Part shown: positions 1 through 44,685 of the stretch, piece by piece | Layout: every line of letters starts with the position of its first letter | How positions within the stretch are numbered: position 1 is the first letter of the stretch | Assembly: GCA_903867985.1 (NCBI GenBank) | Contig: CAIPTO010000032.1 | Coordinates: 1 to 44,685 of the forward strand | Source: an uncultured Elusimicrobia bacterium | Lineage (GTDB): Bacteria > Elusimicrobiota > Elusimicrobia > Elusimicrobiales > UBA9959 | Direction of reading: 5' to 3' | Length of the DNA: 44,685 nt | Translations under genes and position numbers: made by a program | Notes under the pieces: generated by a model | Told to the model about the DNA's origin: nothing | Seen by the model: only the letters and a program-made list of their open reading frames with translations | Database searches by the model: none

Positions 1-161
1 CAAGCGTCCCGGGGAAAGACCATCCATGGAGGAGGTTTATTCCCGCAAAAAAAACGGTGCAACAGCCAGTATTAAGCAGTCAGCCATCATGACATTTCTA
101 AAAAACTTAAACCATGACATTTTAACTTGCTTGCAACAGACCTCGGGAAGCCTAAAGAGGC

Positions 162-1610
162 TTAGAAAGATTCAGGGTACACCCATTTTTGGAACACTTT
201 ATTAGTGGCCCTTTTATCTTTTAACAAATTAAAAACAGCCTCAAAAACCCCTTTCAGGAATTTGCAGCGCTCATTGGCCGGCATATAACCCCAGAGACTG
301 CCCTGGGTCTGGTAATTATATACCGGGCATACGCCGCAGTAAGGCCGCCAGACGCAGCGCGCGCACATCGGCTGAGAGTCCAGGCAGGAAGCCGCGGCGC
401 AGGCCTTAACCGCGGCGGAAGAAACAACGCCGGCATAGGTGTCCTTAAAAATATTCCCTATCCTGAAAATGGGGTCCCCCTGCCAAGCCAGCATCCGAGC
501 CTCGTCGCAGGTATATATATCCCCGTTAAAATTATAGGCAAGCTGTCCGAGCCCCGCCCCGCAAGGACAGCGAAGATCCACATACTTATTGTCTTCAAAT
601 CCTAACACTTTTTTAAGTATGAGAAAGGCCGTTTTTTCTTTTAAAAAAATCCCTTTTTTATTCAGTTCCACTACGCGCGCCAGGCTGTTACGATAGAACT
701 GCGAGAACTCTCCGGAGGTGTAACCTGCTGTCTTCCAGATAGTACGGGCAAAACCGATTGGCGTTAGTGGCCTGACAAAAACGGAATGAAGCCCCAACCG
801 CGCGTATTCGTCTATAATCTCCCTTTCCCGGCCAAGAGAGTAGCGGGAAACCGTCAGCAGCGCGCTGGGGCCGCAGTCGGAATCCTTTCCACACCGCTTT
901 CGGAAATATTTTATCCACTTTACTGTCACCGCATGGGAACCGCCGCCTCCGGCACGGAGCGGGCGGTTCCGGTCGTGAAGGTCCGCCGGACCGTCCAGCG
1001 AGGTGCAGAGAGCGACCCCGTGCCGGATGAGAAATGAGGCTTTCTCTTCGGTCATCAGGCTGAAGTTTGACACCAGCGCGAATTTTATTTCTTTGCCGGC
1101 GGCAGCGGCTTTGCGCTCACCATAGACGACGGCTTCTCTAAGCGCGGCCCAGTTAAGCAGTGGTTCTCCGCCCTGGAATTCCACGGTGAGACCCGGACCG
1201 GGTGCGTTGAGGGCGAAATCCAGGCTTTTGTGAACCGCACGGATATCCATATCGGTCCCGCCAGCCGCGGCCCCGGCCGCGCCCGCCTGACAATAAAGAC
1301 ACTTATGATTGCAGCGCAGGGTGAGCACCATAATATGGAGGCCCGGCCCCCGGCGCACATAAGCGTTGGACTGCCCCCACTTGGCCGCCTGGTCTTCAAA
1401 ATCCAGCATGTCCCGGGCGAATCCCTTGTCGCGCAACTCGTTCAGCGCCGGAGAGGCCTGAAGCGTCCCGGTGCGCGAGAACCGCCTGAACTGCGCGGCG
1501 CTGAGACGCATGTGCTCCCCCGCGTCATTGGTCATCAGGTAATCTCCGCCCAATTTAGCCCAGTAAATATGCGGGGGGGCTTTGATGTCGGCGTTTTTTT
1601 TGGCAGTCAT
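162..1610 (-). CDS. HxsB-like radical SAM/SPASM maturase (copy 1)
   Basis: Cytosolic radical SAM enzyme of 482 aa, predicted to modify a peptide or protein substrate. The SAM-binding cluster motif C-x3-C-x2-C is at C100/C104/C107, followed by GGEP at 147-150. A Cys-rich SPASM region lies at about 348-449 (C348, C350, C368, C409, C416, C419, C425, C428, C449). The N-terminal YLMTNDAGEH stretch, EFQGGEPLLNW, STSLDGP-like and VFVRPLTP-like motifs and the terminal PYCG...TQG segment match my memory of the HxsB family of His-Xaa-Ser systems. It is closely related to the copy at 13559-15016 but has no HxsD gene beside it inside the window. It has no clear Shine-Dalgarno. A possible promoter lies directly after the ygeW terminator, which would give an almost leaderless mRNA. 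The family call is firm for radical SAM/SPASM and good for HxsB-like. The substrate is unknown. Confidence 0.85.
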   Translation of the reverse strand: MTAKKNADIKAPPHIYWAKLGGDYLMTNDAGEHMRLSAAQFRRFSRTGTLQASPALNELRDKGFARDMLDFEDQAAKWGQSNAYVRRGPGLHIMVLTLRCNHKCLYCQAGAAGAAAGGTDMDIRAVHKSLDFALNAPGPGLTVEFQGGEPLLNWAALREAVVYGERKAAAAGKEIKFALVSNFSLMTEEKASFLIRHGVALCTSLDGPADLHDRNRPLRAGGGGSHAVTVKWIKYFRKRCGKDSDCGPSALLTVSRYSLGREREIIDEYARLGLHSVFVRPLTPIGFARTIWKTAGYTSGEFSQFYRNSLARVVELNKKGIFLKEKTAFLILKKVLGFEDNKYVDLRCPCGAGLGQLAYNFNGDIYTCDEARMLAWQGDPIFRIGNIFKDTYAGVVSSAAVKACAAASCLDSQPMCARCVWRPYCGVCPVYNYQTQGSLWGYMPANERCKFLKGVFEAVFNLLKDKRATNKVFQKWVYPESF

Positions 1611-1620
1611 TTTAATCAGA

Positions 1621-1649
1621 ATTATGTTACCCCTGAAGTTTCAGGTAAA
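1621..1649 (-). promoter_or_regulatory. Possible promoter of the HxsB-like gene
   Basis: On the minus strand TTTACC (1649-1644) and CATAAT (1626-1621) are separated by 17 bases, ending 10 bases before the ATG at 1610. Transcription would start only a few bases before the start codon, which would fit the absence of a Shine-Dalgarno. The -35 overlaps the T tract of the ygeW terminator, and the spacer holds the palindrome CCTGAA-AC-TTCAGG. This is inferred from consensus only. Confidence 0.35.
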
Positions 1650-1683
1650 AAAGGCGCCGCAGGGGTTGAAAGCCCGCGGCGCC
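1647..1683 (-). terminator. Intrinsic terminator after ygeW-like gene
   Basis: Read on the minus strand, GGCGCCGC (1683-1676) pairs perfectly with GCGGCGCC (1660-1653) across a 15-base loop and is followed at once by six T (1652-1647). It starts about 20 bases after the ygeW stop codon, so it should separate that gene from the downstream HxsB-like gene. Confidence 0.85.
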
Positions 1684-1704
1684 CCTGTGATCCTGAACCT
1701 GAAA

Positions 1705-2718
1705 TTAAGGCCTGCCGCCCATGATGAGCGCCAGTATGGCCTTCACCGTGTGCAGCCGGTTCTCGGCCTGGTCAAACACCACGCTTTGCGGCCCGTCTAT
1801 CACGGCATCTTCCACTTCGGCGCCCCGATCAGCCGGAAGCGGGTGCATATAGACGGCGTCTTTGTGCGCCATCTTCATGCGTTTCTCGGTGCAGACCCAA
1901 TTTTTATATTTGGCCAGGATCTTCATGCCGGTATCTTTCTTGTCGGCTTCCGGCACATTGATGTCTTTTAAGTGCTGGTGACAGCCCCAGGACTTAGGGT
2001 ACACGATATGTGCGCCCTTGAAAGCTTCGTCCATGTTATGGGTAACCTTGAACTTAGCGCCGGTGTCTTTGGCGAACCTTTGAGCGTCTTCCATGGTCTT
2101 GGGGATAAGATTGAATTCTTTCGGGTAGGCCAGCGTCACGTCCACACCGAACCGCGGCAGCAGCGTGATGAGGCCCTGTGGCACTGAGAGGGGCCGCGCG
2201 TAGGCCGGGGCGTAGGTCCAGGAGACTACGCATTTCATACCCTTCAAATTGCCACCGAACTTTTCCTGCATGGTCATAAGATCGGCTATGGATTGACAGG
2301 GATGATCCACGTCGCATTGAAGATTGGTCACCGGGATCTCGGCTTCCTTGGCGACTTCGCGGATATATTTATTGCCGATGCCGTAGAAGCAGTTGCGGAT
2401 GGCGATACCGTGACCGTAGCGGGAAAGGACCTTGCCGGTGTCTTTAGGCGTCTCGCCGTGCGAGATCTGCATCTTATCGGGAGTGAGATCGTGAGCGTGA
2501 CCGCCCAGTTGGGTCATTGCGGCCTCGGTGGAATTGCGGGTGCGGGTGGATTGTTCAAAGAACATCATGAACAGGGTTTTATCCTGCAGTATCCTGTGCG
2601 CTTCACCAAGGGAAAATTTTATTTTAAGATACTTGGCGACTTCGAGCACCGTCTCGAGCTCTTCCTTGCTCCAGTCCACGGTCTCGATCCAGTCTTTTCC
2701 TCTTAACATTGATTTCAT
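1705..2718 (-). CDS. ygeW: YgeW-type (knotted) carbamoyltransferase
   Basis: 337 aa member of the aspartate/ornithine carbamoyltransferase superfamily, cytosolic. The carbamoyl-phosphate loop STRTR is at residues 57-61. NLQCDVDHPCQS, the PLSVPQG segment, the VYPKSW motif and MHPLPAD near the C-terminus follow E. coli YgeW rather than classical OTCase/ATCase. YgeW-like enzymes have a knotted fold and an unsettled substrate; no carbamoyl acceptor is proven. It is the usual neighbour of ygeX and ygeY in purine/selenium-linked catabolic clusters. Here a ygeY-like gene lies 564 bases upstream on the same strand, and ygeX is absent. A GAGGAGG Shine-Dalgarno sits 11 bases before the chosen ATG. A second in-frame ATG is three codons in. 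Confidence 0.85.
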   Translation of the reverse strand: MKSMLRGKDWIETVDWSKEELETVLEVAKYLKIKFSLGEAHRILQDKTLFMMFFEQSTRTRNSTEAAMTQLGGHAHDLTPDKMQISHGETPKDTGKVLSRYGHGIAIRNCFYGIGNKYIREVAKEAEIPVTNLQCDVDHPCQSIADLMTMQEKFGGNLKGMKCVVSWTYAPAYARPLSVPQGLITLLPRFGVDVTLAYPKEFNLIPKTMEDAQRFAKDTGAKFKVTHNMDEAFKGAHIVYPKSWGCHQHLKDINVPEADKKDTGMKILAKYKNWVCTEKRMKMAHKDAVYMHPLPADRGAEVEDAVIDGPQSVVFDQAENRLHTVKAILALIMGGRP

Positions 2719-2838
2719 AAGCTGTTACGCCTCCTCAGGATGGAATGGTTACTTTTAGCAGCACCAGTGTCAGGGGCGCGCGGCATACTACCCTACGGGC
2801 CTGCGTAATTATTTTACCACTTTTCGGCGGCCTTGAAT

Positions 2839-3153
2839 TTATTTGCCGGTTTTTTGGGGTTTTTGGATCGTCAGGCCGGTTTTTTTTATAACCTTCCTGT
2901 ATTCTTTACCGGTCGCAGCCCAGTCCACAGTCTCAACCCTGAACGGAAGGCCGGCGCCGGTAAACGCCGTGGAAAGTTTTTCCAGGCGCAGCGGGGTAAG
3001 CGGCTGCGAGGTCATTACTGCGAGGTCCAGATAAGAAAATTTTTTTGCGGTCCCCTCCGCTCTTGAACCGTAACACAGCACCTCATATTCCGGAACATTG
3101 CCGGCGAGTATGCGTTTTACTTTTTTAAGATAATCAGGTTTTAGATCGATCAT
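2839..3153 (-). CDS. MNT-type minimal nucleotidyltransferase domain protein
   Basis: 104 aa protein made of a single nucleotidyltransferase-fold segment: CYGSRAEGTAKKFSYLDLAV at about 27-46 gives the GS-x10-D-x-D-like pattern, although the second acidic residue is replaced (LDLAV). Such small proteins (MntA/MenA-like) often pair with a HEPN toxin, but no HEPN gene is adjacent here. It sits between ygeW- and ygeY-like genes on the same strand. There is no Shine-Dalgarno (AAATTATG start context). The loss of one metal-binding Asp could mean weak or no catalysis. Function is not assignable beyond the fold. Confidence 0.65.
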   Translation of the reverse strand: MIDLKPDYLKKVKRILAGNVPEYEVLCYGSRAEGTAKKFSYLDLAVMTSQPLTPLRLEKLSTAFTGAGLPFRVETVDWAATGKEYRKVIKKTGLTIQKPQKTGK

Positions 3154-3241
3154 AATTTATCCGGTCAGAGGTCTGGCGGACGCGCGCTCAGCCGTCCATA
3201 CCTATTTTCTAGCAAATGCCGACGGGCTTAGCAACAAGAAT

Positions 3242-3277
3242 AGTGGTCAGTAAATTTTTCACTATCTGCTGACCACT
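3242..3277. other. Stem-loop downstream of ygeY-like gene
   Basis: AGTGGTCAG (3242-3250) and CTGACCACT (3269-3277) are perfect 9-base inverted arms around an 18-base loop, starting 5 bases after the ygeY stop on the minus strand. No real T tract follows on the minus strand, so termination is doubtful. The GTGGT/ACCAC words recur in other intergenic spacers of this window (33250-33350, 34840-34866). Confidence 0.5.
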
Positions 3278-3281
3278 GGTT

Positions 3282-4469
3282 TTACAGGTACTGTGTTATT
3301 GCGGCGTAGAACACAGCCGACTTTACCAGATGGTCTACCGGCATATTCTCGTTAACAGTATGAGCGTATATCTCATTGGACGGCCCGAAACCGATGGTCG
3401 GGATATTAAGCCGGCCGGCGGTGGCCACGCCGTTGGTGGAGAACACCCATTTATCCACTACCGGCTTTTTGCCCAGAGCGACGATGCCGGCCTTCACTCC
3501 GGCCTGCACCAGTTTATGATTTTCCGGCAGCACCCAGGTGGGGAAATATTTTTCCTGGCCCACTTTCAGCCCCGTCCAGGCCATCGCATCGTAGTAAAGC
3601 ACTTCCACTTTAGCCCCGGCCTTTTTAACCGCGGGCAGGCGCTTTATCTCTTCCACGGAAGATTTAAGCGTCTCGCCAAGCGTCAGACGCCTGTCCAGAT
3701 ATATAGTGCATTCGTCTGGCACCGCGTTCAGCGACGGCGTCTTGCACTCAACGGAGGTGACGACCACGGTACCCTTACCCAGGAATTTATCTTTTCTGAG
3801 CTTCGGGTTCAAAGCGGTGATCTGCTCTATAATAGCGGACATTTTTACCACGGCGTTATCGCCGCGCTCCGGGGCGGAAGCGTGGCAGGAACGACCCTTC
3901 GTTACCACCTTCATTTCCATCCGGCCGCGATGGCCGCGGTAGACGGCCAGGTTGGTAGGCTCGGTCAGCACGACAAAATCCGGCTTTATTTTTTCCTTAT
4001 TAATAATGTGGAGGAGCGGCAGACCGTCGCAATCCTCTTCCATGACGGAGCCGACGGCCATGTAAGTGTAATCACCCTCAAGCCCCAGCTCCTTTATCAG
4101 CTTCCCGCCGTAAACCATTGAGACCATCGAGAGCTTCTGGTCGGTGGCGCCTCGCCCGTAAATTGTGTCGTTTTTAAAGACCCCGCCGAAAGGATCTATC
4201 TTCCAGGCGGTCTTGTCCCCGATGCCCACGGTATCTATGTGGGCGTCTATCATGATCTTTTTTTTGCCGTGGCCGATGAAGCCTATTATGTTCCCCATAG
4301 CGTCGATCTTTATTTTATCAAAGCCTACCTTTATCATCTCTTTTTTTATCCGGGTCACCAGGCTCCCTTCCTGCATTGAAAAACTGGGAATGCGGATAAG
4401 GTCCCGGGCAAAAGCTATCATGTCTTTTCTGTGTTTTGAAACGGCGGTATTGAGTTTATTAAGGTCCAT
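3282..4469 (-). CDS. ygeY: YgeY-type M20 family metallohydrolase
   Basis: 395 aa cytosolic zinc-dependent amidohydrolase/peptidase of the M20 (ArgE/DapE/carboxypeptidase) family. Metal and catalytic motifs visible: DAHIDT with H77 and D79, D110 in GATDQK, the E144-E145 pair in MEED, and a late HTVNE motif near the C-terminus. Length and motif spacing match YgeY, the putative selenium-metabolism-linked hydrolase encoded with ygeW and ygeX in E. coli. The natural substrate is unknown. A GGAGG Shine-Dalgarno with good spacing precedes the ATG. The ygeW-like gene downstream supports the assignment over generic DapE/ArgE. Confidence 0.85.
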   Translation of the reverse strand: MDLNKLNTAVSKHRKDMIAFARDLIRIPSFSMQEGSLVTRIKKEMIKVGFDKIKIDAMGNIIGFIGHGKKKIMIDAHIDTVGIGDKTAWKIDPFGGVFKNDTIYGRGATDQKLSMVSMVYGGKLIKELGLEGDYTYMAVGSVMEEDCDGLPLLHIINKEKIKPDFVVLTEPTNLAVYRGHRGRMEMKVVTKGRSCHASAPERGDNAVVKMSAIIEQITALNPKLRKDKFLGKGTVVVTSVECKTPSLNAVPDECTIYLDRRLTLGETLKSSVEEIKRLPAVKKAGAKVEVLYYDAMAWTGLKVGQEKYFPTWVLPENHKLVQAGVKAGIVALGKKPVVDKWVFSTNGVATAGRLNIPTIGFGPSNEIYAHTVNENMPVDHLVKSAVFYAAITQYL

Positions 4470-4622
4470 GATTCCTCCGTGATCGACTGAAAAACAACGT
4501 CAGGCAGCCGGCAAATAACAAACAGCCGCAACAATCTCCGCCCACCGCCCGCTATTTACCTTCTGCTACATTGTATTTAAAGACTGCCGGCCTTGTAAAA
4601 TCTTTTTTACCCCGATGCGACA

Positions 4623-5873
4623 TCACAGGAAGGAGAGATATTTATCCAGCGCTTCCACAAAAGCGTCTATATCGCCCTTTGAGGTGTGTATGAAGAAAGA
4701 GATCCGCGCTGTCTCGCCTATGCCGCTCAGCAATGAAGCGAGGTCCGCGCAGTGGCGCCCGGTACGGATGGCCACAAAGCGGTCTTTTAAATAGTTGTTA
4801 AGGAAAATGTTGAGGTCTGCAGGCGCGAACGCGCCTTTGACGGGCACAAAGGAAAGCAGGGCGCCGCGCTCAAGGTCGCCTGGCTCGCCGAGTATTTTTA
4901 TTTGTCTGAAGCCGGCAAGCGCGGCGAAGGCGTGCCGCGAGAGCTTGATCATATGGGCGCGCACCGCTTCCGGGCCGACCGCTTTAAGCGTTTCAAAGGC
5001 CTTGGCCAGGCCGATGGCGCCGGCGTAGTTTTGTATGCCGGCCTCAAACCCCTGATAATCACCCAGATATTCCACTTTAAAGCCGCGGCCCGAGAAGTCC
5101 ACCTTTTTAACCACCCCGCCTCCGACTTTAAAATGTTTAAGCCGGGCCAGCATGCCATCCCTGATCCAAAGTACGCCTATACCGAAAGGGGCGCCCAGCT
5201 TATGCCCGGAAAAAGCCAGGGCGTCCGCGCCTGACTCCTGCGCCAGCACGGGGTGAGTGGGCGCGTACTGAGCGTCGTCGGCAAATACGGCCGCGCCGGC
5301 CGCCCTGGCCATAGCCGCCATCTTGCCGAACTCCGTGACGCCGCCGGTGAAATTGGAGGCGCGGGTGGCGGCCACCAAAGCGGTTTTTTTGTTCAACATC
5401 CGCCCGAAAGCGTCCAGATCCGGCTTAAGATCTTTAAGGGGCATAACCCTGAGTTTTATTTTTCCGGTCTTTGAAAGGTTGTAAAAAGGCAGGAAAACGC
5501 TGTTATGTTCCAGCGGCGAGAGTATAACCTCGTTCTTTGCCGGAGTGAACGGGAAAGCCCCGGCGAAAATATTCACGGTTTCGGTGGTGCCGCTGGTGAA
5601 GATGATCTCCCCCGGCGAGGCGGCGCCCACGAATTCGGCCGCGGCGGACCGGGCCGCGGTGTACTTCTCCTCAACAGCCCTGGCCAGCGCGTGCGAGGAG
5701 CGCTTGCCGCCGCAACCACCCAGATCCAGCAGAAATTCCTTCTGCGCTTCGGCGGCCGACTTCATCTTAAGCGCGGTGCACGCGCTGTCGAGATATATCA
5801 TCTTTCGCCCGCCGAACCTGCGTTCTAGCGCCGGAAACTCACCGGTGAGCGGCAAAGTTATTTTTTTGTTCAT
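4623..5873 (-). CDS. SufS/CsdA-like cysteine desulfurase (class V aminotransferase)
   Basis: PLP enzyme of 416 aa expected to release sulfur from cysteine as a persulfide, possibly for Fe-S cluster supply. The PLP lysine lies in the AFSGHKLGAP motif, and the catalytic cysteine is in RTGRHCADL near the C-terminus, the position of the SufS RxGHHCA loop. A DSACTALK-like N-terminal substrate motif and TSGTTETVN are also present. The start at 5873 is chosen because its ATG overlaps the stop of the upstream radical SAM gene (ATGA), and an AAGGA sequence precedes it. A longer in-frame start at 5963 would overlap the neighbour heavily. Translational coupling to a radical SAM gene suggests a role in maturing local Fe-S enzymes. 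SufB/C/D partners are not in the window. Confidence 0.85.
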   Translation of the reverse strand: MNKKITLPLTGEFPALERRFGGRKMIYLDSACTALKMKSAAEAQKEFLLDLGGCGGKRSSHALARAVEEKYTAARSAAAEFVGAASPGEIIFTSGTTETVNIFAGAFPFTPAKNEVILSPLEHNSVFLPFYNLSKTGKIKLRVMPLKDLKPDLDAFGRMLNKKTALVAATRASNFTGGVTEFGKMAAMARAAGAAVFADDAQYAPTHPVLAQESGADALAFSGHKLGAPFGIGVLWIRDGMLARLKHFKVGGGVVKKVDFSGRGFKVEYLGDYQGFEAGIQNYAGAIGLAKAFETLKAVGPEAVRAHMIKLSRHAFAALAGFRQIKILGEPGDLERGALLSFVPVKGAFAPADLNIFLNNYLKDRFVAIRTGRHCADLASLLSGIGETARISFFIHTSKGDIDAFVEALDKYLSFL

Positions 5874-6733
5874 ACCTGATTCCTTCCGCGCAGCGAGTGG
5901 TGAACGGCGATATAATCTTTTCTGGGACCGGGACACAGCCTGAAAAAGCCGCAGCCTTTGCATTGCGGCACTTTTTCCTTTTCATCCAGATGCGGCCCCT
6001 TTATTCCGGCGCGCATCTTAGCCATATCCACGTTTTTAGCGTGATGCCGGCCAAGAAAACAGGGCGGGATATGATCTACGTCGCATTTGAGCCCTTTCTT
6101 GCCGCATAGGTCAAGGGCTTTCAGCAGATACGGCGCCGCCTTATGATATTCCGGGGTGAACCGGGAGCCTTCGGCACGGCCTATCCCTTTTATAAAGCTA
6201 AACTGCAGCCAGGAGAGACCCGTTAGTTTTTTTGCCGCGAAGGCGGCGAAGCAGGCTGTTTTTTTGCAGTTAAGTTCGGATATCACATGCGTCAGCCGCA
6301 CTTGCGCGCCGAGGGAAATAATTTTTTTCACCGCTTTTGTCCGCGCCGCAAAAGCGCCTTTTATCCCGGTGATCTTAAAGTCCAGCGCGGCGTTATGAGC
6401 CGGGAAATTAAAATTGAAATAGCCTTTGGCGGAATGAACGGCTTTAACCAGTATGGCCCGCTCTGCAGGCTTCATGCCTGCTATAAGCACGCCGTTGGTC
6501 TGCAGTTCCACTGTCCGCCCGGTCCTGGCGCAAAAGGTTATGACTTTGATAAGGTCCCCGAAATCCGCCAGTAAAGGTTCTCCGCCGGATATCTGCACCA
6601 GTCCGGGCTTCATCCCGGCGATCTCTTTCAGCCAGGAACCGATGTTCCCTTCGCCTTCAGCTTTCGCGTCAGCCGGGTAGGAGCAGAACACGCATTTCTG
6701 ATTGCAGCGCCTGAACAAGTGTATTAAAGACAT
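5870..6733 (-). CDS. HxsC-like radical SAM protein
   Basis: 287 aa radical SAM enzyme. The C-x3-C-x2-C cluster is at C10/C14/C17 with GGEP at 50-53. The C-terminal half has IPPCFLG followed by C258-x2-C261-x5-C267 and a Tyr seven residues on, an auxiliary-cluster pattern shared by five radical SAM proteins in this window, including the HxsC-like one at 12281-13168. The start is almost directly at the cluster motif, so the N-terminal lead is very short. It overlaps the downstream cysteine desulfurase gene by 4 bases and is served by the symmetric promoter at 6804-6873. The substrate is unknown. Confidence 0.85.
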   Translation of the reverse strand: MSLIHLFRRCNQKCVFCSYPADAKAEGEGNIGSWLKEIAGMKPGLVQISGGEPLLADFGDLIKVITFCARTGRTVELQTNGVLIAGMKPAERAILVKAVHSAKGYFNFNFPAHNAALDFKITGIKGAFAARTKAVKKIISLGAQVRLTHVISELNCKKTACFAAFAAKKLTGLSWLQFSFIKGIGRAEGSRFTPEYHKAAPYLLKALDLCGKKGLKCDVDHIPPCFLGRHHAKNVDMAKMRAGIKGPHLDEKEKVPQCKGCGFFRLCPGPRKDYIAVHHSLRGRNQV

Positions 6734-6803
6734 AGGCTTAAGTTATATTCTGTTCCGCACTGACTCCCCTGAACCCTGTCTCCGGGGCTTCCCTTTGAGA
6801 GGA

Positions 6804-6873
6804 TTGAAAAACAGGTGTCCTAAAATTATAATACAATTATTGTATTATAGCGGTAGTGACTTACTTTTTGCAA
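6804..6873. promoter_or_regulatory. Symmetric divergent promoter with shared palindromic -10
   Basis: Plus strand: TTGAAA (6804-6809), a 17-base spacer, then TATAAT (6827-6832). Minus strand: TTGCAA (6873-6868), an 18-base spacer, then TATAAT (6849-6844). The two -10 boxes form the ends of a 23-base palindrome (6827-6849; 11-base arms, 1-base centre). It lies between the divergent radical SAM genes at 5870-6733 and 6900-8108. Both predicted transcripts start inside the palindrome, so opening in one direction should exclude the other. The palindrome could also be an operator. Confidence 0.8.
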
Positions 6874-6899
6874 ATTTTAAGGCGCTTCTTTAAGTGTTT

Positions 6900-8108
6900 A
6901 TGAAAAAACTCCATCTTTCCCTCACCGGCCTCTGTAATGAGCGCTGCCTCTTCTGCACAAAAGCGGGTCAGGGCGGCCAGGGCGAATTATCCGCGGCGCA
7001 ATCCCTGCGTGTAATCTACGCGAAGCGCGCGGAGGGCTGCGACACTCTAATCTTCGACGGAGGTGAGCCGACCCTGCGGCCTGATCTGGGGGCCCTGGTC
7101 TGCGCGGCCATAAAAATGGGCTATCGCACTATAGCCGTTGTCACGAACGGCGTCGCGCTCGCTGATAAAAGCGTCACGGGCAGATTGTCGGCCTGTCATC
7201 CCGCCGCTACGCGCAAACTTGATTTCTGCGTGTCGCTGCATTCGCATCACGGGGATATTTCGGAGCGTCTCACCGGCTCGCAGGCGACATTTGAACGTAC
7301 CCTGGCGGGACTTGACAACATTCTTGAGGCGGGATTTTCAAAAGTGTCGGTATATCATGTCATAACCGAGCTGAACTACCGGGAGCTGCCGCAATTCGCC
7401 GATTTTGTCATAAGACGATTCCCAAAAGTCAGCGAGGTCACATTTTCCTATATTTTCCCATCAGGAGCCGCGCTGGAACACATGGAAATATATCCCCGGC
7501 TTTCAAAGGTCACCCCGTACTTCAGCGCCGCGGTGAAGAAACTTAAAAGAGCGCGCGTCCGCGTGGATCTCAGCGCCTGCGGCATGGTGCCGTTGTGCCT
7601 GCTCGGCGGCAATGAAGACCTTGCCGTGACGCAATATCTTGGCGATAATTCCGCTAATTCCGAAATTTACGACGCGACCAAGGCGGAGCCGTTTATTTTA
7701 TCATCCGCAGAATTCAGCCAGACTCACAAAGTGAAGTCCCGCCGCTGCAGGGCCTGCGTCCTGAACGAAATTTGCGGCGGGATATGGAAGATCTATGCCG
7801 CCCTGCACGGCGTTTCCGAATTGCGCCCGCTTAAATTGGCTCCGGCTTCGGGCCTGCGCAAGCGCGCCCCCGTCAGGATCTCAGCGGGGATGAGGGCCGG
7901 CGCGGATTTTATAGCTTTTCAGGAAGTTTGCATACGCGTTTACGCTGCCCGCAGGCACGGATATTCGCGCATCATATTTACCGGAAGTCACTGGCGTGAC
8001 CGCGCTGACATGCCGAAACTTATGGAATTTATTAACAAGCTTGGTTTAAAATTCGGCCCCCGAAAAGGAAAAATCCGGGCTATACCCGGAAGTTCCTCCG
8101 CGGCATAA
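6900..8108 (+). CDS. HxsC-like radical SAM protein with C-terminal extension
   Basis: 402 aa from the ATG at 6900; an in-frame GTG at 6894 is an alternative. Radical SAM cluster at C12/C16/C19, GGEP at 54-57. The later VPLCLLGG and C283-x2-C286-x5-C292 with a following GGIW...Y segment match the auxiliary motif of the other HxsC-like proteins here. About 110 residues follow that motif, including a segment rich in aromatic and basic residues, which the shorter relatives lack; I do not recognise it. The gene is transcribed away from the minus-strand locus by its own strong promoter. No convincing Shine-Dalgarno is seen (AAGG lies too far upstream). Confidence 0.85.
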   Translation: MKKLHLSLTGLCNERCLFCTKAGQGGQGELSAAQSLRVIYAKRAEGCDTLIFDGGEPTLRPDLGALVCAAIKMGYRTIAVVTNGVALADKSVTGRLSACHPAATRKLDFCVSLHSHHGDISERLTGSQATFERTLAGLDNILEAGFSKVSVYHVITELNYRELPQFADFVIRRFPKVSEVTFSYIFPSGAALEHMEIYPRLSKVTPYFSAAVKKLKRARVRVDLSACGMVPLCLLGGNEDLAVTQYLGDNSANSEIYDATKAEPFILSSAEFSQTHKVKSRRCRACVLNEICGGIWKIYAALHGVSELRPLKLAPASGLRKRAPVRISAGMRAGADFIAFQEVCIRVYAARRHGYSRIIFTGSHWRDRADMPKLMEFINKLGLKFGPRKGKIRAIPGSSSAA

Positions 8109-8116
8109 ACGCCGCG
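8099..8116. other. Hairpin with the stop codon in its loop
   Basis: CGCGGC (8099-8104) pairs with GCCGCG (8111-8116), and the loop ATAAAC contains the TAA stop of the radical SAM gene. No T tract follows. It is one of a series of stop-codon hairpins in this window. Confidence 0.5.
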
Positions 8117-8134
8117 ATCTCCGCCCATCAAGAT

Positions 8135-8791
8135 TTACAATCCGATCCGGCTGTCGACAAACTTCCGGACCGGGGCGTCGAGCATGCCCGGAAGATACCG
8201 GGTTATCTCCGACTGGAACAGAGCCTTGGCGGCAGGAATAACCTCTTCCTCGCTGCCCACACGGCTGTCGAAAGCTTTGCCGCACAAAGTCCCATAGATG
8301 TTGCGGGAAGCGACTTTATAATAAATATCCGTCTTTCCGCAGGGAAAAGTCCCGTAAATATTACCGGTGTCAGGCCGCACGTGGAAATCAAACTCTTTGC
8401 CGGAGATCTTCCCGTAAATATTCCCGGTATCTCCGCGCACGTAAAAATCGCTGTCTTTATCCCCCCAGCGGCCATATATATTGTTCGTCCCCTCATTGAA
8501 ATAAAAGTCGTAACTTTTATTGCCCCACTCGCCGGAATAGTTGTTGACCCTGGACGGCGCGGCCGGGGCAGGCGTTCCCTTGAAAAAAAGACTTTTGAAG
8601 GTCTCATCCTGGGATGACCCTTCGGCGACTGTCTCGCTCTGCGCCCTTACCGCCTTCGGGGTTTCAAAAGAAATATTTTCAAGCGCTGAAAGTGTGGAAG
8701 CGGATTTAATGCCGCTTAAAGCGCTTTCAGAAGCGCAGGCCGCCGATGCCGTCGCTATAGAGATTATTGCCGCGATAAAATATCTTTTCAT
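8135..8791 (-). CDS. Secreted protein with five 20-residue NIYG repeats
   Basis: 218 aa with a clear Sec signal peptide (MKRYF, hydrophobic run, ACA|S at about residue 20). Residues 84-183 are five tandem units of exactly 20 residues. They begin NYSG at 84, then NIYG at 104, 124, 144 and 164, and carry a conserved G-K/D-x-x-x-D-F/I-Y/H-x-V pattern and DTG before NIYG in the central copies. I do not recognise the family. The start at 8791 is chosen because GGAGG lies 7 bases upstream; a longer open frame reaches 8872. It is flanked by HxsC-like radical SAM genes and is the last minus-strand gene of that series, so a regular exported repeat protein here is a candidate maturation substrate. That role is inference only. 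Confidence 0.75.
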   Translation of the reverse strand: MKRYFIAAIISIATASAACASESALSGIKSASTLSALENISFETPKAVRAQSETVAEGSSQDETFKSLFFKGTPAPAAPSRVNNYSGEWGNKSYDFYFNEGTNNIYGRWGDKDSDFYVRGDTGNIYGKISGKEFDFHVRPDTGNIYGTFPCGKTDIYYKVASRNIYGTLCGKAFDSRVGSEEEVIPAAKALFQSEITRYLPGMLDAPVRKFVDSRIGL

Positions 8792-8894
8792 AAACATGCC
8801 TCCATTATGCGCAAGTGAAAACTGCCGCTGTAAATAGTATACCTCACGCGTCGGAAAGACGCAGGGGTCCAAAGCCCCCGTGATTTAGTCTTTT

Positions 8895-8919
8895 AGGCCC
8901 ATGCGCCTCTGGGCCTTTT
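8895..8919 (+). terminator. Possible terminator-like hairpin
   Basis: AGGCCCA (8895-8901) pairs perfectly with TGGGCCT (8910-8916), followed on the plus strand by TTTT. It lies between two minus-strand genes, so it would only stop antisense transcription coming from the plus-strand radical SAM gene. Function is uncertain. Confidence 0.3.
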
Positions 8920-8933
8920 GGCCCCGATGGTGG

Positions 8934-10121
8934 TTAGATTCCTTCAGGCGGAGTTTTTTTAAAGCTCCAGTAGAACTTCCCTTTGGAGAACCGACTGGAC
9001 ACAAAGCCTTTTTCTATCAGCTTCTGAGCCGAATTCATCACCGCGTTCCCGTCCGAACAATCCCTGCACAGCACTATTTTCTTTGAAAGTTTAAGCACCT
9101 CGGCCGTGGAAACCTCTTTCTTTATCTTCAGTATCTCCATCAGACAGCGCTCGTTGTCTGAAAAGAACACCTTCCCGGCCGCCGCCGCGATACCGGGCCG
9201 TCCCCCTCCGCGCTTTACCGGCTTAAAGCCTTTAAACCCCCAAATACGCACATAGTTCTCATCCACACCCTTGCAGCTTCCTTTGAGGGTGCAGCCGCGG
9301 CAAGCGGCGCCGTAAACCTTGGCCACATTGGCGTTGGCGTCCAGGTCGGTCTTCTTGCCGTCGGGGGCGGTCACAACCGTGTTGAACAGATCCAGACCTA
9401 TGGCCAGATTTTTTCGCCCTTCCAGAAAACAGGGAGGCGTATTCAGGAACAGTATTTCACCGTGCAGGCCGGCTTTCTCCATAACCTCCACGGCTTTAAT
9501 AAAGTATTTTTCGGCCGCCGGCAGGCTCACGCCTATTTTCCTCGCGTTGGCGGCCATACTGCCGATATAAACCGGATAGATGACGACAAAATTAGTTATC
9601 CCCTTTTCCACGAATGACGCAATTATTTCAGGAAGGCGGCGGTAGTTATGTTTGTTAATAAGGATGTTGGTTCCGATACGGATCTTCAGCTTGCGCAGAT
9701 TCTCAATGCCCTTAACGGCTTTGAGCCAGGCGCCGGGAACCCCCACAAGCCCGTCGTGAACTGACGGCTCGTCGGTGGTGAACGAAAATTTGCAAAAGGT
9801 CAACCCGGCTTTGACCAGGGCGGCGCAAAAAGCGGGGTCAGACAGCTTTATTCCGTTGGTCTGCACCCGGATGAACTTGAATCCGACCGACCGCCCCAGA
9901 GACACTATTTTCAGGATATCAGGCCTTATAAGCGGCTCCCCGCCGGTAAAACCCAGCCGGCGGTAGCCGGCCCTGAAGGAGGAATAGATGTTCCTGGCTA
10001 TTGTCCCGAAATCAGCGTTCAGGGATTTATCAAACGAGCCCTGCGAACAAAAAGAACATTTCGCGTTGCAGTTGTAATTAAGTATCAACTCGTAGCACTT
10101 TGAATTTTTCTTTTCAGACAT
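8934..10121 (-). CDS. HxsC-like radical SAM protein with C-terminal winged-helix-like domain
   Basis: 395 aa. Radical SAM cluster at C18/C22/C25 and GGEP at 60-63. TPPCFLEG and the CRGC...C pattern (C-x2-C-x5-C, then G and Tyr) mark the same auxiliary-cluster subfamily as the neighbours. Residues from about 325 to 395 look like a small helix-turn-helix/winged-helix module (heptad-like helices and a KGKFYWSFKK beta-wing-like end), absent from the other copies; this could bind a peptide or DNA. The start has no Shine-Dalgarno (TTAAATTTATG), and a repeat element sits directly upstream. It is likely co-transcribed with the 10192-11130 gene. Confidence 0.85.
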   Translation of the reverse strand: MSEKKNSKCYELILNYNCNAKCSFCSQGSFDKSLNADFGTIARNIYSSFRAGYRRLGFTGGEPLIRPDILKIVSLGRSVGFKFIRVQTNGIKLSDPAFCAALVKAGLTFCKFSFTTDEPSVHDGLVGVPGAWLKAVKGIENLRKLKIRIGTNILINKHNYRRLPEIIASFVEKGITNFVVIYPVYIGSMAANARKIGVSLPAAEKYFIKAVEVMEKAGLHGEILFLNTPPCFLEGRKNLAIGLDLFNTVVTAPDGKKTDLDANANVAKVYGAACRGCTLKGSCKGVDENYVRIWGFKGFKPVKRGGGRPGIAAAAGKVFFSDNERCLMEILKIKKEVSTAEVLKLSKKIVLCRDCSDGNAVMNSAQKLIEKGFVSSRFSKGKFYWSFKKTPPEGI

Positions 10122-10130
10122 AAATTTAAT

Positions 10131-10206
10131 GTTAGAGGATTAGAGGACTGGAGGATTGGAAGATTAGTCAATAAAGGACCTCTTACATACTCTAATCCTC
10201 TAGTCC
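10131..10206. repeat. Intergenic repeat element (AGAGGACTGGAGGATTGG family)
   Basis: Contains TTAGAGGATTAGAGGACTGG-type words and, inverted, TCTAATCCTCTAGTCCTAT. The 18-base word AGAGGACTGGAGGATTGG recurs exactly at about 26874-26891 after fabZ, and a degenerate form lies before the skp-like gene (about 23326). The element supplies the last codons and stop of the 10192-11130 gene. Confidence 0.7.
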
Positions 10207-11130
10207 TATCGGCCTCAGCTCCCCGTCTCCGTAATGCTTCAGATATTCAACCCATATGCCTTCACAGACGTGCAGGCGCGCGCAGCCTTTACAGGCGGCC
10301 GTGCGCCGTCTGCCGACGGCGCTCCGCGAACCGATGGCATCCGTGTTTTTAAAATCAGGCGCCCAGTGTTCGGTCAGAAAATTTACCCGCTCGTTCATCT
10401 CGCTTATCTGCGCCTCATAACCTTTAAAATGGCATAGGGGGACATAGCGGACCTTCCACTGATCAAAACCGGCGGCGAGACCTATCCTGAGCGCGGCGCG
10501 CATGTGCGGCGCAGCCGCCGATATTCTGGGCACCAGTTCGTCGAAATCGTTCCGGGCGCCTCCGTAATTGGGATCCACGAATATATACTCCACGTTGCGG
10601 ATCCCCAGCCTGACATAAAGCCTGGCTATTGCCGGCAGCGAGCGCATATTGCCTTTGACCACTGTGGTATTGCCGCTTATCCGCCTGAACCCCAGCTTTT
10701 TAAGGTTGACCAGTCCCTTCTTCAGCTCCGCGAAGCTGCCCGGACTGGCGGTCATTTTGTCGTGCACCGCGGCAGAAGGCCCGTGTATCGAAAAGATAAG
10801 TTCATTTATTCCCGCTCCGACGATCGCTCCGGCCATGGATATATCAGAAAACACCCGGCCGTTTGTGGCGCAAACCACTTCGCGTATGCCTATATCCTTG
10901 GCGGCGCGGACCAGGGCCGTAAAATCCGGCCTTATCGTGGCTTCTCCGCCGATGATCTCAAGGATATCCGCGCCTTTTTTTTTGGCCGCGTAGACAGAAG
11001 CCAGCAGCTCCTTGGTGGTCCGCCCCCGCAGGCCCCGTTTGTCCGCGCCGATGCAGAACACACAGCGGTTACTGCACGCGTACCCGGTGAACAGCACTAT
11101 TTTCAGCATCTTGGCGTTTTCGTTTGTCAT
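10192..11130 (-). CDS. HxsC-like radical SAM protein
   Basis: 312 aa. Radical SAM cluster at C19/C23/C26; GGEAT (61-65) replaces the usual GGEP. VPLCHFKG and C280-x2-C283-x5-C289, followed by an EYLKHYGDGELRP segment, closely resemble the C-terminal end of the HxsC-like protein at 12281-13168 (EYYKEFGDAELK). The ATG overlaps the stop of the A24 peptidase-like gene (ATGA), indicating translational coupling. The last residues (GLED) are encoded inside an intergenic repeat element, so the C-terminus may have been remodelled by that element. Confidence 0.85.
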   Translation of the reverse strand: MTNENAKMLKIVLFTGYACSNRCVFCIGADKRGLRGRTTKELLASVYAAKKKGADILEIIGGEATIRPDFTALVRAAKDIGIREVVCATNGRVFSDISMAGAIVGAGINELIFSIHGPSAAVHDKMTASPGSFAELKKGLVNLKKLGFRRISGNTTVVKGNMRSLPAIARLYVRLGIRNVEYIFVDPNYGGARNDFDELVPRISAAAPHMRAALRIGLAAGFDQWKVRYVPLCHFKGYEAQISEMNERVNFLTEHWAPDFKNTDAIGSRSAVGRRRTAACKGCARLHVCEGIWVEYLKHYGDGELRPIGLED

Positions 11131-12284
11131 TTAAGAAGGTGCACGATGTTTTTATCGAAGAGAAGCGAAATAACCGCCCCGGCGAATATCCATAACGCGA
11201 AAGGCCGGCCGCGCATCACTTCTATCTTCGGGTCCGGCATGGTCATCTTAGCCATCCAGTCTTTTATGATCTGGATCTGTTCAGCTGTAAGGCCGTCCTT
11301 AAAACAATCGTCGAACGCTCCCTCAAAAACCGGGTTCTGCCTGAAGGTCTGCGCCGTTTTGGGCAGAAGTATCATGCCCGGTTCCAGTTCGGAGGCCTTA
11401 AGGTACAGCGTGTCTTTGTTTTCAATCAGAGCCTCCAGGACGAACCGCCCTACAAAAAGCAACAGACTGAACTTGACGACGTTACCCATTGCGTAGAACA
11501 CAAGGCTGACCAGCCTATCGTAAAAATAAAAATATCCTACGAAAAAATAAATGACATAACACGCCGTAGTAACATAAAGCCATTTCTTGCTCTGAAAGAC
11601 CGAACCGATCTTATCCCAGAGAAAGAACAGAAAAAAGTAAATGATGTCCGGGCGGGCCAGAAATCTGGACAACAAGTGCCGGCTTTCAGCGTTCATTATC
11701 TGCTGCAGCAGGAACAAAAACGTCATATTGGCCAGATACGCCGTTATCAGCCATCCGTTCTTCTTGTTATCACCGGCCATACTTTTCATCCTGACTTTCA
11801 GGTCGGACCACATACTTTTTAAAAAATCTCCAAGGCTGGCCTGCGCCAGACCGGAGGCGATAAAAGCGCCTATTGTCACCAGCGCTGCCGCGACGAAGAT
11901 ATTTATCAGCAGGCTCAGGAACATGTAATTTGGGAAATTCTTAATATAGGGGTTTATCAGCGGCAGCCAGGCCGCGACCAATATAAAGAACTTGGCGTCA
12001 CCCGCCGGCCAGATCTCGGAATACCAGAGTATCACTCCGGCCAGGACCGCCCAGAAGAAATGCGTGCACCACATGAGATAGAAATTCCAGGTCAGGTAAC
12101 TGGTCGCAGAACCGACTGAACCCTGATAGGTGTTCAGCATCATGACTCCCAGAGCCAGCAGTATCAGCTTGGCTCCGAGCGCCACCCTGGCGTTGGGGAT
12201 CTTCTTTGTGGCGATGTCGATATTTACAATACCCACGGCCCATATGACGAACACAGCCAGACATGAGAGACTGAAAAACTTCAT
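11127..12284 (-). CDS. A24 prepilin-peptidase-like polytopic membrane protein
   Basis: 385 aa integral membrane protein. The two aspartates of the A24 (type IV prepilin peptidase/CpaA-TadV/FlaK) family are visible: D23 in NIDIATKKIPN and D96 in the AGDAKFF motif. The A24 core takes roughly the first 160 residues. The remaining 220 add a loop region and several more hydrophobic segments, much longer than CpaA-type enzymes. There is no N-terminal cytoplasmic Cys domain as in PilD. The ATG overlaps the stop of the HxsC-like gene, and its own stop overlaps the next radical SAM ATG. It is therefore part of the maturation operon, and could cleave or anchor the exported YYPAPYGGY proteins; this is inference. 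Confidence 0.8.
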   Translation of the reverse strand: MKFFSLSCLAVFVIWAVGIVNIDIATKKIPNARVALGAKLILLALGVMMLNTYQGSVGSATSYLTWNFYLMWCTHFFWAVLAGVILWYSEIWPAGDAKFFILVAAWLPLINPYIKNFPNYMFLSLLINIFVAAALVTIGAFIASGLAQASLGDFLKSMWSDLKVRMKSMAGDNKKNGWLITAYLANMTFLFLLQQIMNAESRHLLSRFLARPDIIYFFLFFLWDKIGSVFQSKKWLYVTTACYVIYFFVGYFYFYDRLVSLVFYAMGNVVKFSLLLFVGRFVLEALIENKDTLYLKASELEPGMILLPKTAQTFRQNPVFEGAFDDCFKDGLTAEQIQIIKDWMAKMTMPDPKIEVMRGRPFALWIFAGAVISLLFDKNIVHLLK

Positions 12285-13168
12285 AAAGTTTTAAGCTCCG
12301 CGTCTCCGAATTCTTTGTAGTATTCCATCATGAGACCCAGACACTTTTTTCTGGCTTTACACCCCTCGCATTTTTTTGTGTAGATCCGGTCTTCGGCCGG
12401 CAGTGTTATCCAGCACCGGCTCCGCAGTTTGTTTTTTATCAGGCATAGCGGGAAATGATAGAGCCTGAGATCCGGAAAGTTTTCTATAAGCGGAGCGGCG
12501 GCGTTGATCACCCTGGCCGAATCGGAAAGCCTGAGCGCGAGGCTTTTATGGTTTTTGAGCGACATTCCCTCTATCTCGTAATGGATGACCACCACCCGGC
12601 ATCTGCCGGGGAACGGAAATTTTTTTTGCAGAAATAACAGCGTCTTTGAAAATTCTTTGATGTTGAGACGATGCAGGACCAGCCTTATCTCCAGAAAAAC
12701 GCCTTCCGGCCCCGCCAGCAGATTCTCCAGGCCGCCGACCGTTTCCCGAAAGGCGCCGGTGACTCCGGCCACCTTGTCGTGAACCCGTGAGGAAGCCGCG
12801 TGCAGGGGGACGGCGACTGTCAGACGCGAACCGGCCATATTCAGAAACCGCCGCGTAAAATCCTTATCCGCGAAACGCCGGCCGTTGGAAAGCAGCGTAA
12901 TGCTGACTCCTGGCAGCCTTCTTTTGAAATAAGCCAGCAGCCTGAAAAAATCCGGGTGCAGCGTGGGTTCGCCGCCCGTAAGGCTTAAGAAATCCGCTTT
13001 ATCGTTGTTTTTGAGATAGACAGGACCGAGGCCCTTGAGATAGCTTTCCAGTTTTTTTATCTGGCTTTTCAGACCGTAAAGCGCGGCTTCCTGAGCGGCG
13101 AATTCCGGCAGGTTGGTGCACATGACGCACTTGTTGTTGCACTTATTCCAAAACGGTATGTCTGGCAT
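12281..13168 (-). CDS. HxsC-like radical SAM maturase
   Basis: 295 aa. Radical SAM cluster at C10/C14/C17, GGEP at 65-68. The LSLTGGEPTLHPDF, LLSNGRRFAD, AVPLHAA and EIRLVLHR segments, then FPLCL and the terminal C267-x2-C270-x5-C276, follow the HxsC maturase of His-Xaa-Ser systems as I remember it. HxsB- and HxsD-like genes lie directly upstream, which strengthens the call. HxsC family proteins usually have a longer N-terminus before the cluster; here it begins almost at the cluster. No Shine-Dalgarno precedes the ATG (TAATATTTATG), unlike its 4-base coupled downstream neighbour. Confidence 0.85.
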   Translation of the reverse strand: MPDIPFWNKCNNKCVMCTNLPEFAAQEAALYGLKSQIKKLESYLKGLGPVYLKNNDKADFLSLTGGEPTLHPDFFRLLAYFKRRLPGVSITLLSNGRRFADKDFTRRFLNMAGSRLTVAVPLHAASSRVHDKVAGVTGAFRETVGGLENLLAGPEGVFLEIRLVLHRLNIKEFSKTLLFLQKKFPFPGRCRVVVIHYEIEGMSLKNHKSLALRLSDSARVINAAAPLIENFPDLRLYHFPLCLIKNKLRSRCWITLPAEDRIYTKKCEGCKARKKCLGLMMEYYKEFGDAELKTL

Positions 13169-13268
13169 AAATATTACGGGGCATAAAGCGGAAAGAGTTA
13201 AGCGGGACTTCTTTGCGGCCGATCGCCGACCATCGCGCCATCTGACTGTCGCAGCGCCGAGCCAGCCG

Positions 13269-13562
13269 TCAGCCCTTTTTTCCGGCGGCCGAAAGCAGGG
13301 CCTTGGTGACGATAATGCCGGCGATCTTGGAATTTTTTTTTGCCAGGTCGATGCGGCACTGCTGGTTCAAAACCTCGTTCATAAACTCTGCGGCGGTTAA
13401 GTCCGCGGATCGGGCGCCGATAAGGACTTGCGAAACGCCTTTACCGGGCTTGATCTTTACAGCGGCTCTGCCGGAAAATACGAAGGCGGCCAATTTTACG
13501 GCCTCAGGGCAATAGATCCCGTTATCCAGGATAAGTTTTTTTTCAGGAAGTGAAGTCTTCAT
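13269..13562 (-). CDS. HxsD-like protein (copy 1)
   Basis: 97 aa. YCPEAVKLAAFVF (17-29) and EFMNEVLNQQCR (59-70), then IIVTKALL, match the conserved pattern of HxsD, the small partner of HxsB/HxsC maturases whose hallmark is a LLNDYxLRE-like stretch. It probably binds the substrate or maturase; no enzyme motif is seen. The start at 13562 overlaps the HxsB-like stop (ATGA); an upstream in-frame ATG at 13574 would overlap more. A 100-base gap then separates it from the HxsC-like gene. Confidence 0.75.
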   Translation of the reverse strand: MKTSLPEKKLILDNGIYCPEAVKLAAFVFSGRAAVKIKPGKGVSQVLIGARSADLTAAEFMNEVLNQQCRIDLAKKNSKIAGIIVTKALLSAAGKKG

Positions 13563-15016
13563 TTTGTCACCCATTTGTTAAGTATCTCCGCGTTACCGGG
13601 ACTTTTCAGAAGCGTGAAAAGCGTATCCAATATGCCCTTAAAAAGCCCGCAGCGGTCGTTTGAGGGAATATTACCCCACAGGGACCCCTGAACCTCGTAA
13701 TTATACACGGGGCACACGCCGCAATAGGGCTTATAAGCGCAGCGGGCGCAGGCCGGCTGGGCCTCCAGGTTCGATGAAACAACGCAGACCTTGGTGACCG
13801 GGTCGGTCATCACCTTTTTATAACTATCCTTAAACACATTGCCTATGCGGAAGATATCGTCTCCCTCCCAGCCCACCATGCGGCCTTCGTCGCAGGTATA
13901 CAGGTCGCCGTTATGATTGTAAGCTATCTGGCCGATGGCAGCGCCGCAGGGACAGCGCGCGTCCAGGTAGCCCGGGTCCTGTAAATTCACTATCTTGTCC
14001 AGCATCATGGTGGCCATTTTCTCACGGATGACCACGCCGCGGCGGTTAAGCTTCAGCATATAATCAAGGCTCTTGAGGTAGAACTTCGCGAAATCCGCGG
14101 CGTCGTAGCCGATGGTGCCCCAGAGTTTCCTCGCATAACCGATGGGCGCGAGCGGCCTGACGAATATATCTTCCAGGCCCAGCCTTACATACTCGTCTAT
14201 AATTTCCTTATGCCGCGGCAGCGAATATTTTGAAACGGTAAGCAGAGCGCTCGGCTTGAAAACCCGGTACTCCGGAACCTGTTTTTTGCACCGTTTCTGA
14301 AAATACTTTATCCATTTTACCGTGTCGGAGTGGGAATTCCCGGATGAACAGATCCTGTTCTTATCGTGCAGATTTTTCGGGCCGTCAAGCGAAGTGCACA
14401 GAGAAACCTCGTTTTTGAGGAGAAAATCGGCCTTCTCTTCGGTCATGAGGCTGAAATTAGAAACCAGCGCTAATTTTAATTCTTTGCCCGCCGTCCCGGA
14501 TCTTTTACGCGCGTATTCCACCGCGCCCTTAAGCACTTCCCAATTCAGCAGCGGCTCTCCGCCCTGGAATTCTATGGTTATTCCCGGGTTGGGGGAATTA
14601 AAAGCGAAATCCACGCTTTTACGCGCGGTCGCGAGATTCATGTCGGTCTTCTTGTCGCCCACGCCGGCCGCGCTGGACTGGCAGTAAAGGCATTTATGAT
14701 TGCACCTGAGCGTCATCACAAGGATATGCAGGCCGGGGCCGTAATTCAGATAGGCGTTTTTCTTTTTCCATTTCGCGGCCAGATCGTTAAAATCCAGGCG
14801 GTTCCGGATGAACCCTTTTACCGCCAGCTCCGCGAAAAGGGGATGGAGCTCGGTCATCCCGCCGGCCGTAACCAGCGCGAAATCCTTTTCTTTAAGCCAC
14901 GCGTGATGGCCTGAATCGTTGGTGAGCAGATAATTAGAACCTATTTTCCGCCACAGGGCCTGCGGCAGCACGGAAGTCATCTTTTTACTTTTTTTTGCGG
15001 CCGTTTTTTGAGCCAT
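13559..15016 (-). CDS. HxsB-like radical SAM/SPASM maturase (copy 2)
   Basis: 485 aa paralogue of the 162-1610 protein. Radical SAM cluster at C105/C109/C112, GGEP at 152-155, SPASM-type cysteines clustered between about 355 and 455, including CPCGAAIGQ, YTCDEGRM and PYCGVCPV. The N-terminal LLTNDSGHH segment is typical of HxsB. It is flanked on both sides by HxsD-like genes and overlaps both reading frames slightly, so the HxsD-HxsB-HxsD block is a tight translational unit. A Lys-rich N-terminus precedes an internal Met at residue 13 that could also be the start. Expected to use SAM to modify a side chain or backbone of an exported substrate. Confidence 0.88.
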   Translation of the reverse strand: MAQKTAAKKSKKMTSVLPQALWRKIGSNYLLTNDSGHHAWLKEKDFALVTAGGMTELHPLFAELAVKGFIRNRLDFNDLAAKWKKKNAYLNYGPGLHILVMTLRCNHKCLYCQSSAAGVGDKKTDMNLATARKSVDFAFNSPNPGITIEFQGGEPLLNWEVLKGAVEYARKRSGTAGKELKLALVSNFSLMTEEKADFLLKNEVSLCTSLDGPKNLHDKNRICSSGNSHSDTVKWIKYFQKRCKKQVPEYRVFKPSALLTVSKYSLPRHKEIIDEYVRLGLEDIFVRPLAPIGYARKLWGTIGYDAADFAKFYLKSLDYMLKLNRRGVVIREKMATMMLDKIVNLQDPGYLDARCPCGAAIGQIAYNHNGDLYTCDEGRMVGWEGDDIFRIGNVFKDSYKKVMTDPVTKVCVVSSNLEAQPACARCAYKPYCGVCPVYNYEVQGSLWGNIPSNDRCGLFKGILDTLFTLLKSPGNAEILNKWVTK

Positions 15017-15455
15017 ATTTTTCTTCCCATGTCCTTGTGATCCCGAGCGGGTCTTTGGTCTTATTCCCGGCGGATTCCTTCTTTATCTCGCCCTCAACCT
15101 GCGCTATCAAATCATCCAGTTCCTTCTCCTGCTCCGGAGTAAGGCCGGAGTCTTCCTGCCTGACGCCGGCCGGAACTTCCTCGTAGGCCAGCGCTTTCAG
15201 GATCATAAATTCCCTCAGATCGCGGTTGGCATCGAAAATAGAGGCGCGCAGTTTTTCATCCTTAAGCTCTTCCTTAAAGCGCGCGCTGACATTTTTCGCG
15301 GCGGCGGTCTTGGGTGTGAATTCCACGACCACGCAGCCAACCGCCGGTTTTATAAAAACATACGCCGCGTCGCTTACGGCGTACGCGGCATAGCGGACGG
15401 CATCAAGATTATAGTCCTTCGCATTTACTTTCACGCTCAAATTTATTTTAGTCAA
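14985..15455 (-). CDS. HxsD-like protein with acidic/charged tail (copy 2)
   Basis: 156 aa from a TTG start at 15455, chosen because AAAGGAG (15468-15462) lies 6 bases upstream; the longer GTG start at 15521 would run into the preceding gene and adds residues unlike the family. YNLDAVRYAAYAV (15-27) and RFKEELKDEKLR (59-70) followed by FMILKAL correspond to the two HxsD signatures at the same spacing as in copy 1. The last 65 residues are a charged, probably helical tail absent from copy 1. It lies between a YYPAPYGGY protein gene and the HxsB-like gene, so it may be the adaptor that presents that substrate. Confidence 0.7.
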   Translation of the reverse strand: MTKINLSVKVNAKDYNLDAVRYAAYAVSDAAYVFIKPAVGCVVVEFTPKTAAAKNVSARFKEELKDEKLRASIFDANRDLREFMILKALAYEEVPAGVRQEDSGLTPEQEKELDDLIAQVEGEIKKESAGNKTKDPLGITRTWEEKYGSKNGRKKK

Positions 15456-15492
15456 ACCACGCTCCTTTAACGGCCGGCTGGCCGTCAGCCGC

Positions 15493-16200
15493 TCAATTAA
15501 ATCTGCAACAAACCTTGACACCGCTGCGGGTGTAGGGCATGCTTACATATGTACCCACTCCAGCCGCTCCGTTCTTGTATAGAAATCCACTGACATACCC
15601 GCTGGAGTCGGGGAGAAAGCCGACCATCTGCTTGCGGACGACCCCGTCAGAGTCGGCCGGGCAGGACGCTGTATAGGCGACGCGGCTGCAGGCGTCTTGT
15701 ATAACCCCGGTAAGCGAAAAATCGCCGACAGCCTCAAGGCGGCCCGCCTGGGCCAGCCACAGCCTGGCTGAATAATCCTGCGCCATATTCTGGCTGAAAT
15801 CAACGTGCGGGAAGCCGCCCGACCCGCCCAACTCTATTGAGCCGCCTTGATCGGCAGTCAGGGCGCCGCGGCCGACTCCCCACCGCATTCCAGCGGAAGT
15901 GCTTATAGCGCCGTCCCCAACTTCCAATTTAACAGTCGCGTCACGCCGGTTGCCGGTGCCGTTATAGCCGGCGCCGACATTTATGTAATTGGCGACCCCG
16001 CCATCCCTGGCCAGCAGGGTCTGGCCGGTAGTCAGGAGGGCGGCGTATCCCCCGTAAGGCGCCGGATAATAAGTCGTCAGGGTCAAAGTCTCAGATCCGA
16101 GAAAACCGGGATGCCAGGCCAGAAAAAAAGCGGTCAGGATAAAAAGCGCTTTTCTCCTGGTCAGCCTCAACCGCAAGGTCAGGATATTCTCGTTTTCCAT
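15493..16200 (-). CDS. Exported YYPAPYGGY protein 1 (candidate maturation substrate)
   Basis: 235 aa. An Arg/Lys-rich lead and a hydrophobic segment (about 17-35, containing AWHP) are followed by SETLTLTTYYPAPYGGY, with YYPAPYGGY at 44-52. The middle has a GGSIELGG...DFSQN...DYSARLWL pattern recalling receptor-binding domains of tail fibres and pilus-tip PilV-like proteins. The C-terminal quarter has a CSR...C pair and ends VCCRFN. It is very similar to the next gene up to the CSRV motif, then diverges. The start at 16200 has AAGGGG upstream; a longer frame reaches 16230. Position at the head of the HxsD/B/C operon suggests it is processed by those enzymes (inference). Confidence 0.75.
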   Translation of the reverse strand: MENENILTLRLRLTRRKALFILTAFFLAWHPGFLGSETLTLTTYYPAPYGGYAALLTTGQTLLARDGGVANYINVGAGYNGTGNRRDATVKLEVGDGAISTSAGMRWGVGRGALTADQGGSIELGGSGGFPHVDFSQNMAQDYSARLWLAQAGRLEAVGDFSLTGVIQDACSRVAYTASCPADSDGVVRKQMVGFLPDSSGYVSGFLYKNGAAGVGTYVSMPYTRSGVKVCCRFN

Positions 16201-16243
16201 AAGGCCCCTTGCCCTGAAACCCGCTAACACGCTCGCCTGCTGA

Positions 16244-16966
16244 TTAAAATCTGCAGCAAATCATGGTGCCGTTCCAGTCCTGGCCCAGGGTAACGGCAAC
16301 GCTGTTTATGGTGCCGAAAGTCTGGGTTGTGGGCAAATACCCTGTCACGCGCACCACGCCGTCTCCGTAGGAACCGACTATCTTCCTGGCAACCCCGTCA
16401 GGGTCGGTGGGACAAAACGAAACCGGTCCGGTGATGTATGGAACCCTGCTGCAAACGTTCTGTATGATCCCGGTGACCGCAAAGTCACCTACAACCTCAA
16501 GACGGCCCGCCTGGGCCAGCCACAATCTGGCTGAATAATCCTGCGTCATATTCTGACTGAAGTCGATGCGCGGGGTGCCGCCCGACCCGCCCAACTCTAT
16601 TGAGCCGCCTTGATCGGTAGTCAGGGCTGAACGGTTAAGCCCCCACTGCACGCCGTTAGAGGTGCTTATGCCGCCGTCCCCCACTTCCAATTTGACATTC
16701 GCGTCACGCCGGCTGCCTGTGCCGTTGTAGCCCGCGCCTATGTTTACATATGAGCCGGCTACGCCGCCGTCTCTGGCCAGCAGAGTCTGGCCGGTCGTTA
16801 ACAGATTATTGTAGCCGCCGTAAGGCGCGGGATAATAAGTAGTCAGGGTCAGGGTTTCCGAGCCGAGGAACCTGGGGTGCCAACAGAGGAAAAAAGCCGT
16901 CAGAATAAACAACACCTTTCTTTTGGTCAACCGCAGCTCAAAAGTTGTGATATTCGTGTTTTCCAT
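16244..16966 (-). CDS. Exported YYPAPYGGY protein 2 (candidate maturation substrate)
   Basis: 240 aa paralogue of the 15493-16200 product. Same N-terminal anchor or signal segment with a WHP motif (CWHP instead of AWHP), same YYPAPYGGY at 44-52, same TTGQTLLARDGGV and DQGGSIELGGSGG stretches. The C-terminus differs after VCSRV and ends ICCRF. Conserved N-terminus plus variable C-terminus with retained cysteines is typical of binding-tip variants. An AGAGG Shine-Dalgarno precedes the ATG. It is the first gene after a possible promoter at 17110-17138. No G-F-x4-E prepilin site is seen, so classical type IV pilin processing is not supported by sequence. Confidence 0.75.
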   Translation of the reverse strand: MENTNITTFELRLTKRKVLFILTAFFLCWHPRFLGSETLTLTTYYPAPYGGYNNLLTTGQTLLARDGGVAGSYVNIGAGYNGTGSRRDANVKLEVGDGGISTSNGVQWGLNRSALTTDQGGSIELGGSGGTPRIDFSQNMTQDYSARLWLAQAGRLEVVGDFAVTGIIQNVCSRVPYITGPVSFCPTDPDGVARKIVGSYGDGVVRVTGYLPTTQTFGTINSVAVTLGQDWNGTMICCRF

Positions 16967-17109
16967 AAGACCTCTTTGACCGGGAAACCCATTGCCGGGC
17001 GTTCCCCGCCGGCTATTTGACGCACACGACCCACAGTGCTGCTATGAGCTTTCAACCGGGCATTCCGAGATGCAAAAAAACCTCAGTCGCACTACACACT
17101 CTATAATAT

Positions 17110-17138
17110 AGTTTAATATAAAAACCGGCCCTTTTCAA
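17110..17138 (-). promoter_or_regulatory. Possible promoter of the YYPAPYGGY/Hxs-like operon
   Basis: Minus strand TTGAAA (17138-17133), 17-base spacer, TAAACT (17115-17110). The -35 is good and the -10 is moderate (4 of 6). It would give a leader of about 135 bases before the ATG at 16966. It is the only reasonable sigma-70-like match I found upstream of this operon. Confidence 0.45.
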
Positions 17139-17143
17139 TGGCT

Positions 17144-17195
17144 ATTTCACGGCGATATTAGGAAGCGTGCCCCCGGATACGCTAAACCGTGAAAT
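17144..17195. other. Long inverted repeat between hydrolase and YYPAPYGGY genes
   Basis: ATTTCACGG (17144-17152) and CCGTGAAAT (17187-17195) are perfect 9-base arms, with an inner AGCGT/ACGCT pair. On the plus strand it is followed by a T run (ATTTTTT). It lies just after the hydrolase stop on the minus strand; there it lacks a T tract. It may mark the transcript boundary or be a binding site. Confidence 0.5.
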
Positions 17196-17200
17196 ATTTT

Positions 17201-18001
17201 TTAACCGGCGCTGCCATTAACTTTTCCAATTTTCCTCTTCACGCTGCCCGGTTTAAGCCTCTTTGCCCAGGCCATTATCGCCCCTATCATTCCGGGCGGC
17301 TCCTCAGCCGTCAGCATATTGACACCGTGCCCCCCGGCGCCGGCGCGAAAAACATACTTGATCCCGCTGATCCTTGCCCGCTCCGACAGATAACCAACGC
17401 TGCGCCAGGAGTAATCGTCATCCCTGGAAGCCGCGATGAACACCGGAACTCCGAGATTGACCTTAAAAAAATCATCAGCTCCTACTCCCGCGTAGATAAG
17501 TCCTGGGGAGAGCAGTATGACCCCGGCCGGCCTCAAGCCCTCTATCACGGCCTTGAGAGACAGGTTGGCTCCTATACTGGCTCCGCAAAGCAGCAGTTTT
17601 TCCGCGGGAATGCCTTTTGTTTTAAGAAAACCTGCGGCGGCCCGGATATCCCCGGAAAGCGAACTCCACCCTGCGGCGTCAAAAGTCCTGTAATCCGCCT
17701 GGACCCCGCCGCATTCCAAGCTTCCGCCATGCCCTCTGAAATCAAGAGAAAGATATCCGTACCCTCTTTTTTTCAGCTCAGCCTCCAATACCCCCCACTC
17801 GCCCCTTCCGGAACCCAGGCCATGGGCGTTCACGAACACATAAGCGCCGGTGGAGGGCGCTTGGTAAAATGCCTCAAGGCGGCAACCGTCGGAAGTATCA
17901 AAGCGCACTGTTTCGGCCGCGCCGGCCGGGAGACACGCAAAAAAAATCAGGACGGCCGTACATTTCGCCTGGAAGTTGCAGTTGCAACTTTCCGCCCGCA
18001 T
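17201..18001 (-). CDS. Exported alpha/beta hydrolase
   Basis: 266 aa from the ATG at 18001: short signal-like hydrophobic segment (TAVLIFFACLPAGAA), then an alpha/beta hydrolase core with HGLGSGRG (oxyanion region), LDFRGHGGS, the nucleophile elbow GASIGAN, an acidic DDD near the late strand and a GGHG motif for the catalytic His. Likely a serine esterase/peptidase-like enzyme in the periplasm; substrate unknown. The open frame continues to 18163, where an ATG overlaps the barstar stop (ATGA), but the extra 54 residues are encoded by inverted-repeat DNA and look non-native. Either start may be used. Confidence 0.75.
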   Translation of the reverse strand: MRAESCNCNFQAKCTAVLIFFACLPAGAAETVRFDTSDGCRLEAFYQAPSTGAYVFVNAHGLGSGRGEWGVLEAELKKRGYGYLSLDFRGHGGSLECGGVQADYRTFDAAGWSSLSGDIRAAAGFLKTKGIPAEKLLLCGASIGANLSLKAVIEGLRPAGVILLSPGLIYAGVGADDFFKVNLGVPVFIAASRDDDYSWRSVGYLSERARISGIKYVFRAGAGGHGVNMLTAEEPPGMIGAIMAWAKRLKPGSVKRKIGKVNGSAG

Positions 18002-18142
18002 AGCGGGCGCCCATGCGGGAGGCACACACCCCTTCGAGCCGGGCGCGCATAGCGCTGGGCCCTCAGCCCGCTGTGCGGGGAATCCTGCAGAATAATTCTG
18101 TTCCCCGATTTCCAAAATGGAATCATCTTGAACTGCAGGATT
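17973..18142. repeat. Inverted-repeat-rich element overlapping a gene 5' end
   Basis: Holds AAGTTGCA-GT-TGCAACTT (17973-17990), CCGCCCGCATAGCGGGCG-type GC hairpins around 17992-18080, and AATCCTGCAG (18081-18090) inverted against CTGCAGGATT (18133-18142). It occupies the space between barstar and hydrolase coding sequences and forms part of the extended hydrolase frame. It resembles an inserted repeat unit rather than coding DNA. Confidence 0.6.
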
Positions 18143-18159
18143 CAGGTTGGCGGGACATG

Positions 18160-18561
18160 TCATAGCATTATCACCTTAAACCGGAGTTTGTATTTTTCAG
18201 CCAGGAATCCGGCCGCTGTTTCTGCAATATCCCTGAAATTATCCCGATCGGAAAAAGAATCGGCCAGAAAAAAGCCGGAACTTTCTATTATGACCGCGTA
18301 GCCGCCGGCTTTTATAAAGTCCGGCAGGGATCGCAGGCAATCCAGCAGCGCGTCCCAGTTATGCCCGAAATACGCCGGGAACTTCAAATCGGATGCCAGG
18401 GCTGCAAGCAGGTCCTCTTTATTCTTAATTTTAGTTCCGTCCATACGGACCGTAAAAAAACCAAGCGGAGAAAATAGTTTCTCTATTTCCTCCGCTTTCA
18501 GATTTTTTCCTTCAAGCCTTAAAAAAACTTCCCGGCCCGAAATCGCGTCACGGGGGTCCAT
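18160..18561 (-). CDS. Barstar-family ribonuclease inhibitor
   Basis: 133 aa cytosolic protein. The FPAYFGHNWDALLDCL motif is the barstar signature containing the barnase-binding helix. The gene lies 27 bases after an exported barnase/RNase Sa-like gene on the same strand, the classical enzyme-then-inhibitor arrangement, so it should protect the cell from that ribonuclease before export. GGGAGGAG precedes the ATG closely. The stop overlaps an ATG of the hydrolase frame. The family call is strong from motif and partner. Confidence 0.88.
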   Translation of the reverse strand: MDPRDAISGREVFLRLEGKNLKAEEIEKLFSPLGFFTVRMDGTKIKNKEDLLAALASDLKFPAYFGHNWDALLDCLRSLPDFIKAGGYAVIIESSGFFLADSFSDRDNFRDIAETAAGFLAEKYKLRFKVIML

Positions 18562-18588
18562 GCTCCTCCCTTCCGGCCAATCCTCCGT

Positions 18589-19170
18589 CTAACCTCTCAC
18601 CACGGTCAGCTGTATAAAATGCGCGTAATGGTCCGGGGTGTAGTACAGCTTCTCGCCGCCCATGATTATGCGCTCCGAGCCGCGGTCGCTTAAATCGGGA
18701 GCGACCTGATAGGTTTGGCCGTCGATCACTACCTCATGCGGCGCGTTGCCGGTCAGGAGAGTGTATTCCTTATAGAAACCGAGGGGTTGCTGCGGCAACT
18801 GTCCCTCTTTATTTTTGAAGGTAGCGCCATCCTGGGGGTAGGGCAGCGGCGCGTTATTGTAAACGTCACTGACAAGTTTGAGGATCGCTCTGACGCGCGC
18901 CGCATCTTCCACTTTAGGGGTCAGGTCGCGGCCGGGCTCTATAACCTTTTCGCTTTCAGGAGAGAGAGGCGCGGCTTCTATTTTTTGGCCGGCGATCATA
19001 TCCCGAAGTTCGCGGGATGGTGCTATATCGGAGAGGAGTTCAACCGCGGGGGCCGGCTTTAAGCCGTTCCCGGAAGCGATACGGTTGATTTGGAAATCGG
19101 TTGCGCCGGCAAAGTTTACCAGCGAGAACAATATCACCGCATTCAACAACAACGCTTTTGTTTTGGGCAT
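18589..19170 (-). CDS. Exported microbial ribonuclease (barnase/RNase Sa type)
   Basis: 193 aa: signal peptide (residues 1-23), a linker region of about 75 residues, then a guanyl-specific ribonuclease domain at about 95-193. PLPYPQDGATFKNKEGQLP, GFYKEYTLLTG, RGSERIIMGG and YYTPDHYAHF align with RNase Sa/barnase; the catalytic Glu, Arg and His are E135, R167 and H181. It is complete and paired with a barstar gene downstream. AAGGATGATCA before the ATG serves as Shine-Dalgarno. The role could be nutrient scavenging or antagonism of neighbours; the long pro-region is unusual compared with barnase. Confidence 0.88.
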   Translation of the reverse strand: MPKTKALLLNAVILFSLVNFAGATDFQINRIASGNGLKPAPAVELLSDIAPSRELRDMIAGQKIEAAPLSPESEKVIEPGRDLTPKVEDAARVRAILKLVSDVYNNAPLPYPQDGATFKNKEGQLPQQPLGFYKEYTLLTGNAPHEVVIDGQTYQVAPDLSDRGSERIIMGGEKLYYTPDHYAHFIQLTVVRG

Positions 19171-19274
19171 TGATCATCCTTGACGTATATTATTGAGAAG
19201 GCATATATATTGTATATGAATTCGGGATGTCGGTCAGGGCCTTAAGGCCTATTCCGGTATGGGCCTTACGGGCA

Positions 19275-19312
19275 AAAGCGCCGGGCTTCAGAGTTCTGAA
19301 ACCCGGCGCTTT
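19275..19312 (-). terminator. Strong near-palindromic terminator after phoH-like gene
   Basis: AAAGCGCCGGG (19275-19285) pairs with CCCGGCGCTTT (19302-19312), and TTCAGA/TCTGAA pair inside, with only one mismatched pair and a 2-base centre. On the minus strand the stem ends in CTTTT. It begins 26 bases after the stop of the PhoH-like gene. It could also act on plus-strand transcripts. Confidence 0.8.
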
Positions 19313-19337
19313 CTTGCTGCCGCGCTGATTTGCCTTT

Positions 19338-20639
19338 TTACATCAACTCAGCTACCAGGCCGGCCAGCTCGCTGCGCTCGGTTTTGGTGAACGTCAGGTG
19401 ACCGTAAAGCTTCTGCCCCTTGAACCGGTCCACAATATACATCAGCCCGTTGGAGGCGATGTCCAGGTAGGGATTGTCTATCTGGTACGGATCCCCGGTA
19501 ACCACCACCTTGGTCCCTTCTCCCGCGCGCGAAAGGATAGTTTTTATTTCGTGCGGCGTCAGGTTCTGCGCGTCGTCCACGATCATATATTGCTTAGGGA
19601 GCGAGCGGCCGCGAATATGGGTCACGGACGCTATCTCGATCTTGCCGTTCTGCAGAAGGTATTCAAATTTCTGCATAGCGTCGTCCTGATGCCGCTTATC
19701 CATAATAAATTCCAGATTATCATAAATGGCGCCCATCCAGGTGGAGAGTTTTTCCTCCTTAGTGCCGGGAATGAAACCTATATCCTTACCGACCGGAACT
19801 ATCGGACGGCAGATGATCAGGCGCCGGTAAACATTTTCTTCCACCGCTTTCTGAAGTCCGCAGGCAAGCGACATCAGCGTTTTTCCGGTACCGGCCGAAC
19901 CGATCATCGTCACCAGTTTAACGCTCTCATCCAGCAGCAGATCCATGGCACAGCGCTGTTCTTTGTTCAACGGCCTGATGCCCCAGGGCGAAGTCTCGGG
20001 GCTGAGCATTTTTATCACGGAAGTATCGCCGGGCGACACGCGGCCCATGGCGCTCTTTTTAGGGTCTTCCTTAGCCTTAAAAATAACAAATTCATTGGCC
20101 ACAAGATCGGCGTCCGTGTTCTTGGCCGTCTTCTCCTTGTAGAACTTATCCACGAAATCGGCGCTCTTTTCCACGGTAACCAGGCCGGGGTAAATCTCGT
20201 CCACCTTGACTTTCCCGGACTCATAATCCTCGGCGTTGACCCCTACGGCTTCGGCTTTCAGGCGGAGGTTGATATCCTTGGTCACAAGGATGGCGCTGTG
20301 TTTTTTTCTGTTATACCAGAGGGCGGAATTCAGAATGCGGTTATCCATCTGCTGAAGAAGAAATTCCTTGGGCAGGACCTGTTCGTGGTCCAGGTCCACA
20401 ATAAGCGTGCCGCCGTTCTCCATCTTCACGCCGGAGTTAAGTTTTCCGGTCTTACGCATTTCGTCCAGACGGCGCGAAACGATCCTGGCCGCCTTGCCGC
20501 GCTCATCCGCCACGGATTTAAAAGTATCAAGCTCCTCAATAACCGAAATGGGGACCACCACGGTATTGTCTTCAAATTTTGTAAAGGACATCGGGTCGTG
20601 GATAAGGACATTGGTGTCTATAATGTAGAATTTTTTCAT
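19338..20639 (-). CDS. PIN domain-PhoH ATPase fusion (YlaK/PhoH2-like)
   Basis: 433 aa cytosolic protein. The N-terminal PIN ribonuclease-like domain (about 1-150) has D8 in IIDTNVLIHDP, a VVPISVIEELD segment and conserved late acidic residues (LVTKDINL). The C-terminal PhoH ATPase has Walker A GSAGTGKT at 247-254 and a MIVDDAQN Walker B-like motif. PhoH2-type proteins couple ATP-driven RNA unwinding to PIN cleavage, as known for mycobacterial relatives. A GGAG motif lies 10 bases before the ATG. It is divergent from bamA and ends at a strong terminator, so it is a single-gene unit. Confidence 0.9.
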   Translation of the reverse strand: MKKFYIIDTNVLIHDPMSFTKFEDNTVVVPISVIEELDTFKSVADERGKAARIVSRRLDEMRKTGKLNSGVKMENGGTLIVDLDHEQVLPKEFLLQQMDNRILNSALWYNRKKHSAILVTKDINLRLKAEAVGVNAEDYESGKVKVDEIYPGLVTVEKSADFVDKFYKEKTAKNTDADLVANEFVIFKAKEDPKKSAMGRVSPGDTSVIKMLSPETSPWGIRPLNKEQRCAMDLLLDESVKLVTMIGSAGTGKTLMSLACGLQKAVEENVYRRLIICRPIVPVGKDIGFIPGTKEEKLSTWMGAIYDNLEFIMDKRHQDDAMQKFEYLLQNGKIEIASVTHIRGRSLPKQYMIVDDAQNLTPHEIKTILSRAGEGTKVVVTGDPYQIDNPYLDIASNGLMYIVDRFKGQKLYGHLTFTKTERSELAGLVAELM

Positions 20640-20860
20640 TTTTCAAGGTCTCCTGTCGGCATAATCAGCGATCAGCGAAGCAGGGAAGCGGTTAAGCGGC
20701 ACCGGCGCGTTTTAACCGATTTTACTGTCAATCCCTAATTCGCTATTTCACTGCTGTTAAGCGGGACTTATTCTAGCATAAAACACGGAAATCAAGAAAT
20801 TTGCAAATTTCCCCCTAAAAATTGGTAACATATCATAAACATCCTCAGACACATAACTTA

Positions 20861-23299
20861 ATGAAAAAAATCTCACTCTTCCTGCTTTTAACATGTTCCC
20901 TTGCCCCCTTCGCGACGGGCCAGGCCGCACCCGCCCCCGAGGCCGGGGCGCAGGCCTCAACTGAAGCTTTTAAAATATCCGACCCCGCCGGACTGCCGGG
21001 AATGTCCGGGGAAACCGCACTACCGGCCCCGGAAGCCGGCCCCGGAAAAGGGCCCTGGGAAGTGGGCGCCGTGGAAGTCAAAGGCAACATCAATGTAAAA
21101 TCCAAAGTCGTGATCAAGACCGGAAAAGCAAAGAAGGGCAAGCTGTATTATCAGGACTTCGTGAACTCAGATATCTCCACCGTGCTGGGCCTGGGCAGCA
21201 TGGACAAGGTTTCCGTGGATATCGCGGACATGAAAAACAAACCGGTTGCCGTTAAGTTCCGGGATATAACGAGTTCATCCAGCGCTGTGACCGTAACCTA
21301 TATAGTCTCCGAAAAATTCATGATCAAAGAAGTGAAGATCGCCGGCGCGAAAGAGCTTTCCAAGGGAACCGTTAAGAACGAGATGAATCTTAAGGAAAAG
21401 GACTTCTTTGACGAACTTAAAATCCGCGAGGATTTAATAAAAATCACCGATAAATATCACGAGAAAGGCTACATAGAGGCCAAAGCCGATTACGAAGTGC
21501 GCTACGATACCGCCACTCACACGGCCAGCCTGACCGTCAGCGTCACCGAAGGCAAGAAAGCAAAAATAGCGGAGGTAACGCTGGAGGGAGTGAAAGCTTT
21601 TAAGACCAAAAAACTGGTCAAGAAAATGAAAAACCGTCCCAAAAAGATTTACTCGCCCCAGGACCTGGAAAACGATTTTAAAGAAATAGAAACTTTCTAC
21701 AAGAATACCGGCTACAGCGAATTCAAGCTGGAGAGCTCCTCCGTTACCTTCAACGAAGACAAGAGCCGCGTGTCGGTAAAAGCGGTGATCAGCGAGGGGC
21801 CGCGCCAGCATTTCGGCGTGACGCTGTTCTCCGGCAACACCGTCTACCCGTCAAAGGACCTGCTGGAACTGCTGGAGTACCGGCGCGGAAAGTTGTTCAA
21901 CCAGGAGAAATTCGACGATTCCATCAGAGCGTTGCAGGACAAATACGCCGATAAGGGCTACCTGAAAGCTCTGCTCAAACCGGATAAGGTCCCCAACTTC
22001 GCCACCGGCGAACTGGACATAACTTTTACCATCACCGAGAATAACCCTATTTATGTCGGCAATATCGATGTTGAAGGCAACAAAGCCACCAAGACCTATG
22101 TGCTGCGGCGCGAGATCGTGCAGAAAGAAGGCGCGATATTCAGTTCCAGCAAGATCAGGCGCAGTCAGGAGAAATTATTCAACCTGGGCTTCCTGGATGA
22201 TGTTGGCATAGCCATCAATCCCACGCCCGACCCTGACAAGGTTGACCTGGTTTTCGATATCGCGGAAGGAAAGCCCGGCATGCTCACCGCCGGCGCCGGC
22301 ATCTCCTCACGGGACGGCCTGGTGGGAACGCTTTCGCTGCAACATTTAAACCTTTTGGGCCGGGCTTACAGAACCTCTCTGTCCTGGAACTTCGGCAGCA
22401 GGGTACAGGACTACACTTTAAGCTGGTCCACTCCCTGGGTCGGCAATCACCCGACCACCCTGGGATTAGACATCTTCAATACCCGGCATTTTATGCCATT
22501 CCGCGACACACTGTCCGCCTACACCGAACGGCGCACCGGCGGCAAGGTTACGGTCGGCCCGCGCTTTGAGGACGACAAATACCGGCTCACCACCTCCTAC
22601 ACCTACGAAAAAGTGAGGGTCTCCGGAGTGGATGCGGTATACACCACCGAACTGCCTGAAGGCACCAGCGTCACATCTTCTATTTATGTGGAATTCGCGC
22701 GCGACACCCGCGACAATGTCTGGGATCCCACAAGGGGCTCCAAGGCCTCGCTGGGGGTTGATCTGACGGGCGGCCCGCTTCTGGGCGATGTCAACTATTA
22801 CAAACCCAGCCTGACATACACTTACAACTTAAAGGTATTCTCCATAGATGACTATCCTTTCGTCTTCGCGGTCTCAAATAAAGCCGGATACGGCGCCGGG
22901 TTCGGTAAAACACCCAAACTGCCGGTTTATGAACGCTATTTCCTCGGCGGAGCGGACACCATACGCGGTTACAGCAATAACGGCCAGATAGGCCCGATGG
23001 ACGGCGGCAAAGTCTACGATATTCTGAACCTAGAATTTCATTTCCCGCTGGCCAGGGAAAAGAAGCGCACGATCGTGCAGTGGGCCTTCTTCCTGGATGT
23101 GGGTAATTCATGGGATCGTTTTGACAATTTCAGTACGCGCACCGGAACAGGAACGAACGATATGAAAGTGGGCGCCGGGTTCGGCATCCGTTTCACAACC
23201 CCGGCTTTCCCCATCAGGCTGGACTGGGGATACGGATTCAACCACAAACCCGGCGAACAACTTTCAGACATCTACTTCACGCTTGGAAATCTGTTTTAA
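20861..23299 (+). CDS. bamA: Outer membrane protein assembly factor BamA
   Basis: 812 aa. Signal peptide, a Pro/Ala-rich linker, a series of POTRA domains to about residue 430, then the Omp85/BamA 16-strand barrel. RYFLGGADTIRGY at about 690-703 is the conserved barrel-lumen motif, and the protein ends in Phe (TLGNLF), as outer-membrane proteins do. It folds and inserts barrels as the core of the BAM complex. The start at 20861 puts MKK in front of the signal peptide; the frame is open upstream to 20822 but without a signal sequence. No Shine-Dalgarno is visible. It heads the envelope cluster and is followed by a Skp-like gene, a classical order. Confidence 0.95.
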   Translation: MKKISLFLLLTCSLAPFATGQAAPAPEAGAQASTEAFKISDPAGLPGMSGETALPAPEAGPGKGPWEVGAVEVKGNINVKSKVVIKTGKAKKGKLYYQDFVNSDISTVLGLGSMDKVSVDIADMKNKPVAVKFRDITSSSSAVTVTYIVSEKFMIKEVKIAGAKELSKGTVKNEMNLKEKDFFDELKIREDLIKITDKYHEKGYIEAKADYEVRYDTATHTASLTVSVTEGKKAKIAEVTLEGVKAFKTKKLVKKMKNRPKKIYSPQDLENDFKEIETFYKNTGYSEFKLESSSVTFNEDKSRVSVKAVISEGPRQHFGVTLFSGNTVYPSKDLLELLEYRRGKLFNQEKFDDSIRALQDKYADKGYLKALLKPDKVPNFATGELDITFTITENNPIYVGNIDVEGNKATKTYVLRREIVQKEGAIFSSSKIRRSQEKLFNLGFLDDVGIAINPTPDPDKVDLVFDIAEGKPGMLTAGAGISSRDGLVGTLSLQHLNLLGRAYRTSLSWNFGSRVQDYTLSWSTPWVGNHPTTLGLDIFNTRHFMPFRDTLSAYTERRTGGKVTVGPRFEDDKYRLTTSYTYEKVRVSGVDAVYTTELPEGTSVTSSIYVEFARDTRDNVWDPTRGSKASLGVDLTGGPLLGDVNYYKPSLTYTYNLKVFSIDDYPFVFAVSNKAGYGAGFGKTPKLPVYERYFLGGADTIRGYSNNGQIGPMDGGKVYDILNLEFHFPLAREKKRTIVQWAFFLDVGNSWDRFDNFSTRTGTGTNDMKVGAGFGIRFTTPAFPIRLDWGYGFNHKPGEQLSDIYFTLGNLF

Positions 23300-23343
23300 C
23301 GACCGGAAGACGGGATACTTTAGAAAACCAGAGGACTTGAGGT

Positions 23344-24210
23344 ATGAAAAATATATTTTTTCTGCTCCTTCTGTCGGCTGCGGCGCCGGCGGCAGCCCTG
23401 GAGCTTTCGCTTGAGGAGAATAAGGGCGAGTCGGGCACGGTCGGCTATGTGGATATAGACCGTGTCTTCAAAGAATACTCAGGCACGCTTAACGCCCGTG
23501 AAGAATTCCTCGGAGAGATAAAGAAAAAAGAGGAGTCCGTCAACCAGCGTCGGCACGAAATATACGTGCTTAAGGCCGATATGGCCAAGCTTAGGCAGGA
23601 GCGGGAATTTGCCCTGACCCTGTCGTCACTTCTCGCCACTCAGGAAAAACTGAATTCATCCGCGGCCGCGACCGCTTCCACCCAGGCAGCCGTTTCAATT
23701 TCCACCCCCGGGAGCGCGCCGGCCGCGCAAACCGTTGCGCCCGTCACGGTTTCCACGGAAGCGACTGCATCCGCGCCAGCCGTCACTGCCTCCTCCGCCG
23801 CGACGATTGTGGCGGTCTCCACCGCGGCAGCTCACAGGCAGTTCGTGATAGCTAACCTGCCTGGGATGGAGGACGCTGCGCCCGTCGCTAATAACATTCC
23901 GGCGGATAATTTCAAATTTTCCGTTTCCACTGCCGTGCCGGAAATAGACGCTGCCATAACCGCCAAAGAAAACGACCTTAAGCAAAAAGAGATCGCTCTT
24001 AAAATCTACCAGCGCCAGGTTGAAAAAGAACTGCTGGAGTATGAAAGCCACAGAAGCGAGATCCTCCTGGGCCGCATTTATATCACTTTGAAAGAGCTGG
24101 CCGTAAGGGAAGAGGTCAGCGTTATTATAGACAAGCGCAATATCCTCTTCGGCCATTCGGCCGTGGATCTGACCGATAAACTTTTAAAAAAATTGGAAGA
24201 ACCGCTATGA
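23344..24210 (+). CDS. Skp/OmpH-like periplasmic chaperone with long Ala/Thr/Val insert
   Basis: 288 aa with a signal peptide ([18 protein letters not shown]). [13 protein letters not shown] after it is the OmpH/Skp opening, and charged coiled-coil arms run at about 45-100 and 200-250. Between the arms lies a low-complexity stretch rich in Ala, Thr, Ser and Val at roughly 105-170, so the protein is much longer than Skp (about 160 aa). The C-terminus ([13 protein letters not shown]-like) is conserved Skp family. The usual role is to hold unfolded outer-membrane proteins before BAM. The stop overlaps the lpxD ATG. Confidence 0.8.
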
Positions 24211-25238
24211 AAACCACGCCGGCAGAAATAGCCGCTCTCATCGGAGGAGAACTTCAGGGCCCCGCTGCCACTGTTATAACCGGCGCCATGCCGCTGACGC
24301 TTGCCGGAGAGACCGACCTTTCTTATCTGGAAAAAGCCGCGAATGCGGCCTGGACCGCCAATCGTCCGGCGGGCTGCCTCATCGCTCCTGAAGACGCAAA
24401 AACCGCGTTGAAAGGGCGCGCCGGCGCCGTCATATATGTTGGCAGTCCGAAACAGGCATTCGCCCGGGCCCTTTTTAAATTTGAAAAGGAACTAAACCCG
24501 CTTCCCGGGCCGGGGGTACACCCCTCCGCCGTGGTGGACAAAAGCGCGAAGATAGGCGCCGGCGTCCACATCGGGCCGCATGCGGTAGTGGAGGCGAACG
24601 CCGAAATCGGCGACGGCGCCATAATATCAGCCGGCTGCTATGTTGGCGCGGACTCCCGCATAGGCGCAAGCGCAAGGCTTTACCCCAATGTCACCGTGCG
24701 GGAGCGCTGCGTGGTAGGCAAAAACGTTATCCTGCACCCCGGAGCTGTTATCGGGTCCGACGGCTACGGCTATATAAATATTTCCGGCAAACACCAGAAG
24801 ATCCCTCAGGTGGGCCGCGTTATAATAGAGGATGATGTGGAAATTGGCGCTAATTCCGCCATTGACCGGGCCGCGTTGGACGCCACGGTGATAGGCGCGG
24901 GCTCCAAACTCGACAATCTGGTCCATATCGCTCACAATGTGCGCGTAGGCAAAAACTGTCTGATCATGGCTCAGGCGGCCATAGCCGGCTCGACCGCGAT
25001 CGGCAACTCCGTGATAATAGGCGGGCAAGCCGGCATTTCGGATCACCTGAACATCGGAGACAGCGCCATAGTCATGGCCAAAACCGGCATAATGTCGGAC
25101 CTGGCCGCCGGGGAAGTAGTGTTCGGCCATACCGGCCGGCCCAGATCGCAGGCTATGAAGATAGAGGTTATACTTTCAAAGCTGCCCGAACTCTACGCCA
25201 CGGTCAGAAAACTTAAAAAAAAGTTCCTCCCGGAATAG
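24207..25238 (+). CDS. lpxD: UDP-3-O-acylglucosamine N-acyltransferase LpxD
   Basis: 343 aa. It has an N-terminal uridine-binding domain (1-100), then a left-handed beta helix of hexapeptide repeats (I-G-x-x-x-x). IGSDGYGY at 182-189 and the catalytic-region NLVHIAHN with H240/H243 are diagnostic, and the C-terminal helices end the protein. It adds the N-linked acyl chain in the third step of lipid A synthesis. The ATG overlaps the stop of the skp-like gene by 4 bases, indicating translational coupling. Confidence 0.95.
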
Positions 25239-25239
25239 C

Positions 25240-25415
25240 TCTTAAATCTTGAATCTTCAACTCGTCAATCGGGAATCGCAAATCGTGAATCGTAAATCGG
25301 CAATCGTAAGAAATTTCTGCCTATGGCTTAAAGCCTAAAGCTTATGGCATATTTTCTGCCTATGGCGGATTGTTAGCGTAAATCGCAGATCTTAAATCCT
25401 GAATCTTGAATCGCG
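25240..25415. repeat. Direct-repeat spacer (AATCGTAAATC words) before lpxC
   Basis: The 186-base gap between lpxD and lpxC is filled with short direct repeats of about 8-10 bases, variants of AATCGTGAATCGTAAATCGG at 25265-25310, and again CTTAAATCCTGAATCTTGAATC near 25391-25412. In between are CTTATGGC/GCCTATGG words belonging to the intergenic repeat family seen after lpxC, gfo/idh and lpxB. No gene is seen. Confidence 0.6.
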
Positions 25416-25424
25416 CCACCCTTT

Positions 25425-26279
25425 ATGCGGCGAACACTGACTAATAAAGCGGTAATGACTGGCGTCGGGCTGCATAAAGGCCGGCCGGCCGTAGTGAATT
25501 TTCTGCCGGCCGGGGGACCGACCGGCATCCGTTTTTTTAAGCCCGACCTCACCGGGCCGATAAAGGCCTCCCTGCGGAACATAGCGACCACCATACGCGG
25601 AACCAACCTCTCTGACGGTTCCCGCATGATTTACACCGTGGAACATATCCTTTCGGCCTGCGCCGGCCTGGGCATAGATGACCTGGATATAGCTATGGAA
25701 GGCGAAGAGCCGCCGGCTGCTGATGGCTCCGCCCTGCCTTTTGCCCAAACCCTTAAAGCTTCGGGACTGACGGATAAACCGGAGCAGGAAAGACATGTCC
25801 TGAACCTTCGGGCGCCGGTGGAATATGCTTTTGAAAAAACTTTTTACAGGGCTGAGCCCGCGGCCAGACCCTCATTCAAGATAACTTTCACCCACGCCCA
25901 CCCGCTTATCGGCACGCAAACTTTTGAATTCGCCATGACCCCGGAAAACTATATGCGGGAAGTGGCTCCGGCCAGGACCTTTGGTTTTAAAACCGAGATA
26001 GAGCAGCTGAAAGCCGCCGGACTTGCGCTGGGCGGCTCGCTTGAAAACGCAGTGATCATAGACGATAACGCTTTTTTAAGCGCCGAAGGCGCCCTGCGCT
26101 TTCCAAACGAGTTAGCGCGCCACAAGCTTCTGGACCTCATAGGGGATCTGGCGCTTACCGGCCTCGCGTTGGACAAGGTGCGTGTCGAGGCGGCCTATAC
26201 CGGCCACAAGAGCAATGTAATTTTTGCTAAAATGTTAGTAGATCATAACGCTTTGCGTTATGATCGCCATAAGCCATAA
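25425..26279 (+). CDS. lpxC: UDP-3-O-acyl-N-acetylglucosamine deacetylase LpxC
   Basis: 284 aa zinc deacetylase carrying out the committed step of lipid A synthesis. Zinc ligands and catalytic residues are visible: H74 in TVEHILSA, H233 and D237 in RHKLLDLIGD, and H261 in GHKSN. The N-terminal TGVGLHKG motif fits the ATG at 25425, which lacks a Shine-Dalgarno (CCCTTTATG). Unlike in Bacteroidota it is not fused to FabZ, but FabZ follows directly. The last dozen codons lie in a perfect 11-base-arm hairpin and a dispersed repeat, so the C-terminal tail may be repeat-derived. Confidence 0.95.
   Translation: MRRTLTNKAVMTGVGLHKGRPAVVNFLPAGGPTGIRFFKPDLTGPIKASLRNIATTIRGTNLSDGSRMIYTVEHILSACAGLGIDDLDIAMEGEEPPAADGSALPFAQTLKASGLTDKPEQERHVLNLRAPVEYAFEKTFYRAEPAARPSFKITFTHAHPLIGTQTFEFAMTPENYMREVAPARTFGFKTEIEQLKAAGLALGGSLENAVIIDDNAFLSAEGALRFPNELARHKLLDLIGDLALTGLALDKVRVEAAYTGHKSNVIFAKMLVDHNALRYDRHKP
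26241..26265. other. Perfect hairpin within the 3' end of lpxC
   Basis: GATCATAACGC (26241-26251), loop TTT, GCGTTATGATC (26255-26265). It lies in the coding sequence just before the stop and has no T tract. It matches the stop-codon hairpins found after gfo/idh and msbA. Confidence 0.7.
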
Positions 26280-26308
26280 GGGCGCAGCGCCCGCCATAGG
26301 CCGTAGGC
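26278..26308 (+). repeat. Dispersed 31-base repeat, copy 1
   Basis: Direct copy of 31318-31348 with a single difference. It begins AAGGGCGC, contains a GGGCGC/GCGCCC hairpin and ends in CCATAGGCCGTAGGC. The final 15 bases recur at 30017-30031. It lies directly after lpxC and overlaps its stop codon. Confidence 0.8.
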
Positions 26309-26405
26309 AGAAATCAAGCGACTTCTGTTACGACTTAAGATATAAGGTTTCTGCGTCTGGCCTATGGCCTATAGCAGACATTGGCCGTTTTTACAGGTTA
26401 TTTTT

Positions 26406-26867
26406 ATGAACACGACTAAACCACCTGTTTACACTCCTCTGCGGGTAATATCCTGCGAGGAAATCCTTAAGATCATCCCTCATCGCTATCCTTTCCTTCT
26501 GGTGGACAAAGTGGAGATAGTTGAGGAAAATAAATTTTGCGTCGGCACCAAATGCGTGACCGCAAACGAACTTTATTTCCACGGACATTTCCCCACTAAG
26601 CCCATTCTGCCGGGAGTCCTGATACTTGAAGCCATGGCGCAGACCGCCGCCTCAATGATGATGTCCCTGCCCCAAACCCGGGGACATTTCGCATATATCG
26701 CCGGGATAAATCACGCGAAGTTCCGCCGCCTGGTGGTGCCGGGCGACGTGCTGAAACTTTTTGTAGAAGTGATACGCTTTAAAGGAAAGATAGGCAAGCT
26801 TACGGGATCCGCCTTCGTCGGTTCCGAACTGGCCGCGGAAGCCGAATTCATCGCCGCGATAGATTAG
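26406..26867 (+). CDS. fabZ: 3-hydroxyacyl-ACP dehydratase FabZ
   Basis: 153 aa hot-dog-fold dehydratase of fatty-acid elongation. HRYPFLLVD, the FHGHFP motif with catalytic H61, and the E75 region (PGVLILEAMAQ) are all present. The start at 26406 follows a T-rich run (TTATTTTTATG); the frame is open to 26364 but the extra residues lie in repeat DNA. Placement between lpxC and lpxA is the standard envelope arrangement, since FabZ controls the 3-hydroxyacyl-ACP pool used by LpxA and LpxD. Confidence 0.95.
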   Translation: MNTTKPPVYTPLRVISCEEILKIIPHRYPFLLVDKVEIVEENKFCVGTKCVTANELYFHGHFPTKPILPGVLILEAMAQTAASMMMSLPQTRGHFAYIAGINHAKFRRLVVPGDVLKLFVEVIRFKGKIGKLTGSAFVGSELAAEAEFIAAID

Positions 26868-26966
26868 AAAAACAGAGGACTGGAGGATTGGAGGACTAGT
26901 GGGAGGAGTTTTCGCCCCGACTTTCGGACCATAAAATCTTCCAGCCTTGATTTTTTTGGAGGAACA

Positions 26967-27776
26967 ATGTCAACCAAGATACACCCCACCGCCATCATAC
27001 ATCCTTCCGCCCAGCTGGATAAGGACGTGGAGATAGGCCCCTACGCCATTCTGGGGGAAAACGTTAAGATAGGCTCAGGCACTTCGGTAGGCCCGCACTC
27101 CATAATTGAATTTTCAGAAATAGGCAAGAACAACCAGTTCACCGGCCACGCTTTTATAGGCATGCCTCCGCAAGATTATAAATACCACGGGGAACCTACC
27201 CGCCTGGTCATGGGAGACGCCAACATTGTGCGCGAGGGCGTTTCCCTGCACCGCGGCTCGCCGGTTACCGGCATAACCACTATAGGCTCCGGCTGCATGT
27301 TCATGTGCAACTCTCACGTCGGACACGATTGCCATATAGGAAGCAACATCATTATGGTTAACTCTGCCGTCGCCGCCGGACATGTAACGATAGAGGACAA
27401 GGCCATCATCTCAGGCCTTGTCGCAATTCACCAATTTACCCGTGTCGGTTCTCTGGCCATGCTCTCGGGCGGCTCCATGGCGAATCAGGACATCGTGCCT
27501 TACTGCACGGCAAGAGGCGACAGGGCCAGGCCGGTCTGCCTCAACCTGGTCGGCCTGAAGCGCAACGGCTTCACATTGGAAAGCATAAAATCCGTGAAGC
27601 ACGCTTTCAAGACCCTTTTCTTCGGTGGTTATCTGATGAAGGACGCCATCGCCCGCCTAAAATCCGAAAAACTTTCACCCGAGGCCGCGCACATGGTCGA
27701 GTTCTGCGAGAATTCCAAACGCGGCGTGGCCCGCCCGCGGCGCGGCGCGGTCACGCCAACAGAAGCCGCGGAGTAG
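26967..27776 (+). CDS. lpxA: UDP-N-acetylglucosamine O-acyltransferase LpxA
   Basis: 269 aa left-handed beta-helix acyltransferase, first step of lipid A synthesis. Hexapeptide repeats start at IHPTAIIHPSA; the catalytic His is H120 in HVGHDCHIG, and FIGMPPQDYKY and HQFTRVG motifs are typical. A strong GGAGGAAC Shine-Dalgarno stands 6-7 bases before the ATG, unlike most neighbours. A long C-terminal Arg/Pro-rich tail (RGVARPRRGAV) is unusual. The stop lies in the loop of a GCCGCG/CGCGGC hairpin (27765-27782). Confidence 0.95.
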   Translation: MSTKIHPTAIIHPSAQLDKDVEIGPYAILGENVKIGSGTSVGPHSIIEFSEIGKNNQFTGHAFIGMPPQDYKYHGEPTRLVMGDANIVREGVSLHRGSPVTGITTIGSGCMFMCNSHVGHDCHIGSNIIMVNSAVAAGHVTIEDKAIISGLVAIHQFTRVGSLAMLSGGSMANQDIVPYCTARGDRARPVCLNLVGLKRNGFTLESIKSVKHAFKTLFFGGYLMKDAIARLKSEKLSPEAAHMVEFCENSKRGVARPRRGAVTPTEAAE

Positions 27777-27782
27777 CGCGGC
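27765..27782. other. Hairpin with the lpxA stop codon in its loop
   Basis: GCCGCG (27765-27770), loop GAGTAG with the stop TAG, CGCGGC (27777-27782). There is no T tract. It has the same layout as the hairpin at 8099-8116. Confidence 0.5.
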
Positions 27783-27877
27783 AGTTTGCAACAAGAGTTT
27801 TTTATTTTCCACCTGTAACACTGTTTTACCGCATCACTGTCGTACTGTCTTGCTGCCGCGCTGTCTTGCTATACATT

Positions 27878-28729
27878 ATGAATAAAAAGATTGGCCTTAT
27901 CGCCGGGGGCGGGGATTTCCCGCTGATGTTCGCCAGGGAAGCCAAAAATCTCGGCTACGACCTCTTTGTCGCCGGGCTTAAAGGCATCACTCCAAAAGAA
28001 ATAGAACAGTACGCGGCCGCTACCGATTATTTCAGATTAGGCCAGATTTCCGGGCCGATAAATTTTTTTAAAAAAGCCGGCGTCGATAAGGCGCTTATGG
28101 CCGGCAAAGTGACCCATGTCTCAATTTTCGGCGGTATTATGCCGGACCTCCGGGCGGCCAAACTTCTTTTCACCCTTAAGGACAGAAAGGCCAATTCTCT
28201 CCTGAGCGCCCTGGCCGGCGAACTTCAAAAAGACGGCATAGAGCTTATAAATTCAGCCACTTTCCTTGAACACCTCCTGCCCGCCCCGGGCCTTCTGGCC
28301 GGACCCAAACCGGGCAAGGAAGCCATGGAAAATATAACATTCGGCTGGAAAGCCGCCAAAACAATAGCGGACCTCGACATCGGCTTAACCGTAGTTCTCC
28401 GGCACAGCATGGTCCTGGCCGTTGAAGCGATGGAAGGCACTGATGAATGCATTAAACGGGCCGGAGCGGTTCTACGCGCCGGCGGATCGGCCACAGACAA
28501 ACTCCTGCCGGACATGGCTGTTGTAAAAGTGGCCCGCTCCAAACAGGATATGCGCTTCGATCTGCCGGTCATTGGAACAGCCACGCTGGAAAGCATGCGC
28601 GAAGCAGGCGCGGGCGTCCTTGCCATTGAGGCGGGAAAAACCCTGATCCTGGACAAAACGGCCTTTTTGGCCCTGGCATCCAAACTGGGCCTCAGCGTTG
28701 TTTCAATAGATCCCGCCTCCATAATCTAG
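27878..28729 (+). CDS. lpxI: UDP-2,3-diacylglucosamine diphosphatase LpxI
   Basis: 283 aa. The N-terminal MNKKIGLIAGGGDFPL motif and the overall LpxI layout (N-terminal domain, then a C-terminal domain with the TDECIKRAG and MRFDLPVIG segments) identify the LpxI pathway variant, which replaces LpxH in many bacteria. It hydrolyses UDP-diacylglucosamine to lipid X. The start at 27878 gives the family N-terminus; no Shine-Dalgarno is present (ATACATTATG). The 100-base spacer before it carries CTGTCTTGCT direct repeats. Confidence 0.93.
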   Translation: MNKKIGLIAGGGDFPLMFAREAKNLGYDLFVAGLKGITPKEIEQYAAATDYFRLGQISGPINFFKKAGVDKALMAGKVTHVSIFGGIMPDLRAAKLLFTLKDRKANSLLSALAGELQKDGIELINSATFLEHLLPAPGLLAGPKPGKEAMENITFGWKAAKTIADLDIGLTVVLRHSMVLAVEAMEGTDECIKRAGAVLRAGGSATDKLLPDMAVVKVARSKQDMRFDLPVIGTATLESMREAGAGVLAIEAGKTLILDKTAFLALASKLGLSVVSIDPASII

Positions 28730-28885
28730 CGCGTGTTCTGCGACCTGTCACAAACCACTTTCTTACCGATCCCCCGCCCCCTCAAATTTAGTAGAATAAT
28801 GAACGGAGCGGGTTTGGAATAAGACGTTCTTTACGGCTTCTATCCTATATTCGCCCCTATACCCTTTTATCGCAGTGAGGATCCT

Positions 28886-29965
28886 ATGGCTGACAACACG
28901 GCTGACAAGAAAAAACTCCGGTTTGGCGTGGTAGGCGCCGGCAAACTCGGCGGCTTTCACACCCGCACCCTCTCCAAAATGCCTGAAGTGGATCTTGTGG
29001 GCGTTTCGGACCCCAATCTGCTCCGAGCCCAGATGCTCGCCTGGAAGCACAACTGCGTGGCCTACAAGACCGTGGAAGAACTTCTTAGCCAGGTGGACGC
29101 CCTGGTGGTAGCCGCCCCCACCGAATACCACGCCGAGATCGGCATAAAAGCCCTCACGGCCGGTGTGCACGTGCTTATGGAAAAGCCGCTCACCAATTCC
29201 GAGGAGGGCGCGCGCAAGATGCTGGACCTGGCCGAGACCAAAAAAGTCGTCCTGCAGGTGGGCCATTCGGAGCGGTTCAACTCCGCCGTGGTGGAAACCC
29301 TTAAGCACGTCAAAAATCCGCGCTTTATAACAATAGAGAGAATGGGACCGTATGATCCACGCGTGGCCGCCACCGGAGTCACACTGGACCTGATGATACA
29401 CGACCTGGACATTATACTTACCATGATGGACTCCCCCATCGAAAGCTTTGAGGCCGTGGGCGCCAGCGTCCTTTCCTCGCACGAGGATATAACCAACGTC
29501 CGCATAAAGTTTAGAAGCGGATGCATAGCCGACATCACCGCCAGCCGCATCAGCATGGAAGCCTCGCGCCGAATGCGCATCTATCAGGAAGACGCCTATA
29601 TCTCCGTGGATTACGTCAGTTCCCGGCTCAAGATATATAAGAAGAAGAACCCCGTCATCAAGACGCTTAAAGATATCGACATCATCTTCCCCAAACTAGA
29701 GCGAAAAGAGCCCATTAAGGAAGAGCTTTACCACTTTATAGACTGCATACGCACCGCCAAAAAACCTACTCCCAGCGGAGAAAAAGGCCTTAAGGCCGTT
29801 AGACTCGCTCTGGATATTGTGGACTCGCTTAAGCGCTACGAATTGTCCGGCGCCAAGATGCCGGACTCCAGGCCGTCGCTGGCCAGGTCACTGAGCGATA
29901 TAGGCGGCGCCACAAAGATGCTGGTGGAAGAGGGGTTGAAGAACTCAGGCATAGACAAATCGTAG
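28886..29965 (+). CDS. Gfo/Idh/MocA-family NAD(P)-dependent oxidoreductase
   Basis: 359 aa. The Rossmann NAD-binding motif GVVGAGKLG is at 14-22, and EKPLT at about 97-101 is the family's conserved lysine motif. The C-terminal alpha/beta domain follows. A Gfo/Idh gene between lpxI and lpxB is seen in other LpxI-containing genomes (from memory), so a sugar-nucleotide or lipid A step is plausible. GnnA-type 3-keto-sugar formation is one option, but no GnnB aminotransferase is adjacent. A GAGG Shine-Dalgarno precedes the ATG. The stop lies in a perfect 12-base-arm hairpin. Confidence 0.88.
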   Translation: MADNTADKKKLRFGVVGAGKLGGFHTRTLSKMPEVDLVGVSDPNLLRAQMLAWKHNCVAYKTVEELLSQVDALVVAAPTEYHAEIGIKALTAGVHVLMEKPLTNSEEGARKMLDLAETKKVVLQVGHSERFNSAVVETLKHVKNPRFITIERMGPYDPRVAATGVTLDLMIHDLDIILTMMDSPIESFEAVGASVLSSHEDITNVRIKFRSGCIADITASRISMEASRRMRIYQEDAYISVDYVSSRLKIYKKKNPVIKTLKDIDIIFPKLERKEPIKEELYHFIDCIRTAKKPTPSGEKGLKAVRLALDIVDSLKRYELSGAKMPDSRPSLARSLSDIGGATKMLVEEGLKNSGIDKS

Positions 29966-29991
29966 GTCTTTCTGCCAAAGCAGAAAGACCT
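29964..29991. other. Perfect hairpin overlapping the gfo/idh stop
   Basis: AGGTCTTTCTGC (29964-29975), loop CAAA, GCAGAAAGACCT (29980-29991). It overlaps the TAG stop and has no T tract. A second hairpin, GCGGCTG-TCC-CAGCCGC (29999-30015), follows. Confidence 0.75.
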
Positions 29992-30155
29992 GCCATAAGC
30001 GGCTGTCCCAGCCGCGCCATAGGCCGTAGGCTATAGGCAATAAGCGGGGAAATACCTAAGACTGAAGGGATTATTTAAGTGTTGTTCAGATTTCTGTCTA
30101 CAGCTTATGGCCTAAAGCTTAGAGCTTATAGCTTATAGCTTATGGCAATATCCGT
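29992..30155. repeat. Intergenic repeat block between gfo/idh and lpxB
   Basis: Holds CCATAGGCCGTAGGC (30017-30031), and a GCGGCTGTCCCAGCCGCGCC hairpin that recurs inverted at about 31418-31436 before msbA. Runs of AGCTTATAGCTTATAGCTTA are at about 30120-30143. No gene is seen. Confidence 0.7.
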
Positions 30156-30166
30156 ATCTAAAATTT

Positions 30167-31315
30167 ATGGCCAATATAATACCCACAACAAAAAACATAC
30201 TGGTAGTGGCAGGTGACCCTTCGGGCGACGCCCACGCGGCCAATCTTATTACCGCGCTAAAGGCCAAGGATCCGGAACTCTCAGTAACCTCTATAGGCGG
30301 GGTCCGGATGCAGGAAGTTTCCACACATTTTATCTACAACCTGGTTTCGGTCGGAGCCGTCGGCTTCGCCGAACCTTTTAAGAATTTTTTCCTCTGGCTG
30401 AAACTCATCCGTCTGGTGCGCCGCTATCTGGAGGAGAAACGCCCTGGTTGCGTGATCGCAGTGGACTTCTACGGCTTTAACCATCAGGTGTTGGGCCTCG
30501 CCGCGCACAGAAATATCCCCGCTTTCTACTACATCAGCCCCCAAGTGTGGGCCTCAAGGCCCGGCCGCGCCGCAAAAATAGCCCGCCTGGTCAAAGAAGT
30601 GCTGGTCATATTCCCCTTCGAAGAGGAGCTCTACAAAAAGGCCAAAGCCAACGTTTCTTTTGTGGGTCACCCCCTGCTGGATATTGTGCCGGCGCCAGGA
30701 GAGAAGCCGGAACTGCCGGAGGATAACGCCTTCAGGATAGGCATACTCCCCGGTTCGCGCAAGTCCGAAATAGCCCGCCACCTGCCGGTATTCGTACAGG
30801 CTTTTTACAAGATCAAATCGGTCTACCCTAACGCCAAAGCCTATGTTTTTGCCGTGCCGGAATTCCCCAATGATAAGCTCGTCCCCGCGCTTGAAACCAT
30901 AGAGAAATACTGGTCCAGGGACATAGAGATCGTCCGCGAGCAGGATTACAAAGTCCGCTCCACTATGGATTTAGCCTTCACCTGCTCCGGCACCGCGACG
31001 CTTGAGAACGCGCTGATGGGCCTGCCTATGATCGTGGCCTACCGGATGTCCAAATTTAGTTTTGCCGTGGCCAAACGCATCGTGAATATCCAGTACATGT
31101 CACTGGTGAACATCCTCCTGAAAAAACCGGTGGTCAAAGAGCTGATGCAGGAGAAGGTGAATCCTGACGCCCTGACGCAGGAAGCCCTGTCGCTCCTCAA
31201 CAACCCGCCCCGGATGGCCGCCATGCGCAAGGAATTCCTCGGACTGCGGGGTATGCTCGGCAACCCCGGCGCGGCCCAGCGCGCGGCGGAAAAAATTTTA
31301 AGCCATTTGAAATAG
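30167..31315 (+). CDS. lpxB: Lipid-A-disaccharide synthase LpxB
   Basis: 382 aa glycosyltransferase (GT19) that joins lipid X and UDP-diacylglucosamine. VVAGDPSGDAHAANL at 14-28 is the signature, then PQVWASRPGR and the LPGSRKSEI nucleotide-binding motif, and CSGTATLENAL near the C-terminus. The start lies after AAAATTTATG with no Shine-Dalgarno. It is followed by repeat DNA and an MsbA-like exporter gene, which fits consecutive steps of lipid A assembly and flipping. Confidence 0.95.
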   Translation: MANIIPTTKNILVVAGDPSGDAHAANLITALKAKDPELSVTSIGGVRMQEVSTHFIYNLVSVGAVGFAEPFKNFFLWLKLIRLVRRYLEEKRPGCVIAVDFYGFNHQVLGLAAHRNIPAFYYISPQVWASRPGRAAKIARLVKEVLVIFPFEEELYKKAKANVSFVGHPLLDIVPAPGEKPELPEDNAFRIGILPGSRKSEIARHLPVFVQAFYKIKSVYPNAKAYVFAVPEFPNDKLVPALETIEKYWSRDIEIVREQDYKVRSTMDLAFTCSGTATLENALMGLPMIVAYRMSKFSFAVAKRIVNIQYMSLVNILLKKPVVKELMQEKVNPDALTQEALSLLNNPPRMAAMRKEFLGLRGMLGNPGAAQRAAEKILSHLK

Positions 31316-31317
31316 CC

Positions 31318-31460
31318 AAGGGCGCCGCGCCCGCCATAGGCCGTAGGCTATAAGCCATAGGCTTTGAAGGAAACCAGTAAGATCGATAAATGTAAAGTTT
31401 CTGCTGTATGGCTTATGGCGCGGCTGGGACAGTCGCATATGGCCTATAGCAATAATTGTA
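31318..31460. repeat. Intergenic repeat block between lpxB and msbA-like gene
   Basis: Copy 2 of the 31-base repeat (31318-31348, one difference from 26278-26308), then TATAAGCCATAGGC words. A TATGGCGCGGCTGGGACAG segment (about 31417-31435) is the inverted counterpart of 29999-30020. No gene is seen. Confidence 0.75.
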
Positions 31461-31472
31461 TCTCTTATATTT

Positions 31473-33233
31473 ATGCCCGACAATAAACATCACCGCGTGC
31501 CAAAAGACCAGTTCAAAATCCTGGCCAGGGCGTTGTTCGCCTATGTGAAGCCTTACAAACTGCGCTTTATACAAGCCGCGGCCTCAATGATGTTCCTGGC
31601 GGCAATCCGCGGCGGCGTGGTCTACATACTCGGTCCGGTGATCCAGGGCGTATTCATAGACAAGAATCTAGGCATCCTCAAACTGGTCCTCATCGGCCTG
31701 CCGATTCTTTTTGTTTTCAGAATGGCCGCGGAATACACCAACGGCTACCTTATGAGCTGGATAGGCCAGAAGGTGGTCCAGCAGATCCGCGACGACCTCT
31801 TTACCCATATCCACCGCCTCTCCATAGAATTCTACTGGCGCAAACGCTCCTCGGATGTAATGAGCCGCGTCATCAACGACCTTAACAATGTTCAATCCAC
31901 CGTACAGTTCCTGCCGCTGTACGGCATCCGCGACGTCCTGACCGTCACTTCCTGCATGGGCGTGCTTTTCTATATAAATTGGCGTTTCGCCCTGCTTTCG
32001 CTGCTCATCCTGCCGGTTACCGGCATAATACTTGGGGTGTTGGGGCGCAAGATGCGCAAAGCCAGCTCCGAGAGCAATGTCATAGTAGGCGACATTTCCC
32101 ACAAATTCCAGGAAAGCCTGCAGGGAATAACCGTGGTAAAGGCGTTCAACTACGAAGAGCAGGCCATCGCCAAGTTCCGCGTTACCAACGACGATTACTT
32201 TTCAAAAATGATGCGTTACCTGCGCGCTACCGCCATGGCCGGGCCGATCATGGAATTTTTGGGCAGCATGATCCTTATCTTGATAATCTTCCTGGGAGGA
32301 AAAGCTATCTTCGCCGGCACCATGACCACGGCCAATTTCTTCTCTTTCGTAGCCAGCTTCTTCACCGCCTACATGCCGTTAAAGAATATAGCCAACCTCA
32401 ACGCCAAGCTTCAGATGGGCATGGCCTCATGGGAACGCATCCACCAGATCCTGGATGAAAAGCCAACCGTCATCGTAACCTCCAAGCCGAAAAATATTGA
32501 CATTCTGGACGGAAAGATCGAGTTCAGGGGAGTCAACTATAAATATCCGTCGCGCGACACGCAAGTTCTTAATAATCTGTCGCTCACCATCAACCCCGGA
32601 GAAGTGGCGGCCTTCGTGGGCCCGTCCGGTTCGGGCAAAACCACCATTATCCACCTGTTGCTGCGCTTTTTCGACCCCATCTCCGGTAAGATACTCATGG
32701 ACGGCCATGACATGACGGAAGTGAGCACCACCGACCTGCGCTCCCACATGGGCCTGGTCACCCAGGACACCATACTGTTCGACGACACCGTATACAAAAA
32801 TGTCACTATCGGCCGGCCCGGCGCCTCCTTGCAGGAAGTTATAGACGCCGCCAAAGCCGCGGACGCTCACGATTTTATCAGCGCCATGCCGCTGGGATAC
32901 GAGACAATCCTCGGCGAGCGCGGCATTAAACTTTCCGGCGGCCAGCGCCAGCGCCTGGCCATAGCCCGAGCCATAATTAAAAAGCCGAAGATACTGCTGC
33001 TCGATGAGGCCACCTCAAACCTTGATACCGCCAGCGAGCAGGCCGTGCAGGCCGCCATAGAGAAAATACTGGGCGGCCGCACAGTGGTCATGGTGGCCCA
33101 CCGCCTTTCCACGGTCAGGAACGCCGACAAAATATTCGTGCTGAAGAAGGGCGAGCTGGCAGAGACCGGCACTCACGAGCAACTTCTGGCCAAAGGCGGG
33201 GTTTATAAGGGCCTGTATGAGGCGCAAAGCTAA
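31473..33233 (+). CDS. msbA: MsbA-like ABC transporter (lipid A-core flippase type)
   Basis: 586 aa half-transporter with an N-terminal six-helix transmembrane domain (about 25-320) fused to an ATPase. Walker A GPSGSGKTT at about 382-390, the signature LSGGQRQRLAIARAI at about 487, Walker B ILLLDEATSNLD at about 508, and a VAHRLSTV switch His. It works as a homodimer in the inner membrane. The position right after lpxB supports lipid A-core flipping over drug export, but sequence alone cannot separate these. No Shine-Dalgarno (TTATATTTATG). The stop codon is within a perfect 11-base-arm hairpin. Confidence 0.9.
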   Translation: MPDNKHHRVPKDQFKILARALFAYVKPYKLRFIQAAASMMFLAAIRGGVVYILGPVIQGVFIDKNLGILKLVLIGLPILFVFRMAAEYTNGYLMSWIGQKVVQQIRDDLFTHIHRLSIEFYWRKRSSDVMSRVINDLNNVQSTVQFLPLYGIRDVLTVTSCMGVLFYINWRFALLSLLILPVTGIILGVLGRKMRKASSESNVIVGDISHKFQESLQGITVVKAFNYEEQAIAKFRVTNDDYFSKMMRYLRATAMAGPIMEFLGSMILILIIFLGGKAIFAGTMTTANFFSFVASFFTAYMPLKNIANLNAKLQMGMASWERIHQILDEKPTVIVTSKPKNIDILDGKIEFRGVNYKYPSRDTQVLNNLSLTINPGEVAAFVGPSGSGKTTIIHLLLRFFDPISGKILMDGHDMTEVSTTDLRSHMGLVTQDTILFDDTVYKNVTIGRPGASLQEVIDAAKAADAHDFISAMPLGYETILGERGIKLSGGQRQRLAIARAIIKKPKILLLDEATSNLDTASEQAVQAAIEKILGGRTVVMVAHRLSTVRNADKIFVLKKGELAETGTHEQLLAKGGVYKGLYEAQS

Positions 33234-33253
33234 AGGCTCTTCGAGCCTTTAGC
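33229..33253. other. Perfect hairpin overlapping the msbA-like stop
   Basis: GCTAAAGGCTC (33229-33239), loop TTC, GAGCCTTTAGC (33243-33253), enclosing the TAA stop at 33231-33233. There is no T tract after it. Confidence 0.75.
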
Positions 33254-33350
33254 AGTGGTTAGTGAATAGTGGACAGTGGGTATTTAGGAAACTCCTAGAA
33301 AACCAATCACTTCTCACTTACCACTTATCACTTACCACTCGCCACTGTCT
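33250..33350. repeat. CACTTACCAC-type repeat spacer
   Basis: A GTGGTTAGTGAATAGTGGAC arm is answered by CACTTATCACTTACCACTCG-type repeats, so the spacer can fold back on itself. The words CACTCGCCACT and CTTACCACT recur before the next gene (about 34840-34866). No gene is seen. Confidence 0.6.
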
Positions 33351-33351
33351 T

Positions 33352-34794
33352 ATGGAAATCGAAGACCTCCTTAAAAAATTCAGGGAATACTCCACCGAAG
33401 ATACCACCAAGCTGGAATACGCCTGGCAATTTTCAAAAGACGCGCATACCGACCAGAAACGCGCCTCGGGCGAGGTCTATTTTATCCATTGTGTTGCCGT
33501 AACCGAGATCCTGGTAGATTTCAAGATGGACCTTTCTACCATAGCCGCAGGCCTCCTGCACGACGTTCTGGAAGACACCACGGTCTCACACGACACATTC
33601 AAAAAAGAGTTCGGCCCCGAGATCTATGAATTGGTCATGGGCGTAACCAAGATAGAGACCCTCAAGTTCTCCTCACGAGATGAAGCGCAGGCGGAAAACT
33701 GGCGCAAGATGATACTGGCCACCGCCAAGGATATCCGCGTAATCATCATCAAGCTGGCCGACCGCCTCCATAACATGCGCACTCTGAATTTCCTCTCCAA
33801 AGAAAAGCAGGTTGAGATCAGCCAGGAGACTCTCTCGCTTTACGCCCCGCTTGCCCAACGCCTGGGGATCTTCCATCTAAAATCGGAGCTGGAGGACCTT
33901 TCATTCAAATATCTCCATCCCGAGGAATACACGAGCCTCCTGGCCAAGGTCCAGATCCGCTTTGCCATGCGCGAAAAACTTCTGGCGGAGTTCAAACTGG
34001 GGCTGGAAGCCCACCTTGGCTCCACCCAGATACCGCACAGGGTGCTTTCGCGAGCCAAAAACCTTTACTCCATCTACCGCAAGATGCAGAAACAGAACCT
34101 GCCTTTTGAGGATATCCAGGACGCCCTCGGCATCCGCATCATAACCGACACCGTAATCAACTGCTACGCCCTGCTCGGCACCGTGCACTCTATTTTTAAG
34201 CCCGTCATAGGTTCCTTCACCGATTATATCGCCGTACCAAAGATGAACCTTTACCAAAGCCTGCACACCAGCGTAATGGCCTCCTCCGGTGAAATAATAG
34301 AGATACAGATCCGCACGGAAGAGATGCATCATACCTCGGAATATGGCATCGCCGCCCACTGGCGTTATAAACTTGGAGAATCCGGCTCGGACCGCCACCT
34401 CGACGAGAAACTGAACTGGCTGCGCCAGTGGATAGAGTGGGTGCAGGACCTCTCCAGTCCGCGCGAATTCATAGAAAGCTTTAAGACGGATCTGGAGCTG
34501 GACCAGATCTTTATCTTTACGCCTAAAGGCGAGGTTAAGCCTCTCTCCGCGGGCGCCAATCCGCTGGACTTTGCCTACGCAATTCATTCAGATATCGGCG
34601 ACACCTGCATTGGCGCGAAGGTCAATAATAAGATGGTTAAACTCGACCACGAGCTGAAAAGCGGCGATATATGCGAGATCATAACCCGCAAAAATTCTGT
34701 TCCCAAGAAAGATTGGCTTAGCATAGTAAAGACAACCGGCGCCCGCTCCCATATCCGCAAATATCTGCGCGAACACGGCGAGCCCCTGGATTAG
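33352..34794 (+). CDS. RelA/SpoT-type (p)ppGpp synthetase/hydrolase lacking the ACT region
   Basis: 480 aa. HD hydrolase domain with LLHDVLEDT at about 67-75 and KLADRLHNMRT. Synthetase domain with DALGIRI, SFTDYIAVPKMNLYQSLHT and EIQIRTEEMH. TGS domain at about 381-445. It ends shortly after TGS, so the helical/CC/ACT regulatory C-terminus of long Rel proteins is missing. Hydrolase motifs look intact, so it may be bifunctional. The start at 33352 has no Shine-Dalgarno; the frame is open upstream to 33262 through repeat DNA. Confidence 0.92.
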   Translation: MEIEDLLKKFREYSTEDTTKLEYAWQFSKDAHTDQKRASGEVYFIHCVAVTEILVDFKMDLSTIAAGLLHDVLEDTTVSHDTFKKEFGPEIYELVMGVTKIETLKFSSRDEAQAENWRKMILATAKDIRVIIIKLADRLHNMRTLNFLSKEKQVEISQETLSLYAPLAQRLGIFHLKSELEDLSFKYLHPEEYTSLLAKVQIRFAMREKLLAEFKLGLEAHLGSTQIPHRVLSRAKNLYSIYRKMQKQNLPFEDIQDALGIRIITDTVINCYALLGTVHSIFKPVIGSFTDYIAVPKMNLYQSLHTSVMASSGEIIEIQIRTEEMHHTSEYGIAAHWRYKLGESGSDRHLDEKLNWLRQWIEWVQDLSSPREFIESFKTDLELDQIFIFTPKGEVKPLSAGANPLDFAYAIHSDIGDTCIGAKVNNKMVKLDHELKSGDICEIITRKNSVPKKDWLSIVKTTGARSHIRKYLREHGEPLD

Positions 34795-34869
34795 CCTAGT
34801 GTAGTGTATTGGTGTTTATTTTCAGATTCATCACCAGACACTCGCCACTTACCACTAACCACTTGTTTT

Positions 34870-35247
34870 ATGCACTTCACCGAATTTTCCGAAATTACTC
34901 CAGCCAAAGTTGACGCGCTGAAAGACCGCATAGCGCGGCTGAAGATAGATTTGCGCCTTATAGAGGAACAATTTGTTAAAGGCGGGGGCAAGGGCGGGCA
35001 AAAAATAAATAAGACGGCAAACGCCGTTCTGTTGAAATATCCGCCGCTGTCGCTGATCGTGCGCTGCCAGCGCGAACGCAAACGCTCGCTCAACCGTTTC
35101 CTCGCCCTGAGGGAACTGGTGGACGAGATTGAGGTAAAAATCTCACCCGAAACTTCACAGCGCCTTAAGGATATCGCGCGCGTGAGAAAAAAGAAAGCCG
35201 GCCGGCGCCGCAAAGCCATGAATAAATTGGAAGGGACACAGGACTGA
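34870..35247 (+). CDS. GGQ-domain peptide chain release factor-like protein
   Basis: 125 aa with a single RF-1-type peptidyl-tRNA hydrolase domain: GGGKGGQKINKTANAV carries the catalytic GGQ, followed by CQRERKRSLNRFLAL and a Lys/Arg-rich C-terminal tail (RVRKKKAGRRRK). There is no codon-recognition domain. This matches small rescue factors (ArfB/MTRFR-like) that release stalled ribosomes, and the basic tail would enter the mRNA channel as in ArfB. The start follows a T-rich run with no Shine-Dalgarno; the upstream open frame to 34804 is repeat DNA. Confidence 0.85.
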   Translation: MHFTEFSEITPAKVDALKDRIARLKIDLRLIEEQFVKGGGKGGQKINKTANAVLLKYPPLSLIVRCQRERKRSLNRFLALRELVDEIEVKISPETSQRLKDIARVRKKKAGRRRKAMNKLEGTQD

Positions 35248-35285
35248 GCGCGGCGGCGGAGAGTGCCGCCTACTTTCGCACTTAT

Positions 35286-36368
35286 TTACTTTCCGCAGTC
35301 GCGGGGGCAGGGGCCGCCGGTGTTGGACTGCTCAAAAATATCGCATATACCGTCGCCGCAGTAGCCGCGCCGCTCGCCGCGGTTGTTGTGACCGGGCTTG
35401 CCAAAAATAACCCCTTCCTCCTGACTGTTCAGGCTCTTCACCGGCCGGATGCGAGGGAACTCTTGTTTTCGCGCTTCCGGCTGGACGAGCGCGGGAATCT
35501 TTTTAGAGGCGGGAACGTCGACTGGAGCGGCGCCTTTCTTTTCAGGAAGAAGCTTCCCTTCCGCCACCTCGGACACGGTGAAGCCGCGCAGTCCCTGCGG
35601 GTCAACGCTCTTTAAAAACTCCAGCCATGCGTAGAAAGCCCCGAATTCCCCGGGGGAACTCTTGAACGACGCGCCGTATACTCCGGAAGCCATGCTGAGG
35701 AAAGCTTTTTTTGAGGCCGCGCTCCCGGCCCGGTCGGCGGGATGGGAACACGAAAGAGATTTTTTATTATTTCCATAGACCGTAAGATAATTATTTACCC
35801 CGTCAAAACCCTCTCCCGCCCCGGCACCGCCGCCGCGGTTATCCGTACCTGAGCAGGCTTCATACTCAGGCGCGGCCGCCGAAAAATCTTTATCGGCGCG
35901 GCCCGTAACGCAGCCCGCCTTGATCTCAAAAGCCAGGCGCCCCAGCGCCAAAAAATATTCCCTGTGGCCGGGAGTTTTCGTCTTCGGTTTATAGTCTTTA
36001 TGAGCGCGCGTCAAAGTTTCTTCCGGCAGATCGGAGTATCCATCCCAGGCCCGCGTGTCCGGACCTGTGTGATAACCCCCTATCTCATGCCCGGCTTTTT
36101 TCCAGCTCTCAAGTTCCGCCATTCGGGACGGGTCGGAGGCGATATAGCCGGCGTATTGCGCGCTGAACAGAAGCGTCAGCCGCACATGCCGGGAATCGGC
36201 GAGTTTTATCATGCCCAGCAGCGCCTTATGGGACTCTTCCATCTGTTCCGCCCCACCCTTGAAATTATAGGCGCCATTATGGATCGTTATGAAATACTTG
36301 GCCCCTTCCCCGGCCGCCATAGCCGCGCCCGGCAGCAGCAGCGTCAATATGATAATTATCCTGCCCAT
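35286..36368 (-). CDS. Exported polysaccharide deacetylase-like protein with Cys-rich C-terminus
   Basis: 360 aa with a signal peptide (MGRIIIILTLLLPGAAMA). The region 26-140 resembles a NodB-like fold: FITIHNGAYNF, then SWKKAGHEIGGYHTG with the HExGxH-like metal or substrate motif. Canonical TFDD-type residues are not obvious, so enzyme activity is uncertain. The middle is Gly-rich. The C-terminus ends in YCGDGICDIFE...CPRDCG, a small disulfide/calcium-type motif often seen on secreted proteins. The start lacks a Shine-Dalgarno. It converges with the GGQ factor gene and is divergent from the next gene. Confidence 0.6.
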   Translation of the reverse strand: MGRIIIILTLLLPGAAMAAGEGAKYFITIHNGAYNFKGGAEQMEESHKALLGMIKLADSRHVRLTLLFSAQYAGYIASDPSRMAELESWKKAGHEIGGYHTGPDTRAWDGYSDLPEETLTRAHKDYKPKTKTPGHREYFLALGRLAFEIKAGCVTGRADKDFSAAAPEYEACSGTDNRGGGAGAGEGFDGVNNYLTVYGNNKKSLSCSHPADRAGSAASKKAFLSMASGVYGASFKSSPGEFGAFYAWLEFLKSVDPQGLRGFTVSEVAEGKLLPEKKGAAPVDVPASKKIPALVQPEARKQEFPRIRPVKSLNSQEEGVIFGKPGHNNRGERRGYCGDGICDIFEQSNTGGPCPRDCGK

Positions 36369-36421
36369 AAGTTTTAAAATACCAAATTAACCCGCCCCCT
36401 GCAATTGAGCGCCCCTGACGC

Positions 36422-36492
36422 AAAGCGATTTAGCAATCCGGATGTAAAGCAATAGTTCTCTAAATCGCTTTTTTGCTTTACGTCCAAATTGC
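36422..36492 (+). promoter_or_regulatory. Terminator/antiterminator-like leader
   Basis: Four interleaved arms: A1 AAAGCGATTTAG (36422-36433), B1 (36433-36450), A2 CTAAATCGCTTT (36460-36471) followed by six T (36469-36474), and B2 (36475-36492). A1-A2 is a perfect 12-base terminator stem. B1-B2 pair over 18 bases with two mismatches and one G-U wobble. The A and B stems cannot form together except as a pseudoknot. It lies about 90 bases before the ATG at 36582. Attenuation is inferred; the upstream promoter is not identified. Confidence 0.5.
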
Positions 36493-36581
36493 TTCGTCTG
36501 GGTCCAAAGGCATAAATTTAAAGGACTTTCGACCCTGTTACTCGTACTGATTTTGGGGTATTATAATAGGAGGAACACCTA

Positions 36582-37403
36582 ATGAAAATACCGCTTATCG
36601 CTTTATCTTCCGTGTTATGGCTTTCTGTTCATGTCTCAGCCGGTGCGCAAGCCCCGGACAACCGCGCTTTTTCACCCGATATCGCTCAGGCTCTGGAAGC
36701 CTCTGAAACGCAAATTCCGGCGCCGGCTGCCGCCAGTGAAGCTATCCCCCTTGATGCGGCCTTAAACATGACCCCCGAAGAACTCCGCACAGTTGAAAAC
36801 GCCAACAAGGCGCTTATGCTGGCGCTGGCGGGCCGTCACGACAGGTTCGGCCTCATGCCTGAAACTCCGCTTTCAAGGGAATACGCGGCCCTGGCGGCCT
36901 CGGTGGACCATAAGAAAAGCCTGGATATTCTCCTGAGGGCCATGGTCGGGATCTGCCTTAAGAACCCCGGGTTCGGGCAAGACCCCCATAAGCATCTCCA
37001 GGCGATGCTGCGGGGAATAATGTCATATCTTTCCGGTGAAGGCGCGGCAATTGAATTCCAGGGACGCCATGACCTTACATTGCATTTCACCTACGCTGCC
37101 TACCTCGACATGACCTACGGCTACAACCTGACCCGCTACGCCGCCATGCGCAAGGAGCAACAGGATTCACAGCAGGACGGAAATGCCTGCGATTATGATG
37201 ATTATGCCGCCTCCATGCTTGGCGCAAGTTGGGCGGATAAGAATATGTCGGAACTCGCCGCCTGGCTCAATAAATGGGAAACCGGCGAAAGAAAACTTTA
37301 CGATATCCCCGCACTTCAATTCGGCCGCGAACCTCACGGGATCGGGCCGCAATCACAAAAACTTCGGGAAGCTGACGCCTTTGCCGCCAAAATCATGCAG
37401 TAG
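36582..37403 (+). CDS. Secreted protein of unknown function
   Basis: 273 aa with a signal peptide (MKIPLIALSSVLWLSVHVSAGA). An Ala/Pro-rich linker to about residue 60 is followed by a mostly helical domain. One cluster is acidic with Asp and Tyr (NACDYDDYAASMLG), and Cys residues are few. I do not recognise the family. A GGAGGAACACCTAATG start context gives a clear Shine-Dalgarno, and a possible attenuator leader lies upstream. It converges with the YejM-like sulfatase gene. Confidence 0.7.
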   Translation: MKIPLIALSSVLWLSVHVSAGAQAPDNRAFSPDIAQALEASETQIPAPAAASEAIPLDAALNMTPEELRTVENANKALMLALAGRHDRFGLMPETPLSREYAALAASVDHKKSLDILLRAMVGICLKNPGFGQDPHKHLQAMLRGIMSYLSGEGAAIEFQGRHDLTLHFTYAAYLDMTYGYNLTRYAAMRKEQQDSQQDGNACDYDDYAASMLGASWADKNMSELAAWLNKWETGERKLYDIPALQFGREPHGIGPQSQKLREADAFAAKIMQ

Positions 37404-37423
37404 GTGTCAGACGGATCTTCCGG

Positions 37424-39259
37424 TTACTTGTAGAACCGTTTGGCTTCTTGTTGAAAATCCACCAGGTAGGGCATGTATGGGGCCAGCGCTTTATTGCCGG
37501 GTATCTCTTTATAATCCGGCCCGTGCAGCTTCAGACCGCCTTTATAAACTTCCAGCGGCATCACCAGAGTGTAATCGTCCTTTATAAGCGCCGAAGTATC
37601 CCACGAAAAAGAGGCGACGAAGGGCCGATCCGATCTGTCAAAAAGATATTTCCCGCTCGAATAATCGGCGGGCGCGTTCTTAACCCCGACCAGCTTCATC
37701 AGCGTGGGCGCGATATCCATATGGCTGGTAACGGCTTTTACCGTTCCGGGCGCGCGTCCGGGCAGGTAAACGACGAGCGGCACCCGCACTTCCTCCGCGC
37801 TGTAAGCGCGATTGTGCCCATGATAGCCTTTTTCAAAAAAAGCTTCTCCGTGGTCGCCCATTACCAGCACCGCGGTGTCCTTTAACCCTCCGCCTCGTTC
37901 CAGAAATTTAAAAATATCCCCTGCCAGCGAATCCTCAAAGAAAATAGAATTTTTGTATTTATTGAAAAGCGGCAAAATGGTCTCTTTATTCAGCGTCAGG
38001 TAATTGACCGCGCCGCCGGCCGGCTTGAATTTCTCAAAGCCAGCCGGATAACTGTAGCTCCCGTGCGAAGCGTCATAGAAAATAAAAGCGAAGTAAGGCT
38101 TGCCGCCCTTGCGCTTTTTAGCAAAATCCAGGAACTTTTCGGTTATTTCAATATCTTTGCCTACCTGACCTTCGCTCTTGGGCTGGTCATAGATGCCCTC
38201 CCTGGGCACGTTCACAAAGCAGGTTTTATTAAACTCCGGAAAACTGAGTTCGGCGCTGGCGAACAGCCGCAGATCGTAGCCCTGCTCCCTGAGAACATCC
38301 ATCAATACCGGCCCGCGCCGCTCCCCCAGCATCGAAAACCAGTAATTGCCGTACATGCCGTAAAGAACTGAGAAAATGCCGAACCGCGTGCAGTTACCGC
38401 CGCTGTAATTATCGCTGAACACCGTCGCCTTCTTTGAAAAGGCCCACAGATTCGGCGTTATCTCCTTATCCAGCATGTCATAACGGAAAGAATCCACCAC
38501 TATTATAAGGATATTAAGCGGCTTTTTAGGCGGCGCCGTTTCCAGCGCCCGCTTGGGATAATCCAGCTTGGAATACTCCTTGCTTATATGGACGTTCACT
38601 TCTTCATCCAGCTTCACGCCCAGGTATTTACTGGCGAAAGTCCGTATCTTGAGCGGCTGATATAAAGGGAAAAGTTTGGAATTTCCGGTGATATAAACCT
38701 TATCGTAAAGCGTGCCCCAGGCGAACAGCCCTTTATCCAAAACCACCATGAATAACAGCGCCGCTAGGAGCGGCTTCCATCTCCTGCGCAAAACCGCCGC
38801 GATGCCTGTGTTGCGCGCCGCCGAACGCGCGGCCAGCCTGTAAAACCATATTTCCGCGCCAAGCAGAGCCGCGGCTATGCAAAAAAACAGCGCCTGCACG
38901 CCAAACCCCTGTCCCAGCGACTGAAGGCCTCCGGGAGTAAATATCAGATTTATGACCATGGAATTGATGTGGAACCGGAAAACCTTATAAATAACCACAT
39001 CCAGCACCAGCGTTAATTGGATGAGGGCCATGAACGGCGCGAAAACCGCCAATCCCACCCGGGCAAAATATAAAACCAAAGAGACCATCAGCAGGACGGC
39101 ATAGATCATGAAGGTGTTAGACAGGTAGGCCGCCACGGAAAAAGCTATCTCAGCCGGGTGTGAGCCGACGAACATAAAATACCCCAGGCCTATAACCAGA
39201 GAAAGCAGGAAATTCAGGCCGAGGAAAGACGCCAGGGAAATAAAACCGTTTTTTTTCAT
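37424..39259 (-). CDS. YejM/PbgA-like membrane sulfatase-fold protein
   Basis: 611 aa. About five N-terminal transmembrane helices (residues 5-185), a linker, then a periplasmic sulfatase/alkaline-phosphatase-fold domain. VDSFRYDML, SGGNCTRFG (catalytic Thr position), MGDHGEAF and HGHNRAY are the metal and nucleophile region motifs, so the metal site looks intact. Topology resembles YejM/PbgA and lipoteichoic-acid-synthase-like phosphoglycerol or phosphoethanolamine transferases. It may act on lipid A or cell-envelope glycans. E. coli YejM instead regulates LpxC turnover, and lipid A genes are about 3-18 kb away. Function is not settled. Confidence 0.8.
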   Translation of the reverse strand: MKKNGFISLASFLGLNFLLSLVIGLGYFMFVGSHPAEIAFSVAAYLSNTFMIYAVLLMVSLVLYFARVGLAVFAPFMALIQLTLVLDVVIYKVFRFHINSMVINLIFTPGGLQSLGQGFGVQALFFCIAAALLGAEIWFYRLAARSAARNTGIAAVLRRRWKPLLAALLFMVVLDKGLFAWGTLYDKVYITGNSKLFPLYQPLKIRTFASKYLGVKLDEEVNVHISKEYSKLDYPKRALETAPPKKPLNILIIVVDSFRYDMLDKEITPNLWAFSKKATVFSDNYSGGNCTRFGIFSVLYGMYGNYWFSMLGERRGPVLMDVLREQGYDLRLFASAELSFPEFNKTCFVNVPREGIYDQPKSEGQVGKDIEITEKFLDFAKKRKGGKPYFAFIFYDASHGSYSYPAGFEKFKPAGGAVNYLTLNKETILPLFNKYKNSIFFEDSLAGDIFKFLERGGGLKDTAVLVMGDHGEAFFEKGYHGHNRAYSAEEVRVPLVVYLPGRAPGTVKAVTSHMDIAPTLMKLVGVKNAPADYSSGKYLFDRSDRPFVASFSWDTSALIKDDYTLVMPLEVYKGGLKLHGPDYKEIPGNKALAPYMPYLVDFQQEAKRFYK

Positions 39260-39321
39260 ACCTCGCTAAAAAGAGCCCTCCCAAAAGGTGAAAAATGATA
39301 TACTAATTGTACTACTTAATC

Positions 39322-40431
39322 ATGAAAATCGCCAAAATAGCAGTTTTAGCGGCTTTTATCTTTTCGTCGGCTTTTTGCCCGGAGTCCTCTCTGGCCGGAC
39401 AGCCCCTGACAGCGTCGGACCTGACAACCGTCACGGCCAACGACATCGCTTCCTTAACAGGCGACTTACGCCTTCCCGATCCGGTCTTAGCGGAAATATT
39501 GCCCCGCGGCGGTCTGCCGCCGGTGGTGATAACCGTTGCCGGGTTGAAATTCGGGGAAGTGGGCGTGGGCCCGTTCAATATCTACACCCTCCAGAAACTG
39601 TTCAATTTAATTTTCGCGGGACACACCCCCTCCGACCGGCGGACTCTTGAAAAAGCTTTTAATGATTTTCCCCGCCTGTACTCCGAAGTTTCTTCCAGGG
39701 AAGCGTCCGGCGACATCCGTGAACTGCCCGATAACTATCTTGAAGCCCGGCTCCAGGAATTACCCGAGTACACCGCGGCCCCTTTTACCATTATCCCTTT
39801 CCTCTGGTCACGCGACCCCGCCGACAGCCACATCATGGTCCCCGCTTTCGCCGCCCAACTGGCAACGGTCTATGACACCTATAAAACCACCGGCCGGCCG
39901 ATTTATATTTTAACTCACAGCTGGGGCTCCGTACTGATGCATGACGCCATGCACAAACTTGCCAAAACCCGCCCGGATGTTAAAATAGACAAATTTATCA
40001 CTACCGGTTCCCCGCTGTCCCCGGGCAACGCCTTTACAGCTCAGTTCATGGCTATCGAGCGAAGGAAAGAGGGCCTCATGACTGAAGTTTCCAAGCCGGC
40101 CATGGCGCGCTCGTGGATAAATATCTGGGCCGTCCGTGACGCTATATCAAACGCCATCCCGGCCGCGGACAAAAACACCCAGGTGGATGTCTCGCTTGAA
40201 AAAGTGGAGCCGGAACTCATAAAAATTATCCTTGCCTACCCGCTCCTGCGCGACCAAGCCTGCAAAGATCTTATAAAAGTGCGCAATATGAACGCCTGGC
40301 ACAAAGCCTACATATACGATTTCACGGCTGTCCTGGACTCGCTGAAAGAAGACATCAACCTGCCGGTCTTCCATAAAGTAGTAGCCCCGCAGGTCATAAA
40401 AACTCAGCCGCTGACCGGCGGCATCCGATAA
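39322..40431 (+). CDS. Exported lipase-like alpha/beta hydrolase (tandem copy 1)
   Basis: 369 aa with a signal peptide (MKIAKIAVLAAFIFSSAFC). PPVVITVAGLKFGEVG starts the hydrolase-like core. THSWGS with S200 is the nucleophile elbow (the usual first Gly of GxSxG is replaced), and TTGSPLSPGN and WHKA (late His) follow, as in lipases of the PGAP1/lecithin-acyltransferase-like group. The start has no Shine-Dalgarno. It is divergent from the sulfatase gene and ends at an intrinsic terminator. The substrate is unknown; an envelope lipid is possible. Confidence 0.7.
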   Translation: MKIAKIAVLAAFIFSSAFCPESSLAGQPLTASDLTTVTANDIASLTGDLRLPDPVLAEILPRGGLPPVVITVAGLKFGEVGVGPFNIYTLQKLFNLIFAGHTPSDRRTLEKAFNDFPRLYSEVSSREASGDIRELPDNYLEARLQELPEYTAAPFTIIPFLWSRDPADSHIMVPAFAAQLATVYDTYKTTGRPIYILTHSWGSVLMHDAMHKLAKTRPDVKIDKFITTGSPLSPGNAFTAQFMAIERRKEGLMTEVSKPAMARSWINIWAVRDAISNAIPAADKNTQVDVSLEKVEPELIKIILAYPLLRDQACKDLIKVRNMNAWHKAYIYDFTAVLDSLKEDINLPVFHKVVAPQVIKTQPLTGGIR

Positions 40432-40459
40432 AAGGCCTACGCCCGACTAGGTCTTTTTT
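40432..40459 (+). terminator. Intrinsic terminator after lipase-like gene 1
   Basis: AAAGGCCTA (40431-40439) pairs with TAGGTCTTT (40448-40456) with one G-U pair across an 8-base loop, followed by a run of six T (40454-40459). Confidence 0.75.
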
Positions 40460-40551
40460 CACGCTCACCTGAGCATTTCGACTCTTACCACGGAGCCGCT
40501 ATTCCATTAAACTCTGTATATCGAAGGAAAATTATACCTGCGAGGCGCCGC

Positions 40552-41664
40552 ATGAAGAACGCTGTTATTAAGGATATTTTATTTTGTCTTTGTTTCGCCA
40601 TTATAAGCCCCGCCGGCGCTTCTGACGCTTTTGAGTCCGGCGCCGCCGCGGTCTCCATAAACGAACTTGGAGCACTTAAAGCCTGCGACCTGAGCCGGAT
40701 GGGAAACGCCGAAACTTTTTTGGTCCCGGTTCCCGCAAAACCCGAAACAGCCCTCACTCCGGTCGTGGTGACCGTACCCGGCATAAAATTCGACAAAATC
40801 GGCTGGGGTCCGTTGAACATAATCGGACTTAATAACTTTTTCTCCTCTTTCTTCAAAGGCAGAGATCCCCTGGAAAAACAGGCCGTTGAAATAACTTTCG
40901 GCGACCCTGATGGGCAGGCTGAAGCGCATACGCAGGCCGAAACCGACGCCGAAACTCTGGAGTCCGATCCCCTGACCGCCAACTACCTGGAACTCAAACT
41001 TATGGCGATGCCGGAATACGCCGCGCATAAGCCGATCATTATCCCTTTCGCCTGGTCCATGGATCCGGCCGACACGGCGTCAACGATCCTGACTCTGACC
41101 GACAGCCTGGCCCAGATCTACGACACCTATAAAAACACCGGCCGGCCGATATACATCTTCGCCCACAGCTGGGGAACCGTACTATCCCATGAAGCCCTGC
41201 ACCGCCTGGAAAAAACACGCCCCGATATCAAGATCGACAAATTTATCACTACCGGCTCCCCGCTTGTCCCCGGCAATCTGTTCCTGCAGATGTTCGTGAA
41301 CATGGAAAAGATCAAAGAAGGTCTGCTGAAAAAGATTTCCAAACCCGCCAATGTCCGCTACTGGAGCAATATCTGGTCCTCGCGCGACGTCTTCGCAAAC
41401 GCCATCCCAGCCGCCGACAACAACTTCCAGATAGACGCTTCCATAGGCGCGGTGGAACCGGCGCTTATCAATCTGATCCTGCGCGACAAGCGGCTTGCAC
41501 CCCAGGCCAGAATTGACCTGCTGAATGTCCGGCACGTCGTCATCTGGCACAGATCGTATTTTTCTGATTTCAAAGTCACGCTCAAATCCATCAACAAAGT
41601 CATAGATTTGCGCATCTTCCGCCCCATCGTAGCTTCCCACGTCCTAAACATGCCCCTGAACTGA
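40552..41664 (+). CDS. Exported lipase-like alpha/beta hydrolase (tandem copy 2)
   Basis: 370 aa paralogue of the preceding gene. Signal peptide (MKNAVIKDILFCLCFAIISPAGAS), the same VVVTVPGIKFDKIGWGPLN core start, an AHSWGT nucleophile elbow with S206, ITTGSPLVPGN, a shared SNIWSSRDVFANAIPAAD segment and a late WHRS His. An acidic, Gln-rich insert (about 120-140) is unique to this copy. GAGG lies 6 bases before the ATG. The two genes have separate transcription units (terminator at 40432-40459). It arose by tandem duplication. Confidence 0.7.
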   Translation: MKNAVIKDILFCLCFAIISPAGASDAFESGAAAVSINELGALKACDLSRMGNAETFLVPVPAKPETALTPVVVTVPGIKFDKIGWGPLNIIGLNNFFSSFFKGRDPLEKQAVEITFGDPDGQAEAHTQAETDAETLESDPLTANYLELKLMAMPEYAAHKPIIIPFAWSMDPADTASTILTLTDSLAQIYDTYKNTGRPIYIFAHSWGTVLSHEALHRLEKTRPDIKIDKFITTGSPLVPGNLFLQMFVNMEKIKEGLLKKISKPANVRYWSNIWSSRDVFANAIPAADNNFQIDASIGAVEPALINLILRDKRLAPQARIDLLNVRHVVIWHRSYFSDFKVTLKSINKVIDLRIFRPIVASHVLNMPLN

Positions 41665-41713
41665 CCGACACCCAAAGATCCTCCGCCCCACAATTACAAT
41701 TTCCTGGTTCGCA

Positions 41714-41840
41714 GGTGGCGGGGGACTGGAACGCAAAACCAGTGTCGGCCACACCGTGGCCGCACTTCCGGACCTCAGTCGCCGCGCTACGCAAGCGGCT
41801 CCTTCCGGTACGGTTTTGCTAACCCAGATCCCCCGTCACC
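41714..41840. other. Cloverleaf-like structured intergenic element
   Basis: The outer stem pairs GGTGGCGGGGGA (41714-41725) with TCCCCCGTCACC (41829-41840), 11 of 12. It continues with CTGG/CCAG and GCAAAACC (41733-41740)/GGTTTTGC (41812-41819). Two inner hairpins are 41741-41766 (AGTG/CACT and GGCCAC/GTGGCC) and 41781-41799 (GCCGC/GCGGC). It lies in the 283-base gap before rlmN. It could be a structured RNA or a miniature mobile or repeat element. No T tract follows on either side, so a terminator is unlikely. Confidence 0.55.
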
Positions 41841-41947
41841 CGGTCCAATACTGCCCTATTTAAATTTCACACTTACCTTGGCGGAGGATTTTGGGATCCG
41901 GACAAAAGCGCGGCGGGTCCAAAATTTATATACTCTATGTATCCGTT

Positions 41948-42973
41948 ATGGACTTAAAAAAAATATCGCTGTGGCTTGAAGAAGCCGGCCAGCCCAAATT
42001 CCGCCTCAAACAGATCACCGACGCCGTCTACAAAAAAGGCGCGGCGACCTTTGATGAAATAACGGCCCTGCCGGAGCCGCTTAGAAACGCGATAAAAGAA
42101 AAATTCCGAATCCTCGCCATAGAGCCCGAAACGATACTGGAATCCCGCGCCGGAGACGCCGTAAAAGGCTCCTTCTGGCTGAAGGATAAGCAAAAAATAG
42201 AGTCCGTCCTCCTTAACCTTTTCCCCGGCAAATGGAGCATCTGCGTGTCCACGCAGGTTGGCTGCCCGGTGCAATGCGTTTTCTGCGCTACCGGCCGCAG
42301 GGGCCTCAAGCGCAATCTCTCTCCGGACGAGATAGTTTCGCAGTACATCTTCTGGGCCAACTACCTGAAAAAATACCGCCCCGGCGAAAAGATAGGAGGC
42401 GTGGTGTACATGGGAATGGGCGAGCCCTTCCTGAATTACGAAGCCGTGGCAGAAAGCCTTAAGGTGCTGACCGACCCCGGACTTATCGGCCTGGGCGACA
42501 GGCACATCTCGGTTTCCACGGTCGGCCATGTGCCCGGCATACGCCGCTTCGCCAAAGATTTCCCGCAGGTAAACCTGGCCGTCTCGCTGCACGCGGTAGA
42601 TAACGAATTGCGGTCCACCCTGGTGCCGCTGAACGACAAATATCCGCTTGACCAGATCTCAAAAGCGCTCAAGGACTACATTTACACCACCAAGCGCAAA
42701 GTTTTTATAGAATACGTGATGCTCGGCGGGATAAACGACTCGCAGTCATGCGCCAGGCGTCTGACTGACTGGCTAAAAAGCGTGGCCGCGCCTAAATATT
42801 TCACCGTCAACATCATCCCCTACAATCAGACCGACCGCGAATATAAAGCTCCGACCAAAGAACGCGTCGAGGCTTTCTCCAATCTCCTTCTCACGCTCAA
42901 CACCTCCGCCACCGTCCGCAAAAGCCTCGGCTCGGATATAGCAGGCGCCTGCGGCCAATTAGCCGGGAAATAA
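41948..42973 (+). CDS. rlmN: 23S rRNA/tRNA adenine C2-methyltransferase RlmN
   Basis: 341 aa radical SAM enzyme, unlike the peptide-maturation type above. CPVQCVFCATG gives C106-x3-C110-x2-C113, and the methyl-carrying second Cys is C335 in AGACGQLAG; the other catalytic Cys should lie just before the cluster region. It methylates A2503 of 23S rRNA and A37 of some tRNAs. The start at 41948 gives the family N-terminus; the frame is open to 41891. There is no Shine-Dalgarno. It stands alone between the structured element and a repeat spacer. Confidence 0.95.
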   Translation: MDLKKISLWLEEAGQPKFRLKQITDAVYKKGAATFDEITALPEPLRNAIKEKFRILAIEPETILESRAGDAVKGSFWLKDKQKIESVLLNLFPGKWSICVSTQVGCPVQCVFCATGRRGLKRNLSPDEIVSQYIFWANYLKKYRPGEKIGGVVYMGMGEPFLNYEAVAESLKVLTDPGLIGLGDRHISVSTVGHVPGIRRFAKDFPQVNLAVSLHAVDNELRSTLVPLNDKYPLDQISKALKDYIYTTKRKVFIEYVMLGGINDSQSCARRLTDWLKSVAAPKYFTVNIIPYNQTDREYKAPTKERVEAFSNLLLTLNTSATVRKSLGSDIAGACGQLAGK

Positions 42974-42980
42974 AGTTTAG

Positions 42981-43026
42981 GCAGAAAATATGCCATAAGC
43001 TATAGGCTATATGCCATAGGCTATAT
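42981..43026. repeat. GCCATAAGC/TATAGGC repeat spacer
   Basis: TGCCATAAGCTATAGGCTAT is followed by ATGCCATAGGCTATATGCAG. These are the same intergenic words as at 30020, 30120 and 31340. No gene is seen. Confidence 0.6.
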
Positions 43027-43196
43027 GCAGAGTAGAAATTGCTTACTCTTCCCGCTTTACGTTTTACGCTTCCCGACTCCGACGGCCCCGCCAATAAAAA
43101 GGCCGGACCGCCTATTTACTATAATATGTATATGAAAATGAAGTCTCGCGCGGGGGGATTCTCCGCGCTAAGTAAGTCAACCCGGAGGGCGGCAGC

Positions 43197-44685
43197 ATGA
43201 TGTCCAACACTTTTACCGATAATCTTTCCACGGTGCGCAGGACCAAGATTATCTGCACCATAGGGCCGGCGTCCGAGAGCGAAACCTGCATTCGCGACCT
43301 GATAAAAGAGGGGATGAATGTCGCGCGCATAAACTTCTCCCATTGCAAGTATGAAGAAGCCCTCAACCGGGTGCGGATACTGCGCGCGGTGCGCGAAGAA
43401 CTTAATGTGCCCCTGGCTATTATGCTGGACACCAAAGGTCCGGAAGTTCGCATGTTCGGCTACAGCAAACCCGTAACCCTGTCAAAGGGTGACACACTTT
43501 ACATAGAGAGCACGGAACGCCAACCCGAGGAGATCACCGACCTCCCGCCCGAGAAACGGCATTTCTACACCAACCTGCCGCGAATAGACAAGCTTTGCCG
43601 GGTAGGCACCCGCGTACTGCTGCAGGACGGCTTTATAGAACTGGAAGTCTCCCAGTTGCACGCCGAATGGCCCGGGGCCGTCAGCCTGCGCGTACTTAAC
43701 GACGGCAAACTCAAAGACAGCGCACATCTGGCCATCCCCGGCGTGCAATACCCCATCCCGTTCATGTCCGAAAAGGATATGAAGGATATAGCCTTCGCCG
43801 TGGAAACCGGCTTTGAATACATAGCGCTGTCTTTTGTGCGCACAGCCGAGGACATCGCCGAAGTGCGCGAGATTATACGCGGCGTAAACCCCGATTCTCA
43901 GATAAAGCTGATAGCTAAAATAGAGGACAGGCAGGCCCTGGCCAACCTTGACGATATCATACGCGATTCAAACGGCGTTATGGTGGCGCGGGGAGATTTG
44001 GGCATCGAGCTGCCCATAGAGGAACTGCCCAATCTGCAGAAGACCATTATCAACCGCTGCTACCTGGCCGGCAAGCCGGTGATAGTCGCCACGCAGATGC
44101 TGGAATCAATGACCGAGATGACCTACCCCACCCGGGCTGAGGTCACCGATATCGCCAACGCCGTGCTTGAGCTGACCTCATCCGTGATGCTTTCCGGGGA
44201 AACCGCCAAAGGCGCCCACCCGAAGCGCGTGGTGAACATGATGGGGCGCATAATAGACCGAACCGAATCCAGCATAGACTATCACACCCTCGCGCGCATC
44301 ACGCACGACTATGTCAACCGCGATGAGATTACCAATATCATGGCGTACAGCGTGGTAAACACGGCGCACGACTGGAACGCTAAAGCCATAGCGGTAGTGA
44401 CGGCCAGCGGCATCGGCGCGAGAGCCCTTTCAAAGTTCCGCCCCGGCGTGCCGATATACGCCTTCACCCATCACGAAACGCTCTATCATCAGCTCGCCCT
44501 TAACTGGGGGGTAGTGCCGTTCCTAATGGAGAACCCTGAAAATCTCCGCTTTAGCGATGTGGCGGGGAGGATCATAGATATGCTGCTGAAAAAGGGAGCC
44601 ATAGAAAATGGAGAGAAACTGATCTTTATGGCCTCAAGCCCTTTCGGCAAGCTCCGCCCCACCAACACCATCCGCTGCGAGGTGG
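43197..44685 (+). CDS. pyk: Pyruvate kinase (3' end beyond window)
   Basis: About 496 codons are visible and the frame is open at the window end. RTKIICTIGPASES at the N-terminus, MLDTKGPEVR, KIEDRQAL (substrate Lys region), VARGDLGIELP and ATQMLESM are pyruvate kinase signatures. It converts phosphoenolpyruvate and ADP to pyruvate and ATP. GGAGG lies 8 bases before the ATG at 43197; a second ATG follows at once. A TATAAT at 43120-43125 may be the -10 (no good -35 seen), and a GCGCGG/CCGCGC hairpin (43148-43168) lies in the leader. Confidence 0.95.
   Translation, partial: MMSNTFTDNLSTVRRTKIICTIGPASESETCIRDLIKEGMNVARINFSHCKYEEALNRVRILRAVREELNVPLAIMLDTKGPEVRMFGYSKPVTLSKGDTLYIESTERQPEEITDLPPEKRHFYTNLPRIDKLCRVGTRVLLQDGFIELEVSQLHAEWPGAVSLRVLNDGKLKDSAHLAIPGVQYPIPFMSEKDMKDIAFAVETGFEYIALSFVRTAEDIAEVREIIRGVNPDSQIKLIAKIEDRQALANLDDIIRDSNGVMVARGDLGIELPIEELPNLQKTIINRCYLAGKPVIVATQMLESMTEMTYPTRAEVTDIANAVLELTSSVMLSGETAKGAHPKRVVNMMGRIIDRTESSIDYHTLARITHDYVNRDEITNIMAYSVVNTAHDWNAKAIAVVTASGIGARALSKFRPGVPIYAFTHHETLYHQLALNWGVVPFLMENPENLRFSDVAGRIIDMLLKKGAIENGEKLIFMASSPFGKLRPTNTIRCEV

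What the first reader, a model, noticed from the sequence alone, without database searches (positions are those of the whole stretch)
8934..16966. Hxs-like peptide-maturation operon with no HxsA and an A24 peptidase
HxsB-, HxsC- and two HxsD-like genes stand together with an A24 prepilin-peptidase-like protein and two exported YYPAPYGGY proteins, with ATGA overlaps at several joints. The known His-Xaa-Ser system is HxsA-HxsB-HxsC-HxsD. Here no protein with His-Xaa-Ser repeats is present, so a different exported substrate and a membrane protease appear to have been substituted. This may be a new radical-SAM maturation-and-export system.
Basis: partly seen in the sequence, partly recalled or inferred. 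Interest (0 to 1): 0.88.

Follow-up and report, generated by a model that had tools for sequence, protein, structure and literature searches.

The report
Hxs maturation locus, partners beyond HxsA
This is one half of a large radical-SAM protein-modification locus (the uncharacterised His-Xaa-Ser system) in an Elusimicrobiota bacterium; the supposedly missing HxsA gene lies just past the window's edge, but the exported cysteine-tailed proteins and the membrane peptidase are genuine conserved partners not listed for the known system.

Summary
The genes are as described. HxsB scores far over its curated cut-off; HxsC- and HxsD-like proteins hit best but below cut-off. The window is a whole contig that breaks at a multicopy repeat (IS-like); a typical HxsA4 (142 aa, NF038313 91 bits, cut-off 55) is encoded 1.5 kb inside the end of contig C144, and synteny with a same-genus genome places that end at window base 1, downstream of a second HxsB (162-1610). 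HxsA occurs in 54 of 59 genomes of the family, 46 of 52 hits within 3 kb of an HxsB. What remains is a real variant. (1) In 38 family genomes a YYPAPYGGY protein lies within 3 kb of HxsB. The YYP module is generic; the Hxs-linked copies are marked by a C-terminal Cys-Cys tail (52/53 versus 5/40 unlinked). Some Patescibacteria keep the tail without YYP, beside a true HxsA. (2) A long (~390 aa) A24 peptidase with both catalytic aspartates accompanies HxsB; the ordinary prepilin peptidase is never linked (0/40). HxsA4 has an invariant FLxSEE(G/A)(K/R) leader that it may cut. Function is inferred, not shown. New variant of a known kind.

The parts
16244..16966 (-). Exported YYPAPYGGY protein A (240 aa): N-terminal hydrophobic segment, SETLTLTTYYPAPYGGY module, C-terminal tail with C172 and C237-C238 (ends ICCRF)
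   Evidence: no Pfam or NCBIfam hit
15493..16230 (-). Exported YYPAPYGGY protein B (245 aa), 70% identical to A, ends VCCRFN
14985..15521 (-). HxsD-like protein 1 (178 aa; the true start may be further in)
   Evidence: TIGR03976 46.6 bits (cut-off 50)
13559..15016 (-). HxsB radical SAM/SPASM maturase
   Evidence: TIGR03978 484 bits (cut-off 370); nearest solved relative is 5wgg
13269..13574 (-). HxsD-like protein 2 (101 aa)
   Evidence: TIGR03976 36 bits, NF038315 HxsD_rel 23 bits; confident beta-alpha-beta-beta-alpha-alpha model, pLDDT 93, no significant PDB fold match
12281..13168 (-). HxsC-like radical SAM protein
   Evidence: TIGR03977 166 bits (cut-off 267.9)
11127..12284 (-). Long divergent A24 (prepilin-type) peptidase, both catalytic aspartates D23 and D96 (WPAGDAK) conserved
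10192..11130 (-). Radical SAM protein, HxsC4-like
   Evidence: NF038332 124 bits (cut-off 500)
8934..10121 (-). Radical SAM protein, HxsC/HxsC4-like, with C-terminal extension
   Evidence: orthologues beside Hxs in relatives
6894..8108 (+). Radical SAM protein, HxsC4/HxsC-like, opposite strand
5870..6733 (-). Radical SAM protein, HxsC-like, conserved in the cluster of relatives
4623..5963 (-). SufS-like class V aminotransferase (cysteine desulfurase family), recurrent in the cluster
162..1610 (-). Second HxsB; in the same-genus genome G222 it is followed by an exported protein and HxsA
   Evidence: TIGR03978 471 bits (cut-off 370)
1..130 (.). End of a multicopy repeat (IS-like) at which the contig breaks; by synteny HxsA4 (C144:61457-61885) lies beyond it, outside the window

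Best explanation
The finding is the front half of an expanded, HxsA4-type His-Xaa-Ser (Hxs) locus of an Elusimicrobiota bacterium, cut in two by an IS-like repeat at the contig edge. Most likely working: HxsB, with the small HxsD proteins, and the HxsC-like radical-SAM proteins modify two kinds of precursor in the cytoplasm. One is HxsA4, with an FLxSEEGK leader and a long Gly-Ser-His repeat. The other is the C-terminal Cys tail (C..C..CC) of exported fibre-like proteins encoded just upstream of hxsD. HxsA4 is then released or exported at the membrane by the dedicated long A24 peptidase, probably by cutting after the Gly/Ala of SEE(G/A)|(K/R) as in prepilins. Both products end up outside the cell, perhaps as one surface structure. 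Shown here: family assignments, presence of HxsA4 in the genome, conserved linkage, conserved Cys tail, conserved catalytic aspartates. Inferred: which enzyme acts on which substrate (Cys tail as substrate about 0.45; A24 cutting HxsA4 about 0.4), the chemistry, and the final structure.
For: HxsB over cut-off twice. HxsA4 in the same genome over cut-off, with synteny to G222: HxsB2, an exported protein, HxsA, in that order. Both contig ends are the two ends of one multicopy repeat. HxsA in 54 of 59 family genomes, 46 of 52 hits within 3 kb of HxsB. YYP proteins in 38 genomes within 3 kb of HxsB. CC within the last 22 residues: 52/53 of YYP copies in HxsB loci, 5/40 of copies elsewhere, 1/20 in genomes without HxsB (Fisher p about 5e-19, not corrected for kinship); background 28/1660 other genes in these loci. 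Patescibacterial loci L146 and L149 keep the tail without YYP, beside HxsD-HxsB-HxsA; L098 is similar. Long A24: 24/35 within 15 kb of HxsB against 0/40 for ordinary PilD; present in 43 of 47 HxsB-positive genomes of the class, and only 3 of the listed positives lack HxsB over cut-off (my tally); also linked in L098, L129, L149, L150, L153. HxsA4 leader: F 68/69, S-E-E 69/69, G or A 69/69, K or R 68/69. HxsA of Aeromonas and HxsA2 of Nostoc lack that leader, and no A24 is annotated in those regions.
Against: No biochemistry. HxsC- and HxsD-like proteins are under their NCBIfam cut-offs. Pfam's pilin models do not match the HxsA leader, and a conserved leader is equally expected if it is only the docking site for HxsB/HxsD. 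The E at +5 of true prepilins is absent (an acidic residue sits at +6 in most). A few YYP copies unlinked to HxsB also carry CC (5/40). The Cys tail could simply form disulfides outside the cell. Related genomes are not independent, so the counts overstate the evidence. The physical join C144-C32 is inferred from synteny; many contig ends share this repeat.
Confidence: 0.6

Rival explanations
1. A new radical-SAM system in which HxsA was lost and the YYPAPYGGY proteins plus the A24 peptidase took its place.
For: No HxS-repeat protein within the window; the TIGR03979 model finds none in the genome.
Against: HxsA4 is in the genome at the syntenic place. TIGR03979 is simply the wrong HxsA model: it scores the related HxsA4 proteins of L152 and L149 at only 19 and 16 bits. 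HxsA is next to HxsB in nearly all relatives.
Confidence: 0.03
2. An ordinary Hxs system acting on HxsA4 only; the Cys-tail proteins and the A24 peptidase are neighbours of a common surface-structure operon but are not handled by HxsB.
For: HxsA4 and HxsB alone satisfy the known scheme; YYP modules are generic exported modules in this phylum; four Cys could form disulfides. In L116 and L138 the Hxs genes lie next to type IV pilus-like genes.
Against: The Cys tail tracks HxsB linkage (52/53 against 5/40) and reappears without YYP in Patescibacteria directly upstream of hxsD.
Confidence: 0.3
3. The A24 peptidase processes the YYP proteins or other pilin-like proteins rather than HxsA4.
For: The YYP proteins have a conserved basic segment and one N-terminal helix; some Hxs loci carry true pilin genes.
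Against: No conserved Gly before the hydrophobic segment in YYP proteins; genomes with many YYP proteins but no HxsB, such as G165, are not among the listed long-A24 hits; HxsA4 has the G/A-K site.
Confidence: 0.15

Closest known systems
His-Xaa-Ser (Hxs) system, HxsA-HxsB-HxsC-HxsD (NCBIfam TIGR03976-TIGR03979; variants HxsA2, HxsA3, HxsA4, HxsC4, HxsD_rel)
   Same: HxsB over cut-off, HxsD-like and HxsC-like proteins, HxsA4 over cut-off elsewhere in the same genome; HxsD-HxsB adjacency as in the annotated Aeromonas plasmid
   Different: HxsA separated from HxsB1 by about 15 kb and an IS-like repeat; two HxsBs, two HxsDs; five further radical-SAM genes in the window; a Cys-tailed exported protein upstream of hxsD; a dedicated A24 peptidase; HxsA with an SEEGK leader instead of a plain signal peptide
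Type IV / Tad prepilin peptidases (A24; PilD, TadV, archaeal preflagellin peptidases)
   Same: Both catalytic aspartates; PF01478 matches, over cut-off in some relatives
   Different: About 390 aa with a long C-terminal part; linked to HxsB and present in addition to the ordinary prepilin peptidase found in most relatives
SCIFF maturase CteB and other SPASM peptide maturases (thioether-forming)
   Same: HxsB's nearest solved relative is 5wgg, which I know as CteB; Cys-containing candidate substrate
   Different: Substrate is not a short SCIFF peptide; the chemistry of HxsB is unknown

Membership tests
Hxs system | HxsB radical SAM/SPASM maturase (TIGR03978) | tested here: met
   484 and 471 bits, cut-off 370
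Hxs system | His-Xaa-Ser repeat protein (HxsA family) | tested here: met
   HxsA4 at C144:61457-61885 (L157:11458-11886), NF038313 91.4 bits, cut-off 55; outside the window; TIGR03979 itself does not hit
Hxs system | HxsC (TIGR03977) | tested here: inconclusive
   Best family hit 166 bits, E 7e-49, below the equivalog cut-off 267.9
Hxs system | HxsD (TIGR03976) | tested here: inconclusive
   46.6 and 36 bits, cut-off 50; only family hit for HxsD1, best hit for HxsD2
Hxs system | HxsA, B, C, D in one short operon | tested here: not met
   HxsA lies beyond the contig edge, near HxsB2; the joint is inferred from synteny
A24 prepilin-type peptidase | Two conserved catalytic aspartates in a membrane protein | tested here: met
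   D23 and D96 invariant in 31 homologues and in alignment A4; PF01478 below cut-off for the window copy, above it for some relatives
Prepilin-like substrate (HxsA4) | Match to a pilin family profile | tested here: not met
   No pilin model hit at E up to 10
RiPP precursor (Cys-tail protein) | Radical-SAM-dependent modification of the tail | not testable with these tools
   Needs mass spectrometry

The most novel reading that the evidence does not exclude
HxsB/HxsD modify the C-terminal Cys tail of full-length exported fibre-like proteins as well as HxsA4, and a dedicated A24 peptidase processes HxsA4 like a prepilin, so that the Hxs locus builds a radical-SAM-modified, pilus-like surface structure shared by Elusimicrobiota, Patescibacteria and some archaea.
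Probability: 0.22. Interest if true: 0.82.

Novelty: new variant of a known kind. Interest (0 to 1): 0.52.

Why it matters
The Hxs system is widespread (500 plasmid records hold an HxsB relative), yet the paper search found no experimental study of it, and neither its substrate range nor its purpose is known. This work adds two testable partners: a Cys-tailed exported protein whose tail, not its YYP motif, tracks HxsB, and a dedicated A24 peptidase that tracks HxsA4-type systems. If right, it links peptide-modifying radical-SAM enzymes with prepilin-type processing and says what a system with up to about 20 radical-SAM genes in 60 kb may be making. It also shows how a contig break at an IS, together with the wrong HxsA model, can create a false 'missing substrate'.

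Tried and rejected
HxsA absent: rejected. YYPAPYGGY as the Hxs-specific feature: rejected, because the N-terminal module also occurs in genomes without HxsB. HxsD as a classical leader-binding (RRE/PqqD) fold: not supported; good model, but no PDB match below E 0.001, and the weak top hits are GlmM C-terminal and Pcc1-like folds. Structure of the YYP protein: too poor to interpret (mean pLDDT 59). HxsA leader as a known pilin signal by Pfam: no hit. Link to the nitrogenase-paralogue/radical-SAM clusters that I recall from an Elusimicrobia survey: that paper is not held, and no nitrogenase gene was seen among the genes annotated, so it was not pursued. Literature on HxsABCD or YYPAPYG: nothing experimental found. 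Laying the whole genome in the Python box was not available.

Full report
1. What is in the window. On the minus strand, from 16966 down to 8934, stand two YYPAPYGGY proteins, HxsD-like 1, HxsB, HxsD-like 2, an HxsC-like radical-SAM protein, an A24-like membrane protein and two more radical-SAM proteins. HxsB exceeds the curated cut-off (484 against 370 bits). The HxsC-like protein (166 against 267.9) and the two HxsD-like proteins (46.6 and 36 against 50) fall short, although TIGR03977 and TIGR03976 are their best hits. The gene at 10192-11130 hits HxsC4 best, well under cut-off. The A24 match is weak by Pfam (E 0.0015), but both catalytic aspartates are invariant in 31 homologues. ATGA overlaps are exact at HxsC/A24 and A24/rSAM. 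The locus extends further left: radical-SAM genes at 6894-8108 (+) and 5870-6733 (-), a SufS-like gene at 4623-5963, and a second HxsB at 162-1610 with 471 bits.

2. HxsA is not missing. The window is one whole contig (C32, 44685 bases). A first genome search with TIGR03979 found nothing, but relatives carry short HxS-repeat proteins near HxsB. Searching the own genome with the one from the same-genus genome G222 gave a hit at E 7e-50 on contig C144. The gene, C144:61457-61885, encodes 142 aa, 'MGKKTSKITKNIKLFFSSEEGKMLDSDIVKTGLALGILG...HGSHGSHGS...', and scores 91 bits against HxsA4 (cut-off 55). C144 is 63388 bases long. In G222 the order is HxsB2, an exported protein 'MKKWGI...', HxsA, and then genes matching the rest of the C144 end. 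The last 120 bases of C144 and the first 120 bases of the window are each present at about 20 contig ends in the genome, as expected for the two ends of one multicopy IS-like element. The join is therefore inferred from synteny, not sequenced. In the family, 54 of 59 genomes have HxsA, and 46 of 52 hits lie within 3 kb of an HxsB.

3. What is conserved around HxsB. The genome is Elusimicrobiota, judged from the titles of its nearest relatives. In the phylum sample 74 of 295 genomes have HxsB over cut-off, including nearly all of the window's family, about 2.2 copies per genome. The recurrent order is Y-D-B-D-(exported protein)-A, then several radical-SAM genes, another B, the HxsC-like gene, A24, more radical-SAM genes and often the SufS-like gene. 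Clusters hold 7 to 20 radical-SAM genes in the family stretches examined. In the window's genus the A gene stands beside the second HxsB in G000 and G222.

4. The YYP proteins. Strong hits in the family are within 1.5 kb of HxsB in 41 of 57 cases. However, the N-terminal module, TTYYPAPxG followed by GxVGIGT-type repeats, also occurs in genomes without HxsB over cut-off, for example 11 hits in G165. I therefore compared C-termini: in YYP proteins from HxsB-bearing loci 52 of 53 have CC in the last 22 residues; in copies elsewhere 5 of 40; in genomes without HxsB 1 of 20 (Fisher p about 5e-19, without correction for kinship). Other genes in these loci have it in 28 of 1660. Patescibacterial loci L146 and L149 encode proteins with the same C..CP..CCK tail but no YYP module, directly upstream of HxsD-HxsB-HxsA; L098 and L141 are similar. 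The tail, not the YYP motif, is the Hxs-associated feature, and it is the best candidate for a second substrate. One YYP protein with a CC tail is unlinked in the own genome (C29).

5. The A24 peptidase. Most family genomes have one ordinary prepilin peptidase of about 264 aa, never on an HxsB contig (0 of 40). A second, longer A24 is within 15 kb of HxsB in 24 of 35 cases. With an alignment of the long form, 53 of 157 genomes of the class are positive. Compared by hand, 43 of 47 HxsB-positive genomes have it, and among the listed positives that one search also covered only G071, G223 and G266 lack HxsB over cut-off. The same long form is near Hxs genes in Patescibacteria (L098, L129, L149) and Omnitrophota (L153), and an archaeal A24 C-terminal domain protein is next to HxsD in a Woesearchaeota contig (L150).

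6. How it may work. HxsA4 begins with a cytoplasmic leader, F-L-x-S-E-E-(G/A)-(K/R), nearly invariant in 69 distinct sequences, then a hydrophobic stretch. HxsA of an Aeromonas plasmid and HxsA2 of a Nostoc plasmid have plain signal-peptide-like starts, and no A24 is annotated beside them. A prepilin-like cut after G/A by the dedicated A24 fits. So does a second reading, that the leader is only a docking site for the maturases; no pilin profile hits. HxsB's nearest solved relative is 5wgg, which I know from the literature as the thioether-forming SCIFF maturase CteB; with the Cys tail this makes Cys chemistry thinkable, no more. HxsD2 is predicted with confidence as a small alpha-beta protein without significant PDB match, so a role as leader binder is not supported by fold.

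7. Verdict. I file it as a variant of the Hxs system (HxsA4 type), not as canonical HxsABCD, because HxsC and HxsD fall under their cut-offs and the genes are not in one short operon. What is shown is anatomy and conserved association; substrates, chemistry and purpose remain inference.

Noticed in passing
window 18160-18561 and 18589-19170 (-): Barstar-like protein next to a barnase-type ribonuclease with an N-terminal signal-like segment: a putative exported toxin and its immunity protein.
   Followed up: no
window 1705-4469 (-): A carbamoyltransferase-like gene and an M20 peptidase-like gene stand between the two halves of the Hxs locus; the pair recalls YgeW/YgeY (from memory).
   Followed up: no
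window 1-130; C144:63269-63388: Ends of a multicopy IS-like element found at about 20 contig ends each; this element fragments the assembly.
   Followed up: partly
L001 1330-2118 (G000:C29): A third YYPAPYGGY protein of the genome, not next to HxsB, with a different middle part and an LCCK C-terminus.
   Followed up: partly
L157:11899-13152 (G000:C144:61898-63151): Exported protein (MKKWGI..., 417 aa) directly upstream of HxsA4, also present in the same place in G222; no family hit of note.
   Followed up: no
L038-L040 (G030:C20:96000-155999): About 20 radical-SAM genes in 60 kb around three HxsB copies, an unusual density.
   Followed up: partly
The HxsA model TIGR03979 misses HxsA4 proteins; a survey relying on it will report 'Hxs without HxsA' wrongly.
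   Followed up: yes
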